A stretch of 64,000 nucleotides of DNA from Psychromicrobium lacuslunae (GTDB lineage: Bacteria; Actinomycetota; Actinomycetes; Actinomycetales; Micrococcaceae): the NCBI RefSeq assembly GCF_000950575.1, contig NZ_CP011005.1:2852001-2916000 (forward strand). Reading direction: 5' to 3'. Within the stretch, counting starts at the first letter, position 1. Every line of letters starts with the position of its first letter. The position numbers were made by a program, and so were the translations under genes. Shown here in pieces: positions 1 through 64,000 of the stretch. The notes beneath the pieces were generated by a model. The model was given only the letters and a program-made list of their open reading frames with translations. It was not told the origin of the DNA and did no database searches.

Positions 1-29
1 CAAATTCGGACATGAAGGGATCTACACCA

Positions 30-959
30 GTGGCAAACAACGTCGTTGATCGCCCGCTGCGGTGGCGGAACAGCAAGCGCAGCGAGCGCCCCACCTGGAT
101 GGAAAAACCGCACCCAGTCAGCTTGATATTCAAGCTGCTGGCGATCGCATTAATCATTTTTCTGACCCTTTACCCGATGCTCGCGGTGCTCGGCACCAGC
201 TTCTCCGGCCAGGCTGAAATAGCGCAGAACAATGGCTTGGTGCTCTTCCCCCTGCATCCCACCTTCGACGCCTACCAGACCATCTTCTCCGGCGGCGTGG
301 TCACCAGTGCACTCCTCAGATCGCTACTGATCACCATTGTCGGAACCGCTGCCTCGCTGGCCATCACCGTGGCAATGGCTTACGGCCTGACCAGGCGAGA
401 CCTGGTTGGCGGCAAGTTCTTCCTCACCGCGGCACTTTTCACCATGCTGTTCAGCGCGGGCATCATCCCGAATTTCCTGGTGGTCAAGGAGCTGGGCTTG
501 CTCAATAATTACGCCGCTTTAATCCTGCCGGTGATGATCTCTGCCTTCAATTTGATTGTGATTCGTTCCTTCTTTCAGAACCTCCCCCAGGAGCTGATCG
601 AAGCGGCGCGAATCGACGGTGTGGGCGATTTCGGCATCCTGATCCGGATCGTGCTGCCGCTCTCCAAAGGTGTGCTGGCGGTAATCGGCCTGTTTTACGC
701 GGTCAATTACTGGAATGCCTTCTTCAGCGCGATGCTCTATCTGGACGCCGATCAATGGCCACTGCCGATGATCCTGAGGCAATATGCCCTGCTCGGTCAA
801 CCGATGACGGACGGCGCAAATACTGCCGAAATCGCGGCCCCATCACAAGCCATCCAGATGGCTGTCGTGGTGATCAGCCTGATCCCCATCGTGCTGGTCT
901 TCCCTTTCCTCCAGCGTTACTTCACCAAGGGCGTCCTCACCGGCGCCGTCAAAGGCTGA
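30..959 (+). CDS. Carbohydrate ABC transporter permease (LplC/MalG type)
   Basis: Inner-membrane permease of a CUT1-type sugar ABC importer. About six hydrophobic segments are visible, and the cytoplasmic EAA loop that contacts the ATPase reads EAARIDGVGDFGILIRIVLP. Length (309 residues) fits the family. A GTG at 30 has an AAGGGA Shine-Dalgarno 9 bases upstream; an ATG at 12 in the same frame has no visible ribosome site, so the GTG is preferred, although the window edge hides the context. The next gene encodes the binding protein. A partner permease (LplB type) is expected just upstream of the window. Many importers of this class share a common ATPase (MsiK type), and none is encoded here. 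Substrate is unknown; the following genes suggest an oligosaccharide or glycoside. Confidence 0.93.
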   Translation: MANNVVDRPLRWRNSKRSERPTWMEKPHPVSLIFKLLAIALIIFLTLYPMLAVLGTSFSGQAEIAQNNGLVLFPLHPTFDAYQTIFSGGVVTSALLRSLLITIVGTAASLAITVAMAYGLTRRDLVGGKFFLTAALFTMLFSAGIIPNFLVVKELGLLNNYAALILPVMISAFNLIVIRSFFQNLPQELIEAARIDGVGDFGILIRIVLPLSKGVLAVIGLFYAVNYWNAFFSAMLYLDADQWPLPMILRQYALLGQPMTDGANTAEIAAPSQAIQMAVVVISLIPIVLVFPFLQRYFTKGVLTGAVKG

Positions 960-1005
960 GTCCTCAGCACCAGGCCAGCTAACCATCCCACTACCGAAGG
1001 AAATC

Positions 1006-2649
1006 ATGACCGAATCCTTGAGCCACAGCAGCCGCCGGTCCTTTCTGGCACTGGCGGGACTGAGTACCGCATTCATTGGCACTGCCTTCCTGACCGGCTG
1101 CGGTCAACGCACCCCCTCCGGCAACGTGACCGGAGGAGATGTCACCCTGCCTCAGTACACCCCGGCCAAAGATTTTAAGCCTGACTTGGCTGGCACCAAG
1201 GACGGTGTACCGGCGGCCTTCTACAACTATCCGAAACCTTACAAAACAGTCAGTACGCCACCGCTCAAGGGCCAAAGCTACAGCGCCACGACGCTGCTCT
1301 TCGGTCCGGTAGCCAACGCTAAAAACAACAACCCGGCCTGGCAGGAAATTGAAAAACGCCTCGGCGGCAGCATTGAACTCACCGCGGTCTCTTCCGACGA
1401 CTACGGCACCAAGCTGAATACCCAAATCGCGGGTGGCAACCTACCGGACATGATGTTCAACGATGGCGCCGCGATTCCCGATATTGTCAGCTTCCTGCAG
1501 TCCAGTTGTGCCGATCTGACTCCTTTCCTCAGTGGCGAAAACATCAAGGCTTACCCCAATCTGGCAGCGATTCCCGAGGTCTATTGGAAGGCCTGCGTAC
1601 AGGCCGGGAAGATCTATTTCCTGCCCATCCCGCGCGGTCTGACCGGAGGATCCGGTTTCTTCAACCACACCCTGCTGAAGCAGGCAGGCATTGAATCAAC
1701 CGAGCAGATCAAGAACAAAGACGATTTCAGCTCAGTGCTCAAGGAACTCACCCGGCCACAGCAGAACCAATGGGCGCTAGGTAGCACCGGCTTCGGCCTG
1801 CCCACCCTGCACCACATCTTCCGCACTCCTTACCAGTGGCGCTTGGATCAAAATGAATTGGTCAAGGACTTTGAGACCGACGAATATCTGGCGGCGGTTG
1901 AGTACGCTGCGGGCCTCTACAAAGCCGGCTATTACTGCCCAGGATCGGACGGCTGGACGAAGAGTCAGATGGTCAACGCCTTCGTCTCCGGCAAGGTCAC
2001 CATGATCTACGACGGGCTGCCCGCCTACCTGAGCAGCACCGGTTATGCGGTCTCACTACCCCAGGCCAACTCCAGCTACCGAGCGATGCCAATTATTCCG
2101 TTCGGGCACGATGGCGGTAAGGGGCAGGCCTGGATCGACAACGTTGTAGTGGGAACCACAATGTTCAAGAAGAACGACGAGAACAAAATCAAAGACCTGC
2201 TCTCGGTGGCAAACTTCCTGGCGGCACCCTTCGGCAGCGAAGAGTACCTATTGATCAACTACGGCATTGAGGGCACTGACTACACTCTCGACGCGAAAGG
2301 TAATCCGCAGGCCACCCCGCAGGCGCAGCAGCACACCGGGGTACCGTGGAAATTCCTGGCCGCTCCGCAGCAGGCAATTTACAGCCCACTCGGTAAAACT
2401 CCGGTGGACACTCTGCATGCTGCCTATACCAAACTCATTCCGGGCGCCTCGGTGAATCCTTGCGCCAATCTTTTCAGTGCCACCGATGCGGCCAAGGGCA
2501 ACGTCCTGAGCAAGGGCGTCACCGATACAGTGAAGGGCTTTATCGCCGGGCGGCAAAGCATGGACGACCTCAAAAACTCGATCAACAAATGGAAGCAGTC
2601 CGGCGGAGACACTATCCGAGGAGAATACGAGAAACTACTGAGCAAGTAA
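1006..2649 (+). CDS. Extracellular sugar-binding lipoprotein (LplA-like), Tat exported
   Basis: Binding protein that captures the substrate outside the cell and delivers it to the permease encoded upstream. The N-terminus has a twin arginine (R10-R11 in SRRSFLALAG), a hydrophobic stretch and a lipobox LTGC with the lipidated cysteine at C32, so it is probably a Tat-exported lipoprotein. At 547 residues it matches the long LplA/LipO group of type 1 solute-binding proteins rather than the roughly 420-residue MalE group. An AAGGAA ribosome site precedes the ATG. It lies 46 bases after the permease and 50 bases before the DUF2264 gene, so it belongs to the same transcription unit. Confidence 0.92.
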   Translation: MTESLSHSSRRSFLALAGLSTAFIGTAFLTGCGQRTPSGNVTGGDVTLPQYTPAKDFKPDLAGTKDGVPAAFYNYPKPYKTVSTPPLKGQSYSATTLLFGPVANAKNNNPAWQEIEKRLGGSIELTAVSSDDYGTKLNTQIAGGNLPDMMFNDGAAIPDIVSFLQSSCADLTPFLSGENIKAYPNLAAIPEVYWKACVQAGKIYFLPIPRGLTGGSGFFNHTLLKQAGIESTEQIKNKDDFSSVLKELTRPQQNQWALGSTGFGLPTLHHIFRTPYQWRLDQNELVKDFETDEYLAAVEYAAGLYKAGYYCPGSDGWTKSQMVNAFVSGKVTMIYDGLPAYLSSTGYAVSLPQANSSYRAMPIIPFGHDGGKGQAWIDNVVVGTTMFKKNDENKIKDLLSVANFLAAPFGSEEYLLINYGIEGTDYTLDAKGNPQATPQAQQHTGVPWKFLAAPQQAIYSPLGKTPVDTLHAAYTKLIPGASVNPCANLFSATDAAKGNVLSKGVTDTVKGFIAGRQSMDDLKNSINKWKQSGGDTIRGEYEKLLSK

Positions 2650-2699
2650 CACTTCTCCCCGCACCGCGACCGGCCAATCTTCAAGGACACTTTTTCACC

Positions 2700-4679
2700 A
2701 TGTCACCGTCCCCTTTTGCCTTACCTGCCCTCGATCCCGTGCTATCCGCGCGGACCGGTTGGACCCGAGAGCACTGGTGGCGCACCGCCGACCGCTGGCT
2801 GGCTCCGGTGCTTGCCGCCGCCAGTCCTGGACACGCCTTGCCGGTGCTGCCGGGCCGGGTGACGCGCGACGGCGAGCGTCGGGAGAGCATGGAGTTGATT
2901 GGCCGCAGCCTGCTCTTGGCGGCACCGCGGATCGCTGGTGCCCATCAGTCCACTAGCTCCGCCGAAGAACGTGCCGACGGTGAACGGCTTGCAGCCTGGT
3001 ACCGACAGGCGCTGATTAGCGGAACCAGCCCGGATGGGCCGGAGGCCTGGCCACTGGGGGTTTCCTGTCGGACGCCCTTGCAAGGGGTGACCAATTCCAT
3101 CGTGGAAGCCGCCAATATTTCCTATGCCCTGGCGACCGCGACTGAGCAGCTCTGGGAGCCGCTCAGCGATTCCGAAAAAGCTCAGCTGGCCGCCTGGCTG
3201 CGTCATCACGCCTCGCTAGAGGTCTGGCAGAACAACTGGCAGCTTTTCCCGGCGCTCGCCGAGGGCTTCCTACGTTCGGTGGGTGAGGACGTCCGTGGGC
3301 TGCATAACTCCCGGAATGTGGCGAGAGTTGAGGGTTGGTACACGAACGAGGGTTGGTACACGGACGGTCCGGAACACGCCTATGACTACTACAACGCTTG
3401 GGCTATTCACCCCTACTTAGAGGCCTGGTATCGGCTGACCGGAACCACGCAGAGCGCGGAAGGGCAACGCCATCTTGGCCGGCTGAGCGAGTTCGTCGCA
3501 GGTTTCGGCAGCTTCGTCGCCGACGATGGTTCGCTGCTACATTTTGGTCGCTCGCTCAGCTATCGCACCGCTGCCCTGGCCGCACTGTGGAGTGCAGAAG
3601 CGGCCGGGGTAAACCCGCTCGGTCCGGGTGAGTCCCGAGCCCTCGCCTCCGCCGTGCTCAGCCGATTTATCGATCGGGGTGTCGGGGTCGACGAGCCGCT
3701 GAGCTTGGGCTGGTACCAGCCCCACCTCGGCAGCTGCCAAAGCTACAGCGGATTCGGCTCGCCCTTCCTGGCTGGTATCGGCTTCTCAGGCTTAGCGCTG
3801 CCAGCCGATCACCCGGTCTGGACCAAACCCGAGCCGAGCGCTGAGACCACCAACGCAGCCGCCGTCATCCGTTCAGTGCCTGACCTCGGCTGGTCGCTGG
3901 CGCGTGCCGATGGCGTGGTCAGGCTGATTAACCATGGCAGCGATCACTGCTGGTTGCCGGTGGAGGGAGGCGCCGACCCGGACGATCCGCACTACGCTAA
4001 ATTCGCCTATTCCTCACATACCGCACCGGGAACCGGTGCCGCCTGGCGGGACAATATCGACGGCCATCTGGCGCTACTGAATGCCGACGGCGTGGCCAGC
4101 CGCCGTGCCGCACTGCGCGGAACTCGCAGTGAAGGCGCGATCAGCGGATCTGTTCAGCTGCCACAACTCAACGGCAAGACCCTGCCCGGCAGTGCGGTGC
4201 TGACCGTGTCAATTCTGCACGCCGACCATGAGTTGCGCTGCCACCTGGTGTACGGGGCGGAGCATTACAGCCTTCGTGAAGGCAGCTTCGCGCTGGCCGC
4301 AGAGCAACCACCGGAGCTGAGCATCGAAGGCCTCGCCGCCCGGCTGGAAACCGCCGAGCTGCGTAGCGGGCTGCTCGGCCTGCACGGCTGGCAAAGCATT
4401 AGCTCGGCGCGCTACCAGGGGTGCAATGCGCTCGGTGAGCACTCAGCAGTGGCCTTCCTGCAGGCCACCGGCTCTCCGGGTCCTACGGTATACATCGCGC
4501 TACACAGCTTGGGCCGCAGCGCACCGCCGCGCCAGGCTGCCGAGGTAGTGAGGGTCGAAGTGGCGGGCTCGAGCGTGCACTGGAACTGGGTCGACGGGGA
4601 ATCCGGGACGGTCGACATTGCCAGCTTTGTGCCCTGGGACGGCGTGCTCAAAGGATTCAGCGAAAGGGTCATCGGGTGA
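2700..4679 (+). CDS. DUF2264 domain protein, putative intracellular glycan-processing enzyme
   Basis: A 659-residue protein that looks like the DUF2264 family over its full length. An N-terminal helix-rich part (WLAPVLAAASPGH onwards) resembles alpha/alpha-toroid enzymes, followed by a beta-rich C-terminal half. No signal peptide is visible, so it should act on imported substrate. The frame stays open upstream to 2460 inside the binding-protein gene, but the ATG at 2700 has an AAGGA site at 2682-2686 and starts the family-like sequence, so it is chosen. The last four bases overlap the GH29 gene start (GTGA). No activity is firmly established for the family as far as I know; a polysaccharide-lyase or glycosidase role is inference from fold resemblance and from the neighbours. 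Confidence 0.85.
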   Translation: MSPSPFALPALDPVLSARTGWTREHWWRTADRWLAPVLAAASPGHALPVLPGRVTRDGERRESMELIGRSLLLAAPRIAGAHQSTSSAEERADGERLAAWYRQALISGTSPDGPEAWPLGVSCRTPLQGVTNSIVEAANISYALATATEQLWEPLSDSEKAQLAAWLRHHASLEVWQNNWQLFPALAEGFLRSVGEDVRGLHNSRNVARVEGWYTNEGWYTDGPEHAYDYYNAWAIHPYLEAWYRLTGTTQSAEGQRHLGRLSEFVAGFGSFVADDGSLLHFGRSLSYRTAALAALWSAEAAGVNPLGPGESRALASAVLSRFIDRGVGVDEPLSLGWYQPHLGSCQSYSGFGSPFLAGIGFSGLALPADHPVWTKPEPSAETTNAAAVIRSVPDLGWSLARADGVVRLINHGSDHCWLPVEGGADPDDPHYAKFAYSSHTAPGTGAAWRDNIDGHLALLNADGVASRRAALRGTRSEGAISGSVQLPQLNGKTLPGSAVLTVSILHADHELRCHLVYGAEHYSLREGSFALAAEQPPELSIEGLAARLETAELRSGLLGLHGWQSISSARYQGCNALGEHSAVAFLQATGSPGPTVYIALHSLGRSAPPRQAAEVVRVEVAGSSVHWNWVDGESGTVDIASFVPWDGVLKGFSERVIG

Positions 4680-6040
4680 TTGAACTCAATTACGGCGCGA
4701 GCCGACAGCAGCCCCGGCAAGATGCCGCGATGCAGCGGTTTCGTGAGCATCGCTTCGGTCAGTTCGTGCACTGGGGGCTTTACGCCATGCCGGCCGGCTA
4801 CTGGCAGGGCACAGAGTATCGTTTTGCGGCGGAATTTCTGCAAAAAACCGCCAATATTCCGGAGCCGGAGTGGGCGGAATTGGCTCAGCAGTTCAGTGCT
4901 GAGGCTTTCGACGCCGATGCCTGGGCCGCTCTGGCAGCTCGCAGCGGGGTCAAATATGCCACCTTCACTACCAAACATCACGATGGCTTCTGCCTCTGGC
5001 CGAGCCAGTACACCGACTTCCACTCCGGAAACACGCCGGCCGCCCGCGACTTCATCGGCGAACTAGTCGCGGCCTATCAGCGACACGGTATTGATGTCTA
5101 CCTCTACTATTCAGTGCTGGACTGGCACCATCCGGATTGGCGCTATCGCCTGGAGAGTGCCGAGGATCAGCAGGCCTTCAAGCGTTATTTGGATTTTGCC
5201 ATGAACCAACTGGTGGAATTGGCGCAACGTTACCCCAGCGTGAAGGGTTTCTGGTTCGACGGCACCTGGGACGAATCGGTAAAGGCCAATGGCCGCTGGA
5301 CCTGGGAAGTGGAACAACGACTTAAGGAACTCATCCCAGGGCTCATCGTGAGCAGCCGACTGCGCGCCGATGACCTGGGAGCCCGGCATCGTGATTCAAA
5401 TGGCTCGCTGATGGGTGACTACGAGAGCGGCTATGAACGTCGGCTGCCAGACCCTTGGGACCGCTCGGTCTGCGAGCAGGACTGGGAGGCGTGTATGACG
5501 ATTCCGCAGGCCAGTTGGGGCTACCACGCCGGGCCCTGGGCGAAGCGAACTCGGAAGAGCGCTGCGGAGCTGATCGATATGATCGCGCACTGCACCTCAT
5601 TAAGCGGGAACTTCCTGCTCAACTTCGGGCCACGCGGCGATGGTTCTATTGACCCGGAGGATGCCGCCCTAGCCGAGCAGATCGGCAATTGGCTGGCTCA
5701 GAACGGGGCGGCAATCTACGGCAAAGGCGTGGCCACGAACTGGAGTTACCCAGGCTGGGGTTATTACACCCAGGAGGCGGATTCGGAAACCGTGTATGCG
5801 GTAGTGACAAAATGGCCAACCGCTCGTCGGCTCCGCTTGCAGTTGCCAGCGGGTGAACGGTTACTCGCTGCCACCCTCTTGCGGGAACCCGCCCTGCAAC
5901 TGAATCCTCAGGAGCTGGAGACTTCGCTTTTCGAACTTGAGCTGGGCAATAGCTCGGAGGAGACACTGGTTTTCGAGCTGACCACCGCAGCGGCAGAGGA
6001 GCAGAGCTGGACCGAGCCGAATCCGGATGTGATGGTCTAA
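4676..6040 (+). CDS. GH29 alpha-L-fucosidase-like glycoside hydrolase
   Basis: A retaining glycosidase of family GH29, expected to release L-fucose or a related alpha-linked sugar. Family motifs are clear: FVHWGLYAMPAGYW near the N-terminus, TKHHDGFCLWPS in the middle, YYSVLDWHHPDW, and FWFDGTWDE with the probable catalytic nucleophile D195. The protein is 454 residues with no signal peptide, so it works in the cytoplasm on imported material. It starts with a GTG overlapping the DUF2264 stop by four bases, and its stop shares one base with the next ATG. Such couplings suggest co-translation. The true substrate may not be fucose, because no fucose isomerase, fuculokinase or fuculose aldolase is visible in the operon. 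Confidence 0.9.
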   Translation: MIELNYGASRQQPRQDAAMQRFREHRFGQFVHWGLYAMPAGYWQGTEYRFAAEFLQKTANIPEPEWAELAQQFSAEAFDADAWAALAARSGVKYATFTTKHHDGFCLWPSQYTDFHSGNTPAARDFIGELVAAYQRHGIDVYLYYSVLDWHHPDWRYRLESAEDQQAFKRYLDFAMNQLVELAQRYPSVKGFWFDGTWDESVKANGRWTWEVEQRLKELIPGLIVSSRLRADDLGARHRDSNGSLMGDYESGYERRLPDPWDRSVCEQDWEACMTIPQASWGYHAGPWAKRTRKSAAELIDMIAHCTSLSGNFLLNFGPRGDGSIDPEDAALAEQIGNWLAQNGAAIYGKGVATNWSYPGWGYYTQEADSETVYAVVTKWPTARRLRLQLPAGERLLAATLLREPALQLNPQELETSLFELELGNSSEETLVFELTTAAAEEQSWTEPNPDVMV

Positions 6041-6858
6041 TGCCACTAGCATTTTCTACTCTGGGGTGCCCCTCCGCGAGCCTCGATGAAGTATTCGAAT
6101 TGGCGAACCGCTTCGGCGTCCGCGGCCTCGAATTGCGTTCGGGTGACGACCAACTCGTGCACCCCGGGCTGAGCCCGGCCACCCGCACCGAACTACGCAG
6201 ACGCTGCCAAGCCCAGGGCTTGCATCTGCTCAGCGTAGCCAGCTACCTGCGATTACTCGGTGGTGGCGTCGACAATGACCTCGACGATGCGGAGGCGCAA
6301 CTCACCTTGGCCGCAGATCTGCAGGCCTACGGTCTCCGAGTCTTTCCCGGCGGTGCGACAGATCAGCCGGTAGACACCCAGAGCGATCAGGATTTACTGA
6401 AAAGCCTGTTACTGCTCTCTGAGCGTGCCGCCGCTCTGGGCGTCAAAGTGCTGGTAGAGACCCACGATCAATATCGTCGCGGTCGGGACCTGGCCCGCGT
6501 GCTGCTACAACTGGACAAGAGCCTTCCCGGCCACCAAGTCAGGGTGATCTGGGACCTCAGACACAGCTGGCAAGCGGGCGAATTGCCCTCGGAGACCTAC
6601 CAGTTCCTCAGGCCCTGGCTCGGTTATCTGCAGCTTAAGGATCTACGGTCCAACGGAGAACTGGTCTTGCCCGGTCAGGGTGAGCTTCCGTTACGCGAGA
6701 CGGTCGCGCTGCTCGGGGCGGACAGCTGGTATTCGCTGGAGTGGGAAGCGGCCTGGCACCCGGAATTACCTCCACTCGGCGCTGCCCTTGAGGCACTAGC
6801 TGAACTCAAACTTTTTAGCCAAAACGACACTGAGCTGGTCAAGAGAGGACCACAATGA
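6040..6858 (+). CDS. Sugar phosphate isomerase/epimerase family protein (TIM barrel, copy 1)
   Basis: A 272-residue AP-endonuclease-2/xylose-isomerase-like TIM barrel. Metal-ligand positions typical of the superfamily appear in VLVETHDQYRRG, VRVIWDLRHSW, YLQLKDLR and YSLEWEAAWH. Members of this superfamily act as sugar or keto-sugar isomerases and epimerases, and some cleave 3-keto-glycosides by elimination. The ATG shares its A with the preceding TAA, and the 3' end overlaps the Gfo/Idh/MocA gene by four bases. Pairing with a dehydrogenase of that family suggests it handles an oxidised (keto) sugar. The exact reaction cannot be read from sequence. Confidence 0.85.
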   Translation: MPLAFSTLGCPSASLDEVFELANRFGVRGLELRSGDDQLVHPGLSPATRTELRRRCQAQGLHLLSVASYLRLLGGGVDNDLDDAEAQLTLAADLQAYGLRVFPGGATDQPVDTQSDQDLLKSLLLLSERAAALGVKVLVETHDQYRRGRDLARVLLQLDKSLPGHQVRVIWDLRHSWQAGELPSETYQFLRPWLGYLQLKDLRSNGELVLPGQGELPLRETVALLGADSWYSLEWEAAWHPELPPLGAALEALAELKLFSQNDTELVKRGPQ

Positions 6859-8039
6859 CAACGACTGACCTCAACCCCGGGGCTAAGAAGACACTCAAAA
6901 TTGCCGCCCATGGGGTGACCGGCCGGATGGGCTATCGTCAGCACTTACTAAGGTCGCTGCTACCGCTACGCGAAACCGGGCTGCTACTGGAGGACGGTAG
7001 TAAAGTCGAGATCGAGTTGCTGATCCTTGGCCGAGATCAAGGGAAAATCAAAGAGCTCGCCAGCAAGCATCACATCGCGGAATGGTCGACCGACGTCGCT
7101 ACCGCGCTCACCGACCCATCGGTCGACGTCTTCTTCGACGCGGCCACTACGACGATGCGACCCGACCTTTTGCACCGAGCGCTCACCGCGGGTAAACACA
7201 TTTACTCCGAGAAACCCACTGCTCTCGACTCAGCTACTGCGATTTCCCTGGCCCGCGCCGCTGCGGGCTCGGAGCGCACCAGCGGGGTGGTGCATGACAA
7301 GTTGTACCTGCCCGGCCTGGTCAAGCTTCGTCGGCTGATCGACCAGGGATTTTTCGGCCGCTTGCTGTCCCTGCGCGGTGAGTTTGGTTACTGGGTTTTC
7401 GAAGGCGACACCCAGGCTGCGCAACGACCCTCCTGGAACTACCGGAAAGAGGACGGCGGTGGTATTACCACCGATATGTTCTGCCATTGGAACTACGTAC
7501 TTGAGGGCCTGATTGGCCCGGTGCGCAGCGTCGACGCCAAGATCGTCACCCATATTCCGCAGCGCTGGGACGAGCAGGGTAAGGCCTACCAGGTCACCGC
7601 TGACGATGCTGCCTACGGCAGTTTCGAATTGGAAGGCCCCGATGGCGGCCAGGTAATAGCTCAGATTAACTCCTCCTGGGCGGTTCGGGTGCACCGCGAT
7701 GAACTGGTGGAATTCCAGCTGGACGGCACCGAAGGCTCGGCCGTCGCGGGGCTTTTCCACTGTGTCGCTCAGCACCGGGCGAACACTCCTAAACCGGTCT
7801 GGAATCCCGATCTGCCGGTCGCCGAGTCTTTTCGCGAGCAGTGGTTTGAGGTGCCGGACAATGCCGCCCTGGAGAACGGGTTCGCGGCACAATGGCAGGA
7901 ATTTTTGCGGGACTGTCTGGCTGGCCGGAAGCATCGTTTCGATCTACTCTCGGCGGCTCGCGGCGTGCAGTTGGCCGAGCTCGGCCTGGCGGCCAGCAGC
8001 GAGCGCCGCACCGTCGATGTACCGGAGATCGGCTTATGA
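6855..8039 (+). CDS. Gfo/Idh/MocA family NAD(P)-dependent sugar oxidoreductase
   Basis: A 394-residue dehydrogenase. The N-terminal Rossmann fold begins at KIAAHGVTGRMGYRQHLL (a slightly unusual AAHGVTGRMG nucleotide loop), and the family EKP motif is at HIYSEKP. The C-terminal sheet domain carries GGGITTDMFCHWNY, with the probable catalytic His. Such enzymes oxidise a ring hydroxyl or inositol hydroxyl to a ketone. The ATG overlaps the previous stop (ATGA), and its own TGA overlaps the DUF993 start. Its place between two isomerase-like barrels suggests it creates the keto intermediate that they process. Confidence 0.9.
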   Translation: MTTTDLNPGAKKTLKIAAHGVTGRMGYRQHLLRSLLPLRETGLLLEDGSKVEIELLILGRDQGKIKELASKHHIAEWSTDVATALTDPSVDVFFDAATTTMRPDLLHRALTAGKHIYSEKPTALDSATAISLARAAAGSERTSGVVHDKLYLPGLVKLRRLIDQGFFGRLLSLRGEFGYWVFEGDTQAAQRPSWNYRKEDGGGITTDMFCHWNYVLEGLIGPVRSVDAKIVTHIPQRWDEQGKAYQVTADDAAYGSFELEGPDGGQVIAQINSSWAVRVHRDELVEFQLDGTEGSAVAGLFHCVAQHRANTPKPVWNPDLPVAESFREQWFEVPDNAALENGFAAQWQEFLRDCLAGRKHRFDLLSAARGVQLAELGLAASSERRTVDVPEIGL

Positions 8040-9172
8040 GCAACCTCGGCCAGCTCGACGCGGCACCCCGTACTGCTCCGGTCTTCAATTCGCGCCGAGC
8101 CTATGCGGCTGCTCATGTGGTGCCCCAGGCCGAAGCTGAGAACACTCCGGGCGGCGCGGTGAAACTCGACTGGGACGCCACCTTGCGAATCCGGCATCGG
8201 CTCTGGCAACTCGGACTTGGCGTGGCAGAGGCAATGGATACCGCGCAGCGCGGTATGGGCCTGGACTGGCCGAGCAGTGCCGAACTGATTCGACGTTCCG
8301 CCCAGGAGGCACAAGCGGTGAACGGCCTCTTGGCCTGCGGAGCTGGCACCGATCAACTCGATCCAGCCAGCATCGGCGACGGTGGCGCCAAGGCTCTGAA
8401 ACGCATTCTGGCTGCTTACCGGCAGCAAATCGATGTGGTGCAGAATGCCGGTGGAACAGTAATTTTAATGGCTTCTCGTGCTTTGGCTAAGGCAGCCAGG
8501 CATGCCGATGACTATTTCACGGTGTATTCCACCCTGCTTGATGAACTGGATCGTCCAGCGATCCTGCACTGGCTGGGCGATATGTTTGATCCGGCCTTGC
8601 GCGGATATTGGGGTTCGACCGATCTGCAGAGCGCCGAGCAGACCGTGCTGCAGATCATCAGCGCGCATCCCGAAAAGGTTGATGGCATCAAAATGTCGCT
8701 GCTGGATCCGGGCCGCGAAATCTCATTGCGCCGTCGTCTACCACTCGGCGTCAGAATGTACACCGGAGATGACTATAACTACTCATCGCTTATCCACGGC
8801 GATGAATACGGCCACTCGGATGCACTGTTGGGCGCCTTCGCAGCGATTGCCCCGGTGGCATCAGAGGCACTAGCGGCCTATGACCGCGGCGAACCGGAGC
8901 AGGGCCGAGCTCTGCTGGCCACTACCGAAGAGCTCAGCCGGCATATCTTCGCCGAACCGACCTACTACTACAAGACCGGCATCGCCTTCCTATCCTGGCT
9001 TAATGGCGATCAACCGGGTTTCCAGATGGTGGCCGGACTGCATGCCGCCCGCTCGGTGCCGCATTTGCGCGAGCTGCACCGGCTGGCCAGCCTGGCCGGG
9101 GTGCTCAAGGATCCTGGTTTGGCCCGCTCCCGGATGGACGACTGGTTGCGAGTCTGTGGAGTGCAGCGATGA
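8036..9172 (+). CDS. DUF993 family protein, class I aldolase-like (DapA superfamily)
   Basis: A 378-residue DUF993 protein, often annotated as dihydrodipicolinate synthase family. The motif VDGIKMSLLD places a lysine (K219) where DapA-type aldolases carry the Schiff-base lysine (GIK), so a retro-aldol cleavage or lyase step is likely. An acidic, aromatic loop follows (MYTGDDYNYSSLIHGDEYGH). The ATG at 8036 overlaps the upstream TGA by four bases and is chosen over a longer in-frame extension to 7892 that runs inside the oxidoreductase gene. The downstream isomerase gene overlaps by four bases. Membership in a sugar operon supports cleavage of a modified sugar acid or keto-sugar; the substrate is unknown. 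Confidence 0.82.
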   Translation: MSNLGQLDAAPRTAPVFNSRRAYAAAHVVPQAEAENTPGGAVKLDWDATLRIRHRLWQLGLGVAEAMDTAQRGMGLDWPSSAELIRRSAQEAQAVNGLLACGAGTDQLDPASIGDGGAKALKRILAAYRQQIDVVQNAGGTVILMASRALAKAARHADDYFTVYSTLLDELDRPAILHWLGDMFDPALRGYWGSTDLQSAEQTVLQIISAHPEKVDGIKMSLLDPGREISLRRRLPLGVRMYTGDDYNYSSLIHGDEYGHSDALLGAFAAIAPVASEALAAYDRGEPEQGRALLATTEELSRHIFAEPTYYYKTGIAFLSWLNGDQPGFQMVAGLHAARSVPHLRELHRLASLAGVLKDPGLARSRMDDWLRVCGVQR

Positions 9173-10083
9173 GCGCCGAATCACTGACCAGGTTCTCGCT
9201 GAATACCGCCACCATTAAGCGGAGCTCATTAATTGAGGCAATCTCGTTGACGGCCCACTCCGGCTTGGGCTGGATCGGGCTCTGGCGAGATCGGGTCGCC
9301 GAGGTGGGCGTCAAGGAGGCTCGAGAACGGTTGGACGACGCCGGCCTGCGGGTCAGCTCACTGTGTCGCGGCGGTTTTCTGAGTACCAGGGACCCTCGGG
9401 CCAGAGCGGAGGCACTAGCTGACAATCGGCGGGCCATCGCTGAGGCGGCCGAACTGGGAGCGAGCGAACTGGTGATCGTGGCGGGTGGGCTCTTTGACTT
9501 CGCGGGAGCCATTGCGGGCCGGGCCTCGGCAAATCAATATCCGGTGCTCACTGCCGGCGAGAAGGATTTGGCCGATGCCCGCCAACGGGTGGCCGAAGCG
9601 ATCTCTATCCTGGTTCCCGAAGCCCTAGCCCACGGGGTCCGGCTCGCCCTTGAGCCTCTGCACCCGATGTACGTGGCTGATCGCGCGGTGCTCTCCACGC
9701 TGAGCCAGGCGTTGGACCTGGCCGAGCAGTTCGATCCGGCCGCGGTGGGTGTGGTGGTTGATAGTTTCCACGTTTTCTGGGACCCAGCGCTAAGACAGCA
9801 GATTCTGCGGGCCGGCCGGACTGGCCGAATTTCCAGCTACCAGATCAGCGACTTCGTGCTGCCGTTGGCGGCCGATAGCTTGCTCTCTCGCGGTTACCCG
9901 GGCAGCGGTTATATTGACTTTGGCACCATGACCCGATGGGTCACAGAGGCAGGCTATCTCGGGCCGGTGGAGGTTGAGATTTTCAACCAGCACATCTGGG
10001 ACAGCCCGGCCGAAGAGGTGATCCGCCGAGCTAAGCAGGGCTTTCTCAGCCAGCTGCAACCGGCCCTCAGCTCCCTCAGCTGA
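9169..10083 (+). CDS. Sugar phosphate isomerase/epimerase family protein (TIM barrel, copy 2)
   Basis: A 304-residue xylose-isomerase-like TIM barrel, only distantly similar by eye to the copy at 6040-6858. It shows RLALEPLHPMYVADRA, VGVVVDSFHVFWDP and GPVEVEIFNQHIW, all typical metal-ligand segments of the superfamily. It is the last gene of the operon and its ATG overlaps the DUF993 stop by four bases. It may isomerise or epimerise the product of the dehydrogenase, or act in an inosose or 3-keto-sugar route. Only 18 bases separate it from the convergent LuxR-type regulator, leaving little room for a terminator. Confidence 0.85.
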   Translation: MSAESLTRFSLNTATIKRSSLIEAISLTAHSGLGWIGLWRDRVAEVGVKEARERLDDAGLRVSSLCRGGFLSTRDPRARAEALADNRRAIAEAAELGASELVIVAGGLFDFAGAIAGRASANQYPVLTAGEKDLADARQRVAEAISILVPEALAHGVRLALEPLHPMYVADRAVLSTLSQALDLAEQFDPAAVGVVVDSFHVFWDPALRQQILRAGRTGRISSYQISDFVLPLAADSLLSRGYPGSGYIDFGTMTRWVTEAGYLGPVEVEIFNQHIWDSPAEEVIRRAKQGFLSQLQPALSSLS

Positions 10084-10101
10084 GCTTTGGCATGGTGAGG
10101 A

Positions 10102-13041
10102 TCAGCTAGAGCTAGCCAGCACGGCTGCCTCTGTTCGACTGCTTGCGCCAAGTTTGCGCAGGATCGCCGAGACGTGCACGCTCGCGGTTTTTGTGCTGAT
10201 GAAGAGACGCTCGCCAATTTGGCGATTACTTAATCCTTCAGAAATTAATGCCAGCACCTGAGCCTCCCGCGCGGTGAGTTGCAAGGAGTCTGCTGGGCCG
10301 CGTTTCCTGGACTTACCTTCGACGGCCAATCCGGCCAGTTCCGCTGCGTCGAAGGCGTGTTGTTCGATCAGTCGCGCGCCCAGCATCCTCGCGCCGCTAA
10401 TGGCCTGATCGAACTCCCGCTGGGCTGCCTCCCGCTCACCCCGGGCAAGCCAGGCTAAGGCAAGTCGATATCGTGCATAGGGCCTGAAGATGGCCTGCGC
10501 TTCGGCCGCCTGAAGCTGCTCGACAGCGGCCCGCCAAAGCTCCGGATCATCACCGATTCCGGCGGATCCGCCAAGCTCGGCGTCAAAAATACTCCTCCAG
10601 CTGGCAGCGGTCGGCCAAAAGGCGCAATCCTCCAAAAGGTTCCGCCATTGTGCCTCGGTGGCTGCAAGCTCTTCGGCTGAAAGACCGGCCAGACTACTTT
10701 CGATGGCAAAGCCCGAACCGGAGACTCTTTCCCGTACCCGGGCGAGCAGCCGGGCGGCGATTCCCAGCAGAGGCAGATCATAAGCTGGTGCAAAACAATG
10801 TTCAACGGTCAGGTACCGAGTTTGTTGCCACGCGGTTTCAAGGTCCCCAGCGGAGAGTAGAACTTCTATTGTGGCCCGAGCGCTCTGCATTCTGGTTTGC
10901 AATTCTTGCGCGGCAAGCCGCTCCGTGGCGGCACGCCAGCCGCGGTAGAGTTCCATCGACCGTTCGGGGTCTCCCTGCCAGAGTGTAAGCAGCATCTTGG
11001 ATTGCCGCAGGTAGATCTGGAAAGCTAGTGGCGGTTCTAGCGCCAAGGTGCGATCCAGCATCTCCTCGGCCTCGGCCCAACGCCCCAATGCCATGAGCGG
11101 CTCCACCGCATTAGAGGCCATAATGGCTCCCGAGCTGCGTTCAACGCCCACCGCCTTGGCGCGTCGAATGCCTTCAATGGCAAGTTCCGCAGATTCCTCA
11201 TAGCGACCCAATAGGTTGGTCATATCCGAGGCGTTGACCCGATACCTCAGCAGCGCGCTGGCGTCACCTTCGGCGAGCGGTTCCGCAGAAGCAAGGGTTT
11301 TTAGTCCTTCGTCCAACTCGCCCAGTTGAGCCAAACTGCAACCCGAAATGCTGGCAGCAATAGAAAGATCCCGTGCGGAATGACCACGCGCTATCCGCTC
11401 GACCTCGCCACTGACCCGAATCGCTTCCCGGTAATTACCCATGATCATCTGCCGGGCAGCAATGTTATTGAGCAAACTAGCTCGTAAGTAGGCGGGAGCA
11501 TCGGCAGGTAGCAGGGTAAGCGCCTGCTCAAGCAGTTCAAGGCTTCCGGACCTGCTAATGGTGGTCAGATACATAGCTTTATCGCGCAGCAATTTCACCT
11601 GAGTCAGCGCCTCCCGCGGCTCAGGATCGGCCAAAGCGGCATCGAGCGTTGAAATAGCACGGTCGCTGTCCCCGGCGTTCCGCAAGGCGCTGGCGGCACG
11701 CCTCATCAGTTCAACTCTCGATACTCCGGCGAGCTCGGCGGCATCCGGCAACTGATCCCAGAGTTCAAGTAAACGTTCGGCGAGCTGCGCCTCGCTGGCG
11801 AAGGCATAGCCGGCATGTGCTTCCTGCATGGCGGCCACCGTGGCTGGGAAGGCTTGTTGGGCGTTTCGAGCCGACATCCAGTGATAGGAGATCTCGGCAG
11901 ATGACGGCACCGCAGTCGCAGTACGGGCTAGTTCGACGGCGTAACCGGCGTGAAACCTCAGCCGCTCACCGGGTAATAAGTCGGCGTAAATGGCTTCCCG
12001 CACCAAAGCGTGCCGGAAGGTGTAACTATCCGCCTCGGCGATCAACACACTCTCCGACACAGCCTCCCGCAAGGAGAGTTCAAGTTCAGCCAGGTCACCG
12101 TCGAAGATCCGCTCCAGCAGCTGATGATCGACTGACATCCCGCCCACCGAAATCAGCCGAAGTACTTTTTGAGCCAGCGTCGAAAGCCGCTCGTAACGTG
12201 CCAGCAGAAGTTCCCGCAGAGTATCCGGCAAGTCATCTCCGCTACAGGTTTCATCAAGCCCCAGCAGCTCTTCAACGAAGAAGGGTACCCCCTCACTCCG
12301 TTCAAATACTCGATCTATCGCGGCACTCGCCGGTGCACTACCCACAATTGCCTGCGCCTGAGCGGCCACCTGATCTCGGGAAAGCCGGCCAATATCGTGT
12401 CGCGCAACCCGTCGGGTGCGATCCAGCTCGGTCAGGAAGCCGCGCACCGGGTGGCCGCGTGGTACGTCCTCACTGCGATAACTCAGCAACAGCATCACTC
12501 GATCACAACTGAGCGCCCGCACCACAAAGGACAGTAATCGCAAGGTAGCGGTATCCGCCCAATGTAAATCCTCAACGATCGCCACTACTGTGCGTTTTTG
12601 AGCCAAGGTTTCCAGTACCACGGCCACCGTTTCGTGTAGGCGGCCCAGACCCCCGGAACCAGAAGAACTCTCTAGACTGCCGATCTCCCCGTTCGATGCC
12701 AGCGAGGGTAGCAGTGCGGCCAGGGTGTCCCTTCCCGGACCGGCGGCGTCCAGTACTGCAACCGCGCCCAATTGGCCGACCAAATCCCGTAATAGATCGA
12801 TCACCGGAGCGTAAGGAGTGGCAACTTGGCCCAGGTCCACACATTGACCCCGAATCACCAAGGCGCTGTCTTTCACTTCTCGACGAAAGTCGGTGATGAG
12901 CCGCGTCTTACCGATTCCCGCCTCGCCACTGAGCACGATGCCACGCGGTTCCCCTCCGTCAACCACCTCGAAGAGCTGCCTTAGCACCGAAAGATCGGCC
13001 TCGCGGCCGATCATCGTTGGGCTGCTCACCGGTACGTTCAT
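10102..13041 (-). CDS. Large ATP-binding LuxR-family regulator (LAL/MalT-like)
   Basis: A 979-residue transcriptional regulator. The N-terminal AAA/STAND ATPase has Walker A GEAGIGKT at residues 39-46 and Walker B in VVAIVEDLHWAD. A long helical middle follows, probably TPR-like ligand or protein sensor repeats. A C-terminal LuxR helix-turn-helix lies in the last 65 residues (LTAREAQVLALISEGLSNRQ). LAL regulators are usually ATP-dependent activators of sugar or secondary-metabolism genes. An ATG at 13041 is used; a TTG one codon upstream is possible, and neither has a strong ribosome site. It converges on the sugar operon, so control of that operon is plausible but not shown. The small gene at 13152-13391 lies upstream on the same strand. 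Confidence 0.9.
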   Translation of the reverse strand: MNVPVSSPTMIGREADLSVLRQLFEVVDGGEPRGIVLSGEAGIGKTRLITDFRREVKDSALVIRGQCVDLGQVATPYAPVIDLLRDLVGQLGAVAVLDAAGPGRDTLAALLPSLASNGEIGSLESSSGSGGLGRLHETVAVVLETLAQKRTVVAIVEDLHWADTATLRLLSFVVRALSCDRVMLLLSYRSEDVPRGHPVRGFLTELDRTRRVARHDIGRLSRDQVAAQAQAIVGSAPASAAIDRVFERSEGVPFFVEELLGLDETCSGDDLPDTLRELLLARYERLSTLAQKVLRLISVGGMSVDHQLLERIFDGDLAELELSLREAVSESVLIAEADSYTFRHALVREAIYADLLPGERLRFHAGYAVELARTATAVPSSAEISYHWMSARNAQQAFPATVAAMQEAHAGYAFASEAQLAERLLELWDQLPDAAELAGVSRVELMRRAASALRNAGDSDRAISTLDAALADPEPREALTQVKLLRDKAMYLTTISRSGSLELLEQALTLLPADAPAYLRASLLNNIAARQMIMGNYREAIRVSGEVERIARGHSARDLSIAASISGCSLAQLGELDEGLKTLASAEPLAEGDASALLRYRVNASDMTNLLGRYEESAELAIEGIRRAKAVGVERSSGAIMASNAVEPLMALGRWAEAEEMLDRTLALEPPLAFQIYLRQSKMLLTLWQGDPERSMELYRGWRAATERLAAQELQTRMQSARATIEVLLSAGDLETAWQQTRYLTVEHCFAPAYDLPLLGIAARLLARVRERVSGSGFAIESSLAGLSAEELAATEAQWRNLLEDCAFWPTAASWRSIFDAELGGSAGIGDDPELWRAAVEQLQAAEAQAIFRPYARYRLALAWLARGEREAAQREFDQAISGARMLGARLIEQHAFDAAELAGLAVEGKSRKRGPADSLQLTAREAQVLALISEGLSNRQIGERLFISTKTASVHVSAILRKLGASSRTEAAVLASSS

Positions 13042-13151
13042 CAATTCATCGTTTCATAGACCACCGACGCGGAGTCAATGGTTGCTAAGCGAATCTAGTC
13101 AGCATTATCACCGTTCCTGACGGCTGACCGGCTGCCGCCTCGCAGAGTGAG

Positions 13152-13391
13152 CTACTGGGTGGCTTTGAGCAGTGCGGCTGCTGAATCACAGTTCGGCAGC
13201 TGCCCGCTGCGCACTCTCCGCCCGGTCGCAAGACCCGCGATTAGCCGCTCAAGCCAGTTATGCTGTGACCTCGACAACCTGCCTTCCGCTGCCGCCTCCT
13301 TCATCATCCGACGAAGCTCCAATTCTTTGCGCAGCTCTCGCTGCTCCGCCTCGGCTAAACTGCTTGAAATCTGGGCTGGGATGATATTCAT
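13152..13391 (-). CDS. Small hypothetical protein
   Basis: An unrecognised 79-residue protein starting at an ATG with an excellent AGGAGG site four bases upstream. The longer reading to 13424 lacks such a site. The N-terminal 50 residues look helical and highly charged (AEAEQRELRKELELRRMMKE), then a basic stretch (LIAGLATGRRVRSG) and a short tail. No signal peptide or membrane segment is visible. It lies 110 bases upstream of the LuxR-type regulator on the same strand and could be co-transcribed with it. The strong ribosome site and the non-random composition support a real gene. Confidence 0.6.
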   Translation of the reverse strand: MNIIPAQISSSLAEAEQRELRKELELRRMMKEAAAEGRLSRSQHNWLERLIAGLATGRRVRSGQLPNCDSAAALLKATQ

Positions 13392-13771
13392 CGTTCCTCC
13401 TATGGACTGTCCCGATGAACTCAATATTTCTCTCTAAGGTGGCAGTGCTACCTCCGGCAAGTGCCCTATTTTTTGGAAAAAATCCCTACTATTCACCGCT
13501 GAGACTAGGTAGTTTGCGCCGTAACTAGCCCCGAACTAGCCCCGAGAAAACACCGAGAAAATTCAACTCGGCAGCAAACTACAAGCGTGTAAGTTATGCC
13601 CAGTTGTGAATAAGCCTGTGGATAACTTGCTGCTGTGTAGCCACGGAGTCACCGCAGTGTTGCTGGCGTAGAGCTGTGAATTTGCTGAGGTTGACTTTGC
13701 CTGGGCTGAGTCGATGTAATTGAAAGGACTTACGCCAATCGTTGGCGTTTCCGACATGATGGGGATTTAGC
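13392..13771. other. Intergenic region between divergent genes, with repeat A
   Basis: A 380-base spacer without a convincing gene. It holds a short direct repeat (AACTAGCCCCG twice at about 13522-13544), the 51-base DnaA-box-like repeat A at 13577-13627, and then about 140 bases leading to the lipoprotein start. It should contain promoters for the divergent small gene and the lipoprotein, but none stands out. Confidence 0.5.
13577..13627 (+). repeat. 51-base repeat copy A with DnaA-box-like motifs
   Basis: 44 of 51 bases match copy B at 14726-14776. It contains TTATGCCCA (13594-13602, one mismatch to TTATNCACA), TGTGAATAA (13605-13613, a reverse perfect TTATNCACA box) and TGTGGATAA (13617-13625, reverse TTATCCACA). 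The blocks CAGTTGTG and CTGTGGATAACT also occur, closer together, inside oriC at 28723-28746. Confidence 0.75.
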
Positions 13772-14566
13772 ATGCCGATAACCAAGATCAAACCCGGCCT
13801 ATCACGATTTTCAGCACTGACTGGGGTAGCTGCCATCGCCGTATTCGCCCTGGTCGGCTGTGGTGGAGGTGGCTCAACCGCTCCTACTAGCACGTCTAGC
13901 GAAAAGACCTCGGCAAGCGAGCAAACGAGCTCCAGCGAGGAAAGCTCTTCGAGCGAGCAAAGCAGCAGTGACCGCTCTCCTGAGAGCACCGCCTCAGAGA
14001 GTGCGAGCAATGCTCCTGCCGATACCGGTAAGGCTGGTGCCCTGACTCCTCCTGGCACCAAGCTGAAAGTCGGCCAATCAGCTAACACTCACGCCAATAC
14101 CGGCAAGGATCCCAAGGATGCTAAATACAAAGAGGCCACTTACACCACCACGGTAACCAAGATCGTTGCCGGTGGTCCTGCGGACCTCTCAAAGTTCAAG
14201 GACGCGGCTAAGTATGCAGGCCAAACTCCCTATTATGTCTTCGCCGACCACAAGCTCACTTCGCTGAACAAGCCCGGCGTGGGTTTGAGTGCACCGTCCT
14301 TAGATGCCCAACTCAAAGATGGCACCGATGCCCAGAAGCTGCTCGTTATCGGTAGCTTCGATCAGTGCAAGACCAAGTCTTTTGAAACCACTGGCAGCGG
14401 TGACACGCTGAGCTACCAGGTGGGTAGCGTCTCCACGACGTGCAATATTTTCCTGGCTCCGAAGGGCGATGCGATTAGCTCGGTGAGCTACGACGACCCG
14501 CGCTTCAGCTACGCGAGTTACAGCGACAACCAGTACCGGGACAACCCGATCATCTGGACGAAGTAA
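13772..14566 (+). CDS. Putative secreted lipoprotein with serine-rich linker
   Basis: A 264-residue predicted lipoprotein of unknown function. A hydrophobic signal ends in the lipobox ALVGC, with the modified cysteine at C30. A Gly run and a low-complexity Ser/Thr/Glu linker follow (about residues 35-85), then a globular domain of about 170 residues (KLKVGQSANTHANT onwards) that resembles small immunoglobulin-like lipoprotein domains. Two cysteines (in DQCKTK and TTCNIF) could form a disulfide. A GGGGA site lies seven bases before the ATG. A perfect hairpin follows the stop directly. DnaA-box-like repeats flank the gene on both sides, so it may sit on a small mobile or rearranged segment. Confidence 0.8.
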   Translation: MPITKIKPGLSRFSALTGVAAIAVFALVGCGGGGSTAPTSTSSEKTSASEQTSSSEESSSSEQSSSDRSPESTASESASNAPADTGKAGALTPPGTKLKVGQSANTHANTGKDPKDAKYKEATYTTTVTKIVAGGPADLSKFKDAAKYAGQTPYYVFADHKLTSLNKPGVGLSAPSLDAQLKDGTDAQKLLVIGSFDQCKTKSFETTGSGDTLSYQVGSVSTTCNIFLAPKGDAISSVSYDDPRFSYASYSDNQYRDNPIIWTK

Positions 14567-14569
14567 CTC

Positions 14570-14623
14570 ATAACAATAGCGGCGGCCCCTCCGACCAATC
14601 GGAGGGGCCGCCGCTATTGTTAT
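14570..14623. terminator. Perfect 25-bp hairpin terminator
   Basis: Arms 14570-14594 and 14599-14623 are perfectly complementary around a four-base loop CCAA. The core is a GC-rich GGCGGCCCCTCCG stem, with AT-rich outer ends that give A and U tracts on either strand. It sits just after the lipoprotein stop. Confidence 0.85.
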
Positions 14624-14680
14624 GGCTGTCGTAGTCGTCATGCCCACGACATGCTGGGGATAACAGTGCTACGGGGCCAC

Positions 14681-14733
14681 GGTCCCGTCAAACTACACGG
14701 TCCCTCAAACTACATGGTCCCGTCGAACTACAC
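14681..14733 (+). repeat. Three tandem ~18-base repeats
   Basis: Units at 14681-14698, 14699-14715 and 14716-14733 follow the pattern GGTCCC(G)TC(A/G)AACTACA(C/T). The third unit runs directly into repeat B, and a trace of the AAACTACA part precedes repeat A as well. Confidence 0.65.
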
Positions 14734-14776
14734 GCCTGTAAGTTATACCCAGCTGTTAATAAATCTGTGGATAACT
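14726..14776 (+). repeat. 51-base repeat copy B with DnaA-box-like motifs
   Basis: Second copy of the element at 13577-13627. It has TTATACCCA (14743-14751), TGTTAATAA (14754-14762, degenerate) and a perfect reverse box TGTGGATAA (14766-14774). Its last base is the first base of the rhomboid stop codon on the opposite strand. Confidence 0.75.
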
Positions 14777-15657
14777 CAGAATTGGTAAAGCTGGCTAATC
14801 TCGTGCAGCGCAGCGGTCCGCCAGACCGTGATGACCAACAGAATGAGCAACACAGCCAGCACACCGCCCCATTGCAAGACCCGCTGGCTCTTCCCGGCCG
14901 GGGCATAAATCAGCACCAGGCCAACCAGAGCCCCGCCGATCAAGCCGCCAAGATGGGCTTGCCAGGCGATATTGGTACCGGGCAAGAAGCCGATCACGCC
15001 ATTGATGACCAGTAGCACCAGAATCTGCCGGATATCACCGCGGCGCTTTAGCTGCAGTACGAAGAGAGCGCCAAAAAGACCAAAAATAGCGCCGGAAGCA
15101 CCAACGACGCCCTGACCTGGCTCACCCAGCAACAGCACGCCGACCGAACCAGCTAGGCCCGAAACCAGGAACAACACCGAAAACCGAAGTCTGCCTAGCA
15201 CCGGTTCCAGTACAGTCCCCAACACATAAAGCGAATACATATTCAACAGGATGTGCAGCAAGAACCCGGTGGAATGAGTGAAAATCGAGGTCACCATCCG
15301 CCACGGCTCAGTCTCGGTGGTGACCGGCGCATAAACGAACTGGCCAAGCAGATTCAGGCCCGGAATCCACTCACCGATAAACACCAGCACGCAGATGCCG
15401 ATCAGGGTAAAGGTCACCACCGGCCGCCCAGCACGGGCCAGCCCGCCAAAAGCACCGCGGCTAACTGGTGCCGTCTTAGCAGTCTCTCGAACGCAGTCCA
15501 CGCATTGAATTCCGACGGCAGCCTGTCGCTGGCACTCGGTACAGGCTGGTCGGCCGCACCGCTGACAACGCACGTAGGCGACGCGGTCTGGATGTCTCGG
15601 ACACACCGGGACTTCGGCGCCTTGCCCTGATGCTGCCGTCGGAATTCCGTAACTCAC
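14776..15657 (-). CDS. Rhomboid family intramembrane serine protease with N-terminal zinc ribbon
   Basis: A 293-residue polytopic membrane protease. The N-terminal 60 residues hold a B-box-like zinc module with Cys/His pairs (VCPRHP, CQRCGRPACTEC, CVDC). About six or seven membrane helices follow. The catalytic dyad is seen as the GASGAIFG serine motif and the histidine in WQAHLGGLIGG; HSTGFLLHILLNMYSL is the conserved loop and second-helix region. It would cleave membrane proteins inside the bilayer; its substrate is unknown. The cyclophilin gene lies 25 bases upstream on the same strand, so the two are probably co-transcribed, as is common in Actinobacteria. Confidence 0.95.
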   Translation of the reverse strand: MSYGIPTAASGQGAEVPVCPRHPDRVAYVRCQRCGRPACTECQRQAAVGIQCVDCVRETAKTAPVSRGAFGGLARAGRPVVTFTLIGICVLVFIGEWIPGLNLLGQFVYAPVTTETEPWRMVTSIFTHSTGFLLHILLNMYSLYVLGTVLEPVLGRLRFSVLFLVSGLAGSVGVLLLGEPGQGVVGASGAIFGLFGALFVLQLKRRGDIRQILVLLVINGVIGFLPGTNIAWQAHLGGLIGGALVGLVLIYAPAGKSQRVLQWGGVLAVLLILLVITVWRTAALHEISQLYQF

Positions 15658-15682
15658 AGTTTTTATACCTTTGGTTTTAGTT

Positions 15683-16225
15683 TCAGAGCTTCTCGATGGT
15701 CACGGAATTGATCACCACGTCCTCGAGCGGACGATCACCACGAGCGGTCGGAACGGCCTCAATTTCGTCCACAACGGCCTTGGACGCCTCATCGGCTACC
15801 TCACCGAAGATCGTGTGCTTGCCCTGCAGATGCGGGGTGGGCACAGTGGTGATGAAGAACTGTGAACCATTGGTGCCATGACCCATCTGGATGCCGGCAT
15901 TCGCCATCGCAAGCAGGTAGGGCTTGTTGTAAACCAGTTCGGGATGAATCTCATCGTCAAAGGTGTAGCCCGGACCGCCGACGCCCTGGCCGAGCGGATC
16001 GCCGCCCTGCAGCATGAACTGGCGGATAATGCGGTGGAAGATCACCCCGTTGTAGAAGGGTTCATTGCTCTGTTCCCCGGTGCCCGGATGAGTCCAGGTC
16101 TTCTCGCCGGTGGCCAGGCCAACAAAGTTCTCAACGGTTTTGGGTGCGTGGTTACCGAACAGGTTCAGCACGATGTCACCGTGATTGGTATGAAGGGTCG
16201 CTTTTGCGGTAGGAATAGCAGTCAT
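15683..16225 (-). CDS. Cyclophilin-type peptidyl-prolyl cis-trans isomerase
   Basis: A 180-residue cytoplasmic cyclophilin that accelerates prolyl isomerisation during folding. Family motifs are intact: FHRIIRQFMLQGGDP with the catalytic arginine, GSQFFITT, and HTIFGEV. No signal peptide is visible. The ATG at 16225 opens MTAIPTAKATLHTNHGDI, usual for actinobacterial PpiA-like proteins. It sits upstream of the rhomboid gene on the same strand and is divergent from the helical membrane protein that starts at 16342. Confidence 0.95.
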   Translation of the reverse strand: MTAIPTAKATLHTNHGDIVLNLFGNHAPKTVENFVGLATGEKTWTHPGTGEQSNEPFYNGVIFHRIIRQFMLQGGDPLGQGVGGPGYTFDDEIHPELVYNKPYLLAMANAGIQMGHGTNGSQFFITTVPTPHLQGKHTIFGEVADEASKAVVDEIEAVPTARGDRPLEDVVINSVTIEKL

Positions 16226-16341
16226 AACGCAATTCTTCCACGTCTAGATCGCAGTTTGCCCGGTTCCACTGAGAGCGCAGACTCGCAGGCCGGACCTAAT
16301 CGACGTAGGCTAGGGAGAAATCCACAAATTGGGAGGTAGTT

Positions 16342-17256
16342 GTGAAAAAGGCAGACCAGGTAGCTCGTGACTTTGATGAAACCTTGAGTAACGGCGTCGA
16401 AGCCGCGCGGAACTGGGCGGAAAAGAGCATTGAATCCGCGTCCCCTAAGGTTCAAGAGGGCCTGCGTAAAGCGGCGCAATTCACCGCTGATGGTGTGGCC
16501 ACGGTGACTCCCAAGATTCAAGAGGGCTTAGAGAAATTCGGCCCCCGCCTTTCCGAGGCGGTGGATGATGCTGCCCCGAAGATTGCCGAGGCGTTGGAGA
16601 AAGCCACCCCGGCCCTACAAAGTGCCAAGGACAAAGTGGTTGAGGAATATCTACCACTGATCTCGGATAAGCTCGGCGATGCCGCTCAGGCAGTGGGTAA
16701 GGCACTCGACGGAGCAAATCAGAACATTACCGAATACGTGAACGAACACGTTGAACCCGCCGCAAGCCAATTGGTCAGCAAGGCCTCAGACGCCGTAGCT
16801 CCGGTGGTCAAGCAAAGCAAGGGCGCCTTGAAGAAAGCGCAGAAGGCCGCCGAAAAGGCCGCCAAAGAAGCGGCCGATCAGCTCAAGCGTGAGCAGAAGA
16901 AGGCCAATAAGTCCGGCGGCAAGGGCTGGATCGTGTTCGGTATCATTGCTGCCGCGGTGGCGGCTGGTGCCGCAGTCTGGCGGGCCTCTCGTCCGGTTGA
17001 GGACCCTTGGAAGACCCCGGTTCCGGTCAAGCAAGCGGCAGAGAAGGCGACAGAAACCGCAACCGAGGTGAAAGAATCCGTCAAGGAGCAGGCAGAGAAA
17101 GTCACCGAAAAAGCGGAAGACGCGGTTGACGAGGCCAAAGATAAGGTTGCCGAGGCCGCGGATAAGACTAAGAGCGCGGTAAAGCACAAGGCTGAAGAAG
17201 TTAAGGCGGGTGTCGAGGAAGCCGCCAAGGACGTGAAAGACGCCACCGAGAAGTAA
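16342..17256 (+). CDS. Alanine/lysine-rich amphipathic-helix membrane protein
   Basis: An unrecognised 304-residue protein with a GTG start and a GGGAGG site five bases upstream. It is almost entirely predicted helix. About 190 residues of Ala/Lys/Glu-rich heptad- or 11-mer-like repeats (VQEGLRKAAQF, IQEGLEKFGPR, IAEALEKATPAL) resemble apolipoprotein/LEA-type amphipathic helices. A single membrane segment (GWIVFGIIAAAVAAGAAVW) follows near residue 200, then a second charged coiled region (KEQAEKVTEKAEDAVDEAKD). Many Micrococcaceae have a similar uncharacterised gene here. A role at the membrane or in stress protection is inference only. Confidence 0.75.
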   Translation: MKKADQVARDFDETLSNGVEAARNWAEKSIESASPKVQEGLRKAAQFTADGVATVTPKIQEGLEKFGPRLSEAVDDAAPKIAEALEKATPALQSAKDKVVEEYLPLISDKLGDAAQAVGKALDGANQNITEYVNEHVEPAASQLVSKASDAVAPVVKQSKGALKKAQKAAEKAAKEAADQLKREQKKANKSGGKGWIVFGIIAAAVAAGAAVWRASRPVEDPWKTPVPVKQAAEKATETATEVKESVKEQAEKVTEKAEDAVDEAKDKVAEAADKTKSAVKHKAEEVKAGVEEAAKDVKDATEK

Positions 17257-17299
17257 ATATCGCCGCTTCCCGGCGTCTCGATGCTAAGTTTGGTACATA

Positions 17300-18193
17300 A
17301 TGCCAAGCGACATAGCCGAGTCCGGCAACAACTCAGCGGCCCGCGGCTCGTCCGCGGGCCTGCCGAGTGTATCCATCGTGATACCCGCCTTTAACGAGGA
17401 AAGCGTGATTCGGCAGTGTTTGATCGCTGCCGTTTACCAATCGGTACCGGCCGATGAAATCATCGTGGTGGACAATCGTTCCACCGATTCCACCTGCGCG
17501 ATTGTCGAGCAAATGCAGCTGGAATACCCCGAAAGCCCTATTCGCTTGCTGCACCAGAACGAAGAGCAAGGACTGATCCCGACCCGGAACTTCGGTCTCA
17601 ACCACGCCAGCGGCGATGTCCTGGGGCGGATTGATGCTGATTCCGTGCTCGAACCAGACTGGGTAGAGCACGTTCAACAGGCCTTCCGGGACCAGCAAGT
17701 TTCGGCGGCCACTGGACCGGTGGTCTATTACGATATGCCGATGCGTCGCTTCGGATTAAAGGCCGACGATAAGATGCGTCAGCTCATGCTGCGGCTGGCG
17801 AAACATCAGTACCACTTCCTTTTCGGCTCCAATATGGCGTTGCGCCGCAGTGCGTGGTTGGAGATTCGTGCTGAAACCTGTCGGGATGAGAAGGATGAGA
17901 TGCATGAAGATATTGATCTTTCGCTGCATCTGGCCGATCACGAACTCAAGGTGCAATATGTCCCGGCGATGGTAAGCGGCATGTCCGCCCGTCGACTGGA
18001 GGATTCGCCCCGAGACTATCGCTACTATGTCAGCCGCTTTGAGCGTACTTATAAGGCCCACAATGTGAAAAACCTGGCCCTCAAAGCGCCCATGGTGGTG
18101 TTCTTCTCGGTGTACTTCCCGGCCAAGGTACTACGTGCTGTACACACCGCCAGTGTTAATCAAATGACCCGCCGGGGCGCTCTCAAGCCCTGA
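17300..18193 (+). CDS. Glycosyltransferase family 2
   Basis: A 297-residue GT-A fold glycosyltransferase that uses a nucleotide sugar. The N-terminus has VSIVIPAFNEESVI and EIIVVDNRSTDST. The metal-binding DXD is seen as IDADSVLEPDW, and an acidic segment MHEDIDLSLHL lies where the family places its catalytic acidic residue. One weak hydrophobic segment near the C-terminus (APMVVFFSVYFPA) may anchor it to the membrane. The acceptor cannot be predicted. It follows the helical membrane protein by 43 bases and could be in the same transcript. Confidence 0.92.
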   Translation: MPSDIAESGNNSAARGSSAGLPSVSIVIPAFNEESVIRQCLIAAVYQSVPADEIIVVDNRSTDSTCAIVEQMQLEYPESPIRLLHQNEEQGLIPTRNFGLNHASGDVLGRIDADSVLEPDWVEHVQQAFRDQQVSAATGPVVYYDMPMRRFGLKADDKMRQLMLRLAKHQYHFLFGSNMALRRSAWLEIRAETCRDEKDEMHEDIDLSLHLADHELKVQYVPAMVSGMSARRLEDSPRDYRYYVSRFERTYKAHNVKNLALKAPMVVFFSVYFPAKVLRAVHTASVNQMTRRGALKP

Positions 18194-18250
18194 AATCCCC
18201 TCTCACGGTACTCAGCCGCGTCCTCCGCTACTTCCACCACCGTCGAGTGT

Positions 18251-18645
18251 TTATAGCGGCCAGTCGGTGTGTTGATAGGGGACGGCGACAATCTGGTTCG
18301 AATCCTGGTAGACGATTCTCCCCGGCGACATTGTCCTCAGCTCAGTCCACGGCACCTGGTACCGATCAAGTAATTCCAGGTACTGCTCGGTCATCTCCAA
18401 TAGCTGCTGGGCACCAGCTCTAAACCAGGAACACGCCCCCGGGTTGAGCACCGGTCATAGCATTCAGCTTGCACGCTCGAGGGATCCAAATACAAGGCGT
18501 TCGCCCAATCATTCGTCTTTCGAAGCCAGCGCGCATCAGGGCTGCTGAGCATACCTTGCCGATGCAGGCCATTGGCCATCGCAAACACCCCAGGATACCG
18601 ACCATGACGGTTAGGAACCGCGCTCTGGAAACGTAGGTAGCTCAC
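18251..18645 (-). pseudogene. Frameshifted actinobacterial hypothetical gene
   Basis: Two overlapping minus-strand reading frames together give one protein of about 131 residues. The first part (GTG at 18645, SYLRFQSAVPNRHGRYPG to AECYDR) runs in one frame, and from 18451 the continuation (VLNPGACSWFRAGA to VPYQHTDWPL) is in the -1 frame. The join is CGG-TGC versus CG-GTG at 18449-18453; one extra G would restore the frame. The joined sequence resembles a conserved short actinobacterial protein of unknown function that I recall with the same PNRxGRxPG, DPSS and NPGA order. This is either a true inactivating indel or a sequencing error in a short G run. Confidence 0.7.
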
Positions 18646-18698
18646 CGGCTTAGCCTATCCAGACCTCAGGGTTCGTCAAACGATCTGCGCGGAAAGAA

Positions 18699-18727
18699 AA
18701 GGGCCGATCCGGTGTGGATCGGCCCTT
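18699..18727 (-). terminator. Terminator of tRNA-Ala
   Basis: Arms 18699-18710 and 18716-18727 form a 12-bp stem (AAGGGCCGATCC) with a five-base loop. On the minus strand it is followed by TTTTCTTT, a good intrinsic terminator seven bases after the tRNA. Confidence 0.85.
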
Positions 18728-18733
18728 CGACGG

Positions 18734-18806
18734 TGGAGGCACGGGGACTCGAACCCCGAACCCCCTGCTTGCAAAGCAGGTGCGCTACCAATTGCGCCAT
18801 GCCCCC
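18734..18806 (-). tRNA. tRNA-Ala (TGC)
   Basis: A 73-base cloverleaf on the minus strand. The acceptor GGGGGCA pairs with TGCCTCC, with discriminator A. The anticodon arm CCTGCTTTGCAAGCAGG carries anticodon TGC, and the T arm reads GGTTCGAGTCC. CCA is not encoded. Confidence 0.97.
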
Positions 18807-18820
18807 GTCAGTGCTGGAAG

Positions 18821-18940
18821 CTATTCAACTTTATCAGTTGCTTCGTTCCAGACGTTCTTTTGTGCATTGGAATCCTGAAGTTTTTTTCTCAGAAAAATCA
18901 CACCAGCCACCGCAGCTGCGATGATGATCAGCTTTTTCAT
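18821..18940 (-). CDS. DLW-39 family small membrane-anchored protein
   Basis: A 39-residue gene lying between the two tRNAs. It has an AGGAGG site upstream of the ATG at 18940 and ends at the TAG at 18821. The product starts MKKLIIIAAAVAGVIFL, a single membrane helix, followed by a charged tail ending NVWNEATDKVE, the hallmark C-terminus of the DLW-39 family. This family of about 39 residues is conserved in Actinobacteria near gyrA and these tRNAs; its function is unknown. Length and genomic position match well, so it is treated as real despite its size. Confidence 0.9.
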   Translation of the reverse strand: MKKLIIIAAAVAGVIFLRKKLQDSNAQKNVWNEATDKVE

Positions 18941-18960
18941 CGGACCTCCTCAAGATTCCG

Positions 18961-19034
18961 TGGGCGTACCAGGACTTGAACCTGGGACCTCTTCGTTATC
19001 AGCGAAGCGCTCTAACCGCCTGAGCTATACGCCC
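18961..19034 (-). tRNA. tRNA-Ile (GAT)
   Basis: A 74-base cloverleaf on the minus strand. The acceptor GGGCGTA pairs with TACGCCC, with discriminator A. The anticodon arm CTTCGCTGATAACGAAG has anticodon GAT, and the T arm reads GGTTCAAGTCC. It lies between DUF3566 and DLW-39, in the usual actinobacterial order. Confidence 0.97.
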
Positions 19035-19162
19035 CCACGACCCTCTCGGGCCGAGATAAAACTCTACCGCAAACTGCCGACCTCTCCAAATGGACCGCAG
19101 TGAAGACCCACACCCTCAAGGACTCCGCACCGAGGCACGCGCCGAGGGAAGGTCTGGGGACT

Positions 19163-19648
19163 TCAGTCGTCGGTCAGGGTAACCCCAATACCGCCGACCA
19201 AAGTGGCCGAGATGTTGTACAACACGGCGGCCAACATGGACAGCGCGGTCAGCAGCACCACGTTCACCACCGCGAGAATTACCGCGTAGGAAGCAACCAA
19301 GCCAAGCGAGGCAAAGGACTTAATATCGACCTTCCCACCCTCACTGCCCTGGAAATCCTGCAGTAATGAGTTGACCCGGTCGAAAACACCGGTCAGATCC
19401 AGCACACCCCAGAGCACGATGGCTGCCACCACAGTGATGATGCCAAGTGCCACCGAGAGCAGGAAGGCCATCTTGAGCACCGACCATGGATCCAAGCGGG
19501 AAACTTGCAGCCGAGCTCGGCGCACTTTGCCCTTGGGAGCTGGCTTCACCAGGCCCGGCCGTGCCGCCGCTGGCTTAGTGGCCGAGGCCGGCCTCTGGGT
19601 AGGACGCGCCGGCGCGCCTACTTTAGCTCCGGAGTTGTTCGTGCTCAA
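19163..19648 (-). CDS. DUF3566 domain membrane protein
   Basis: A 161-residue protein with a basic, Ala/Pro-rich cytoplasmic N-terminus (about 45 residues, [17 protein letters not shown]) and two membrane helices ([22 protein letters not shown] and the region [20 protein letters not shown]). This is the DUF3566 layout, always found right after gyrA in Actinobacteria. Its start overlaps the gyrA stop by four bases (19645-19648), so it is translationally coupled to the gyrase operon. A role at the membrane or division site has been suggested for relatives; nothing in the sequence proves it. Confidence 0.93.
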
Positions 19649-22236
19649 TCGTTGCCTCCCTCGTCAGCAGCCGCTTGCTGGCTGGCATTATCTGGCTCAG
19701 CTTCACTCTGGCTTGCCGTTTGGTCTTCAGTCAACGGTACTTCATCTTCTTCGCTCTCGCCCACTAAGCTCTCCAGACCACGTTCGCTGTTTCGTGCGAC
19801 TTCAATGATCCGATCGTTCTTATCCGGCTTAGCAAAGATCACGCCCATGGTGTCACGACCCTTAGCGGGGACTTCGGCAACGTTAGAACGAACCACCTTG
19901 CCGCCTTCCATCACCACCAGCACTTCGTCGTCATCTTTCACAATGAGCGCGCCGACCAAGTCACCGCGATCCTCAACCAGTTTGGCAACCTTAATACCCA
20001 GACCGCCTCGTCCCTGGGTACGATATTCGTCCACTGCGGTGCGCTTAGCGTAGCCGCCCTCGGTGACCACGAAAACGTAGGAATCATCGGTGACCACATC
20101 AGCGGCCAGCAACTCATCGCTTTCCCGGAACTTCATTCCGGTCACCCCTGAGGTGGCGCGGCCCATCGGACGCAGTGCCTCGTCGGTGGCGGTGAAGCGA
20201 ATTGATTGCCCCTTGCGGGAAACTAACAGCAAGTCGTCGGTCTCGGAGACCAGCTGAGCGGAAACCAGTTCGTCTTCGTCGCGCAGGTTGATCGCGATCA
20301 CACCGGCGGTCCGGTTGGTGTCGTAATCCTCCAAACGAGTCTTCTTGACCAAGCCGTTCTTGGTGGCCAGCACCAAATACGGCGACTGGGCGTAATCTCG
20401 CAGATCGAGAACCTGAGCGATCTTCTCCTCCGGTTGGAAAGCCAGCAGATTAGCCACATGCTGCCCCTTAGCATCCCGGCCAGCTTCTATCAGCTCATAA
20501 GCCTTAGCGCGATATACCCGGCCCAGGTTGGTGAAGAACAGCAACCAGTGATGGGTGGTGGTGACAAAGAAGTGTTCGACGACGTCGTCGCCGCGTAGCT
20601 GGGCACCCTTAATGCCCTTGCCGCCGCGATGCTGGGAACGATAGTTGTCGCTGCGGGTGCGCTTCACGTAACCGCCGCGAGTGATGGTGACCACCATTTC
20701 CTCTTCGGGAATCAGGTCTTCCATGCTCATATCACCGTCGTAGCCGAGCATGATCTGGCTGCGCCTGTCGTCACCGTACTTCGCCACGATCTCAGCGAGC
20801 TCCTCGCTGACAATGCCACGCTGCACATCCTCGGAACCAAGAATCCGGTTGTACTCGACAATCCGGGCCTCAATCTCGGCGTGCTCATCCAAGGTCTTCT
20901 GGCGTTCCAGCGCAGCAAGTTTTCGAAGCTGCATATCCAAAATAGCGTTGGCCTGCAGATCGTCGATATCGAGCAGTTCCTTCAAGCCGGCCCGTGCTTC
21001 TTCTGCCGAAGGAGAACGACGGATCAAGGCAATTACCTCGTCCAGGGCATCCAGCGCTTTAAGCAGACCACGCAGGATGTGTGCACGAGCCTCATCCTGA
21101 CGGAGCAGGAAGCGGGTACGACGCACAATGACTTCCATCTGGTGCGTTACCCAGTGACGAATGAAGGCGTCAAGGCTCAGCGTGCGGGGCACGCCGTCAA
21201 CTATGGCCAGCATATTCGCGCTGAAGTTCTCCTGCAGCGAGGTGTGCTTGTAGAGGTTGTTGAGCACCACTTTGGCCACCGCGTCGCGTTTGAGCACGAT
21301 CACCAAACGCTGGCCAGTACGACCTGAAGTCTCGTCACGCAGATCGGCAATGCCGCCAATCTTGCCGTCCTTGACCAGTTCGGCGATCTTCACCGCGAGA
21401 TTATCCGGGTTCGCCTGGTACGGCAGTTCAGTGACCACCAGGCAGGTGCGGCCCTGGATTTCTTCGACATTGACCACGGCCCGCATGGTGATTGAGCCAC
21501 GACCAGTGCGATAAGCCTCTTCGATACCCTTATGCCCCAGGATCTGGGCGCCAGTGGGGAAATCCGGGCCTTTGATCCGCTGGATCAGCGCCTCAAGCAG
21601 TTCTTCCTTGCTGGCGGTCGGGTTCTGCAAGTACCACTGCACGCCCTCGGCTACTTCGCGCAGGTTATGCGGCGGAATATTGGTGGCCATACCCACCGCG
21701 ATACCTGAGGAGCCGTTCACCAGGAGATTCGGGAAACGGGCCGGCAGGATGATCGGCTCTTGGTTCTTGCCGTCATAGTTGTCTTGGAAATCGACTGTGT
21801 CCTTGTCGATATCGCGGACCATTTCCATCGCCAAGGGCGCCATCTTGGTTTCGGTATAACGCGGTGCAGCGGCACCATCATTACCCGGCGAACCGAAGTT
21901 CCCTTGACCCAGCGCCAAGGGGTAGCGCATGGTCCAGTCCTGGATCAGTCGAACCAAGGCATCATAGATCGCCATGTCGCCATGTGGGTGGTACTGACCC
22001 ATCACCTCGCCGACCACGCGGGCGCACTTATTGAAGGACCGGTCCGGCCGGTAACCGCCGTCGTACATCGCGTACAGCACCCGTCGGTGCACGGGTTTCA
22101 AACCATCGCGCACATCGGGTAGCGCACGACCGACAATAACCGCCATCGCGTAGTCCAGATAGGATCGCTGCATTTCAGTCTGCAGATCGACCTGTTCAAT
22201 CCGGTCTGTCAGATCTCCGCCAGTTGCGTCACTCAT
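19645..22236 (-). CDS. gyrA: DNA gyrase subunit A
   Basis: An 863-residue type II topoisomerase subunit that cuts and rejoins DNA. The active-site tyrosine is in [12 protein letters not shown], and the C-terminal beta-pinwheel carries the GyrA box [10 protein letters not shown]. The quinolone-resistance region reads [13 protein letters not shown], so methionine (M88) sits at the position equal to Ser83 of E. coli and Ala90 of M. tuberculosis. After the pinwheel comes an acidic, Gln/Glu-rich tail of about 45 residues. It follows gyrB by 40 bases and overlaps DUF3566 by four, forming a gyrB-gyrA-DUF3566 operon. Confidence 0.98.
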
Positions 22237-22276
22237 CTTTGTCTTCCTCTACTAAAAGTCTGATCCGAAATGTCGC

Positions 22277-24481
<2,205 letters not shown>

Positions 24482-24632
24482 CTATTCTACAGGGTCTTGA
24501 AGTTTTAGAGCTAAAACCGACACACAAATGCCCTTGAACAGCCTGTAACCCCGCTCAGGACGAATTTGAAACTCGCCGTATGGGTCCTAGACAGCTCGTG
24601 GAGCTCTCAAGCTCTCACAGCGCTTTGTGCGA

Positions 24633-25253
24633 TTAGCCGTAGGTATCTCGAGGACCTCTGCCGTTAACCGTTCGGCTGCCCTTGCGCCAATTAGGTGCGG
24701 TTGGGGCTAGAACATGTATTTTGGTCACCACACCAGAACCTAAATCACTGTCAAAACGAGCCAAGAGGGAGGTCGAAAGTAACCTGAGCTGGGTCGCCCA
24801 ACTGGTCGAATCACAGCGTACATGTAACACGGTGCCCTCGAAGGATTCCGGCTGACAGTGGGCTGCGATCTCGGTGCCCACCAGGCTATCCCATTGCGCC
24901 ATTACCGACCCAACGGCCACCGGAGAAGTCCAGCCCCGCTCTGCGACCATTCGATCAATGATTCCGCCAAGCCCTTGTGGGTCTCTCGCGGATTGCCCTG
25001 GGCTGTTACGGCGAGTCGGGTTTTTCTTCTGCTGACGATGCGCGGAGGCACTGCGAACTCGCCGTTCGCCGCGAGCGGAGGCAGCCTGTCTCATCCGATT
25101 GAGTGCCGCTTGAGCGGCGTCTAATTGTTCGCCTAACTCTTCGGTTTCGGCTGTTCCGGAATCGGGATTTCCAAGCCGCGCCGCAGCGGATTGCGTCGCC
25201 GAATCTGTGGACTCAGTGGCTCCATCTGACTCCGGGGGTTGATCACTGACCAT
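24633..25253 (-). CDS. DUF721 (DciA-like) protein
   Basis: A 206-residue protein. The N-terminal 110 residues are low-complexity and charged, with a basic patch (RRVRSASAHRQQKKNPTRR). The C-terminal DUF721 domain (GIIDRMVAERGWTSPVAVGSVMAQWDSLVG to LHVRCDSTSWATQLRLLS) has a KH-like fold. DUF721/DciA proteins load the replicative helicase in bacteria lacking DnaC or DnaI, which fits this place beside recF, dnaN and dnaA. The ATG at 25253 overlaps the recF stop by 11 bases and is preferred over an in-frame start at 25277. Confidence 0.9.
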   Translation of the reverse strand: MVSDQPPESDGATESTDSATQSAAARLGNPDSGTAETEELGEQLDAAQAALNRMRQAASARGERRVRSASAHRQQKKNPTRRNSPGQSARDPQGLGGIIDRMVAERGWTSPVAVGSVMAQWDSLVGTEIAAHCQPESFEGTVLHVRCDSTSWATQLRLLSTSLLARFDSDLGSGVVTKIHVLAPTAPNWRKGSRTVNGRGPRDTYG

Positions 25254-26445
25254 CGATAACACCAGCGGAAATGACACGAATACGCTGGCCGCTCAGTTCG
25301 GCGGGGATATCGTCCTCAACCGCAGCGGTAACCAGTACTTGCTCGGCGGAAGCAACCATTTTCGCCAATTTCGTGCGTCGAGCAACATCGAGCTCGGCGA
25401 ATACATCGTCCAGAATCAGGATCGGATCGGATCCCAGAACACCTTGTTCAGCATCGTCGCGCAGCACCCGATACGAGGCGAGTCGCAGTGCTAGAGCAAC
25501 TGACCAGGTCTCACCGTGGGAAGCATAGCCACGCGCCGGGGCATCACCTAGTTGCAGCTCTAACTCATCACGATGCGGTCCGATCAGGGTAATACCGCGG
25601 TCCATCTCCCGCGAACGCGCCGCGCTCAAAGCGTTCAGATAACGATCAGTCAGTTCCAGCTCGCTCAGCTCAGCTAGACCCTCCGCTTCGGTAGCTTCAG
25701 TCGGAGTCGAGTCGTTATCCTCCTCATAGCCGGTCAAATTGGAGCGATATTTAGCGGTCAGTCCCTTTGAGCCATCGGTCAACTGAGCATAAGCCTCGGC
25801 AAGGGGTCCTCGTAACCCAGCCAGCAGCTCTAGTCGAGCTGCCAACAGCTGCGCTGCCGCAGCAGCCAGATGTTGATCCCAGACTTCGATGGTGGAGACG
25901 AACTCGGGGGTAGCTTGCTTGCGAAATCCGCCATGACTACGGGCCGATTTGAGTAGTGCATTGCGCTGCTTGAGTACCCGATCGTAGTCGGCGCGCAGGC
26001 CAGCAAAGCGAGGATGCAGTAATTGCAGGAGATCGTCAAGAAACCGCCGCCGATTCCCCGGATCTCCCTTCACCAAAGCCAAATCCTCGGGCGCAAAAAG
26101 CACAGTCCGACAGAGCCCCAGAATGTCTCGAGCCCGCACCGGGTTGGCCCGGTTAATTCGGGCCCGATTTGCTCGCCCCGCATTGATTTCGACCTCGAGG
26201 CTCAATCGCTGCTGAGCACGTACTAAGGCACCGCGAATAATCGCGCGCTCCGCACCGAAACGGATCAGCGGCCCATCCTGAGAAACCCGATGGGATGCCA
26301 GCGAACTGAGGTAACCCAGGGCTTCAATCAGGTTGGTCTTCCCCAGGCCATTGGAGCCGACAAAAACTGTGACGCCAGGTGCAAGCTCAAGATCGACCTG
26401 CGGATAGCTCCGAAAATCGGTCAGCGAAAGCTTTTCTAGATACAC
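25243..26445 (-). CDS. recF: DNA replication and repair protein RecF
   Basis: A 400-residue SMC-like ATPase that helps load RecA at gaps. It has the Walker A GSNGLGKTN near residue 33, the conserved VYLEKLSLTDFRSYP start, a signature region near ASHGETWSVALALRLASYR and Walker B PILILDDVFAELD. The frame is open for 75 more codons upstream, but those would lie inside gnd. The GTG at 26445 starts one base after the gnd TAG and gives the family N-terminus, so it is chosen. It overlaps DUF721 downstream. Confidence 0.96.
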   Translation of the reverse strand: MYLEKLSLTDFRSYPQVDLELAPGVTVFVGSNGLGKTNLIEALGYLSSLASHRVSQDGPLIRFGAERAIIRGALVRAQQRLSLEVEINAGRANRARINRANPVRARDILGLCRTVLFAPEDLALVKGDPGNRRRFLDDLLQLLHPRFAGLRADYDRVLKQRNALLKSARSHGGFRKQATPEFVSTIEVWDQHLAAAAAQLLAARLELLAGLRGPLAEAYAQLTDGSKGLTAKYRSNLTGYEEDNDSTPTEATEAEGLAELSELELTDRYLNALSAARSREMDRGITLIGPHRDELELQLGDAPARGYASHGETWSVALALRLASYRVLRDDAEQGVLGSDPILILDDVFAELDVARRTKLAKMVASAEQVLVTAAVEDDIPAELSGQRIRVISAGVIDGQ

Positions 26446-26446
26446 A

Positions 26447-27337
26447 CTACTTAGCGGGTTTCGTGGCGTGGCCACCGAACTGATTACGCAGCGCAGAAAC
26501 CATCTTATTTGCCGGTGAGCTGTCCTCACGAGAGGCAAATCGAGCAAAAAGCGCCGCGGTAATCGCTGGTGCTGGCACCGCGTTGGCGATCGCCTCTTCA
26601 ACCGTCCAGCGACCTTCACCAGAATCTTCGACATAATCGTCGATAGAGGCCAGACCGGGATCTTCTTCAAGGGCTTTGACCATCAAATCCAGCAGCCAGG
26701 AGCGCACTACGGTGCCCTTCTGCCAAGCCCTGAAAGTACCGGGGAGATCGGTAATGATGTCTTTCGCGGCGAGTAACTCGTAGCCTTCGGCGTAGGACTG
26801 CATCAGCCCGTATTCAATGCCGTTGTGCACCATTTTGGCATAGTGTCCTGCACCAACCGCACCGACGTGAACAAAACTATCGGCCCGCTCGCCTTCCGGT
26901 CGGAGCGCATCAAACACCGGCAGCAGGCTTTCGATATCAGCATCACTTCCGCCGGCCATCAGGCCATAGCCATTTTCCAGGCCCCAGACTCCGCCAGAAA
27001 CTCCGCAATCGACAAAGCGGATTGATTTTTCAGCAAGCTGAGCAGCATGTTTCTGATCTTCGGTGAAACGAGAATTTCCACCATCAATGATCAGATCACC
27101 CGCGCTGAGCAATGAAGCCAACTGATCAATCACAGAATCGGTAATCTGTCCGGAAGGCACCATCACCCAGACAACTTTGGGTGAAGGCAACGCTTCAACC
27201 AGCGCTTCAACTGTCGCCACGTCGGTGACCTCAGGGTTCCGGTCATAACCGGTTACCTCAATGCCACCTTGGCGCAGCCGGGCGCGCATATTGAAACCCA
27301 TTTTTCCAAGGCCAATCAGACCAATGTGCATTTTCAA
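26447..27337 (-). CDS. gnd: 6-phosphogluconate dehydrogenase (decarboxylating), short type
   Basis: A 296-residue short-form 6PGDH that converts 6-phosphogluconate to ribulose 5-phosphate and CO2. It shows the dinucleotide motif IGLIGLGKMGFNMRARL, the substrate motif DGGNSRF, DCGVSGGVWGLENGYGLMAGG, and the catalytic lysine and asparagine in GHYAKMVHNGIEYG. The short form (about 300 residues against 470) usually prefers NAD. In Actinobacteria it sits between dnaN and recF, as here. It lies 17 bases after dnaN and one base before recF, so all are in one operon. The start may be the second Met (MHIGLIG, 27331). Confidence 0.96.
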   Translation of the reverse strand: MKMHIGLIGLGKMGFNMRARLRQGGIEVTGYDRNPEVTDVATVEALVEALPSPKVVWVMVPSGQITDSVIDQLASLLSAGDLIIDGGNSRFTEDQKHAAQLAEKSIRFVDCGVSGGVWGLENGYGLMAGGSDADIESLLPVFDALRPEGERADSFVHVGAVGAGHYAKMVHNGIEYGLMQSYAEGYELLAAKDIITDLPGTFRAWQKGTVVRSWLLDLMVKALEEDPGLASIDDYVEDSGEGRWTVEEAIANAVPAPAITAALFARFASREDSSPANKMVSALRNQFGGHATKPAK

Positions 27338-27354
27338 ACTCTTTCGACGGGGAA

Positions 27355-28479
27355 TTATTGGTTAGGCAAACGGACCGGCATCACCAGGTAGCGATAATCG
27401 TCCTGATCGTCACCGTCGATGTCGTTTTGCGCCGTCATCATCACCGGTTTAGGCGCGGAAGTGAAAGAGAATCGGACAAACTTGCTCTCGAAGGCACCCA
27501 ATCCTTCGCTCAGGTAATGCGGGTTGAAAGCCACCGTGATCTCTTCGCCGGACAAACCTGCTTCCAGGGCCTCCGAGGCTTGAGCATCTTCGCCGGTGCC
27601 GGCGTCCAAACTTAGTTGCCCGTCGGTGAACGCAAGTCGCACCGGGGTATTCCGCTCGGCCACCAAGGCAACACGACGGACCGCTTCCACCAGCGATGCC
27701 GTTTCAACCGTGGCATGAATGGGCGTGCTATCCGGGAAAAGCGAGCGAATCTTGGGATAGTCACCATCGACCAGCAACGAGGTAGTCCGACGGCCGCCAC
27801 TTTCAAAACCGATGAGTTCGGAGTTGTCAGAAAGCGCGATATTGATATCCCCTGCTCCACCCAGGGTTTTTGCGACCTCACTGAGGGTCTTGGCTTTGAC
27901 CAGAGCCGACGTTGAAATGCCGGGCACGGCCGGTTTCCAGTGAACTTCCCGCATCGCCAAGCGATAGCGGTCGGTAGCTAGCAGGGTAATCAGGTCATCC
28001 TCAATCTCCAGCTTCACGCCGGCGAGGATAGGCAGCGTGTCATCCTTGCTGGCTGCCACCGTAACTTGAGCAATAGCACGGGCAAAAGCATCCCCGGGAA
28101 CCGTTCCACTCAGCTGAGGTAGGGCCGGCAATTCTGGGTAATCTGCTTCCGGCATGGTGGCCAAATTGAAGCGCGAGTTCCGGCAACTCAAGGTCACTTT
28201 CGACCCGTCGGTGAAAACTTCGACCGGCGCTGCCGGCAGGCTGCGGCAAATATCGGCGAGCAGGCGGCCGGACACCAAAATGGTGCCTTCCTCAGCAATA
28301 TCTGCTGGGATTTCTAGTCGAGCAGAGATCTCATAATCGAAACTTGAAAGACTGAGGGTGCCAGCTTCGGCCTTGAGCAGGAGCCCTGAAAGCACCGGAA
28401 CCGGTGGCCTGGGAGACAATGCTCGAGCGGCCCATCCCACCGCATCGTTGAGAACATCCCGTTCGACTCGAAACTTCAC
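27355..28479 (-). CDS. dnaN: DNA polymerase III sliding clamp (beta subunit)
   Basis: A 374-residue ring-forming processivity clamp. It has the usual three-domain layout, starting MKFRVERDVLNDAVGWAARALSPRPP, with the conserved DTLPILAGVKLE and ATDRYRLAM in the middle and YRYLVMPVRLPNQ at the C-terminus (the partner-binding groove). It heads the dnaN-gnd-recF-DUF721 run and is separated from dnaA by the 474-base origin. Promoters are expected within the oriC spacer. Confidence 0.98.
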   Translation of the reverse strand: MKFRVERDVLNDAVGWAARALSPRPPVPVLSGLLLKAEAGTLSLSSFDYEISARLEIPADIAEEGTILVSGRLLADICRSLPAAPVEVFTDGSKVTLSCRNSRFNLATMPEADYPELPALPQLSGTVPGDAFARAIAQVTVAASKDDTLPILAGVKLEIEDDLITLLATDRYRLAMREVHWKPAVPGISTSALVKAKTLSEVAKTLGGAGDINIALSDNSELIGFESGGRRTTSLLVDGDYPKIRSLFPDSTPIHATVETASLVEAVRRVALVAERNTPVRLAFTDGQLSLDAGTGEDAQASEALEAGLSGEEITVAFNPHYLSEGLGAFESKFVRFSFTSAPKPVMMTAQNDIDGDDQDDYRYLVMPVRLPNQ

Positions 28480-28953
28480 GGCTAGGGTGCCCCTTCTCTC
28501 CAGGTTGCTGCTCCAAATGACATACTCCCAAACAGCTTAGCCGCTCCCAGGGCTCATTCGTCTATGTGGTTCATCTCAAAGCTTCAAGCTCAGCTCTTTG
28601 GCAGGTCAGCTCGGCTCAGTTCAGGTGAGCTTAGATCCGAAAAGTGTCTAGTTTCGGTGCAGTCTGATCTGGGTAGTTGTTTTTTGGAAGAACAAATTAA
28701 TTGGGATTCGTAGTGTTAATAACAGTTGTGGAAACTGTGGATAACTCGGCTCTTCGGCTGATTCTCGGAGTTTTAAGTGTGAACAACATGTTGGTTCAGT
28801 CTGTTGGAATGCACTGGTCTCGGTGGACAAACTTCCTTGTGTTTACTGGCTTCCACAGATCTGGCCGGGTTGTTAGCAGAGTTGACCGATTTGTCCACGG
28901 CGTAATCCACAACCTTTTCCACAGCTGTTAAAAACTATCCTTCAACTTGAGCT
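28480..28953. other. Chromosomal replication origin oriC (dnaN-dnaA spacer)
   Basis: A 474-base gene-free region between dnaN and dnaA, the usual actinobacterial oriC position. DnaA-box-like sites on the minus strand: TGTGGATAA (28736-28744, perfect TTATCCACA), TGTGAACAA (28778-28786) and GGTGGACAA (28822-28830). On the plus strand: TTGTCCACG (28891-28899), TAATCCACA (28903-28911) and TTTTCCACA (28915-28923). An AT-rich stretch at about 28676-28722 next to the first box is a candidate unwinding element. The boxes point toward each other in two groups. Evidence is sequence motif plus location. Confidence 0.9.
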
Positions 28954-30366
28954 TCAACCTTCGCGCTGCTGTTGTTTGATCAGATTGGTGAGCTCGGTGA
29001 CCTGGTTGAAGATAGTGCGGCGTTCAGCCATCAGTTCGCGGATTTTACGATCGGCGTGGATCACCGTGGTGTGATCTCGGCCGCCGAGTTCCTGGCCAAT
29101 TTTTGGCAGCGAGAGGTCGGTAAGTTCTCGACAGAGGTACATCGCGATCTGCCGGGCGTTGACCAGGGTACGGGTTCTCGATTTGGACTGCAGCTCTTCA
29201 AGGCTGAGTTTGAAGTACTTGGCCGTTTGACCAAGGATTGTCGAGGCGGTGATTTGTTGATCTCCCTCGTCGGTAATCAGGTCCTTGAGCACTGTCTCCG
29301 CGAGATTGACATCGACAGGTTGGCGGTTCAGCGAGGCAAAGGCAGTGACCCTAATCAGTGCACCCTCGAGCTCACGAATATTTGTCGAGATCTTAGAGGC
29401 GATGTATTCCAGCACATCGTCGGGGGCATGCAACCCCTCGCCAATAGCCTTCTTGCGTAAGATCGCGATTCGCGTTTCCAATTCAGGAGGCTGCACATCG
29501 GTGAGTAGTCCCCACTCAAAGCGGGAGCGCATTCGTTCCTCGAAGCCGGAGAGTTGCTTCGGCGGAAGATCGGAGGTGATCACAACCTGCTTATTGTGAT
29601 TGTGCAGGGCATTGAAGGTATGGAAGAACTCTTCCTGGGTGGCCTCTTTGCCGGAGAGAAACTGGATGTCATCGATCAGCAGGATGTCGACGTTGCGATA
29701 GGTGGTCTTGAAGCTCGTGCCTTCGTCATAGCGGATCGAGTTGATGAACTCATTGGTGAACTCTTCCGAGTTGACGTATCGGACCCGAATCCCGCTATAG
29801 AGTCGGCGAGCATAATGGCCAATGGCGTGCAGCAGATGGGTTTTACCGAGTCCTGAGTCTCCATAGATAAAGAGCGGGTTGTACGCTTTGGCGGGTGCCT
29901 CAGCGACTGCCACTGCCGCGGCATGTGCAAAACGGTTGGATTGACCGATGACGAAGGTATCGAAAATGTATTTCGGGTTCAGCCGGCCAAACTCATTCGA
30001 GGTGCTTGGTGGTGTTGGCTGAGGACGCGCCTCTTCCTCGGTATTGTTGCTGGATTCAGCTACCTCAGGATTGGGTTCTTCATCAACTAGTGGTGCCAGC
30101 TCGGTATCTATACTGATTGCACACAAAATGTCCTCACCGAAGATTTCGCGGAGCGCCAGCTCTAAGGAACCTTTTATCTGGTTCTGCAGCACTTCACGCG
30201 TCAGTTCATTCGGTACCGCGACCAATAAAGTTGAGCCGAACAGTCCCTGCGCCTGCGCCAGCGTGATGAATCCTCGTTGTCGCGGGGAAACATGTTCATC
30301 AGCCTCAAGAAGCTTGACGACCTTACGCCAAGATGTCGCGACATCGTCTTTACCGTCTGTGCTCAT
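28954..30366 (-). CDS. dnaA: Chromosomal replication initiator DnaA
   Basis: A 470-residue AAA+ initiator. Domain I covers the first 90 residues, followed by an acidic/Pro linker (about 95-125). The ATPase has Walker [14 protein letters not shown], Walker [14 protein letters not shown] and the sensor/arginine-finger region [11 protein letters not shown]. The C-terminal DNA-binding domain carries the DnaA signature [15 protein letters not shown]. It binds the boxes downstream in oriC. A perfect box TGTGGATAA lies upstream at 30500-30508, consistent with autoregulation. Divergent from rpmH, as in most bacteria. Confidence 0.99.
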
Positions 30367-30499
30367 GCTTTCCCCGCTGTCTTAGTTACCGGACCTGATG
30401 CAGATGACCGAGTACCAAGGACTCGCTGCGTAGGGTCATCCATCAAGAGTAGGGGATTGCCGAAGCAACTGGTAGCGCCCTCAACCATCGTAGACTGCT

Positions 30500-30508
30500 T
30501 GTGGATAA
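30500..30508 (-). promoter_or_regulatory. DnaA box upstream of dnaA
   Basis: TGTGGATAA, the reverse of TTATCCACA, 134 bases upstream of the dnaA start. It is probably used for autorepression by DnaA. Confidence 0.7.
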
Positions 30509-30546
30509 CTCGTACTACAACCCGGCTATTACTGATGCCTAGGCTG

Positions 30547-30575
30547 TTGACGAATGGTTTGAGGCAGCTTGTACT
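30547..30575 (+). promoter_or_regulatory. Candidate rpmH promoter
   Basis: TTGACG (30547-30552) and TGTACT (30570-30575) with a 17-base spacer, reading toward rpmH. A second TTGACT at 30588 with TAACGT at 30612 is an alternative. Motif evidence only. Confidence 0.35.
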
Positions 30576-30727
30576 GAGAGCCTCAGTTTGACTGAGTGGC
30601 TCGCAATGGCCTAACGTTAGGAAGTCCTTTGTGCCTGCTAATAGGCACGCGATATTTCAGCGTCGGCCTGTTTCTTCCCCAGTCGCAACAGCCTCGGCGC
30701 GTCCACGATTTTCTTGGAGTTGACACC

Positions 30728-30865
30728 GTGAGCAAGCGGACTTTTCAGCCGAATAACCGCCGTCGTGCCAAAAAGCACGGCTTCCGTCTGCGGATGCGTA
30801 CCCGTGCGGGTCGCGCCATTCTCGCCGCACGTCGGTCTAAGGGACGTGTGGAGCTGTCGGCTTAG
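30728..30865 (+). CDS. rpmH: 50S ribosomal protein L34
   Basis: A 45-residue ribosomal protein, very basic, reading [18 protein letters not shown] then [11 protein letters not shown], the invariant L34 pattern. It starts at a GTG with a GGAG site eight bases upstream. The frame is open further 5' but those codons are leader sequence. It is the first gene of the rpmH-rnpA-yidD-yidC-jag-rsmG run on the plus strand. Confidence 0.97.
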
Positions 30866-30924
30866 GTCGATTTTCTCGGGCTGGTTGCATGCTCCTCGTT
30901 CTGTTTTGAGATCAAGGATCTGAC

Positions 30925-31311
30925 GTGCTGCCCGCAGCTAACCGCATCCGTTCGGCGAACGAATTTTCATATACCGTCCGTTCCGGCGTCCGATCAGGGC
31001 GCCGGAACTTGGTGTTATATACGGTCGTTGAACCAACGGGACCGAGTTGCGTTGGCTTCATTGTCGCTAAAACAGTGGGTAACGCGGTAGTCCGTAATCG
31101 GGTAAGACGGCGTTTGCGTGCGGCCGCGGCTCAGACCATATCTGCGCAGCCGAGTGGTTTGAAGATCGTGGTCCGGGCGCTGCCGGCAGCTGCAGCTGCT
31201 AGCTGGCCAGAACTGCTTAAGGACTATAACTCGGCGTTGCAGATGAACTTGGAAAAGGTCAGGCGATCGGATTCGACACGATCCGAAGGAAAGGTGAGAG
31301 ATGGGCAGTAG
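30925..31311 (+). CDS. rnpA: Ribonuclease P protein component
   Basis: A 128-residue basic protein subunit of RNase P, which matures tRNA 5' ends. It has [20 protein letters not shown] at the start and the RNA-binding RNR motif in [17 protein letters not shown]. It starts at a GTG with an AAGGA site six bases upstream, 59 bases after rpmH. Its 3' end overlaps yidD by 11 bases. Confidence 0.95.
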
Positions 31312-31699
31312 CGTATTGCGGTCACTGCTCGCTGTCGGCCGCCTGATCTGGAACCTGCCCCGTAATGTTCTGATCGGCTTACTCAAAGGCTATCGGTTTT
31401 TGATTTCGCCGCTTTACGGTCAGGTCTGCCGCTACTTTCCGAGTTGCTCGGGTTACGCCCTTGAAGCAGTTACCGTTCACGGTGCCGTTCGGGGCAGCTA
31501 CTTAGCGGTCCGCCGATTGCTGCGCTGCCACCCGTGGAGCGCCGGCGGCATTGATCATGTGCCGGCTCACCGACATATAGAGAAGAATTTTGCCGGGCGT
31601 TCAGTCGATCAGACGCCTCGGATCGTGATGCTTAACCATCCTGAGCGTTACCTTGACCACCCGCACGACGGCAACGGCTCATTGAGTCGAGCGGCCTAA
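31301..31699 (+). CDS. yidD: Membrane protein insertion efficiency factor YidD
   Basis: A 132-residue member of the YidD/DUF37 family. The core is [20 protein letters not shown] and [20 protein letters not shown] followed by RLLRCHPW, with the family cysteines. It has an amphipathic N-terminal helix that sits on the membrane and is thought to aid YidC insertion. The C-terminal 40 residues beyond the core are a longer tail than the usual 70-90 residues. The ATG lies inside the rnpA 3' end; yidC follows by 24 bases. Confidence 0.95.
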
Positions 31700-31723
31700 G
31701 CCCTAGAGGGGAAAAAGCGAATA

Positions 31724-32692
31724 ATGGATCTCTTTGGATTCTTCGGCACGATCCTGACACCATTCAAATGGCTGGTGTCCTGGATCATGTGGGCCTTTCA
31801 TGAAGGTTTCACCTTCATCGGGCTGCCCAGTGGCTCCGGCTGGACCTGGACTCTTTCCATCGTCGGCCTGGTGTTGGTGATCCGGGCAGCGCTTATTCCG
31901 GTTTTCGTGCGTCAAATCAAGGCGCAGCGCGGTATGCAGGCCTTGCAGCCCGAGATGAAGAAGCTCCAAGCCAAGTACAAGGGCAAGACGGATCAGCTTT
32001 CCCGTCAAGCAATGGCGCAAGAACAGATGGCCTTGTATAAGTCTCACGGCACCAACCCGTTCTCGGCGTGTTTGCCTATTTTGATTCAGATGCCGTTCTT
32101 CTTCTCGTTGTTTCAGGTGCTGTCCGGTGTTTCTCACGCTAGCCAGAGCAATCAGGGAATCTTCGCGCTGAGCGCGGATCAAATCAAGCAGTTCGATAAT
32201 GCTGATATTTTTGGCGCGCGGCTTTCCGACGCATTCCTGCCGATGATTCAAAACGGTAACCCGAATGTCTCGGTGATCATTCTCTCGTTGATCATGATCC
32301 TGGCGATGATCGCTTCGCAGTTCATTACCCAGAAGCAGATTATGGCGAAGAATATGAATGATGAGGCGATGGCCTCACCGTTCATGCGCCAACAGAAGAT
32401 GATGCTCTACATCCTTCCCCTGGTCTTCGGTGTGGGCGGTATTAACTTCCCGATCGGCGTGCTGATCTACTGGACCACCACCAACTTGTGGACAATGGGT
32501 CAGCAGTTCTTCGTGATCCGAAGGATGCCGACGCCTGGATCCCCCGCCTATCGCGAATACATGAAGCGGCGCGAGGCAAAGGGGTTGCCGCTGATCAGCA
32601 ATATTAAGAAGTCGGAACCTGAAGCCGAAGTGGTTGAGGAACCTAAGGGCCAGCGGGTGCAGCCGCAACGTAAAAACCGAAAGAAGAAATAA
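31724..32692 (+). CDS. yidC: Membrane protein insertase YidC
   Basis: A 322-residue Oxa1/YidC-family insertase that folds proteins into the cytoplasmic membrane. It has about five membrane helices, the conserved arginine in the first core segment (VIRAALIPVFVRQIKAQRGM), the cytoplasmic helical hairpin (MQALQPEMKKLQAKYKGK) and NPFSACLPILIQMPFFFSLF. It lacks the large periplasmic domain of Gram-negative YidC, as expected. The C-terminal tail is basic and could contact ribosomes. A GGGGAAAA region lies before the ATG, and jag starts two bases after the stop. Confidence 0.97.
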   Translation: MDLFGFFGTILTPFKWLVSWIMWAFHEGFTFIGLPSGSGWTWTLSIVGLVLVIRAALIPVFVRQIKAQRGMQALQPEMKKLQAKYKGKTDQLSRQAMAQEQMALYKSHGTNPFSACLPILIQMPFFFSLFQVLSGVSHASQSNQGIFALSADQIKQFDNADIFGARLSDAFLPMIQNGNPNVSVIILSLIMILAMIASQFITQKQIMAKNMNDEAMASPFMRQQKMMLYILPLVFGVGGINFPIGVLIYWTTTNLWTMGQQFFVIRRMPTPGSPAYREYMKRREAKGLPLISNIKKSEPEAEVVEEPKGQRVQPQRKNRKKK

Positions 32693-32694
32693 AT

Positions 32695-33231
32695 ATGACC
32701 GCCGAATTGCCCGTTGAAGACGCCGTAGTGAGTGAAGATGCTGAAGAGCAGGCCCCGGCTGCCAGCCGCCTCGAAGAAGAGGGCGATGTAGCCGCTGATT
32801 ATCTTGAGGAGCTGCTCGATATCGCGGATATTGATGGCGATATTGATATTGAGGTGCGCAATGGCCGCAGCTATCTTTCCATCGTTGCCGATCAGCAGAG
32901 CGAGTCGCTGACCGGCCTGGTGGGACGAGATGGTGAAGTGCTAGAGGCATTGCAGGAGCTGACTCGACTCAATGTGCTCTCGGCCACCGGGCACCGTTCT
33001 CGACTCGTGCTGGATATCACCGGCTATCGCCAAGAGCGCGCGGGAGTTCTGGTTCAGATCGCGCGGGACGCTGTTGAGAAGGTCAAGCAGGGTGAGGCAT
33101 CGGTTTCGTTGAAACCGATGGGTGCTTATGAGCGCAAGATCGTACACGACGCCATTGCTGACCTCGGCTTTGTCAGCGAATCAGAGGGCGAAGGTGCTGG
33201 CCGGCATATTGTGGTCAGCGCCGCCGAATAA
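32695..33231 (+). CDS. Jag/KhpB-type KH-R3H RNA-binding protein
   Basis: A 178-residue cytoplasmic RNA-binding protein. An acidic N-terminal extension (about 40 residues) precedes a KH-like domain (DIEVRNGRSYLSIVADQ, LTGLVGRDGEVLEALQELTR) and an R3H domain (VSLKPMGAYERKIVHDAIAD). Jag/KhpB proteins bind many small RNAs and mRNAs and affect cell elongation and division in other Gram-positives. The gene follows yidC by two bases and precedes rsmG by five, so all three are cotranscribed. Confidence 0.93.
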   Translation: MTAELPVEDAVVSEDAEEQAPAASRLEEEGDVAADYLEELLDIADIDGDIDIEVRNGRSYLSIVADQQSESLTGLVGRDGEVLEALQELTRLNVLSATGHRSRLVLDITGYRQERAGVLVQIARDAVEKVKQGEASVSLKPMGAYERKIVHDAIADLGFVSESEGEGAGRHIVVSAAE

Positions 33232-33236
33232 TTCTC

Positions 33237-33887
33237 GTGTCGGAGATGGATATTGAGACGGGCCGAGTAGCCACGCAGATTTTTGCTGACCGGCTTGAGT
33301 TAGCGGAACGCTATGTTGCGCATCTGGCCAGCTCCGGTATTGAACGAGGGCTTATTGGTCCCCGTGAGGTTCCTCGATTGTGGGACAGGCACGTGCTGAA
33401 CTGTGCAGTCATCACCGAGTTCATTCCGTCCGATGCGCATGTTGCCGATGTTGGTAGCGGTGCTGGTCTACCGGGCCTGTGTATTGCTATTGCTCGACCG
33501 GATCTTCGGGTGACATTGATTGAACCCCTTGAGCGGCGGGTGCTGTGGTTGGAAGAGGTCATCGCGGACCTGGGGTTAAGCGGTGTTGAGGTGCTGCGGG
33601 CGCGCGCCGAGCAGGCAGTACAAAGCGTTGATTGCGATGTGGTCACCGCTCGGGCAGTGTCGGCCTTGGACAAACTGGTGACTTTAACGCTCCCCTTGTT
33701 GCACGGCAATGGCCAGCTGCTCGCCATTAAAGGCCGGAGCGCGCAAGAGGAAGTGGCTGCAGCGGCTAAGGCAATTCGTAAACTAGGTGGTCGCTCCGCT
33801 GAGGTGCTAGTGGCAGGTGCAGATGTGCTTGCTGAGCCCACCACGGTGGTTCGTATTCAAGTGGGCGAGCCTGGCCCGGTAGGCTAG
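33237..33887 (+). CDS. rsmG: 16S rRNA (guanine-N7)-methyltransferase RsmG
   Basis: A 216-residue SAM-dependent methyltransferase (formerly GidB) that modifies a guanine in the 16S rRNA 530 loop. It has the NCAVITEF region, the SAM motif VADVGSGAGLPGLCIAIARPD and LIEPLERRVLWLEEV. The frame begins at a GTG (33237), with an ATG three codons later as an alternative; neither has a strong ribosome site. It is the last gene before the parAB pair, with a 42-base gap. Confidence 0.96.
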   Translation: MSEMDIETGRVATQIFADRLELAERYVAHLASSGIERGLIGPREVPRLWDRHVLNCAVITEFIPSDAHVADVGSGAGLPGLCIAIARPDLRVTLIEPLERRVLWLEEVIADLGLSGVEVLRARAEQAVQSVDCDVVTARAVSALDKLVTLTLPLLHGNGQLLAIKGRSAQEEVAAAAKAIRKLGGRSAEVLVAGADVLAEPTTVVRIQVGEPGPVG

Positions 33888-33929
33888 AACTGTCGATATA
33901 GATCGACCGAACTCTGGAAGGTGCGTCGA

Positions 33930-34964
33930 GTGACCAAACGCCCGGTTATACCGCAGCGTATACCGACTTTTAGCGCGCTCAGCTCGACCATTTCAGGGGT
34001 TAGTCAATCTAATTCAGTAGATAAGCTTGGTGAGTTGATGGTTTCACGTGAAACAAAGTCCACAAAGAGTGTGATTGATGAGGTGGACGATGATAGTCCG
34101 ATCGGTCGTGAGCTAGCTAACGAAACTCGACGTCGAGAGAAGCTACTTGGACGGAAGTTGCCTACACCTGGCCGTACTCGGATTATGACTGTCGCTAATC
34201 AAAAAGGTGGGGTCGGTAAGACGACCACCGCTGTGAACATTGCCGCCGCACTCGCGGCGGCGGGTTTGCAGGTTTTGGTGATCGATATGGATCCTCAGGG
34301 CAATGCCTCCACCGCCTTGGGTATCAACCATCGCGCTGAGGTCGAGAGTATTTATGATGTGCTCATTGACGATGTACCGCTTGCAGAGGTGGTGGCCGCA
34401 AGTCCGGATTTAGACAATCTGTATTGCGCCCCCGCGACCATTCACCTTGCCGGGGCCGATTTGGAACTTGTCTCTTTGGTAGCTCGTGAGCAGCGTTTAC
34501 GTAAAGCGATTGCGGCCTATGTGGATTATCGTGAACGTGAGGGCCTGCCGCGTCTCGACTATGTTTTTATTGACTGTCCGCCGAGTCTAGGTCTGCTCAC
34601 GGTCAATGCGTTTTGTGCCGCCTCAGAGGTTCTTATTCCTATTCAGTGTGAGTACTATGCGCTTGAGGGCTTGAGTCAGCTGCTCAATAATGTCAGCATG
34701 ATTCAGAAGCACTTGAATGGTGACCTTGCGGTATCCACGATTTTGCTAACAATGTACGACGGTCGAACGAACCTTGCCGCTCAAGTAGCTGCCGATGTCC
34801 GAGAACATTTCCCCGATCTTGTGCTCAAGGCGGTAATTCCCCGGTCTGTCCGGATCTCGGAAGCTCCAAGCTTCCAGCAGACGGTGATGACCTACGATCC
34901 CTCCTCGACCGGCGCGCTGGGATATTTAGAAGCCGCAGCTGAATTGGCCGAACGCGCTAACTAG
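33930..34964 (+). CDS. parA: Chromosome partitioning ATPase ParA
   Basis: A 344-residue ParA/Soj ATPase that moves ParB-origin complexes. The deviant Walker A is KGGVGKTT (about residues 92-99), with IDMDPQGNAST and FIDCPPSLGLLTVNAF as the Walker A'/B regions. An N-terminal extension of about 85 residues precedes the fold and is encoded partly by a parS site (VSRET). The GTG at 33930 has a GGAAGG site eight bases upstream, better than the in-frame GTG at 33921. It forms an operon with parB. Confidence 0.96.
   Translation: MTKRPVIPQRIPTFSALSSTISGVSQSNSVDKLGELMVSRETKSTKSVIDEVDDDSPIGRELANETRRREKLLGRKLPTPGRTRIMTVANQKGGVGKTTTAVNIAAALAAAGLQVLVIDMDPQGNASTALGINHRAEVESIYDVLIDDVPLAEVVAASPDLDNLYCAPATIHLAGADLELVSLVAREQRLRKAIAAYVDYREREGLPRLDYVFIDCPPSLGLLTVNAFCAASEVLIPIQCEYYALEGLSQLLNNVSMIQKHLNGDLAVSTILLTMYDGRTNLAAQVAADVREHFPDLVLKAVIPRSVRISEAPSFQQTVMTYDPSSTGALGYLEAAAELAERAN
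34040..34055. other. parS site 1 (inside parA)
   Basis: GGTTTCACGTGAAACA: the 14-base palindromic core is perfect. It lies in frame within parA, where it encodes V-S-R-E-T. Confidence 0.95.
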
Positions 34965-35022
34965 AACGGTTAGGATTGTATCTACAGGGATAACAGTCCG
35001 ATCCAGCTAGTTAGGTGTTTTT

Positions 35023-36030
35023 GTGGCCGAAAAACGTACAGTCTCCGATAAGCAGCGCCGCGGTTTGGGCCGTGGTCTTGGTGCTCTCATACCCTCAGCC
35101 GATGTTTCACGTGAAACGGAAGCAGCAGGCTCCCGTCCGGTGGATCTCTTTTTCCCGGAAGGAGCGGCAAAAAAAGCCGCTCCTACTAAGGTTTCACGTG
35201 AAACAACCGAGCTTGTCGAGGTTCCCGGTGCCGTCTTTGCCCAGCTAGCGCTTAGTTCTATTCATCCGAATCAGAAGCAGCCCCGCTCGGTCTTTGATGA
35301 AGATGATATGGCAGAGCTGGTGCATTCGGTGCGTGAGATTGGCGTACTGCAGCCAATTGTGGTGCGCAAGAGCAGTTCAAAGGGTAGCGAGTCCTATGAG
35401 CTGGTTATGGGCGAGCGACGCTGGCGAGCTAGCCAGCTAGCTGGCTTGGAAACCATTCCCGCTATTATTCGCGAGACGTCTGATGATGATTTGCTTCGTG
35501 ACGCGCTTTTAGAGAATCTTCATCGCAGTCAGTTGAATCCTCTCGAAGAGGCAGCCGCCTATCAGCAGCTATTGGAAGATTTTGGCACTACTCATGAAGA
35601 ACTGGCTGACCGGATTGGTCGATCCCGCCCCCAGGTTTCGAATACCCTGCGCCTATTGAAACTACCGCCGGTAGTGCAACGTCGAGTGGCGGCGGGCGTG
35701 CTCTCCGCCGGCCATGCCAGGGCGTTGTTATCTCTCCCTGACAGTGAGGCGATGGAGAAGCTCGCTCAGAAGATTGTTGCGGAAGGACTATCTGTGCGAG
35801 CGACTGAGGAAGCGGTGGCACTCTGGCAGCAACCCAGCGGCCGCCGTCCGAGCGCTGAGCGGACTTCCGCCCGGCACGAACGCCTAGACTTTTTGGCAAG
35901 TTCACTTGCGGATCGTCTTGATACCAGCGTCAAGATTTCTCTTGGTGCGCGAAAGGGCAAAGTCAGTATTGAATTTGCCTCTGTTGAAGACTTGAATCGA
36001 ATTATGACTGTATTGAATCCAGAAGGCTAG
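35023..36030 (+). CDS. parB: Chromosome partitioning protein ParB
   Basis: A 335-residue CTP-dependent DNA-binding protein that loads at parS and spreads. It has the N-terminal GRGLGALIP motif, a low-complexity linker containing two parS-encoded VSRET segments (near residues 29-33 and 58-62), the NTPase/ParB-N domain (GERRWRASQLAG, LLENLHRSQLNPLEEA), a helix-turn-helix (LADRIGRSRPQVSNTLRLL) and a C-terminal dimerisation domain. The GTG start is 58 bases after parA. A palindromic terminator with another parS follows the stop. Confidence 0.97.
   Translation: MAEKRTVSDKQRRGLGRGLGALIPSADVSRETEAAGSRPVDLFFPEGAAKKAAPTKVSRETTELVEVPGAVFAQLALSSIHPNQKQPRSVFDEDDMAELVHSVREIGVLQPIVVRKSSSKGSESYELVMGERRWRASQLAGLETIPAIIRETSDDDLLRDALLENLHRSQLNPLEEAAAYQQLLEDFGTTHEELADRIGRSRPQVSNTLRLLKLPPVVQRRVAAGVLSAGHARALLSLPDSEAMEKLAQKIVAEGLSVRATEEAVALWQQPSGRRPSAERTSARHERLDFLASSLADRLDTSVKISLGARKGKVSIEFASVEDLNRIMTVLNPEG
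35103..35118. other. parS site 2 (inside parB)
   Basis: TGTTTCACGTGAAACG, with a perfect 14-base core. In frame it again encodes V-S-R-E-T. Confidence 0.95.
35190..35205. other. parS site 3 (inside parB)
   Basis: GGTTTCACGTGAAACA, with a perfect 14-base core, 87 bases after site 2. It encodes V-S-R-E-T in the same phase. Confidence 0.95.
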
Positions 36031-36055
36031 CTCTGGCGTAGCTCAGTAGCGAACA

Positions 36056-36093
36056 AAAAGAGCCGGTGTTTCACGTGAAACACCGGCTCTTTT
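36056..36093. terminator. parB/trxA bidirectional terminator with parS site 4 as its centre
   Basis: A perfect 38-base palindrome between the convergent parB and trxA genes. The inner 16 bases (36067-36082, TGTTTCACGTGAAACA) are a full-consensus parS. The outer arms AAAAGAGCCGG / CCGGCTCTTTT supply a GC clamp and an A/T tract on each side, as an intrinsic terminator needs in both directions. Confidence 0.9.
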
Positions 36094-36103
36094 CTATAAG
36101 TGG

Positions 36104-36430
36104 TTACTTCAAGTAGTCAGCAAATTCCTGCTCAAAAAACGGCTTTGGTTTGGCGCCAATCACTGTGTTCTTGAGCTCACCATTAGCAAATAAGAACACG
36201 GCTGGGATGGAGGTGATTCCGTATTCCGCAGCGACAGCGGGGTTCTCATCAACGTCCACTTTAACGACCTGGACCTTATCAGCGTATTGCACTGAAATAT
36301 CGTCCAAAATGGGCCCAAGCTTACGGCAAGGACCACACCATTCTGCCCAGAAATCAACAATAACCGGTTTCTCTGAGTCTATTACTTCGCTCTGGAAGGT
36401 ATCGTCGGTTACGGCTTTGGCGTTGCTCAT
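36104..36430 (-). CDS. trxA: Thioredoxin
   Basis: A 108-residue disulfide reductase. The active site is WCGPC (C32, C35), with the cis-proline loop SIPAVFLF and the usual [11 protein letters not shown] strand. Cytoplasmic. The ATG overlaps the trxB stop by four bases (36427-36430), so the reductase and its substrate are translated together. Its 3' end is 10 bases from the parS-containing terminator. Confidence 0.98.
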
Positions 36431-37434
36431 GATGCGGCTCCTTCAGAGTCGGTAAGGATCAAATCGAGTTCTGATGTGTCATTCTTGTTCAGGCTTGCCA
36501 AATAATGCTCGACGTCGAGGGCGGCCACACAACCTGAGCCGGCAGCGGTTACGGCTTGGCGATAATGCGGATCAATCACGTCGCCCGCTGCGAAAACGCC
36601 CGGCAGATTGGTTCGTGAAGAACGACCCTGAACCGCGATGGTGTTGTCCTCGGTGAGGTCAAGGACACCACGGACTAGGTCAACTCGAGGATCGTTGCCT
36701 ATAGCAACGAAAAGACCGGTGACCGGAAGGTCAGCCTCTTCGGAGGTCTTCAGATTGCGCAGCTTCACTCCAGTGACTTTAGTGTCACCATCAATACCGA
36801 TCACCTCGCTGTCCCAGATGAACTTGATCTTGGGATTATTCAGGGCACGATCCTGCATGATCTTTGAAGCACGCAGGCTGTCGCGGCGGTGGATCACGGT
36901 GACTGAATTAGCGAACTTTGTCAGGAAGGTGGCCTCCTCCATCGCGGAATCGCCACCACCGACCACAGCGATCTCCTGGTCTTTGAAGAAGAAACCGTCG
37001 CAGGTGGCGCACCAACTCACGCCACGACCAGATAAGCGCTTTTCGTCATCCAAACCGAGCTCGCGATAGGCCGAGCCGGTTGAGATGATCACCGTCTTGG
37101 CCGAGTACTTCTTACCGGAACCTGTGCTGATTTGCTTGATCTCACCATCCAGCGAGACCTCGGTGACATCGTCGTATTCAATCTGAGCGCCAAAACGTTC
37201 GGCTTGCTGCTGTAGGTTCTCCATCAAATCGGGACCCATCACACCTTCGGGAAACCCCGGGAAGTTCTCCACATCGGTGGTGTTCATTAGCTCGCCGCCA
37301 GCTGTCACCGAGCCGGCAATTACCAGCGGTTTCAGGTCTGCGCGGGCTGTGTAGATAGCTGCGGTGTAGCCGGCCGGACCAGAGCCGATAATGATCACAT
37401 CGCGAACGTCACTCTGGGTGGTTTCAGTGCTCAC
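36427..37434 (-). CDS. trxB: Thioredoxin reductase
   Basis: A 335-residue FAD/NADPH enzyme that reduces thioredoxin. It has the FAD motif [19 protein letters not shown], the redox pair CATC (C142, C145) followed by DGFFF, the NADPH motif [12 protein letters not shown] and the late FAD motif [16 protein letters not shown]. Transcribed ahead of trxA with a four-base overlap. The start ATG lies 93 bases downstream of the pseudokinase/discoidin gene on the same strand. Confidence 0.98.
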
Positions 37435-37527
37435 GGAAGCAGAACTCCTTGTATGGTGATGAATTACTTCGGCCGGTATAACAGTCTGAGTAACCGGCTT
37501 ATTCCAAGCTGAGGCTTGAGTACCAGC

Positions 37528-38913
37528 CTACTTGATGGTGATCTCACCGATTTTCAGCGCATAGGGGTAGGTGCGCGGTGACTGCAGCTTTGGCAACTGG
37601 GTGAAGTTGATAATGACATACTGGGCCTTGCTGCCAGCCGGTGCCGGAACGGTGATATTAGGTCCGGTGAAGCTTCCGGTGCCTATTTGTTTTGCACCGC
37701 TCAGGCTGGGTTTAGAGTTTGTCAGCACCTCGAAGCTGCCTCCAGAACTCCCAGACTGGGCAATACTCACTGTGCTGATATCGGAGATTTCCTTCAACTG
37801 AACCACCAGGGCAATGCTCTTAGCAGCGCCGATGAAGTCATCGTTGCTGAACTCGAAGGTTTGCCAGAGGGTGGCAGGATTCCCGTCGAAGAGATTGGCT
37901 AGTTTGCCTTCGGGGAAGCTCGACGCGTCCTTCATATCTTGAACCTGCTGGGTGACGGCGGCAATTGATGGAGCAACCGTGGGTGCTGAACTGGTGGGAG
38001 GAGCGCTACTACTCGGTGAAGTCTGGCTAGTAGTTGGGCTTGACGGACTGGGCGCGGCTTGATTATTGGTGAAGTTACTAATGATGGGTACCACCGCGAA
38101 GATGACCGCGAGCGCCAAAATCACCAATAGAATGCCACCGACCAGCCAGCGCCCACTTTTCGGTGCGTTGGCCTCATCGTCGTCAAACCCTTCGGTCACC
38201 TCATCGCTTTGCTGACTCACTGATGCCACCGCGCTGGCGGGGAAGGTTCCAGGCTTGCGCCCCTCTGGTATGGATTCCCGTGCGTCAGAACTAGAGCTGC
38301 CCACAATGGGTGCCGGGCTCAGCGAGGCTTCCTCATCGGTCCATTTTGAGACTTTGGGTTTGGCAGCTACCTCGGGTGCGGTGTCAGTTGCTGGTGTAGC
38401 TGCCGCCGAGCGAGGTGCCACGGCTGGCGGTGGTGGCACGGGCACAGATGATTTCGATGCTCTATCGGTGGTCGGCGTTTCAGGGATATATGGAGTGTTG
38501 TCCTCGTAGACATAGTCGTAGTCCCCAGCGACTGGTTCGCTGGGCCGCTCAGCACCGAAAATATCGACTCCGAGCGTATCGGTGAACTGCGGTTCAGTAT
38601 ATGGAGTGGTCGGAATCAGTAAATCGAGCAGATCGGCGGCTTGGCTCTTGCTCGCGATCATATAAGCGGTGCCCTCGCCCAATCCCAGGTCCAGGATCTG
38701 GAATCCCGCATGTCGTTCACCGGTAGCTACTTCACGGGCGCCCTGAGTGAGGTTCTCGGCATTTTCAGTGCCAGCGATGACAATACTCACCGGACGATTT
38801 AGCACCTGGTCGACGCCATCAAGGACCTGATCGCCTTCTGCGGACACCAAAACGCTGGCGGTGACTTTGTAGCGACCGCCAAGTACCGTACCGACTTCTC
38901 CAGACTGCGACAA
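37528..38913 (-). CDS. Membrane protein with N-terminal pseudokinase-like module and C-terminal discoidin-like domain
   Basis: A 461-residue protein of unknown function. The first 115 residues (LGGRYKVTASVLVSAEGDQVL to LGVDIFGAE) resemble a protein-kinase N-lobe without catalytic residues and are paralogous by eye to the C-terminus of MurJ encoded next to it. A Pro/Ala-rich linker follows, then one membrane helix (WLVGGILLVILALAVIFAV, about residues 255-280). After a Ser/Pro linker comes an extracellular F5/8 type C-like domain (NLFDGNPATLWQTFEF onwards). Mycobacterial MurJ/MviN carries a comparable pseudokinase and outer domain, so a role in peptidoglycan synthesis control is likely but inferred. 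Same strand as murJ, 77 bases downstream. Confidence 0.82.
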   Translation of the reverse strand: MSQSGEVGTVLGGRYKVTASVLVSAEGDQVLDGVDQVLNRPVSIVIAGTENAENLTQGAREVATGERHAGFQILDLGLGEGTAYMIASKSQAADLLDLLIPTTPYTEPQFTDTLGVDIFGAERPSEPVAGDYDYVYEDNTPYIPETPTTDRASKSSVPVPPPPAVAPRSAAATPATDTAPEVAAKPKVSKWTDEEASLSPAPIVGSSSSDARESIPEGRKPGTFPASAVASVSQQSDEVTEGFDDDEANAPKSGRWLVGGILLVILALAVIFAVVPIISNFTNNQAAPSPSSPTTSQTSPSSSAPPTSSAPTVAPSIAAVTQQVQDMKDASSFPEGKLANLFDGNPATLWQTFEFSNDDFIGAAKSIALVVQLKEISDISTVSIAQSGSSGGSFEVLTNSKPSLSGAKQIGTGSFTGPNITVPAPAGSKAQYVIINFTQLPKLQSPRTYPYALKIGEITIK

Positions 38914-38990
38914 TATGCTGCCCTCCTTGGCTTCCGATCCTATCCGATTGTTGACCTCAGTCGCAGGAAATAGCGGCTCTAAGCATCGAT

Positions 38991-41174
38991 CTAAGAGCCA
39001 CCTTGTCTCGGGTGCAAGGACCCGAGATCCAAAACTTCAGTGAAGTGCGGCTCGACAAAGGTGTCGGTTTGAACAATAAGGTCGAGGAGTTCATCACTCG
39101 TGGTGTGGGTAGCAACTAGGTAGGTAGCACTCCCACTGGTCCAAATATCCAGAATGAGAAGTGCCTCAGGATGTTCACGAAGAGTCAGGATTTCGCGGAT
39201 TCGGAGCCGTAAAATCTTGGCTGCCTGCGGTGTGGCGGCAAGCACCAGGATCGGTCGGTGCAATAACGAGTCAACGCCTTGGTAGACCGATCCACCGTGC
39301 GCTGAGGCAACCGCGATATCGCTGATGTCATATCGTTGGCGCAGTTTCACGGTTTGCTCGACTGGCCGTTCCTGAGCTGCAGGTGCGGCCTGGACCGGCG
39401 GTTCTGGGTCGCTGAGCGCCGATTCAGAGGACTCCTTGGGCAGATCGCTTCCGCGGCTCGGTGCAAATCGGGAAAGTCGGCCGAGAATCGGGGTTAGTAG
39501 GGTGTCGAGCTCGCGATTCCGCATCATCTTTAAGCCGAGCCAATAAACCCCGGCCATTACTATCCCGACTACCGCCAAGGTCACCAGGGCGGTGAGAGTG
39601 GAACGCCAGGCGAAGCCGTCGAAACTTCCTCCGATGAAGCTACCGCCCCCCATGGCGGCGAGCACCAGTGCTCCGACAATGGCGGCGAAGACGGCTGCCA
39701 CCAAAAACTGGGTGTGTGAGCGCACGATTCGGGCGACTTCGAAATCGCCGATCTTACGACGTAGCACCGATCCGGAAAGGAACGGCGAGATGATATTTCC
39801 GGCCGATACGGTGGCTAAGAGTGCGAAGATTTGAAATTCGCGCGGAACCAGCAAAACCGCCAACGCGGTGCCGATGCCGAAAATAATCAGGAAGGCCTGC
39901 AGGATGAAAGGGGTGCGCGCATCTTCGGTGACATAGAAGACGCGGTTGAACATGAAATTCAGGCTAAGGAAGGGTGAGCTGATGGCCAGGATGCAGACCG
40001 CAATACCCATTGATAACGCGGCTTGATGATCGCCACCACCCATCACTGTGCCGATCTGGCCGGAAAGCACGATCAGAGCGGCAGAACCGAACACGGTGAT
40101 CGCACCCACGGTCCGGGTCAGTTGGGAGACTGCACCCACAAAAGCCTTCCGGTCATCACCGCTGAAGGCGCGTGACATTCGATTGAAGAAGATGGTCGCG
40201 ACCGAGAGCACAATAATCGAATGCGGCAGGATGTAAATATCGCTGGCCCGATTGAATAAGAACAGCCCAGCGGTGTTCTCTACGGATTTTCCGTCCTGAG
40301 CCTTAGTGGCACCGGTAGCGACCCAGGTGATTAGCAGGTAGGAAAGTTGCCCGATCACCATGGTGCCTAGCGCCCAGCCCGCGATCTTCCCGGTATGTGA
40401 GAAGCCCATCCCTCGCCAGCCCCATTTGGGTCGCAATTTCAGCCCGAGTCGACGCAATGGCCAGAGCAGGATGAGTGCTTGTAAGACCACACCGAGGGTG
40501 GTGGTACCGGCCAATAGCATGGTCTGGGCGCTGCTCCAGTTATCTACGGTAGGAGCGGGGTGGTCCTTGTTTTGGCCTCCCCAGAGCGTGATGAAACTGA
40601 GAATGCCAGCGATCGCAACGACGTTATTCAACACCGGTGCCCAGGTGTAGGCACCGAAGCGGTCATTGGCGTTCAGCGCTTGACCCACCAGAGCATAAAG
40701 GCCGTAGAAAAAGATTTGCGGCAGCAGCCAGATCGAGAAGTGCACCGCGATCACTTGCTGCCTGCCCTCGAACTGGGTGAGTAAGTCGACCAGGAAGCTT
40801 GAGCAGAGCGTGAGCACGACGGTGATCACCAAAAGACAGAGCACCCCAAGCGTGAGCAGCCTGCTGAGATAGTCAACACCTCGGTCAGGCAACTTACTAG
40901 CTTTAATGATCTGCGGTACCAGTACGACGTTGAAGACACCGCCAGCGAGCATAATGTAGAGCAGGTTGGGTAGGTTATTAGCGGCATCGAAGATACTCGA
41001 AAGCGGACCCGTTGCCGCCAGGGCAACAGCAATCAGAGAGACTTTGACCAGTCCCAGTACCCGCGACACTAGGGTGCCCGCTGCCATCACTATGCCGGAA
41101 CGTGCAGCTGAGGGCTGAGCAGCACGACCTTCCGCGCCTCTCACATTCTTAGAGGTTGACATCTCCATCATCAT
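38991..41174 (-). CDS. murJ: Lipid II flippase MurJ with C-terminal pseudokinase-like module
   Basis: A 727-residue MVF/MurJ protein that flips lipid II across the membrane for wall synthesis. About 14 membrane helices occupy residues 25-540, with typical ISRVLGLVKVSLIAVALA-like and NLPNLLYIMLAGGVFNVVLVP segments. The remaining 190 residues are a cytoplasmic tail with a linker and a kinase N-lobe-like module (RYDISDIAVASAHGGSVYQGVD, ILVLAATPQAAKILRLRIREI). No catalytic loop is present. Starts near MEMSTSKNV; two Met codons precede it. The adjacent downstream gene carries a matching module. Confidence 0.94.
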   Translation of the reverse strand: MMMEMSTSKNVRGAEGRAAQPSAARSGIVMAAGTLVSRVLGLVKVSLIAVALAATGPLSSIFDAANNLPNLLYIMLAGGVFNVVLVPQIIKASKLPDRGVDYLSRLLTLGVLCLLVITVVLTLCSSFLVDLLTQFEGRQQVIAVHFSIWLLPQIFFYGLYALVGQALNANDRFGAYTWAPVLNNVVAIAGILSFITLWGGQNKDHPAPTVDNWSSAQTMLLAGTTTLGVVLQALILLWPLRRLGLKLRPKWGWRGMGFSHTGKIAGWALGTMVIGQLSYLLITWVATGATKAQDGKSVENTAGLFLFNRASDIYILPHSIIVLSVATIFFNRMSRAFSGDDRKAFVGAVSQLTRTVGAITVFGSAALIVLSGQIGTVMGGGDHQAALSMGIAVCILAISSPFLSLNFMFNRVFYVTEDARTPFILQAFLIIFGIGTALAVLLVPREFQIFALLATVSAGNIISPFLSGSVLRRKIGDFEVARIVRSHTQFLVAAVFAAIVGALVLAAMGGGSFIGGSFDGFAWRSTLTALVTLAVVGIVMAGVYWLGLKMMRNRELDTLLTPILGRLSRFAPSRGSDLPKESSESALSDPEPPVQAAPAAQERPVEQTVKLRQRYDISDIAVASAHGGSVYQGVDSLLHRPILVLAATPQAAKILRLRIREILTLREHPEALLILDIWTSGSATYLVATHTTSDELLDLIVQTDTFVEPHFTEVLDLGSLHPRQGGS

Positions 41175-41209
41175 CGCACAGCCATTGCCGGCTGTCGGGT
41201 AAGCGGATG

Positions 41210-41752
41210 CTACTGGTGCTTAGGCCAGTTACTATTCGCCAGATCGGCGATTCGACGCTCATTCGGGAAGGAAAGTCGTTTAGCTAGATCACCGAGCTCC
41301 ACCCAGGCCACGTCGATCGCCTCATGATCCGGATCGTTCTCTATGGTCAGCTCGCCGCCGGTCGCGCGCAGCAGGAAGTGATGCACCGTTTTATGAACCC
41401 GGTGCCCGGTCACGGTGAACCAGTAATCAATGCTGCCCAGCGGGGCCAGAATGTCACCCTCGATGCCCGTTTCCTCGGCAATTTCGCGGACGGCTGCCTG
41501 TTCATGCGTCTCAACGCCTTCAGGGTGCCCCTTGGGCAAGCACCACTCGACCCGGCCACCTCGGTTGAGCCTGGCAATAATGGCCACTCGGAGCCCACCG
41601 TCGTGCCGATCGACCACCACGCCACCAGCCGAAACTTCCTCAACAGTTGGCAGCGCGGAAACACTGCTGAGCGGTTGCCCGGCAGCCTGCTGCCCGCCCA
41701 GTGCCGAAGGCAAGGGCGTGCGCTTGGGTGCACTAGGAACCGGGTGGGTCAT
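41210..41752 (-). CDS. NUDIX hydrolase
   Basis: A 180-residue NUDIX enzyme that hydrolyses a nucleoside diphosphate-X substrate. The NUDIX box reads GHPEGVETHEQAAVREIAEE and continues TGI. Residues 1-45 are a low-complexity Pro/Ser/Ala segment before EEVSAGGVVVDRHDGG. The frame is open to 42067, but that stretch opposes the CCA-adding enzyme gene; the ATG at 41752 with a GGGAG site is chosen. It lies just upstream of murJ on the same strand and is divergent from the tRNA nucleotidyltransferase, the usual actinobacterial arrangement. Confidence 0.94.
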   Translation of the reverse strand: MTHPVPSAPKRTPLPSALGGQQAAGQPLSSVSALPTVEEVSAGGVVVDRHDGGLRVAIIARLNRGGRVEWCLPKGHPEGVETHEQAAVREIAEETGIEGDILAPLGSIDYWFTVTGHRVHKTVHHFLLRATGGELTIENDPDHEAIDVAWVELGDLAKRLSFPNERRIADLANSNWPKHQ

Positions 41753-41792
41753 GACTCCCACTCTAACGAAATCTGGCAGGATATAAGGAACT

Positions 41793-43256
41793 ATGATGCA
41801 GGTTCTGAACAGCTCCACACTCGATCCGGTTGTCCTTGAGCTGGGACAACGCTTTGTTGACGCCGGATTCGAGCTGTCCTTGGTGGGCGGCCCGGTTCGC
41901 GATCTTTTTTTGGGACGCCAATCGCCGGACCTAGATTTCACCTCCAACGCCACCCCGGATGAAATCCTCTCGGTGGTGAAAGGCTGGTCGGATGCGGTGT
42001 GGGAGATTGGCCGGGCCTTCGGCACCATTGGGCTCCGTAAGGCCGGTTTCATCATTGAAGTCACCACCTATCGTGCTGAGGCTTACGATCCGGACTCCCG
42101 AAAGCCAGAGGTGGCCTTCGGGGATTCCTTGGAAGCGGATCTGCGTCGCCGTGACTTCACCATGAATGCAATGGCGCTTCGCTTGCCGACGCTTGAACTA
42201 GTTGACCCCTATGGCGGGATTAAGGATCTGCACGCGGGCGTTTTGCGTACCCCGGGTCGGGCCGAGGACTCCTTCTCGGACGATCCCTTGCGGATGATGC
42301 GCGCTGCCCGATTTGTTGCCCAATTGGGGGTAGCACTCCACCCTGAGGTGGAGGGAGCAATGATTCAGATGGCTGAGCGAATCCAAATCATTTCCGCTGA
42401 GCGAGTGCGAGATGAGCTAATCAAGCTGATTTGCGCACCGCAGGCCAGGTTGGGTGTCGATATCTTGGTCAGCACCGGACTGGCGGATCAGGTATTGCCG
42501 GAGGTTTCCGCTCTGCGGCTGGAAACGGATGAGCATCATCGGCACAAAGATGTCTACCAGCATTCGCTACAAGTACTCGAGCAGGCCGCTGCGCTGGAGT
42601 CTGGACCCGATGGCCCGGTGCCGGGTCCCGACTTCGTGCTGCGTTTTGCGGCTCTGATGCATGACGTCGGTAAGCCGGCCACCAGGCGCTTTGAAGCGGC
42701 CGGCGGCGTCAGCTTCCGGCACCACGACGTGGTGGGTGCGAAACTCACTGCGAAGCGAATGAAGGCGCTTCGTTTTGACAATGACACCATCAAGGCAGTG
42801 GCCCGTTTGGTCGAGTTGCACATGCGTTTCTACGGATACGGTGAGGCGGGTTGGACCGATTCTGCGGTACGCCGATATGTTGCCGATGCCGGAGAGTTGC
42901 TGGAGCGCCTGCACCGTTTAACTCGTTCTGATGTGACCACTCGAAATCAGCGAAAGGCTGAGCGGCTGGCTTTCGCCTATGACGATCTTGAAAGCCGGAT
43001 CACTGAGTTGGCCGCCCAGGAGGAACTGGCTGCTATCCGGCCCGATTTGGATGGTGCGCAAATCATGTCGTTGCTGGGAATCCGTCCCGGTCCTCAGGTC
43101 GGGCAGGCTTACAAATACCTGCTCAATGAGAGAATGGAAGACGGCCCGCTGGGTGAAGCGGAAGCGGAACGGCGGCTCCGGTTGTGGTGGGTAGAGCACC
43201 AGCCTGTGGACCAGGCGGACAATACTAAGGCAATGGAAAGCGGCAATGAGCACTGA
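41793..43256 (+). CDS. CCA tRNA nucleotidyltransferase (PcnB family)
   Basis: A 487-residue enzyme that adds or repairs the CCA end of tRNAs; neither tRNA in this window encodes CCA. The N-terminal nucleotidyltransferase has VGGPVRDLFLGRQSPDLDFTS, with the catalytic DLD. RRRDFTMNAMALRL follows, then the head/neck domains. An HD domain (HRHKDVYQHSLQVLEQ, LMHDVGKPA) lies in the C-terminal half. The start has two ATG codons in tandem. Its last 11 bases overlap the histidine phosphatase gene. Confidence 0.95.
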   Translation: MMQVLNSSTLDPVVLELGQRFVDAGFELSLVGGPVRDLFLGRQSPDLDFTSNATPDEILSVVKGWSDAVWEIGRAFGTIGLRKAGFIIEVTTYRAEAYDPDSRKPEVAFGDSLEADLRRRDFTMNAMALRLPTLELVDPYGGIKDLHAGVLRTPGRAEDSFSDDPLRMMRAARFVAQLGVALHPEVEGAMIQMAERIQIISAERVRDELIKLICAPQARLGVDILVSTGLADQVLPEVSALRLETDEHHRHKDVYQHSLQVLEQAAALESGPDGPVPGPDFVLRFAALMHDVGKPATRRFEAAGGVSFRHHDVVGAKLTAKRMKALRFDNDTIKAVARLVELHMRFYGYGEAGWTDSAVRRYVADAGELLERLHRLTRSDVTTRNQRKAERLAFAYDDLESRITELAAQEELAAIRPDLDGAQIMSLLGIRPGPQVGQAYKYLLNERMEDGPLGEAEAERRLRLWWVEHQPVDQADNTKAMESGNEH

Positions 43257-43869
43257 GTCAGTTCCCTGGGATCACGTTACTTTGCCGAAATTGTGGCTAC
43301 TGCGACATGGCGAAACCGAATGGTCGCGTAGCGGCCAATACACCGGTTTGACTGATTTGCCGTTGACCGAACGAGGCGAGGAACAGGCACGTTCGGCCAG
43401 GCCTGCTCTTGCCGCGGTCAATTTTGACCTAGTTCTCAGTTCACCCTTGCAGCGAGCTCGACGTACTGCGGAGCTTGCCGGGTATCCTCAGGCCGAACTC
43501 GAACCGCTGGCTCATGAATGGGATTATGGCGAGTACGAAGGGGTCAATAGTGCACAGGTACGCCAAGAGCGTCCCGGCTATTTGATCTGGAAAGACGGGG
43601 TGCCCGGCGGGGAGACTATCGATCAGGTCGCGGCTCGGGCGGATGCCGTTATCGCTCGAGTGATCAGCCCTCAGACGGATGGACCTTGCGCCGGCGAGGT
43701 GGTGCGGGATGCGCTGTTGGTAGCCCATGGTCACTTTCTGAGAATCCTTACCGCCCGCTGGCTGGAGTTAGATGCTCGCGAAGGGAAGCACTTCGTGCTC
43801 GGAACCGCAAAAGTTTGTACGCTCGGTTGGGACAAGCACACTCCGGCAATTGAACAGTGGGGGCTCTAG
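43246..43869 (+). CDS. Histidine phosphatase family protein
   Basis: A 207-residue phosphoglycerate-mutase-like phosphatase. The catalytic motif is LWLLRHGETEWS (RHGE), with SSPLQRARRTAEL and ALLVAHGHFLRIL supplying the second histidine. Substrate unknown; relatives act on small phosphorylated metabolites. The start lies 11 bases inside the CCA-adding enzyme gene, so translation is coupled. The small-peptide cassette begins just after it. Confidence 0.93.
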   Translation: MSTESVPWDHVTLPKLWLLRHGETEWSRSGQYTGLTDLPLTERGEEQARSARPALAAVNFDLVLSSPLQRARRTAELAGYPQAELEPLAHEWDYGEYEGVNSAQVRQERPGYLIWKDGVPGGETIDQVAARADAVIARVISPQTDGPCAGEVVRDALLVAHGHFLRILTARWLELDAREGKHFVLGTAKVCTLGWDKHTPAIEQWGL

Positions 43870-43922
43870 CTCGCTGCCGAGAAAGATTTTAGAAATTTTT
43901 CAGCTAATTTACAGATTTGGTA

Positions 43923-43950
43923 TTGAGCACCGGCTTTAATGCTGTATGTT
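43923..43950 (+). promoter_or_regulatory. Candidate promoter of the small-peptide cassette
   Basis: TTGAGC (43923-43928) and TATGTT (43945-43950) with a 16-base spacer, in an AT-rich stretch 62 bases upstream of the 29-codon gene. Motif only. Confidence 0.4.
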
Positions 43951-44011
43951 ATTAACAGAAGTTCAGCGCACTCGCCTGGACCACCGCCACCAGATGAAAG
44001 GAGACCTTGAA

Positions 44012-44101
44012 ATGGATATGAAAATTTCCCAGGATGCGTACGGTATTACCGGCAACGCCGTCATCGAGGCTCCTCTGGGTGGCCTGCTCAGCGCTTCGTA
44101 G
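44012..44101 (+). CDS. Putative 29-residue peptide
   Basis: An unrecognised short gene with an excellent ribosome site (GAAAGGAGA at 43997-44004, ideal spacing) before the ATG. The product starts MDMKISQDAYGITGNAVIEA and ends PLGGLLSAS. The polar first half and the glycine pair near the C-terminus look a little like leader peptides of small secreted or modified peptides, but no processing or modification gene is adjacent. A hairpin follows about 90 bases later. It could instead be a regulatory leader peptide. Confidence 0.5.
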   Translation: MDMKISQDAYGITGNAVIEAPLGGLLSAS

Positions 44102-44348
44102 CTGCAGCCGCCTTACGGCACTCTCGATGAATGGCAGCGTTGGCTGCTGTATTGAATCTTATCGACGTTACTAATTCGCGCCCGTTTCGTCCGTAACACT
44201 GTTTATTAAAGCAGTGTTAATTGTTGCGCCAAATTCAATTAATTAAACCAATTCTCGCATTCAATAAAATACAACTGGAGTTATTGTGTCTAACGCTCAT
44301 CGCACCCATTCATCATTCAACGAACGAGCAGCTAGGGAGGTGACAGCC
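44102..44348 (+). other. AT-rich spacer of the small-peptide cassette
   Basis: A 247-base stretch, AT-rich around 44195-44280 compared with its neighbours, containing a hairpin at 44194-44219. From 44286 a GTG-started frame runs into the next small gene. No other gene is visible. Confidence 0.4.
44194..44219 (+). terminator. Hairpin after the 29-residue peptide gene
   Basis: TAACACTG (44194-44201) pairs with CAGTGTTA (44212-44219) around a ten-base AT loop, followed by ATTGTTG. A weak U tract makes it a possible partial terminator or an RNA-stability hairpin. Confidence 0.45.
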
Positions 44349-44480
44349 ATGAGCCCCATGCCTTCGATCTCATCGATCAAGCGAGTCTTCTTCTCGCCCG
44401 TCGACGCCGAGCGTGTGCAACGTCAGCGTGATCGGGTGGAGAACGACTTCCGCTCGATGAACATCATGAATATCCGCTGA
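44349..44480 (+). CDS. Putative 43-residue basic peptide
   Basis: An unrecognised short gene. The ATG at 44349 has a very strong ribosome site (AGGGAGGTGA, five bases before it). The product is basic and polar: MSPMPSISSIKRVFFSPVDA, then a charged helix ERVQRQRDRVENDFRSMNI. The same frame can start earlier at a GTG (44286; 64 residues), but the ribosome site favours the shorter form. It shares the cassette with the 29-residue gene and is followed by another strong ribosome site and a terminator. Confidence 0.55.
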   Translation: MSPMPSISSIKRVFFSPVDAERVQRQRDRVENDFRSMNIMNIR

Positions 44481-44500
44481 GTCTTCCAAAGGAGGCTCTG

Positions 44501-44650
44501 ATGGATCAATCAAAGCCAAGCACAACGCAAACTGTGCAAGAGGCCCACGCCGCCCAGCGTGGGCTTCTTCGTTTAACTCGACACGGCTCAGCTATCTTCG
44601 AGAAGCCCAGGTTTGGTGCTGACGCTGGGCTTCAACCAATAAATCACTAA
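44501..44650 (+). CDS. Possible 49-residue reading frame overlapping a terminator
   Basis: An ATG at 44501 with an AAAGGAGG site seven bases upstream opens a 49-codon frame beginning MDQSKPSTTQTVQEA. A strong intrinsic terminator lies inside it at 44543-44574, and its end runs into the opposite DUF805 gene, so the full product is doubtful. It may be a truncated peptide made from the terminated transcript, or part of an attenuator. Confidence 0.25.
   Translation: MDQSKPSTTQTVQEAHAAQRGLLRLTRHGSAIFEKPRFGADAGLQPINH
44543..44574 (+). terminator. Intrinsic terminator of the small-peptide cassette
   Basis: GCCCACGC (44543-44550) pairs with GCGTGGGC (44557-44564) around a six-base loop, followed by TTCTTCGTTT. 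It also protects the convergent DUF805 gene end. Confidence 0.8.
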
Positions 44651-44950
44651 GACGATGATTCCCGCGATGGGTACCAGGAGCCAGAAGATGTTTTTCCAGT
44701 TGTAATCCGCGTCTCGCAGGCGCCGAACGGACACGGCTAAGTTGGGTAACAACACGCCAATTCCCCAGAGACTTGTCAGCACCGCGCCAAGGCTTGAGCT
44801 ATCGCCGATGGCGAAAACGCTGAAAACATTCAGCGCCGCGGCGACCAGCAGATTGAAGAGCATCCACCACCAGAATTCGGGGAGCGTGGCGCGGCCAGCG
44901 AAGTCGGCATACTTACGGAATCCGGTCTGAATGGCTTCGGTAAAAGACAT
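44588..44950 (-). CDS. DUF805 family membrane protein
   Basis: A 120-residue protein with about four membrane helices. It shows the DUF805 pattern: FRKYADFAGRATLPEFWWWM at the start, LPNLAVSVRRLRDADYNW in the middle and a last helix before a polar tail. Function unknown; members are common in bacteria and some flank phage or secretion genes. The ATG at 44950 with a GAGGGA site is preferred over an in-frame start at 45067. Confidence 0.9.
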   Translation of the reverse strand: MSFTEAIQTGFRKYADFAGRATLPEFWWWMLFNLLVAAALNVFSVFAIGDSSSLGAVLTSLWGIGVLLPNLAVSVRRLRDADYNWKNIFWLLVPIAGIIVLVIYWLKPSVSTKPGLLEDS

Positions 44951-45086
44951 CGCACATCCCTCGGTTCTTGGCCCCTCGCGGTGATGGGTTGAGCAATAGT
45001 TTATGCCGTGCCCAGGGCGTGGCGGGTCACGACGCGAAGGAAAGCTGTTTGATGGCCTCTGGAGCATTTGGATAGCAGGCGAAGGT

Positions 45087-45118
45087 GCGGGCGGCCGACC
45101 ACAGTGTCGACCGCCCGC
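45087..45118. terminator. GC-rich hairpin downstream of the serine protease gene
   Basis: Arms 45087-45099 and 45106-45118 (GCGGGCGGCCGAC) pair at 12 of 13 positions around a six-base loop. It lies 34 bases after the protease stop on the minus strand. There is no clear U tract. Confidence 0.6.
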
Positions 45119-45151
45119 GCTTGAAAGCCCTCAGCTATCTAGGAACCGGTG

Positions 45152-46012
45152 CTAATCATTGAGATAGGAGTTAAGCACCGCGCCGAACTCATTTGCCGCC
45201 CAGTAGTTGGTGAACTGGTAGTAGGGGATGTCGTTGTTATCGAAACCGTTGACACCGACTAGGGCGTAGCCCGAATCGTCATTGGGATCAGGAGAGAGCC
45301 AGCCGCCGCCGCTGGAGCCGCTGCCCAGTCGGCACTTAATTCCCTTGCTGTTATGGGAAACCCACTGATCCGCTTGGTAGGTGTAGTCGCTCTTGAGGTA
45401 GCCGCAGGTCTGGAGTAGTTGCCCATCTGCGAGCCGGGAGATCTCGGTGTTTGACCGAAGCGGCTCATCAGCGGACTGTCGATCTTCGTTCCACTTTTGT
45501 GAGACCTTGGTATCAACATACGGGTAACCCATATTGATGTACTGGGTATTGCTGGTGAAGAACGACGAACCGGTCATCTTGACTGAGGGGTACTTGCCGT
45601 TTTTCGGATTGAGGTTGCAATCCAGATTGGCGATGGCCCAATCGTAGGAGAAGTCATCGGGGTATTGCTCGGGAATGTAGTAGTTCGACTTCACCGTGCA
45701 GCCTGCGTAGTTCGGCGAAGCGCCGTTGTTGTATTGCAGGTAAAAAGTGTAGCCCGAGCTGGTGTTCTCCAAGCAGTGTGCATCGGTCACAATGGTGTGC
45801 GGGCCGACCAAAGTCGCACTGCAGTATTCGGGGCCGACCAGCTTGCCAGCCCAGGCGAAAGGATCCGCCGATTGATCCGCCGGTCGATAGCCGTCGACCA
45901 GTGTGGTGTAATCGTCCCCCTCGGAAGCGTTAGCGGGTATTGCCATTACCGAGCTGGCGCCCAAACATAGCACGCCGATAGTCATCAATATTGCACTTTT
46001 AGAGAGCTTCAC
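45152..46012 (-). CDS. Secreted trypsin-like serine protease
   Basis: A 286-residue exported protease of the chymotrypsin clan. A Sec signal peptide ends at PANA-SE (after residue 29). The catalytic triad is visible: H79 in IVTDAHC, D124 in SYDWAIANLD and S234 in GSGSSGGGWL. Cys pairs (C64/C80, C105/C132, C203/C227) could form disulfides. Relatives include the V8/glutamyl-endopeptidase and actinobacterial trypsin-like groups; specificity cannot be read reliably. Its promoter region (46013-46371) contains a strong hairpin and a CRP-like site shared with the divergent glycosyltransferase. Confidence 0.93.
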   Translation of the reverse strand: MKLSKSAILMTIGVLCLGASSVMAIPANASEGDDYTTLVDGYRPADQSADPFAWAGKLVGPEYCSATLVGPHTIVTDAHCLENTSSGYTFYLQYNNGASPNYAGCTVKSNYYIPEQYPDDFSYDWAIANLDCNLNPKNGKYPSVKMTGSSFFTSNTQYINMGYPYVDTKVSQKWNEDRQSADEPLRSNTEISRLADGQLLQTCGYLKSDYTYQADQWVSHNSKGIKCRLGSGSSGGGWLSPDPNDDSGYALVGVNGFDNNDIPYYQFTNYWAANEFGAVLNSYLND

Positions 46013-46111
46013 GGTACCTCCTTGTAACGTGTTAATGCTGCTTTAGTGGATTCGTTATTGACTACGTCTAGGACGCTCCAAGAACCCCCAACGCTGGTGT
46101 GGCTCGTAGCC

Positions 46112-46144
46112 TCGTGACGCAAGAAGCCTCTTCTTGCGTCACGA
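46112..46144. repeat. Perfect 15-bp inverted repeat
   Basis: TCGTGACGCAAGAAG and its exact complement flank a three-base loop CCT. It has no U tract and lies far from gene ends, so it is more likely an operator, an RNA hairpin or a small repeat than a terminator. Confidence 0.75.
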
Positions 46145-46174
46145 TCTGACGAACCCCTTCCCCAACTTCGCGAA

Positions 46175-46190
46175 TGTGTCCCAGATCACA
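46175..46190. promoter_or_regulatory. CRP/GlxR-like binding site
   Basis: TGTGTCCCAGATCACA matches TGTGANNNNNNTCACA except at the fifth base. It would link either divergent gene to cAMP or carbon control. Confidence 0.45.
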
Positions 46191-46371
46191 TATTGACAGC
46201 CATCCAGCTTAATTGCAATTACAATTGCAGTTCAAGATTTAGTTATTTCGCTTCGTAATAACTGCTGCTGTCCACTAGTTGTTATGAGGCGGCCCGTGGT
46301 TTAGCTGATTCGAATCGTTCGGTCGCGGGCAGAAACGCTGTCTGATCAGCTCCAACGGCTAAGCTCGGATC

Positions 46372-47880
46372 ATGCAGCGACCTAGGGGTATCGATATCCC
46401 CAGCAGAGACGACAGCTTGCTTGCCAAGTCAACCGAACTGATTGGCGGGCCACTGGGCGAACGGACCTCACCGGGCAGGGTTCGCACTGGTTTCTTCAGC
46501 GTGGAGCGGGTTTTGCTGCTCATGGTTTTGCTCTCCGCAGTGCTGGCCCTGATCTTCAAGGACCACTGCAGGCAACTCGGTTGGCTCACGCCGGACCAGT
46601 TTTCCACTGCCTGCTATTCACAACTTCCCAACGCCTTTATGGAACATGACCTCGCTCGGCTATTTCCGTATTTTTCACCGGGTTCATCGTTTGGCTACCC
46701 GCCCGTCGCTGGGTTTATTGCAGGTGTTACTGCCTGGTTGAGCGGCTTTGCCGGTACTGGTGGCGCGCAAGTCTTGGCGTTCTTCGATCTCAATGCAGTG
46801 TTGCTCACGGTGGTCTGGATTCTGGGCGTGCTGGCGCTGGCTCGCACTCATCGGCTTCGGCCCTGGGATGCCGCGATATTCGCTGCCTCACCGCTGATGC
46901 TCTTCATTGCCTTCAGCAGTTGGGATTTATGGGCGGCAGCACTGGGCGCAGTTGCGCTTTTTCTGTTTTCCCGGCGTCGAACCGGCTGGGCTGGGGTGGT
47001 GCTTGGCTTGGGCTGTGCTGTTCAGCCATATCTGATACTGGTTTTATTAGCCTTGCTGCTGGCCGCCTGGCGGCGCGGTGCGGTGCTCCGGGTAGTGCCG
47101 ACCATGGCTGCCGCCTTACTGGCCTGGTTGATTATTAATCTGCCACCGCTGATGCTCAATCCCTCAAGCTGGCTGAGCTATTGGCAGGATGGCTGGAACA
47201 ATGAGGCGGCTACCGGATCGATCTATGCCATTGTCACGGCCCTCGGCGAACGGCTCGGCGGTGTTGGTTTCACCGGCCTGGACGCCTCCTGGACCTCGTT
47301 GCTGTTGATCTGTGTTGGGATTGCAGCCATTTCATTGCTCAACTTCCGGGCCAGTCGGCCGCCGCGGGCGGCGACATTGGCATTCTTGCTGGTCGGCTGG
47401 TTTTTGCTGGTCGACAAATTCGCCGCCCCCGAGCATTTGATCTGGCTCCTGCCGCTACTGGCTTTGGCTAGGCCGCGTTGGCGTTCCGCGCTAATCTGGC
47501 AGGTTTTCGGACTGCTTTGGTATCTCGGCCAGCTGCTCTACCTTGGGGTGATTTTGGGGGACAACAACACTCAGCACGGTATTGATATGCCCTATTTCGT
47601 TTTGGCGGCCTTCGCAGCTGGCTTAGCTACGCTAGCGCTTATCGGGCTGATGTTGCGTGAGGTGTTATATCCGGAGCACGATATTGTGCGACGGCGCGGT
47701 GTTGATGACCCCTTATTCCAGTGGCTTCCGGAGCTGCCGCCAAGTCGGCCGTCACGCCATCCGGCGCACTTAGCGGTGGCTGAGAGCACCTTGCCTGCTG
47801 GGGATACTCCAACAGGCAACCAGACGAACAATCTGTCGGGCAACCTGGCGAAACAGCACGATTTAAGACAGCACGATTGA
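46372..47880 (+). CDS. GT87-like (GT-C) membrane glycosyltransferase
   Basis: A 502-residue integral membrane protein with about ten helices, resembling GT-C polyprenol-phosphate mannosyltransferases (GT87/DUF2029). After a polar 45-residue N-terminus and the first helix comes a loop containing FMEHDLARLFPYFSPGSSFGYPPV, where the first extracytoplasmic acidic motif usually lies. Late helices include AAPEHLIWLLPLLALARP. The polar C-terminus is cytoplasmic. It probably uses a lipid-linked sugar to build envelope glycans; the acceptor is unknown. Confidence 0.78.
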   Translation: MQRPRGIDIPSRDDSLLAKSTELIGGPLGERTSPGRVRTGFFSVERVLLLMVLLSAVLALIFKDHCRQLGWLTPDQFSTACYSQLPNAFMEHDLARLFPYFSPGSSFGYPPVAGFIAGVTAWLSGFAGTGGAQVLAFFDLNAVLLTVVWILGVLALARTHRLRPWDAAIFAASPLMLFIAFSSWDLWAAALGAVALFLFSRRRTGWAGVVLGLGCAVQPYLILVLLALLLAAWRRGAVLRVVPTMAAALLAWLIINLPPLMLNPSSWLSYWQDGWNNEAATGSIYAIVTALGERLGGVGFTGLDASWTSLLLICVGIAAISLLNFRASRPPRAATLAFLLVGWFLLVDKFAAPEHLIWLLPLLALARPRWRSALIWQVFGLLWYLGQLLYLGVILGDNNTQHGIDMPYFVLAAFAAGLATLALIGLMLREVLYPEHDIVRRRGVDDPLFQWLPELPPSRPSRHPAHLAVAESTLPAGDTPTGNQTNNLSGNLAKQHDLRQHD

Positions 47881-47922
47881 GGGCAGCTCTGGCCGTGTGC
47901 TAGCTGACAAGGCTGCCCTCAA
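47877..47922. terminator. Bidirectional terminator between convergent genes
   Basis: TTGAGGGCAGC (47877-47887) pairs with GCTGCCCTCAA (47912-47922) across a 24-base loop. It sits at the stop of the GT87-like gene and 29 bases before the end of the convergent reductase gene. Confidence 0.6.
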
Positions 47923-47950
47923 CTCAAGATCAGCCGGGTAATGAAGCTGC

Positions 47951-48565
47951 TTAGTTCGCCGCAGTGAAGCGTCGACCCGCGTGTTGCGGATTCTCAACTT
48001 CATCAAGGATGGCGACCGCGAAGTCCTGGCTGGAAATGCGCTCCCCGGCCGGGCTGTCCAAGCCCAGGGTGTAGCTGCCGGTGCGTTCTCCCGGTGCGAT
48101 CATCGGCGAGGGAGAGATCATCGTCCAGTTGAGTTCTGCCGGAGCGTTACGGAGTTCTTCCAGCAGAGCGGACAGCGTGAGTGCTTCCGGGCGGTAAGCC
48201 TCGGGGAAGTTGGGGCTATCGACCAGGCGCTCGCCGTCAATGAGCAGCGAGCCAGCTCCGCCTACCACCAGGACCGGAGTCGACCCGACTGCCTCGAGTG
48301 CCCGTGTGCTTGCCGTTAGCCATTCCTGATGATCACCACCGGTCCGGCTTGGTCCGGTAGCGAACACCAGGACGTCGTTCTTCGCTGCGAGAGCGCTAAC
48401 CGCCTCCGCGTCGGCTAGGTCGACAACCGCTGGCTCGGCGGCGCTCGCTGACTCGACCGGCTTTCCGCTGCGGCTGGCGGCAACAACTCGGTGGCCGCGG
48501 CGTACTGCCTCGGCGGTTACTTCGCGGCCGACCATTCCGGTCGCTCCAATGACTGCGATTTTCAT
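47951..48565 (-). CDS. NAD(P)H-binding SDR-like protein (NmrA/YwnB type)
   Basis: A 204-residue atypical short-chain dehydrogenase. The Rossmann motif is at the very start: MKIAVIGATGMVGREVTAEA, with AASRSGKPV selecting the cofactor. It lacks an obvious Tyr-X3-Lys catalytic pair and resembles the flavin-reductase/BLVRB-like group. The ATG at 48565 has AGGAGG four bases upstream and is chosen over a longer start at 48622. Divergent from an HxlR regulator through a palindromic operator, so it is probably its target and may respond to thiol or redox stress. Confidence 0.92.
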   Translation of the reverse strand: MKIAVIGATGMVGREVTAEAVRRGHRVVAASRSGKPVESASAAEPAVVDLADAEAVSALAAKNDVLVFATGPSRTGGDHQEWLTASTRALEAVGSTPVLVVGGAGSLLIDGERLVDSPNFPEAYRPEALTLSALLEELRNAPAELNWTMISPSPMIAPGERTGSYTLGLDSPAGERISSQDFAVAILDEVENPQHAGRRFTAAN

Positions 48566-48583
48566 AATTCCTCCTGCGTGGTT

Positions 48584-48611
48584 GATACTTTTAAAGTATC
48601 CTATTGATACT
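48584..48611. promoter_or_regulatory. HxlR-type operator with repeated GATAC half-sites
   Basis: GATACTTT-T-AAAGTATC (48584-48600) is an 8-1-8 palindrome. A third half-site GATACT lies at 48606-48611, making AGTATC-CTATT-GATACT with the second. It sits between the divergent reductase and HxlR genes. Confidence 0.7.
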
Positions 48612-48648
48612 GATGGCTTCAATGAAACTATGTATCCACGAGGTAACT

Positions 48649-49044
48649 ATGGAAACCAATATTTTGGATCCGAACTGTCCTTCTCGTCTGGTCTTTCAGC
48701 GGATCGGAGATAAGTGGGCGACTTTGGTGATTCAGGTGCTGGAGGACGGCCCGCAGCGGTTCAGTGATTTGCGTGGCAAGGTTGCGGTGATTACCCCCAA
48801 GGTGCTGACTCACACGCTACGTTCTTTGGAGCGTGATGGTTTGTTGACGAGGACGGTTTTCGCCCAGGTGCCGCCACGCGTTGATTACGAGTTGACGCCG
48901 CTGGGTCGAACCTTGCTGGAACCGTTGAAGGCATTGCGCCACTGGGCGGAAGCGAATGTTTCGGAGATGGTCCTGGCGCGGGATGCTTTTGACGAAGCTC
49001 AGGACGCGGCCCTGCTAGCCTCCTCGAAGGGTTCCTTCGAATGA
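48649..49044 (+). CDS. HxlR family winged-helix regulator
   Basis: A 131-residue MarR-like repressor. The HxlR signature is complete: [40 protein letters not shown], then [16 protein letters not shown] and [11 protein letters not shown]. An N-terminal cysteine (C11 in DPNCPSR) is where redox-sensing HxlR proteins have theirs. The ATG at 48649 with GAGG upstream is preferred over a 15-codon extension. It probably represses the divergent reductase gene at the GATAC operator. It overlaps the FAD oxidoreductase gene by four bases. Confidence 0.93.
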
Positions 49045-50501
49045 GCGATGCGGTAGTCGTGGGGGCTGGACCAAATGGTCTGGCTGCTGCAGTCACTCTG
49101 GCCAGGGCAGGGCTTTCCGTTAAGGTCTATGAGCTCGCCTCCCAACTCGGCGGTGGGACGCGAAGTGCCGCGTTGACGCTACCGGGGTTTTTGCACGATG
49201 TTTGCTCTGCTGTACATCCAATGGCACTGGCCTCGCCCTTTTTTCAAGAGTTTGGTTTGGCTGAACGGATGGAGCTTCGGGTTCCGGAGGTTTCCTACGC
49301 GCATCCGCTGGATGACGGTCGGGCTGGCATTGCCTACCGGGATCTTAATCGTACGGTGGCTGAATTAGGCCGTGATGGTGCGGCATATCGTCGCTTGTTT
49401 GCGCCTCTACTGGCCAGGGTGGAGGGCATAACTGACTTCACCCAGCATCCGCTATTACGAATTCCAGCTGATCCAATCGCTGCTTTTCGTTATGCTCTGG
49501 CGGTTGCAGAACAGGGTAGCCTGCTCGGGGATCTTCGGTTCCGGGGGGAGGCAGCTCCGGCCATGATCGCCGGAGTCAGTGCGCATTCAATTGGAAAGAT
49601 ACCGAGTTTGGCGACCGCCGGGGCAGGCTTATTGCTCGGCACTTTGGCGCATGCGGGTGGCTGGCCGGTGCCGATTGGTGGCTCGCAGGCGATTGCCGAT
49701 GCCATGGCCGCTGACTTTTCCGCCCATGGTGGTGAGATTGTGCTCAACCACCGGGTCGAAAGCCTTGCCCAGCTAAAGGCCGAAACTGGCGCAAAAATTC
49801 AATTGCTTGATGTTTCGGCGAGCGGTTTACTAGAGATCGCCGGGACGGAACTGCCCTCGCGATTCATCAGGTCTTTGCGACGTTTTCGCTACGGGCCCGG
49901 GGCATGCAAGGTTGACTTTGCCTTGTCCGGGCCAGTGCCTTGGACGAATCCTGAATTGGCGGCAGTAGCCACCCTGCACCTGGCTGGCACCAAGGCCGAG
50001 ATAGCCCGTTCGGAAGCGCAAGTCGCCGCTGGTCAGCATCCAGAACAGCCCTACGTCCTAGTCAGTCAACCTAGTCCTCATGACGCTTCCCGGGCGCCGC
50101 TCGGGCAGCAGGTGCTGTGGAGTTACTGCCATGTGCCGGCCGGTTCGACGGTGGATATGACGGAGGCCGTGGTGCGGCAAATCGAGCGTTTTGCGCCGGG
50201 TTTTCGCGATGTGGTGCTAGCAAGCAAGGTGATAACGGCGGCGGAATACGCCCACTACAACCCGAACTACATCGGCGGCGATTTCAGCGCCGGCGCGGTA
50301 ACCATCCGGCAGCTACTCAAACGGCCGGTGGTCTCAGCGCGGCCTTGGCGCACGCCGATACCCGGTCTGTATCTCGGTTCTTCCTCCACGGCTCCGGGGC
50401 CTAGTGTGCATGGACTCTGCGGATGGTATGCCGCACAAACTGCGCTTAAAGACGTTTATGGTCTAGCGGCGCCGGATCTCAGCCCGTCCGACGCTCTCTA
50501 A
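49041..50501 (+). CDS. FAD-dependent phytoene-desaturase-like oxidoreductase
   Basis: A 486-residue flavoprotein. The FAD-binding motif is [20 protein letters not shown], and the C-terminal FAD motif [20 protein letters not shown] is present. The layout matches the CrtI/amine-oxidase superfamily proteins annotated as NAD(P)/FAD-dependent oxidoreductases, not true carotenoid desaturases, and no other carotenoid genes are nearby. The ATG overlaps the HxlR stop by four bases, so it is translated with that regulator. A dispersed palindrome follows the gene. Confidence 0.9.
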
Positions 50502-50527
50502 GCCGTAGTCCCTGGTAACCCCTTCCG

Positions 50528-50586
50528 TCGAGTGTCGAGATACGGGGCTTAGAGACTCCAAATAAGCCCCATATCTCGACACTCGA
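50528..50586. repeat. Dispersed palindrome, copy 1
   Basis: Arms of 23 bases (TCGAGTGTCGAGATACGGGG...) pair at 22 positions around an 11-base loop. It is almost the same as the element at 57758-57822. It lies between convergent genes (FAD protein and LacI) and could act as a terminator in both directions. Confidence 0.8.
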
Positions 50587-50590
50587 GGTC

Positions 50591-51625
50591 TTAGATTGTT
50601 GGGGATTCGGCGGAGCCGCGCGGAATCAACCGAGTTTTGACGGTGATGGCGCGTGCTGGACCTTGGCTGCCGACAGCTGATCCATCGAGACGACTGAAGA
50701 GCAGTTCGGCGGCGCGCTTTCCGATGGCGGCGGGATCTTGCGCTACCACCGAGATCCCAGGCCTAATCACGTCGGCCAATTCAAAGTCGTCGAAACAGAG
50801 CAGCGCTGGCCAGTCAGTATCCGAGGCACGAAGCGCCCGCAGAACAGCGACCGAGGCGCGGCTATTAGTGCAGAAAATAGCGGTGGGTCGTTCCTGAACA
50901 GACCAACGACTCATCTTGGTTAGCCAGTCTGCCAGGCTAGTGCCGCTGGATTGATCAGCGTGTTCCCACTGTGGCACCGCGGAGATTCCGGCTCCCCGTA
51001 ATGCTTGCCAGTAACCGTCGATCCGCTGCTGCACGGTGTAGAGCTTACTGCCGTCGCTCAGACAGGCAATTCTCCGGTGCCCTTGGGTGATTAGGTGATT
51101 GACGCCGTCGACTGCGCCGCCAAAGTTATCGCTCAACACGGTGTCTGCTTCGAAGCCCTCCGGTGGCCGATCAACAAAAACCATTGGGGTGCCAGCCCGA
51201 ATTTCCTCTTGCAGAAAACTCTGCTCCAAACCGCCGGGTGCCGCGACGATCAAGCCGTCAACGCGTCGTGCGCAGAGGGCTTGAATGAGTTCGCGAGCAT
51301 GAGCCGTATCGTTGCTACTCGAAGCGGTGATCGACAGGGTGCCCCGCAGAGTGGCCTCGGTCTCGATCGCTCGATTCAAGGTGGAAAAAAATGGATCGGA
51401 CATATCGTCCAGCACCACGCCAATGCTGGCCGCGATGCCCTGACGGAGCAGCCGGGCGCTGTCATTGCGTCGGAAATCCAGGGTTTCGATGGCGTTTTGT
51501 ACAGCTGATCGAGTCTGTTCGCTGACATTGGCATCGCCATTGACCACGCGGGAAACGGTGGCGAGTCCCACGCCAGCCCGGGCGGCAACATCCTTCATGG
51601 TGGCTCGGGTACGGGCTGTGTTCAT
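50591..51625 (-). CDS. LacI family transcriptional regulator
   Basis: A 344-residue LacI-type repressor. The N-terminal helix-turn-helix reads TMKDVAARAGVGLATVSRVV with the hinge-side LRQG, followed by the periplasmic-binding-like effector domain (IGVVLDDMSDPFFSTL, GLIVAAPGGLE, VFVDRPPEGFEADTVLSD). The ATG at 51625 is used; a LacI-type operator sits four bases before it, so an upstream ATG at 51658 is less likely and the mRNA may be nearly leaderless. Divergent from the GH92 gene, which has its own operator. It probably senses a sugar released from mannose-containing glycans. Confidence 0.92.
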   Translation of the reverse strand: MNTARTRATMKDVAARAGVGLATVSRVVNGDANVSEQTRSAVQNAIETLDFRRNDSARLLRQGIAASIGVVLDDMSDPFFSTLNRAIETEATLRGTLSITASSSNDTAHARELIQALCARRVDGLIVAAPGGLEQSFLQEEIRAGTPMVFVDRPPEGFEADTVLSDNFGGAVDGVNHLITQGHRRIACLSDGSKLYTVQQRIDGYWQALRGAGISAVPQWEHADQSSGTSLADWLTKMSRWSVQERPTAIFCTNSRASVAVLRALRASDTDWPALLCFDDFELADVIRPGISVVAQDPAAIGKRAAELLFSRLDGSAVGSQGPARAITVKTRLIPRGSAESPTI

Positions 51626-51628
51626 GCT

Positions 51629-51640
51629 GGAAACGTTACC
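51629..51640. promoter_or_regulatory. LacI-type operator upstream of the lacI-like gene
   Basis: GGAAACGTTACC, an imperfect palindrome centred on ACGT, four bases before the regulator's start. It suggests autorepression. Confidence 0.6.
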
Positions 51641-51740
51641 GCAGCTGTGATTACGCATGATCCATGCTGGCTAATATCTGAGCGTTTTAGCCTGGAGCCC
51701 TTGACATCAGCCGATCGGCCACCGTAGATTCCTAGCAGTT

Positions 51741-51754
51741 TGGAAACGTTTTCA
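51741..51754. promoter_or_regulatory. LacI-type operator upstream of the GH92 gene
   Basis: TGGAAACGTTTTCA, centred on AACGTT, 52 bases before the TTG start. It is a good match to LacI/GalR family operators and shares GGAAACGTT with the site next to the regulator. Confidence 0.75.
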
Positions 51755-51806
51755 TCGCCGTATCTCAGGCTTGTGAAATAACCGCCGCACGTCAAGGAGG
51801 ACGTAC

Positions 51807-54800
51807 TTGTCTCGCATTCACTCCACTCGGCTCGCTCTGTCTCTTCCTTTGGTTGGCGTGGTTACCGCAGCCGCGGTGCTTCTGACAGGATTGAGTATGA
51901 CCTCGGTAGCCAATGCTGCACCCGCCGTCGCTGGTGACTTCAATAACTCCTTTGAAGACAATGAGCCGCTCAAACCGACACAAAACACGGTGGAAATCGG
52001 CGCCGATGGTAAGCCGGTTCAACAAGGTGTGGCCGGTGGTGGCGTTAGCGAGGTGCAACTCAAGGACAGTGTGCTGGCTTCGGTGACTGAGGTGAAGGCG
52101 AGCGCCGAGAACACCAATGGTGGTGAGCTGGCCACGAATTTGAAAGATAGTGCGGCGGGAACCAAATGGCTTGCTTTTAGCAATACCGGCTGGGCGCAGT
52201 ATCGGCTGGACGCGGCGAAGAAGGTGCTGAGTTACTCGCTGACCAGCGCGGACGATGTGCCGCAGCGTGATCCGCAGGACTGGCAACTGCAGGGCTCGAA
52301 TGACGGCAATGCCTGGACCACTGTGGACAGCCAAAGCGCCCAGAGCTTTGCGCAACGCGGCCTGAAAAAGGCCTTTGAGGTCGCCATCCCGGGTAGTTAC
52401 AGCTACTACCGACTGAACATCACCAAAACCGGAAACGTTGGCATTGTGCAGTTGGCCGATTGGGACGTGGCTACCGGGGGCATTGTGCAGCCCGGCCCGG
52501 GGACCGCTCAAGCGATGGATACCGTGGTCGGAAACGGACCTTCGGCCGGGTTCAATATTAAGGCGAATGCCGGATTCACCGGAGTTCGGGCATTGAAATA
52601 CGCCGGTACCAAGACCGCAGCCGGGCAGGCGTTCGCCACCAATAAGCTTTTCGACGTCAACATCCCGGTTGGTGCGCAAACCCGGCTCTCCTACAAAGTG
52701 ATTCCGGCCGAGGATTACGCCAACTATCTCTCCACCTATGTCGCCGTTGACCTGCATTTCACCGATGGCAGCTACCTTTCCCAACTTTCCGCGGTCGACC
52801 AGAGTGGTATCCCGCTGACCGCGCAAGGTCAAGGCGATGGCAAGATTCTCTACGTCGGCCAGTGGAATTACGTGCAAAGCGAACTTGGTGCGGTGGCACA
52901 GGGCAAGACGATTGACCGGATTCTGCTCTCCTTCAGCAATAGCAGTGCCCCGGCGTCGAGCACCTTTAGCGGTTGGCTTGATGACTTGAAAATTGAGGGG
53001 GCGGCCCAGCGCATCGACGCTTCCAGCCGGACGAACTACGTCGATACTCGGCGTGGTAGCAATGCTTCCGGGTCCTTCTCCCGTGGCAATAATCTGCCGC
53101 TTACTGCGGTGCCCAATGGCTTCAACTTCCTCACCCCGGTCACCAATGCGAGCTCGAGCAACTGGGAATACTCCTATCAGTCGAGCAATAACGCTGACAA
53201 TAAACCCACTCTGCAGGGTCTCGCGGTTTCGCATATCCCCAGCCCCTGGATGGGCGACCGAAATCAGTTCTCGGTGATGCCGACGAACGATGCCGGTACG
53301 CCGAGCAGTAATAAAGCGAACCGGGCGCTGCCGTTCAGTCATCAGAACGAAATCGCGCAGCCGGATTTCTATTCGGTGCAGCTCGATAGCTCAGCCGGGC
53401 TGGTAAAGGCGGAAATGACGCCGAGTGATCATGGTGCGATGATGAAGTTCGACTTCCCCGGCGACCGCGGCAATCTGGTTTTCGATACCCCGCAGAGCAA
53501 TGGCACCTTCACCCTGCAAGGCGGCGAGCTGAGCGGTACTGTGCCCGCGGGCGGGGGCTCCGGCCAGGGCGATATGTACGTCTATGGCAGCTTCAGCCAA
53601 ACCCCGGTGACCACGTCGAACAGCGGGACTCGCTATGCTGCCTTTGACACCTCGGGCACTAAGACAGTGACCCTGAGCTTCGCCACCTCGTTCATCAGCG
53701 TGGAGCAGGCGAAGAAGAACTTCGGCCTCGAAGTTTCCGGGCAGAGCTTTGAGCAGCTCCGCAGCGCGGCGCAGCAACAGTGGAACGATCGGCTCGGCGT
53801 GATCGACGTCGAAGGTGCGAACGATCCGCAACTGACCACTATGTACTCCAATCTGTATCGACTGAACCTTTATCCGAACTCCGGTTTCGAGAACACCGGA
53901 ACCGCAGCTGCACCCAAGCTGCAATACCGTAGCCCGGTGAGTTCCTCCGGCGGCCAAGGAAAGATTGTCGACGGCAAGATCTACGTCAATAACGGTTTTT
54001 GGGATACTTACCGCACCGCCTGGCCTGCCTATTCGCTGCTCTACCCCCAGAAAGCCGCCGAGCTGGTGGACGGCTTTGTGCAGCAGTACCGCGACGGCGG
54101 CTGGATTGCCCGCTGGTCCTCGCCGGGATACGCGGATCTGATGACCGGGACTTCCTCCGATGTCGCCTTTGCTGACGCTTATCTCAAGGGCGTGCCGTTG
54201 CCCGACCCGCTGGGCGCCTACGACGCCGCGGTACGCAATGCCAGTGTGCCCTCCACTAATGACTCGGCAGTGGGTCGCAAGGGGCTGACAAACTCGATCT
54301 TCCAGGGCTTTACCAGTACCAAGGTCGGTGAAAGTGTCTCTTGGGGACTCGAGGGATTCATTAATGACTTCGGCCTCGGCAATATGGCGGCGAAGCTAGC
54401 AGTCGATCCGGCGACGCCGCAAAGTCGGCGAGCACAGCTCAAGGAAGAATCCGCCTATTTCTTGAACCGGGCGCAGTATTACGTCAATATGTTTGACACC
54501 AAGCAGGACTTCTTCAACGGTCTGAGTGCCAGTGGCGAGTTCAATGCCGGGCTGGATCCAGAATCCTGGGGTGGCTTGTTCACCGAGAGTGATGGCTGGA
54601 ATTTTGCCTTCCACGCGCCGCAGGACGGCCAGGGTTTGGCCAGTCTGTACGGTGGTCCGCAGGGTTTGCAGAATAAGCTTGACGCCTTCTTTGCCACCTC
54701 AGAAGATGCCGATAAGCCGGGTGGCTACGGTGGCGTGATCCACGAAATGCTGGAAGCTCGGGCGGTGCGGATGGGCCAGCTTGGCATGAGCAATCAGGTC

Positions 54801-57719
54801 TCGCACCACATCCCCTATATCTACAACTACACCACCGCGCCCTACAAGACTCAGGCCACCGTGCGGGAGATCCTGCAGCGCCTCTACGTTGGCTCGGAGA
54901 TCGGTCAGGGCTACTCCGGCGATGAGGACAATGGTGAGATGAGCGCTTGGGCGATCTTCTCCTCGCTCGGTTTCTATCCGCTGCAAGTTGGTTCTCCGCA
55001 ATTCTCGATTGGCTCGCCGCAGTTCACCAAGGCCACCATCCACTGGGGTAACGGCAAGGATTTGGTGATCAATGCGCCGAACAACTCAACGAAGAACGTC
55101 TATGTCCAGTCCCTCAGCATCAACGGCAAGGACCACCCCTCCAGCACCTTGGAGCAGAGCGAGATTGCTAACGGCGGCACCCTCGACTTTGTGATGGGCC
55201 CGAACCCCTCGAAGTGGGGGAGCATTTCGGCGGCAAAGACGGCGGTTCCCGAGCCCTTGATGGATACTACCGGCCAAGCTGTGTTGAGCAGCTCGGGCGG
55301 CGAAGACCTCAAGAACTTGACCGACGATAACTCGGTCAGCCAGGTGGCATTCAGCTCGGCAAAACCCGCCCTGAGTCTGAACTTCAGCGCCGCCGCGCAA
55401 AAGGCTAGCTTTTATACCCTGACCTCGAGTTCAGCGGCTGCGGGTGCCGATCCGAGCGCCTGGACCCTGGAGGGCTCAAAGGACGGGAAGAGTTGGACGG
55501 AGTTGGACAGCCGGAAGGATCAGAGTTTTGCCTGGCGCCTGCAGACCCGACCGTTCCAGATCGCCACGCCGACCGCGTTTGCGCACTATCGACTGACCAT
55601 TACGGCAACGAAGGACGGCAGCTCACTTCCGGTGCTCTCCGAACTAGAGCTGCTCGCTAAGGCCAGTGAAGCCGTCGCCGGTGACTTGGTGCTTAGCGCG
55701 GCGAAAGACCTCAAAGGCACTGTCGGCAAGGTTCTCACCGGCAATCTCGGCACGGTCGGTGGCGGCAATGCAGCTGCCGGATACACTGCCACGATCAACT
55801 GGGGTGACGGCAGTGCCGACTCGACTGGCACGGTAGCCCCGAGTGGTGCGGTGCGAGCTATTAGCGGCAATCATGTCTATGCCAAACCGGGTGTTTATCA
55901 GATCCAGTTGACCGCCGCCGACGGCAAGTCCAAGCAGAGCGTGCTGGTTCCGGTAACTATCTCGGTGCCACAAGTGGGAACCCTAGAATCCGGGTTCGAC
56001 AAAGTTTGCTTGGGCGACGACAACACGGTGCCCGGTGGCTTTGGCAGCGCTGATTGCGACGCCGTGGGTTATGCCTACTCCCGCCAGGCGCTCGCCGCAG
56101 CCGGGATCACCCAGGGCACTGCGAACACCGTGACGCTGGGTGGCAAGACCTTCAGCTTCACGCTTCCCAAGGTGGCCGCCGGGGAGCCCGATAACGCGAT
56201 GGGCAATGGTCAAGCGATCAAGCTGCCGCTCAGTGCCGAGAGCACGGCGATTTCCTTTATCGGTACCGGCACTCAGGGCAATCAGGATACTCAGGCCACG
56301 GTCAGCTTCACCGACGGCAGCTCTGCGAAGATTCCCTTGCAGTTCTCCGATTGGACGCTGGGCGGTAACCCTAGTGGTACGCCGCTCTATGGCAATACCG
56401 TGGTCGCGAAATCGGCGTACCGGCTGGCCGGGTCAACCAAGAACAATGCGGTGCCGTTCCTGTTTGCCACCGCGCCGTTCGTGATTCCGGCCGGTAAGAC
56501 CATTGACACGGTCACCCTGCCACAACAGAGTGGCGAGGAAAAGTCCGGCCGAATCCATGTTTTTGCGATCGCGACCGACGGCAAGATTTTGCCGCTACCC
56601 GAGCTCAAGGTGACCCCAGGGGCAGTGCTAAAGGCGAATACGCAGAGCCCGCTGCAGGCCGAACTAGGTACCGTTTCCGGTGGTTCACCCGGTTTGCGGG
56701 CGGGTCAGAAGGTGCCCGCGCAATACAGTGCGCGAGTGAATTGGGGCGATGGCAGCGTTACCGAGGATGCGGTGCTGGCAGTGCCGAACGCTTCTGCGGT
56801 GTCGTCGATCAGCGCTCGGCATCAGTACGCTGCCGCTGGTTCCTACACCGCGAGTCTCACGGTCTCGGATGCGCTGGGCTCCAGCACCGTACAGGTTCCG
56901 GTCAGCGTCACGGTGCCGCCGAAACCGAAACCTGAGCTGAAGATCGTGAGCACTGGCAAGGTGCTGCCCGGCAGCGTGATCCGAGTGAATGGCTCAAAGT
57001 TCGACGCCGGTGAGAAGGTCAGTCTGAACTTCAGCACCGATCCGGCGTTGCAACTCAGTGCCATGGCTAACGCTCAGGGCGTGGTGAACTTCGAGTTCAC
57101 CGTGCCCGCGGCGACCAAAGCCGGCCCCTACGCGGTGACCTTACTGGGCGAGAGCAGTAAAGTTCCGGTCTCTGGCACGGTAATGGTGAGCAGCCCAGTA
57201 CCTCCCGTGGTGTACCGCCCGAATGCTCAACTCGGCCAGGGCGCCGCCGCACGCGGTGAAAAGGTGCAGCTGAGCGGGGACAGCTTCGCGCCGAATGAGC
57301 TGGTCTCCGTGACACTGCATTCTGAGCCGCTACTGCTGGTCACCGCCCGAGCCGATGCCCATGGCATTCTACGAACCTCCTTCGTGGTGCCACCGAATGC
57401 GGTTCTCGGTCAGCATGAAGTGGTGGTGGCAGGCTTGGTCTCCAAGGCGCCGGTCAGTATTGGCTTCACCGTGCAGCAGAAGCCGGTTGGGCCGAACCCG
57501 GGTAACCCCGGTACCGGAACTGCGAAACCGGGTGCTGGACAGCCTGGCTCTGGTCAACCGGGAGCCGTCGGGCCGGGTTCAACTGACGGCAGCGTCGATG
57601 GTTCCGGTGCCATGCCCGGTACTGGTTTCGATGGCGCGCCGCTCGCAGTTCTAGCGCTAGGCGTGATGCTCACGGGTGGCTTGTTACTCCTGGGAGTGCG
57701 GCGTCGGCGTCGCTCCTAA
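51807..57719 (+). CDS. Surface-anchored multidomain GH92 alpha-mannosidase
   Basis: A 1970-residue exported enzyme, expected to remove alpha-linked mannose from high-mannose glycans. Order: signal peptide (cleavage near ANA, residue 37), F5/8C carbohydrate-binding domain (about 81-225), beta domain, GH92 core (about 410-1140) with the family motif GYSGDEDNGEMSAWAIFSSL, a second F5/8C domain (about 1155-1287), a PKD domain (INWGDGSADSTG), an uncharacterised beta domain, another PKD domain (VNWGDGSVTEDA), two IPT-like repeats, a Gly/Pro-rich stalk, MPGTG at 1936 and a membrane helix ending RRRRRS. The TTG start has AAGGAGG six bases upstream. A LacI regulator and operators lie upstream. Confidence 0.93.
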   Translation: MSRIHSTRLALSLPLVGVVTAAAVLLTGLSMTSVANAAPAVAGDFNNSFEDNEPLKPTQNTVEIGADGKPVQQGVAGGGVSEVQLKDSVLASVTEVKASAENTNGGELATNLKDSAAGTKWLAFSNTGWAQYRLDAAKKVLSYSLTSADDVPQRDPQDWQLQGSNDGNAWTTVDSQSAQSFAQRGLKKAFEVAIPGSYSYYRLNITKTGNVGIVQLADWDVATGGIVQPGPGTAQAMDTVVGNGPSAGFNIKANAGFTGVRALKYAGTKTAAGQAFATNKLFDVNIPVGAQTRLSYKVIPAEDYANYLSTYVAVDLHFTDGSYLSQLSAVDQSGIPLTAQGQGDGKILYVGQWNYVQSELGAVAQGKTIDRILLSFSNSSAPASSTFSGWLDDLKIEGAAQRIDASSRTNYVDTRRGSNASGSFSRGNNLPLTAVPNGFNFLTPVTNASSSNWEYSYQSSNNADNKPTLQGLAVSHIPSPWMGDRNQFSVMPTNDAGTPSSNKANRALPFSHQNEIAQPDFYSVQLDSSAGLVKAEMTPSDHGAMMKFDFPGDRGNLVFDTPQSNGTFTLQGGELSGTVPAGGGSGQGDMYVYGSFSQTPVTTSNSGTRYAAFDTSGTKTVTLSFATSFISVEQAKKNFGLEVSGQSFEQLRSAAQQQWNDRLGVIDVEGANDPQLTTMYSNLYRLNLYPNSGFENTGTAAAPKLQYRSPVSSSGGQGKIVDGKIYVNNGFWDTYRTAWPAYSLLYPQKAAELVDGFVQQYRDGGWIARWSSPGYADLMTGTSSDVAFADAYLKGVPLPDPLGAYDAAVRNASVPSTNDSAVGRKGLTNSIFQGFTSTKVGESVSWGLEGFINDFGLGNMAAKLAVDPATPQSRRAQLKEESAYFLNRAQYYVNMFDTKQDFFNGLSASGEFNAGLDPESWGGLFTESDGWNFAFHAPQDGQGLASLYGGPQGLQNKLDAFFATSEDADKPGGYGGVIHEMLEARAVRMGQLGMSNQVSHHIPYIYNYTTAPYKTQATVREILQRLYVGSEIGQGYSGDEDNGEMSAWAIFSSLGFYPLQVGSPQFSIGSPQFTKATIHWGNGKDLVINAPNNSTKNVYVQSLSINGKDHPSSTLEQSEIANGGTLDFVMGPNPSKWGSISAAKTAVPEPLMDTTGQAVLSSSGGEDLKNLTDDNSVSQVAFSSAKPALSLNFSAAAQKASFYTLTSSSAAAGADPSAWTLEGSKDGKSWTELDSRKDQSFAWRLQTRPFQIATPTAFAHYRLTITATKDGSSLPVLSELELLAKASEAVAGDLVLSAAKDLKGTVGKVLTGNLGTVGGGNAAAGYTATINWGDGSADSTGTVAPSGAVRAISGNHVYAKPGVYQIQLTAADGKSKQSVLVPVTISVPQVGTLESGFDKVCLGDDNTVPGGFGSADCDAVGYAYSRQALAAAGITQGTANTVTLGGKTFSFTLPKVAAGEPDNAMGNGQAIKLPLSAESTAISFIGTGTQGNQDTQATVSFTDGSSAKIPLQFSDWTLGGNPSGTPLYGNTVVAKSAYRLAGSTKNNAVPFLFATAPFVIPAGKTIDTVTLPQQSGEEKSGRIHVFAIATDGKILPLPELKVTPGAVLKANTQSPLQAELGTVSGGSPGLRAGQKVPAQYSARVNWGDGSVTEDAVLAVPNASAVSSISARHQYAAAGSYTASLTVSDALGSSTVQVPVSVTVPPKPKPELKIVSTGKVLPGSVIRVNGSKFDAGEKVSLNFSTDPALQLSAMANAQGVVNFEFTVPAATKAGPYAVTLLGESSKVPVSGTVMVSSPVPPVVYRPNAQLGQGAAARGEKVQLSGDSFAPNELVSVTLHSEPLLLVTARADAHGILRTSFVVPPNAVLGQHEVVVAGLVSKAPVSIGFTVQQKPVGPNPGNPGTGTAKPGAGQPGSGQPGAVGPGSTDGSVDGSGAMPGTGFDGAPLAVLALGVMLTGGLLLLGVRRRRRS

Positions 57720-57757
57720 GCTGACTTCCTAAGCTGAGCTGACTAACCTTATGCATC

Positions 57758-57822
57758 CCGTCGAGTGTCGAGATCTGGGGTCTAAAGCCTCAAAATAAGC
57801 CCCAGATCTCGACACTCGACGG
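57758..57822. repeat. Dispersed palindrome, copy 2
   Basis: Arms 57758-57780 and 57800-57822 (CCGTCGAGTGTCGAGATCTG then GGG) are perfect complements around a 19-base loop. It nearly matches the copy at 50528-50586. It sits after the GH92 stop and before the ABC-F gene, so it may act as a terminator. Confidence 0.85.
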
Positions 57823-57888
57823 TGACTGGAGGCGTGGGGTGGGGCGAAGGACTGGTTGGTTGACGATGTTTGCTGGCAGACTGGTGCG

Positions 57889-59571
57889 GTGGCCCATATT
57901 GACGTCGCCCAGATTGACTACTACCTCTCCGATGGCAGGCAGTTGCTCAATGCTGCCAGTTTCCGGGTCGGTGACGGTGCGAAAAGCGCATTGATCGGAC
58001 CGAACGGTACTGGCAAAACCACTCTGCTGCGGATCGTGGCGGGTGACCTCAAAGCCGATGCCGGGGCGATCACCCTGAGCGGCAGCCTTGGCGTGATGCG
58101 CCAGTTCATCGGCCAGGTGCGTGACGAGTCGACGGTACGGGACCTGCTTTTGAGCGTGGCCCCAACGGCGATTCGTGCGGCTGGTGAGGCGGTGGACGCC
58201 GCTGAGCTAGCCATGATGGAACGCGATGACGAACCCACCCAGCTCAACTATGCCCAGGCGCTCGCCGACTGGGGCGACTCGGGTGGCTACGATATCGAGA
58301 CGGTGTGGGATGAAGTGACCATGTCCGCAATGGGGATGCCTTATGACCGGGCACAGTACCGGGCCGCTTCGACGCTCAGCGGCGGCGAGCAGAAGCGTTT
58401 GGTGCTGGAGGCGCTGTTCCGCGGTCCGGACGAGATTCTGCTCCTCGACGAGCCAGATAACTACCTCGACGTGCCCGGCAAGCGCTGGCTTGAAGGAATG
58501 CTCAATGCCTCGCCAAAGTCGGTGCTCTTCGTCAGCCACGACCGCGAGCTCTTAGCCAATGCGGCTGATCGGATTATTACCCTGGAACCCGGTGCACTGG
58601 GGGCCACTTCCTGGACGCACGGTGCGGGCTTTAACAGTTATCACCAGGCTCGGCAAGACCGGAACCTGCGTTTTGAGGAGCTCCGCAAGCGTTGGGATGA
58701 GGACCATGCCAAACTGCGCGAGCTGATGCTGATGTATAAGAACAAGGCTGCTTATAACGACAGCATGGCCTCGCGCTATCAGGCCGCGCAGACTCGGCTG
58801 CGAAAGTTTGAGGAGGCTGGCCCGCCGCAAGCGGTGCCGATTGAGCAGAACGTGAATATGCGACTGGCGGGCGGACGTACCGGCAAGCGTGCCGTGGTGG
58901 CAACCAAGCTCGAACTGACCGGCTTGATGAAGCCCTTCGACGCCGAAATCTGGTTTGGTGACCGGGTCGCGGTACTGGGTTCCAACGGTTCGGGGAAGTC
59001 GCACTTCCTGCGGCTCTTGGCCGGGGGTGGTACTGATCCCGAGCGCGAGCACCTACCGGTCTCCGAAGTGGTGATCGACGCGGTGCCGCACACTGGCAAG
59101 GTCAAGCTCGGTGCCCGGATCCGTCCTGGTTTCTTTGCGCAAACCCATCTTCGGCCGGACTTGCAGGGCCGCACTCTGCTAGAGATTCTGCATCGTGGCG
59201 ATGAGCATCGCGACGGCATGTCACAAGAGCCAGCTGCCCGGGCCTTAGACCGTTACGGCCTAGCCAAACAGTCGGAACAGCTCTTTGAGTCGCTTTCGGG
59301 GGGCCAACAGGCGCGGTTGCAGATTCTGCTCTTGGAGCTTTCTGGTGCCACCCTGCTGCTGCTCGATGAGCCGACCGACAACCTCGATCTGCATTCGGCT
59401 GAGGCCTTGGAGAAGGGTATCGACGCCTTCGAAGGCACCGTGATCGCGGTGACTCACGATCGCTGGTTTGCGCGGTCTTTTGACAGGTTCTTCGTCTTTC
59501 GCTCGGATGGCAAGGTTTACGAGTCGGATCAGCCGGTGTGGGATGAAACCCGGGTGGTTCGGCAGCGCTAG
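57889..59571 (+). CDS. ABC-F family ribosome-associated ATPase
   Basis: A 560-residue soluble protein with two ABC modules and no membrane part. First module: Walker A GPNGTGKT (about residue 37), signature LSGGEQKRL, Walker B EILLLDEPDNYLDV. A linker rich in charge (about 240-310, FEELRKRWDEDHAKLREL) is the P-site tRNA-contacting region in ABC-F proteins. Second module: GSNGSGKS, LSGGQQARL, LLLLDEPTDNLDL. These proteins act on ribosomes, in translation control or antibiotic protection; which applies cannot be said. The GTG at 57889 opens VAHIDVAQID; a TTG at 57856 is an alternative. Confidence 0.93.
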   Translation: MAHIDVAQIDYYLSDGRQLLNAASFRVGDGAKSALIGPNGTGKTTLLRIVAGDLKADAGAITLSGSLGVMRQFIGQVRDESTVRDLLLSVAPTAIRAAGEAVDAAELAMMERDDEPTQLNYAQALADWGDSGGYDIETVWDEVTMSAMGMPYDRAQYRAASTLSGGEQKRLVLEALFRGPDEILLLDEPDNYLDVPGKRWLEGMLNASPKSVLFVSHDRELLANAADRIITLEPGALGATSWTHGAGFNSYHQARQDRNLRFEELRKRWDEDHAKLRELMLMYKNKAAYNDSMASRYQAAQTRLRKFEEAGPPQAVPIEQNVNMRLAGGRTGKRAVVATKLELTGLMKPFDAEIWFGDRVAVLGSNGSGKSHFLRLLAGGGTDPEREHLPVSEVVIDAVPHTGKVKLGARIRPGFFAQTHLRPDLQGRTLLEILHRGDEHRDGMSQEPAARALDRYGLAKQSEQLFESLSGGQQARLQILLLELSGATLLLLDEPTDNLDLHSAEALEKGIDAFEGTVIAVTHDRWFARSFDRFFVFRSDGKVYESDQPVWDETRVVRQR

Positions 59572-59602
59572 GCCTGACAACATCTTCGAACGAGAATAGT
59601 TG

Positions 59603-59637
59603 TGCTCATATGAGCATTGAATGTGTTTATATAAACA
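59603..59637. promoter_or_regulatory. Double-palindrome DeoR-type operator
   Basis: TGCTCATATGAGCA (59603-59616) and TGTTTATATAAACA (59624-59637) are each perfect 14-base palindromes, seven bases apart, ending 19 bases before the DeoR start. They resemble DeoR-family operators and suggest autorepression of the DeoR-MFS operon. Confidence 0.75.
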
Positions 59638-59656
59638 TCGCTGTTATCGTTTAAGG

Positions 59657-60412
59657 ATGACTGCAGAGGAACGGCATCGCCGGATCACCGAGCTACTGCG
59701 CGGGCGGGAACAGGCGACGGTAGAAGAAATTGCCGAACTGTGCGGTACCTCGACGGCCACCATAAGGCGTGATCTTGATCTGCTCGAGCAGCGCGGGGTG
59801 CTGAAAAGGGTGCATGGCGCTGCGATATCGCTGATTGTCGGCGGTGCCGAGCCGGGTTACCAACAGCGTGCGCTGGAAAACCAACGAGCCAAGATCCGGA
59901 TTGCCTTTGCGGTGGCCGGTCTGCTCAACCCACAGGAATTCGTTTTTCTGGACAGTGGAAGCACCGCGACGCAGATCGCAGTGGCGCTCAAGGAGCAACC
60001 ACTCACCGTCATGCCCGACTCCCTGCACGCTGCCCGCGAATTAGCCGGAGGACGTGCCGAGGTGATTTTGCCCGGCGGAACTGTGGTTGAACAGGAGCTC
60101 GCTTTACGCGGTCCGTTGGCCGAAGCCAATATTCGCTCGCTGCGTTTTGATACGGCCATCATTACGCCCTGCACCTTCGATCTGAAAACCGGCATCATGG
60201 GTCATGATCTGGCAGATGCTGCGATCAAGCGGGCCGCAATAGCCTCAGCACAACGGGTGATTGTGGCCTGCCATCAGGAGAAATGGAATCGACCGTCCCC
60301 CGTGGTGGTCAGCCCGGCCGAAGCCATTGACTTAATCATCACTGACCATCGACTCAGCGCCGAGGAATCGGAACTAGCCAAGCTCGCCCACCTGGAGGTG
60401 ACTTCATTATGA
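59657..60412 (+). CDS. DeoR family transcriptional regulator
   Basis: A 251-residue DeoR/GlpR-type repressor. The N-terminal helix-turn-helix is TVEEIAELCGTSTATIRRDL preceded by ERHRRITELL. The effector domain has the usual VFLDSGSTATQIAVAL and DTAIITPCTFD and binds a phosphorylated sugar. The ATG at 59657 has AAGG immediately upstream; a 12-codon extension to 59621 is rejected because it would start inside the operator. Its stop overlaps the MFS transporter start by four bases. It probably controls that transporter. Confidence 0.93.
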   Translation: MTAEERHRRITELLRGREQATVEEIAELCGTSTATIRRDLDLLEQRGVLKRVHGAAISLIVGGAEPGYQQRALENQRAKIRIAFAVAGLLNPQEFVFLDSGSTATQIAVALKEQPLTVMPDSLHAARELAGGRAEVILPGGTVVEQELALRGPLAEANIRSLRFDTAIITPCTFDLKTGIMGHDLADAAIKRAAIASAQRVIVACHQEKWNRPSPVVVSPAEAIDLIITDHRLSAEESELAKLAHLEVTSL

Positions 60413-61605
60413 GTGTTGCTCAAGAACTCAACCCGCGCCCCGCTTTGATCGCTACTATGGTGATCTTTGCCGTCAACGGACTGGCCTTCGCGAGCTGGGC
60501 GGCGCGCATCCCCACCGCAGCGCGCGTCCTGGACCTGAGTACCGGGCAGATGGGCGCGGTATTGCTGACTATGGCGCTCGGCTCGGTGATTGCGTTACCG
60601 CTGGCCGGTTCGGTCGCTTCACGCATTGGTACCGCCAACACGGTGCGGCTCGGGGCCACTATTTCCTCGGTGGGTGGGCTCATTCTGGCCTACGCCTTGG
60701 CCACCAGTTCGGTGCCGGTAACGGTCATTGGCCTTTTCCTCTTCGGTGTCGGAATTGGTTTATGGGATGTCGCACAGAACGTTGAAGGTGCGGCGATTGA
60801 ACGCGAACTTCACCGCAGTGTAATGGCGAAGTTTCACGCTGCATTTTCGGGCGGTGCGTTCCTGGGTGCGCTCTTAGGTGCCGGGCTCTCCGGTTTGAAC
60901 ATCGCCCTGCAATGGCATCTGATTGGCTTGGTAGTGGTGGCTATCACCGCGATCTATCTTGGCACCAGATACTTTTTGCCTGATTTCGCCCATCGGGAAG
61001 CCGTGGTCAAAGAAACTCAATCACCGGCGAGGAACCCGTGGCTCGAGCCGCGCACCTTGCTCATCGGACTGGTGGTACTCGGGGCGGCGTTGACCGAAGG
61101 CACCGCCAACGACTGGATGGCGAAAGCCACTGTCGACGGCTTGGGCACCAGTGAAGCCGTGGGTGCCCTGGTTTTCGCTATCTTCATCGCTTCGATGACC
61201 ATGATGCGGTTCATTGGAGGCAGAATGATTGATCGCTGGGGCCGGGTTCCTGTGCTCTACGCCAGTCTTGGCAGTTCCTTGCTCGGCTTGTTGGTGTTCG
61301 TCTTTGCGCCAAACCTTGGAATTGCCATTATCGGTGCCCTGCTCTGGGGTGCTGGTGCCGCGCTGGGCTTCCCGACCGGAATGTCGGCGGCAGCTGATGA
61401 CCCGGCCCGCGCGGCCAAAAGGGTCTCGGTGGTTTCTACTGTCGGTTACGTGGCGTTCATTGCCGGCCCGCCGGTGATTGGCTTCCTCGGTGATCATCTG
61501 ACCCTACGGATTGCGCTGCTCGCGATTGGTGTGGTGATCCTGCTATCCATTCTGGTGGTGCCGGCTGCTCGGCCCCTCAAGAATTCTCCCAGCGAAGACC
61601 ACTAG
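60409..61605 (+). CDS. MFS transporter (sugar-type, YbjJ-like)
   Basis: A 398-residue major facilitator with about 12 membrane helices. It shows ALIATMVIFAVNGLAFASWAARIP at the start and GRMIDRWGRVPVLYASLG, an MFS loop motif, in the second half. A glutamate/asparagine-rich helix (TEGTANDWMAKAT) is typical of YbjJ/FucP-like sugar or purine transporters. Coupled to the DeoR gene by a four-base overlap, so a sugar or sugar-derived substrate is the best guess. Confidence 0.9.
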   Translation: MSVAQELNPRPALIATMVIFAVNGLAFASWAARIPTAARVLDLSTGQMGAVLLTMALGSVIALPLAGSVASRIGTANTVRLGATISSVGGLILAYALATSSVPVTVIGLFLFGVGIGLWDVAQNVEGAAIERELHRSVMAKFHAAFSGGAFLGALLGAGLSGLNIALQWHLIGLVVVAITAIYLGTRYFLPDFAHREAVVKETQSPARNPWLEPRTLLIGLVVLGAALTEGTANDWMAKATVDGLGTSEAVGALVFAIFIASMTMMRFIGGRMIDRWGRVPVLYASLGSSLLGLLVFVFAPNLGIAIIGALLWGAGAALGFPTGMSAAADDPARAAKRVSVVSTVGYVAFIAGPPVIGFLGDHLTLRIALLAIGVVILLSILVVPAARPLKNSPSEDH

Positions 61606-61628
61606 TCATCCTCGATTAGGCTGGAACG

Positions 61629-63113
61629 ATGCGCAAAGTCCTACGCCCCTTCGCCCGAGCCGATCGTCGGATTGTCCGGGCAGTGAGCAAAATCCCAGCC
61701 GGACCGATTGACCAGACGATGCGTGGCCTCTCCGCGGCTGCAACCAAGGGGAAACTGTGGTTTGCGATTGCTGGCGCTGCTGCGCTGGTGCCAGGCAAGC
61801 CGCGTCGCGCAGCGCTGAGCGGCTTGCTGGCCTTGGGCATTGCCTCGGCGACCACCAACCTGGTGTTCAAGACCTTGTTGCCGAGGCGTCGGCCGGCTGC
61901 GGAGTTGCTGCCAATTTTCCGCTTCGTGAACCCGCAACCCACTAGTTCCTCCCTGCCCTCGGGTCACTCGGCCTCGGCCTTCGCCTTTGCCACCGGAGTA
62001 GCAACGGTCAGCCCGACGATGGGACTTGCACTCGCGCCGCTGGCCGCCGGAGTCGCCTATTCCCGCGTGCACACCGGGGCGCACTGGCCCTCCGATGTGG
62101 TGATTGGCTCGGCGATTGGGGTGGCTGCCGGATTAGTGGTGCGTAACTGGTTCCCGCCCCACGAGGTCACGCCGGAGACCAAGATTAGCCCGATCACCGC
62201 CGCCAGCTTGGAACAGGGCGAAGGACTCAGGCTCGTCGCCAACCCGGGCAGCGGCTCATATACCGAGGATTCGATCGCCGCGCTCAAGCGGGAGCTACCC
62301 AAGCTTGAGATTGCCGAGCTCGAAGAGGATAAAGAACTTGAACAAGTGATTGATCAGGCCTTGCAGAAACCGGGTGCTAAGGCGCTCGCGGTTTGGGGTG
62401 GCGACGGCACGGTGGGTGCGGTGGCGCAGCGCGCCCTTGCCGAAGAGCTACCACTCGCGGTTTTTCCCGGCGGTACTTTCAATCATTTTGCTCGGGATGT
62501 ACACAGTGCCAATGTTGAAACCGTTGAGCGGGCGGTGCAAGCTGGCACAGCGCTGCGCACCGATATTGCCGAAGTGAGCATGCAGCGTGCCGAGGGCACC
62601 GAGACCCGGGTAATGCTCAATACTGCGAGTGTCGGGATCTATCCCGAGTTGGTGCAACGCCGGGAAGCTTTGCAACAAACCTTGGGTAAGCCCCTGGCCT
62701 CAATCATTGCTGGGTTGAGAACTTTTGCCGTACTGAAACCCAGCACCTTGAAAATCGATGGTAAAGCGACGAAGGTCTGGTTGATCTACCTTGGCCGTGG
62801 TCGCTACTACCCGCGGGGTTTCGCGCCATTGGAGCGACCCGTGCTGGATGACGGCGTGCTGGATATTCGCTATATTTCGGCGCGGAGTGCGCTCTCCCGG
62901 CTCAGGCTGCTGGCCGCCATTCTGACCGGACGTACCGAGGTTTCCCCGGTGATCACGATCGGAACTGAGCAAAAGCTGAGGCTGGAATCAGTTGGCGAAC
63001 CATTTGCGCTGGCCATTGACGGTGAAGTGATCGACGGGGTGCACTCGGCGGAGTTCAGCGTGCTGCCCGGAGCCCTCACGGTCTATGCACCGCCGCCCGC
63101 AGACATCGAATGA
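61629..63113 (+). CDS. PAP2 phosphatase / diacylglycerol kinase fusion protein
   Basis: A 494-residue fusion. The first 180 residues are a membrane PAP2 lipid phosphatase with KTLLPRRRP, PSGHS (about residue 111) and SRVHTGAHWPSDV (about 145), the three active-site motifs. The second part is a DAGK/YegS-type lipid kinase with LVANPGSGSYTED, the ATP motif WGGDGTVGAV (about 257) and LPLAVFPGGTFNHFARD. One protein can thus remove and add phosphate on lipids, perhaps in phosphatidate or undecaprenyl-phosphate turnover. It starts 24 bases after the MFS gene. Confidence 0.92.
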   Translation: MRKVLRPFARADRRIVRAVSKIPAGPIDQTMRGLSAAATKGKLWFAIAGAAALVPGKPRRAALSGLLALGIASATTNLVFKTLLPRRRPAAELLPIFRFVNPQPTSSSLPSGHSASAFAFATGVATVSPTMGLALAPLAAGVAYSRVHTGAHWPSDVVIGSAIGVAAGLVVRNWFPPHEVTPETKISPITAASLEQGEGLRLVANPGSGSYTEDSIAALKRELPKLEIAELEEDKELEQVIDQALQKPGAKALAVWGGDGTVGAVAQRALAEELPLAVFPGGTFNHFARDVHSANVETVERAVQAGTALRTDIAEVSMQRAEGTETRVMLNTASVGIYPELVQRREALQQTLGKPLASIIAGLRTFAVLKPSTLKIDGKATKVWLIYLGRGRYYPRGFAPLERPVLDDGVLDIRYISARSALSRLRLLAAILTGRTEVSPVITIGTEQKLRLESVGEPFALAIDGEVIDGVHSAEFSVLPGALTVYAPPPADIE

Positions 63114-63245
63114 GCTAACTCGGAGCCACTTAGGTCATCCTCAAGGATTACCGGTTGATTTAGTCAAGTTCATCCCTGAGCGGGGCGATTTGAGGGCTGG
63201 TCATCCGTACTGTGGTAAATGGAACAACTGACCTAAGGAGCTTTC

Positions 63246-64000
63246 ATGATTGAAGCCACCCAGCTCTCCAAGCACTATGGCACCAAGACGGCCGTGGACG
63301 GGATCTCCTTTTCCGTGCAGCCCGGTAAGGTGACCGGCTTTCTAGGGCCGAACGGTGCCGGGAAGTCCACCACGATGCGGATGATCGTCGGCCTGGACCG
63401 GCCTAATCATGGCAGCGTGACGGTTAACGGCAAGAAATACGCGGAACACAAGAACCCCCTGCATCAGGTGGGTGCGCTGCTCGATGCTAAGGCGGTGCAC
63501 ACCTCGCGCAGTGCCTACAATCATCTGCGAGCAATGGCGGCCACGCACAGTATCCCCAAGGCTCGCGTCGATCAGGTGATTGAAATGACCGGCCTGGGTC
63601 AGGTGGCCAAGAAGAAAGCCGGCGGTTTCTCACTGGGTATGGGGCAGCGATTGGGTATCGCTAATGCGCTCTTGGGGGACCCGCAGACGCTTATCCTGGA
63701 CGAGCCGGTCAACGGCTTGGATCCGGAGGGTGTGCTGTGGGTTCGTAATCTGGTACGTTACCTCGCTGGCGAAGGTAAGACGGTCTTCCTCTCCTCACAT
63801 CTCATGAGCGAAATGGCACAGACCGCCGACCACCTCATTGTGATCGGCCGCGGCAAGATCATCGCGGATGCGCCGATTAGCGAATTGATTGCCGGCAACC
63901 GGGCCAACCGGGTGCGGGTGCGTACGCCGCAAACCACTGAGCTGACTCGCTTACTGGCCGCCAACGGGGTAACGATCAGCGCCAGCGAGGCCGAGACCCT
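63246..64000 (+). CDS. ABC transporter ATP-binding protein (partial, runs off the window)
   Basis: The first 251 residues of an ABC-2 exporter ATPase; the 3' end is beyond the window. Walker A GPNGAGKST, the signature FSLGMGQRLGIANALLGDP (a modified SLGMGQR), Walker B LILDEPVNGLDPEG and the H-loop SSHLMSEM are all present. This subgroup resembles daunorubicin- or lantibiotic-immunity-type exporters and is usually followed by a permease gene. An AAGGAG site five bases before the ATG supports the start. Confidence 0.93.
   Translation, partial: MIEATQLSKHYGTKTAVDGISFSVQPGKVTGFLGPNGAGKSTTMRMIVGLDRPNHGSVTVNGKKYAEHKNPLHQVGALLDAKAVHTSRSAYNHLRAMAATHSIPKARVDQVIEMTGLGQVAKKKAGGFSLGMGQRLGIANALLGDPQTLILDEPVNGLDPEGVLWVRNLVRYLAGEGKTVFLSSHLMSEMAQTADHLIVIGRGKIIADAPISELIAGNRANRVRVRTPQTTELTRLLAANGVTISASEAET

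Follow-up and report, generated by a model that had tools for sequence, protein, structure and literature searches.

A two-module operon in Psychromicrobium lacuslunae joins a candidate glucuronate dehydratase of the DUF2264 family to a GFO-DUF993-TIM2 trio

The best-described relative of the system considered here is BcGDH from PUL25 of Bacteroides caccae, which belongs to the former family GH154. According to the accessible part of PMC12269599, BcGDH removes water from a terminal glucuronate, and GH88 then takes off the resulting 4,5-unsaturated residue; BcGDH mutants in ten active-site residues are inactive; and DUF2264 relatives in Bacteroides operate with GH88. DUF2264, a family named in a sequence-only reading of the DNA that we discuss below, has a known function at the family level, since the same source identifies the ex-GH154 proteins as glucuronate dehydratases.

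Other described systems resemble parts of the locus. The levoglucosan and 3-keto-glycoside pathways (LGDH, AtOGE, and the C-glycoside deglycosidases) also combine a Gfo/Idh/MocA oxidoreductase (GFO) with xylose-isomerase-like barrels. In what is accessible of PMC10628242, the 3-keto-glycoside eliminases have a catalytic E-x-H motif, with the histidine two residues past the strand-5 ligand. The class I aldolases DHDPS and N-acetylneuraminate lyase have a fold and a strand-6 lysine in common with the DUF993 protein of our locus. Finally, a Sinorhizobium cluster encodes solved relatives of two of our proteins: 4DNH (SMc04132) is a relative of the DUF993 protein and 3JU2 (SMc04130) of the second isomerase-like barrel. 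S. meliloti locus tags from the SMc04130-04133/SMc04135-04140 range are listed in a table in the accessible part of PMC12542648, and the portions of the literature that we searched describe no function for the cluster.

We analyzed a stretch of 64,000 nucleotides from Psychromicrobium lacuslunae (contig NZ_CP011005.1, positions 2,852,001 to 2,916,000), which we will call the window. Six enzyme ORFs lie on its forward strand at 2700-10083. They encode, in order, a DUF2264 protein (2700..4679; PF10022, 304.5 bits versus a cut-off of 25), an alpha-L-fucosidase-like GH29 protein (4676..6040, with a GTG start; PF01120, 269.1 bits), a xylose-isomerase-like barrel that we call TIM1 (6040..6858; PF01261), GFO (6855..8039; Gfo/Idh/MocA domains in Pfam), a DUF993 protein (8036..9172; PF06187, 555.2 bits), and a second xylose-isomerase-like barrel, TIM2 (9169..10083; PF01261). 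Pfam agrees with the family names in the sequence-only reading. The ORF coordinates give junction overlaps of 4, 1, 4, 4, and 4 bases, which bears out its claim that every junction has a 1- or 4-base overlap, and inspection by eye found no N-terminal hydrophobic signal in the six proteins, as it had also stated.

The genes upstream support the earlier description of an importer-linked catabolic operon. The 3' end of a first ABC permease gene is at 1..49 (+), and its body is upstream of the window (8051-9049 of L002, whose base 9001 is window base 1). A second importer permease (12..959, +; PF00528, 51.6 bits) and a lipoprotein-type solute-binding protein (1006..2649, +; PF01547/PF13416) follow, and then a gap of 50 bases before the DUF2264 gene. 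By eye, there is no ABC ATPase gene among the ORFs of L002 and window positions 1-14000. Two genes upstream of the window run divergently from the operon, one for a LacI regulator and one for a D-2-hydroxyacid dehydrogenase (HADH). The latter is similar to phosphoglycerate dehydrogenase and to glyoxylate/hydroxypyruvate reductases, with scores below their cut-offs, and NCBIfam gave sub-cut-off matches or none for seven neighbor proteins. Beyond HADH and LacI is a secreted-looking protein whose match to a ricin-type lectin domain is barely at the cut-off. On the other side, 18 bases past the last operon gene, a 980-amino-acid LuxR-family regulator with an AAA domain is encoded convergently (10102-13044, -). 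Farther along the window, a LacI-type gene (50591-51658) adjoins the gene for a GH92 protein of 1970 amino acids (51807-57719, +) with catalytic and N-terminal domains, F5/8 type C domains, and PKD domains.

The window's DUF2264 protein (659 amino acids) is homologous to the core of BcGDH and has an extra C-terminal part. All ten of the mutated BcGDH positions are identical in the window protein: E65, R69, N178, N179, W180, F183, Y231, R284, Y288, and Y349. (We assigned these by hand, from an alignment to 9o4u/9nwf and the residue list in PMC12269599.) Across 30 aligned rows, eight of the ten positions are invariant, while the N176 position is kept in 26/30 and the W178 position in 24/30. (For conservation counts, we dropped duplicates and rows under 80% of the length of the window protein, and we included the window row.) By its sequence, this protein is a member of the ex-GH154 glucuronate dehydratase family and a candidate dehydratase. 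It differs from BcGDH in its setting: it is joined to GH29-TIM1-GFO-DUF993-TIM2, and the genome has no match to GH88/GH105, which is the usual partner and not a defining catalytic feature.

In the surroundings of DUF2264 in 28 other Micrococcaceae genomes, we found TIM1 (16 genomes), HADH (13), a sulfatase (11), a PL8 lyase (8), GH29 (7), or a heparinase II/III-type protein (6). Islands with PL8, sulfatase, and DUF2264 occur in Micrococcaceae genomes that have no GH88/105 match (L164, L172, L173, and L188-L190), and several of these also encode TIM1 and a GFO-like protein.

The other enzymes have conserved active sites as well. The GH29 protein scores 487 bits against 2wvv and related entries, with the FWFDG and GYERRLPDP motifs aligned. 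In the 2wvv (BT2970) group the catalytic residues are an Asp and a Glu, which we take to be D229 and E288 there, and both positions are conserved in the window protein. TIM1 shows the metal-site pattern E140-D172-Q198-E234 plus H142 (conservation across 38 rows). E140-x-H142 lies on strand 5, and the strand-7 ligand is Gln instead of His. In GFO, whose closest solved structure is 3oqb (425.5 bits), K120, D207, and H211 are kept in 106/106 rows. TIM2 is related to 3ju2, 3qc0, and 7vpf, and its metal-site residues (E162, D198, H201, D228, and E268) are kept in 113/113 rows.

The DUF993 protein has the DHDPS fold, according to a structure model, fold comparison, and the solved relative 4dnh; this supports the fold implied by its earlier label as aldolase-like. 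K219, on strand 6 (215-221), is invariant (118/118 rows), and its position presumably matches that of the Schiff-base lysine of DHDPS. On strand 5, in contrast, H178-W179 (also 118/118) is found where the DHDPS family, including N-acetylneuraminate lyase, has a tyrosine, and DTAQRGMG replaces the GxTGE motif. We placed these residues by the order of the strands and by a profile match that was weak (hhalign probability 1.9 against the DHDPS profile). Pfam reported no PF00701 match for this protein. Given the missing Pfam match, the weak hhalign result, and the missing tyrosine, we rejected the idea that DUF993 is an ordinary DHDPS. Because both the tyrosine and a GxTGE-type motif are missing, pyruvate-type cleavage by DUF993 is only putative.

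The operon is made of two modules and is not a single conserved six-gene pathway. Module A is the importer, DUF2264, GH29, and TIM1, with the divergent HADH and LacI genes, and module B is GFO-DUF993-TIM2. In another genome from the same genus (G026, locus L184), LacI and HADH genes face permease-permease-binding protein-DUF2264-GH29-TIM1, with the same overlaps as in the window (4 bases for DUF2264/GH29 and 1 base for GH29/TIM1) and identities of 49-81%. This operon stops after TIM1, and no match to GFO-DUF993-TIM2 was found across the 19 kb stretch. G026 has a single DUF993, in a complete trio that follows a LacI gene of its own on a different contig (L160). A second genome from the genus (G129, L185) has a decayed module A, likewise without the trio; there, both permeases, the binding protein, HADH, DUF2264, and the lectin-type protein are each split into at least two pieces. 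Since module A stands without the trio in these two genomes, the trio has been set behind TIM1 in the window, where its first start codon overlaps the TIM1 stop codon.

The sequence-only reading had taken the six genes to be a single linked set, and had proposed a survey of genomes for this linkage. Besides the same-genus operon that ends after TIM1, such a survey argues against it: among 197 Micrococcaceae genomes, DUF993, DUF2264, and GH29 are within 30 kb of each other only in the window genome, in a count where contig breaks can hide linkage. Near DUF993, GH29 was found in 0/80 and DUF2264 in 2/80 of the named loci (the best 80 of 583 candidates). We rejected conserved six-gene linkage on these grounds.

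Module B is widespread. DUF993 is present in 67 of the 197 Micrococcaceae and in 120 of 394 genomes of the class. We fetched 110 DUF993 loci: the 30 best matches from the family (L003-L032, with ~1.5 kb flanks) and the best 80 of 583 candidates (L033-L112, the named loci). The gene caller missed genes, so we counted with tblastn. GFO-DUF993-TIM2 was complete, on one strand, and in a fixed order in 108/110 loci; in the other two (L088 and L102), tblastn found neither partner of DUF993. Plasmid regions vary more: six of eight have all three genes, in the plain order (3), interrupted by a mandelate-racemase-like gene (L114 and L120), or in another order (L116). TIM2 was not found in the pAO1 region, nor GFO in the Janthinobacterium plasmid region. 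The Sinorhizobium cluster shares module B (L114 and L120); it differs from the window in that a mandelate-racemase-like gene separates DUF993 from TIM2, and L114 also has a TetR regulator.

In a quick tree of 52 DUF993 rows, a branch with SH-aLRT support of 97 and 36 rows excludes the window DUF993, whose own branch is long (0.86) and whose exact placement is unsure. The supported branch holds the other sampled Micrococcaceae except for L175, which groups with a Glaciihabitans plasmid. Because the window's DUF993 falls outside the supported clade of all but one of the other sampled Micrococcaceae, module B was probably acquired by this genome.

The neighbors of module B differ by lineage among the named loci. 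In Nesterenkonia, Paeniglutamicibacter, and others (L151 5373-8658, L051, L057, L155, and L156), a GFO-DUF6807 fusion and an M24 peptidase-like protein are encoded behind the trio. Neighborhoods from Mycolicibacterium, Nocardia, Rhodococcus-type, Actinoallomurus, and Chelatococcus genomes have the trio beside genes like those of the ABC transporter in L117, which has a binding protein of the NMT1/THI5 type and not the sugar-binding type (L036, L037, L041, L042, L046, L063, L097, L098, and L117).

DUF2264 and DUF993 tend to occur together. Across the 197 Micrococcaceae, DUF2264 is found in 29 genomes, DUF993 in 67, and both in 25 (odds ratio 18.8, p = 4.5e-10; genus-stratified z = 2.66 using only genomes with a genus listed). 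For comparison, the odds ratios of DUF2264 with GH29, Eda, and IolB-like PF04962 are 23.4, 2.7, and 1.9, and those of DUF993 are 8.6, 3.3, and 3.2. Since DUF993 is also associated with other carbohydrate genes, lineage, genome size, and a sugar-rich lifestyle account for part of the co-occurrence. In genus g20, three of the four DUF2264 genomes lack DUF993.

Of the 25 family genomes that have both genes, 8, from four genera, have them within 30 kb of each other (G000, G020, G046, G048, G070, G072, G152, and G177). Random placement would give about 0.4 linked genomes, on the assumption, untrue of relatives, that genomes are independent. (We took the linkage distances by eye from position tables and transcribed the genome lists for these statistics by hand.) DUF2264 is also linked to module B in Nesterenkonia, Promicromonospora, and Glaciihabitans loci. 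Across the 394 genomes of the class, DUF2264 is in 63, DUF993 in 120, and both in 59, and just 3 of these 59 have them within 30 kb (G000, G214, and G336, one of them the window genome), which weighs against coupling of the two modules. Module B is found without DUF2264 in 42/67 of the family's DUF993 genomes and in 78/80 named loci (best 80 of 583; flanks up to 9 kb). Because B is usually without DUF2264, its substrate need not come from A.

Given these observations, our preferred reading is that this is a two-module carbohydrate operon in which B consumes, by aldol-type cleavage, what A releases from a uronate-capped oligosaccharide. We give this a probability of roughly 0.4. It builds on the order of the genes, the protein families they encode, the conserved active sites, the modular make-up, the co-occurrence of DUF2264 and DUF993, and their recurrent linkage in the family. 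The chemistry of every step, the sequence of steps, the substrate, and whether DUF2264 works forward or in reverse are predictions. The importer would take up a fucosylated oligosaccharide with a terminal uronate, so that the imported chain is probably acidic and fucose-bearing, and module A would act on it in the cytoplasm. GH29 would take off an alpha-L-fucosyl (or L-galactosyl) cap. DUF2264 would convert the terminal beta-uronate to a 4,5-unsaturated uronyl end, or might carry out the reverse reaction on such an end. TIM1 would process the product of DUF2264, in place of the absent GH88 and KduI steps. The trio would act on the released sugar or uronate by oxidation or reduction, isomerization, and class-I-type aldol cleavage to small acids. 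A glycerate kinase is encoded near the trio in 4/80 named loci (best 80 of 583) and in 4/8 plasmid regions, and the window genome has one, which points to glycerate as an exit; glycerate kinase would be one likely outlet for the trio's products.

Module B might instead be an independent route for a free monosaccharide such as a pentose. Its place behind TIM1 would then merely supply a promoter, and A would handle the cap, and B the released pentose or hexose, of one imported oligosaccharide. We regard this as quite possible, if doubtful. Besides the rarity of class-wide linkage, most of the named loci (best 80 of 583) have a LacI-type neighbor of B's own. In several Arthrobacter-type loci (such as L035), B is near a xylose-isomerase-like barrel and an FGGY kinase (by eye, a xylose isomerase and a xylulokinase); in many Streptomyces loci, it is near an ABC transporter that we labeled as ribose-type; and on pAO1, a plasmid on which there has reportedly been work on xylose, an aldehyde dehydrogenase annotated for D-xylose catabolism precedes it. 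On the other hand, DUF2264 is repeatedly linked to B, in two further families as well as in four genera of Micrococcaceae, and TIM1 is near B, where DUF2264 is absent, in 26/80 named loci (best 80 of 583), although 25 of these are from Streptomycetaceae and represent few independent events.

The sequence-only reading had suggested a route in which GFO oxidizes C3 of a glycoside, one of the two barrels (TIM1 or TIM2) then splits the glycoside by beta-elimination or hydrolysis, and DUF993 performs aldol cleavage of the 3-keto product. TIM1 does share the strand-5 E-x-H of the eliminases, but epimerases and AsbF match its fold at equal Z; GFO scores 59.9 bits against the levoglucosan dehydrogenase equivalog NF052479, far under the cut-off of 650; the partner here has an aldolase fold; the module A operon of the same-genus genome yielded no GFO gene; and elsewhere GFO accompanies DUF993 and TIM2 and not TIM1 or a glycosidase. 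We consider this route unlikely. More speculative, and improbable, is removal of the uronate without GH88 by a combined scheme: DUF2264 would form the unsaturated end, GFO would oxidize C3, TIM1 would release the aglycone by beta-elimination to leave a hydroxypyranone carboxylate, and TIM2 and DUF993 would open and cleave the ring through class I aldolase chemistry of a new kind, in which His-Trp replaces tyrosine, to yield glycerate-type acids. As to canonical catabolism of unsaturated uronates (GH88, KduI, KduD, KdgK, and Eda), encoded elsewhere and fed by this operon, the pairing of DUF2264 relatives with GH88 in Bacteroides speaks for it (PMC12269599, in the part accessible). But a search of the window genome for the GH88/105, KduI, and KDPG aldolase families found no match to PF07470 (GH88/105) or to PF01081 (KDPG aldolase), and the sole PF04962 match (264 bits) appears to be IolB-like, given two score classes. 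Also, PF07470 was found in 4/197 Micrococcaceae genomes, none with DUF2264: in three (G135, G160, and G174) it is beside KduI- and Eda-type genes, and G185 has a weak partial match. This makes the canonical route very improbable. We do not claim that GH88 and DUF2264 exclude each other, as GH88 is rare (4/197) and the difference is not significant (0/29 versus 4/168, p = 1).

Returning to a two-module operon in which B may use what A releases, its parts are of known kinds; the novelty lies in how they are used together, in the lack of GH88, and in the changes to the aldolase active site. The parts of the trio have solved relatives (4dnh, 3ju2, 3qc0, and 3oqb), yet we found no mention of DUF993 by name in the literature that we searched, and no match there for "dihydrodipicolinate synthase family" paired with "Gfo Idh MocA family". 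The locus raises the question of how the removal of uronates is completed in those Micrococcaceae that lack GH88/GH105 but encode DUF2264 along with PL8 lyases and sulfatases. It also links a widespread trio to a family of known chemistry, the uronate dehydratases, which suggests concrete substrates.
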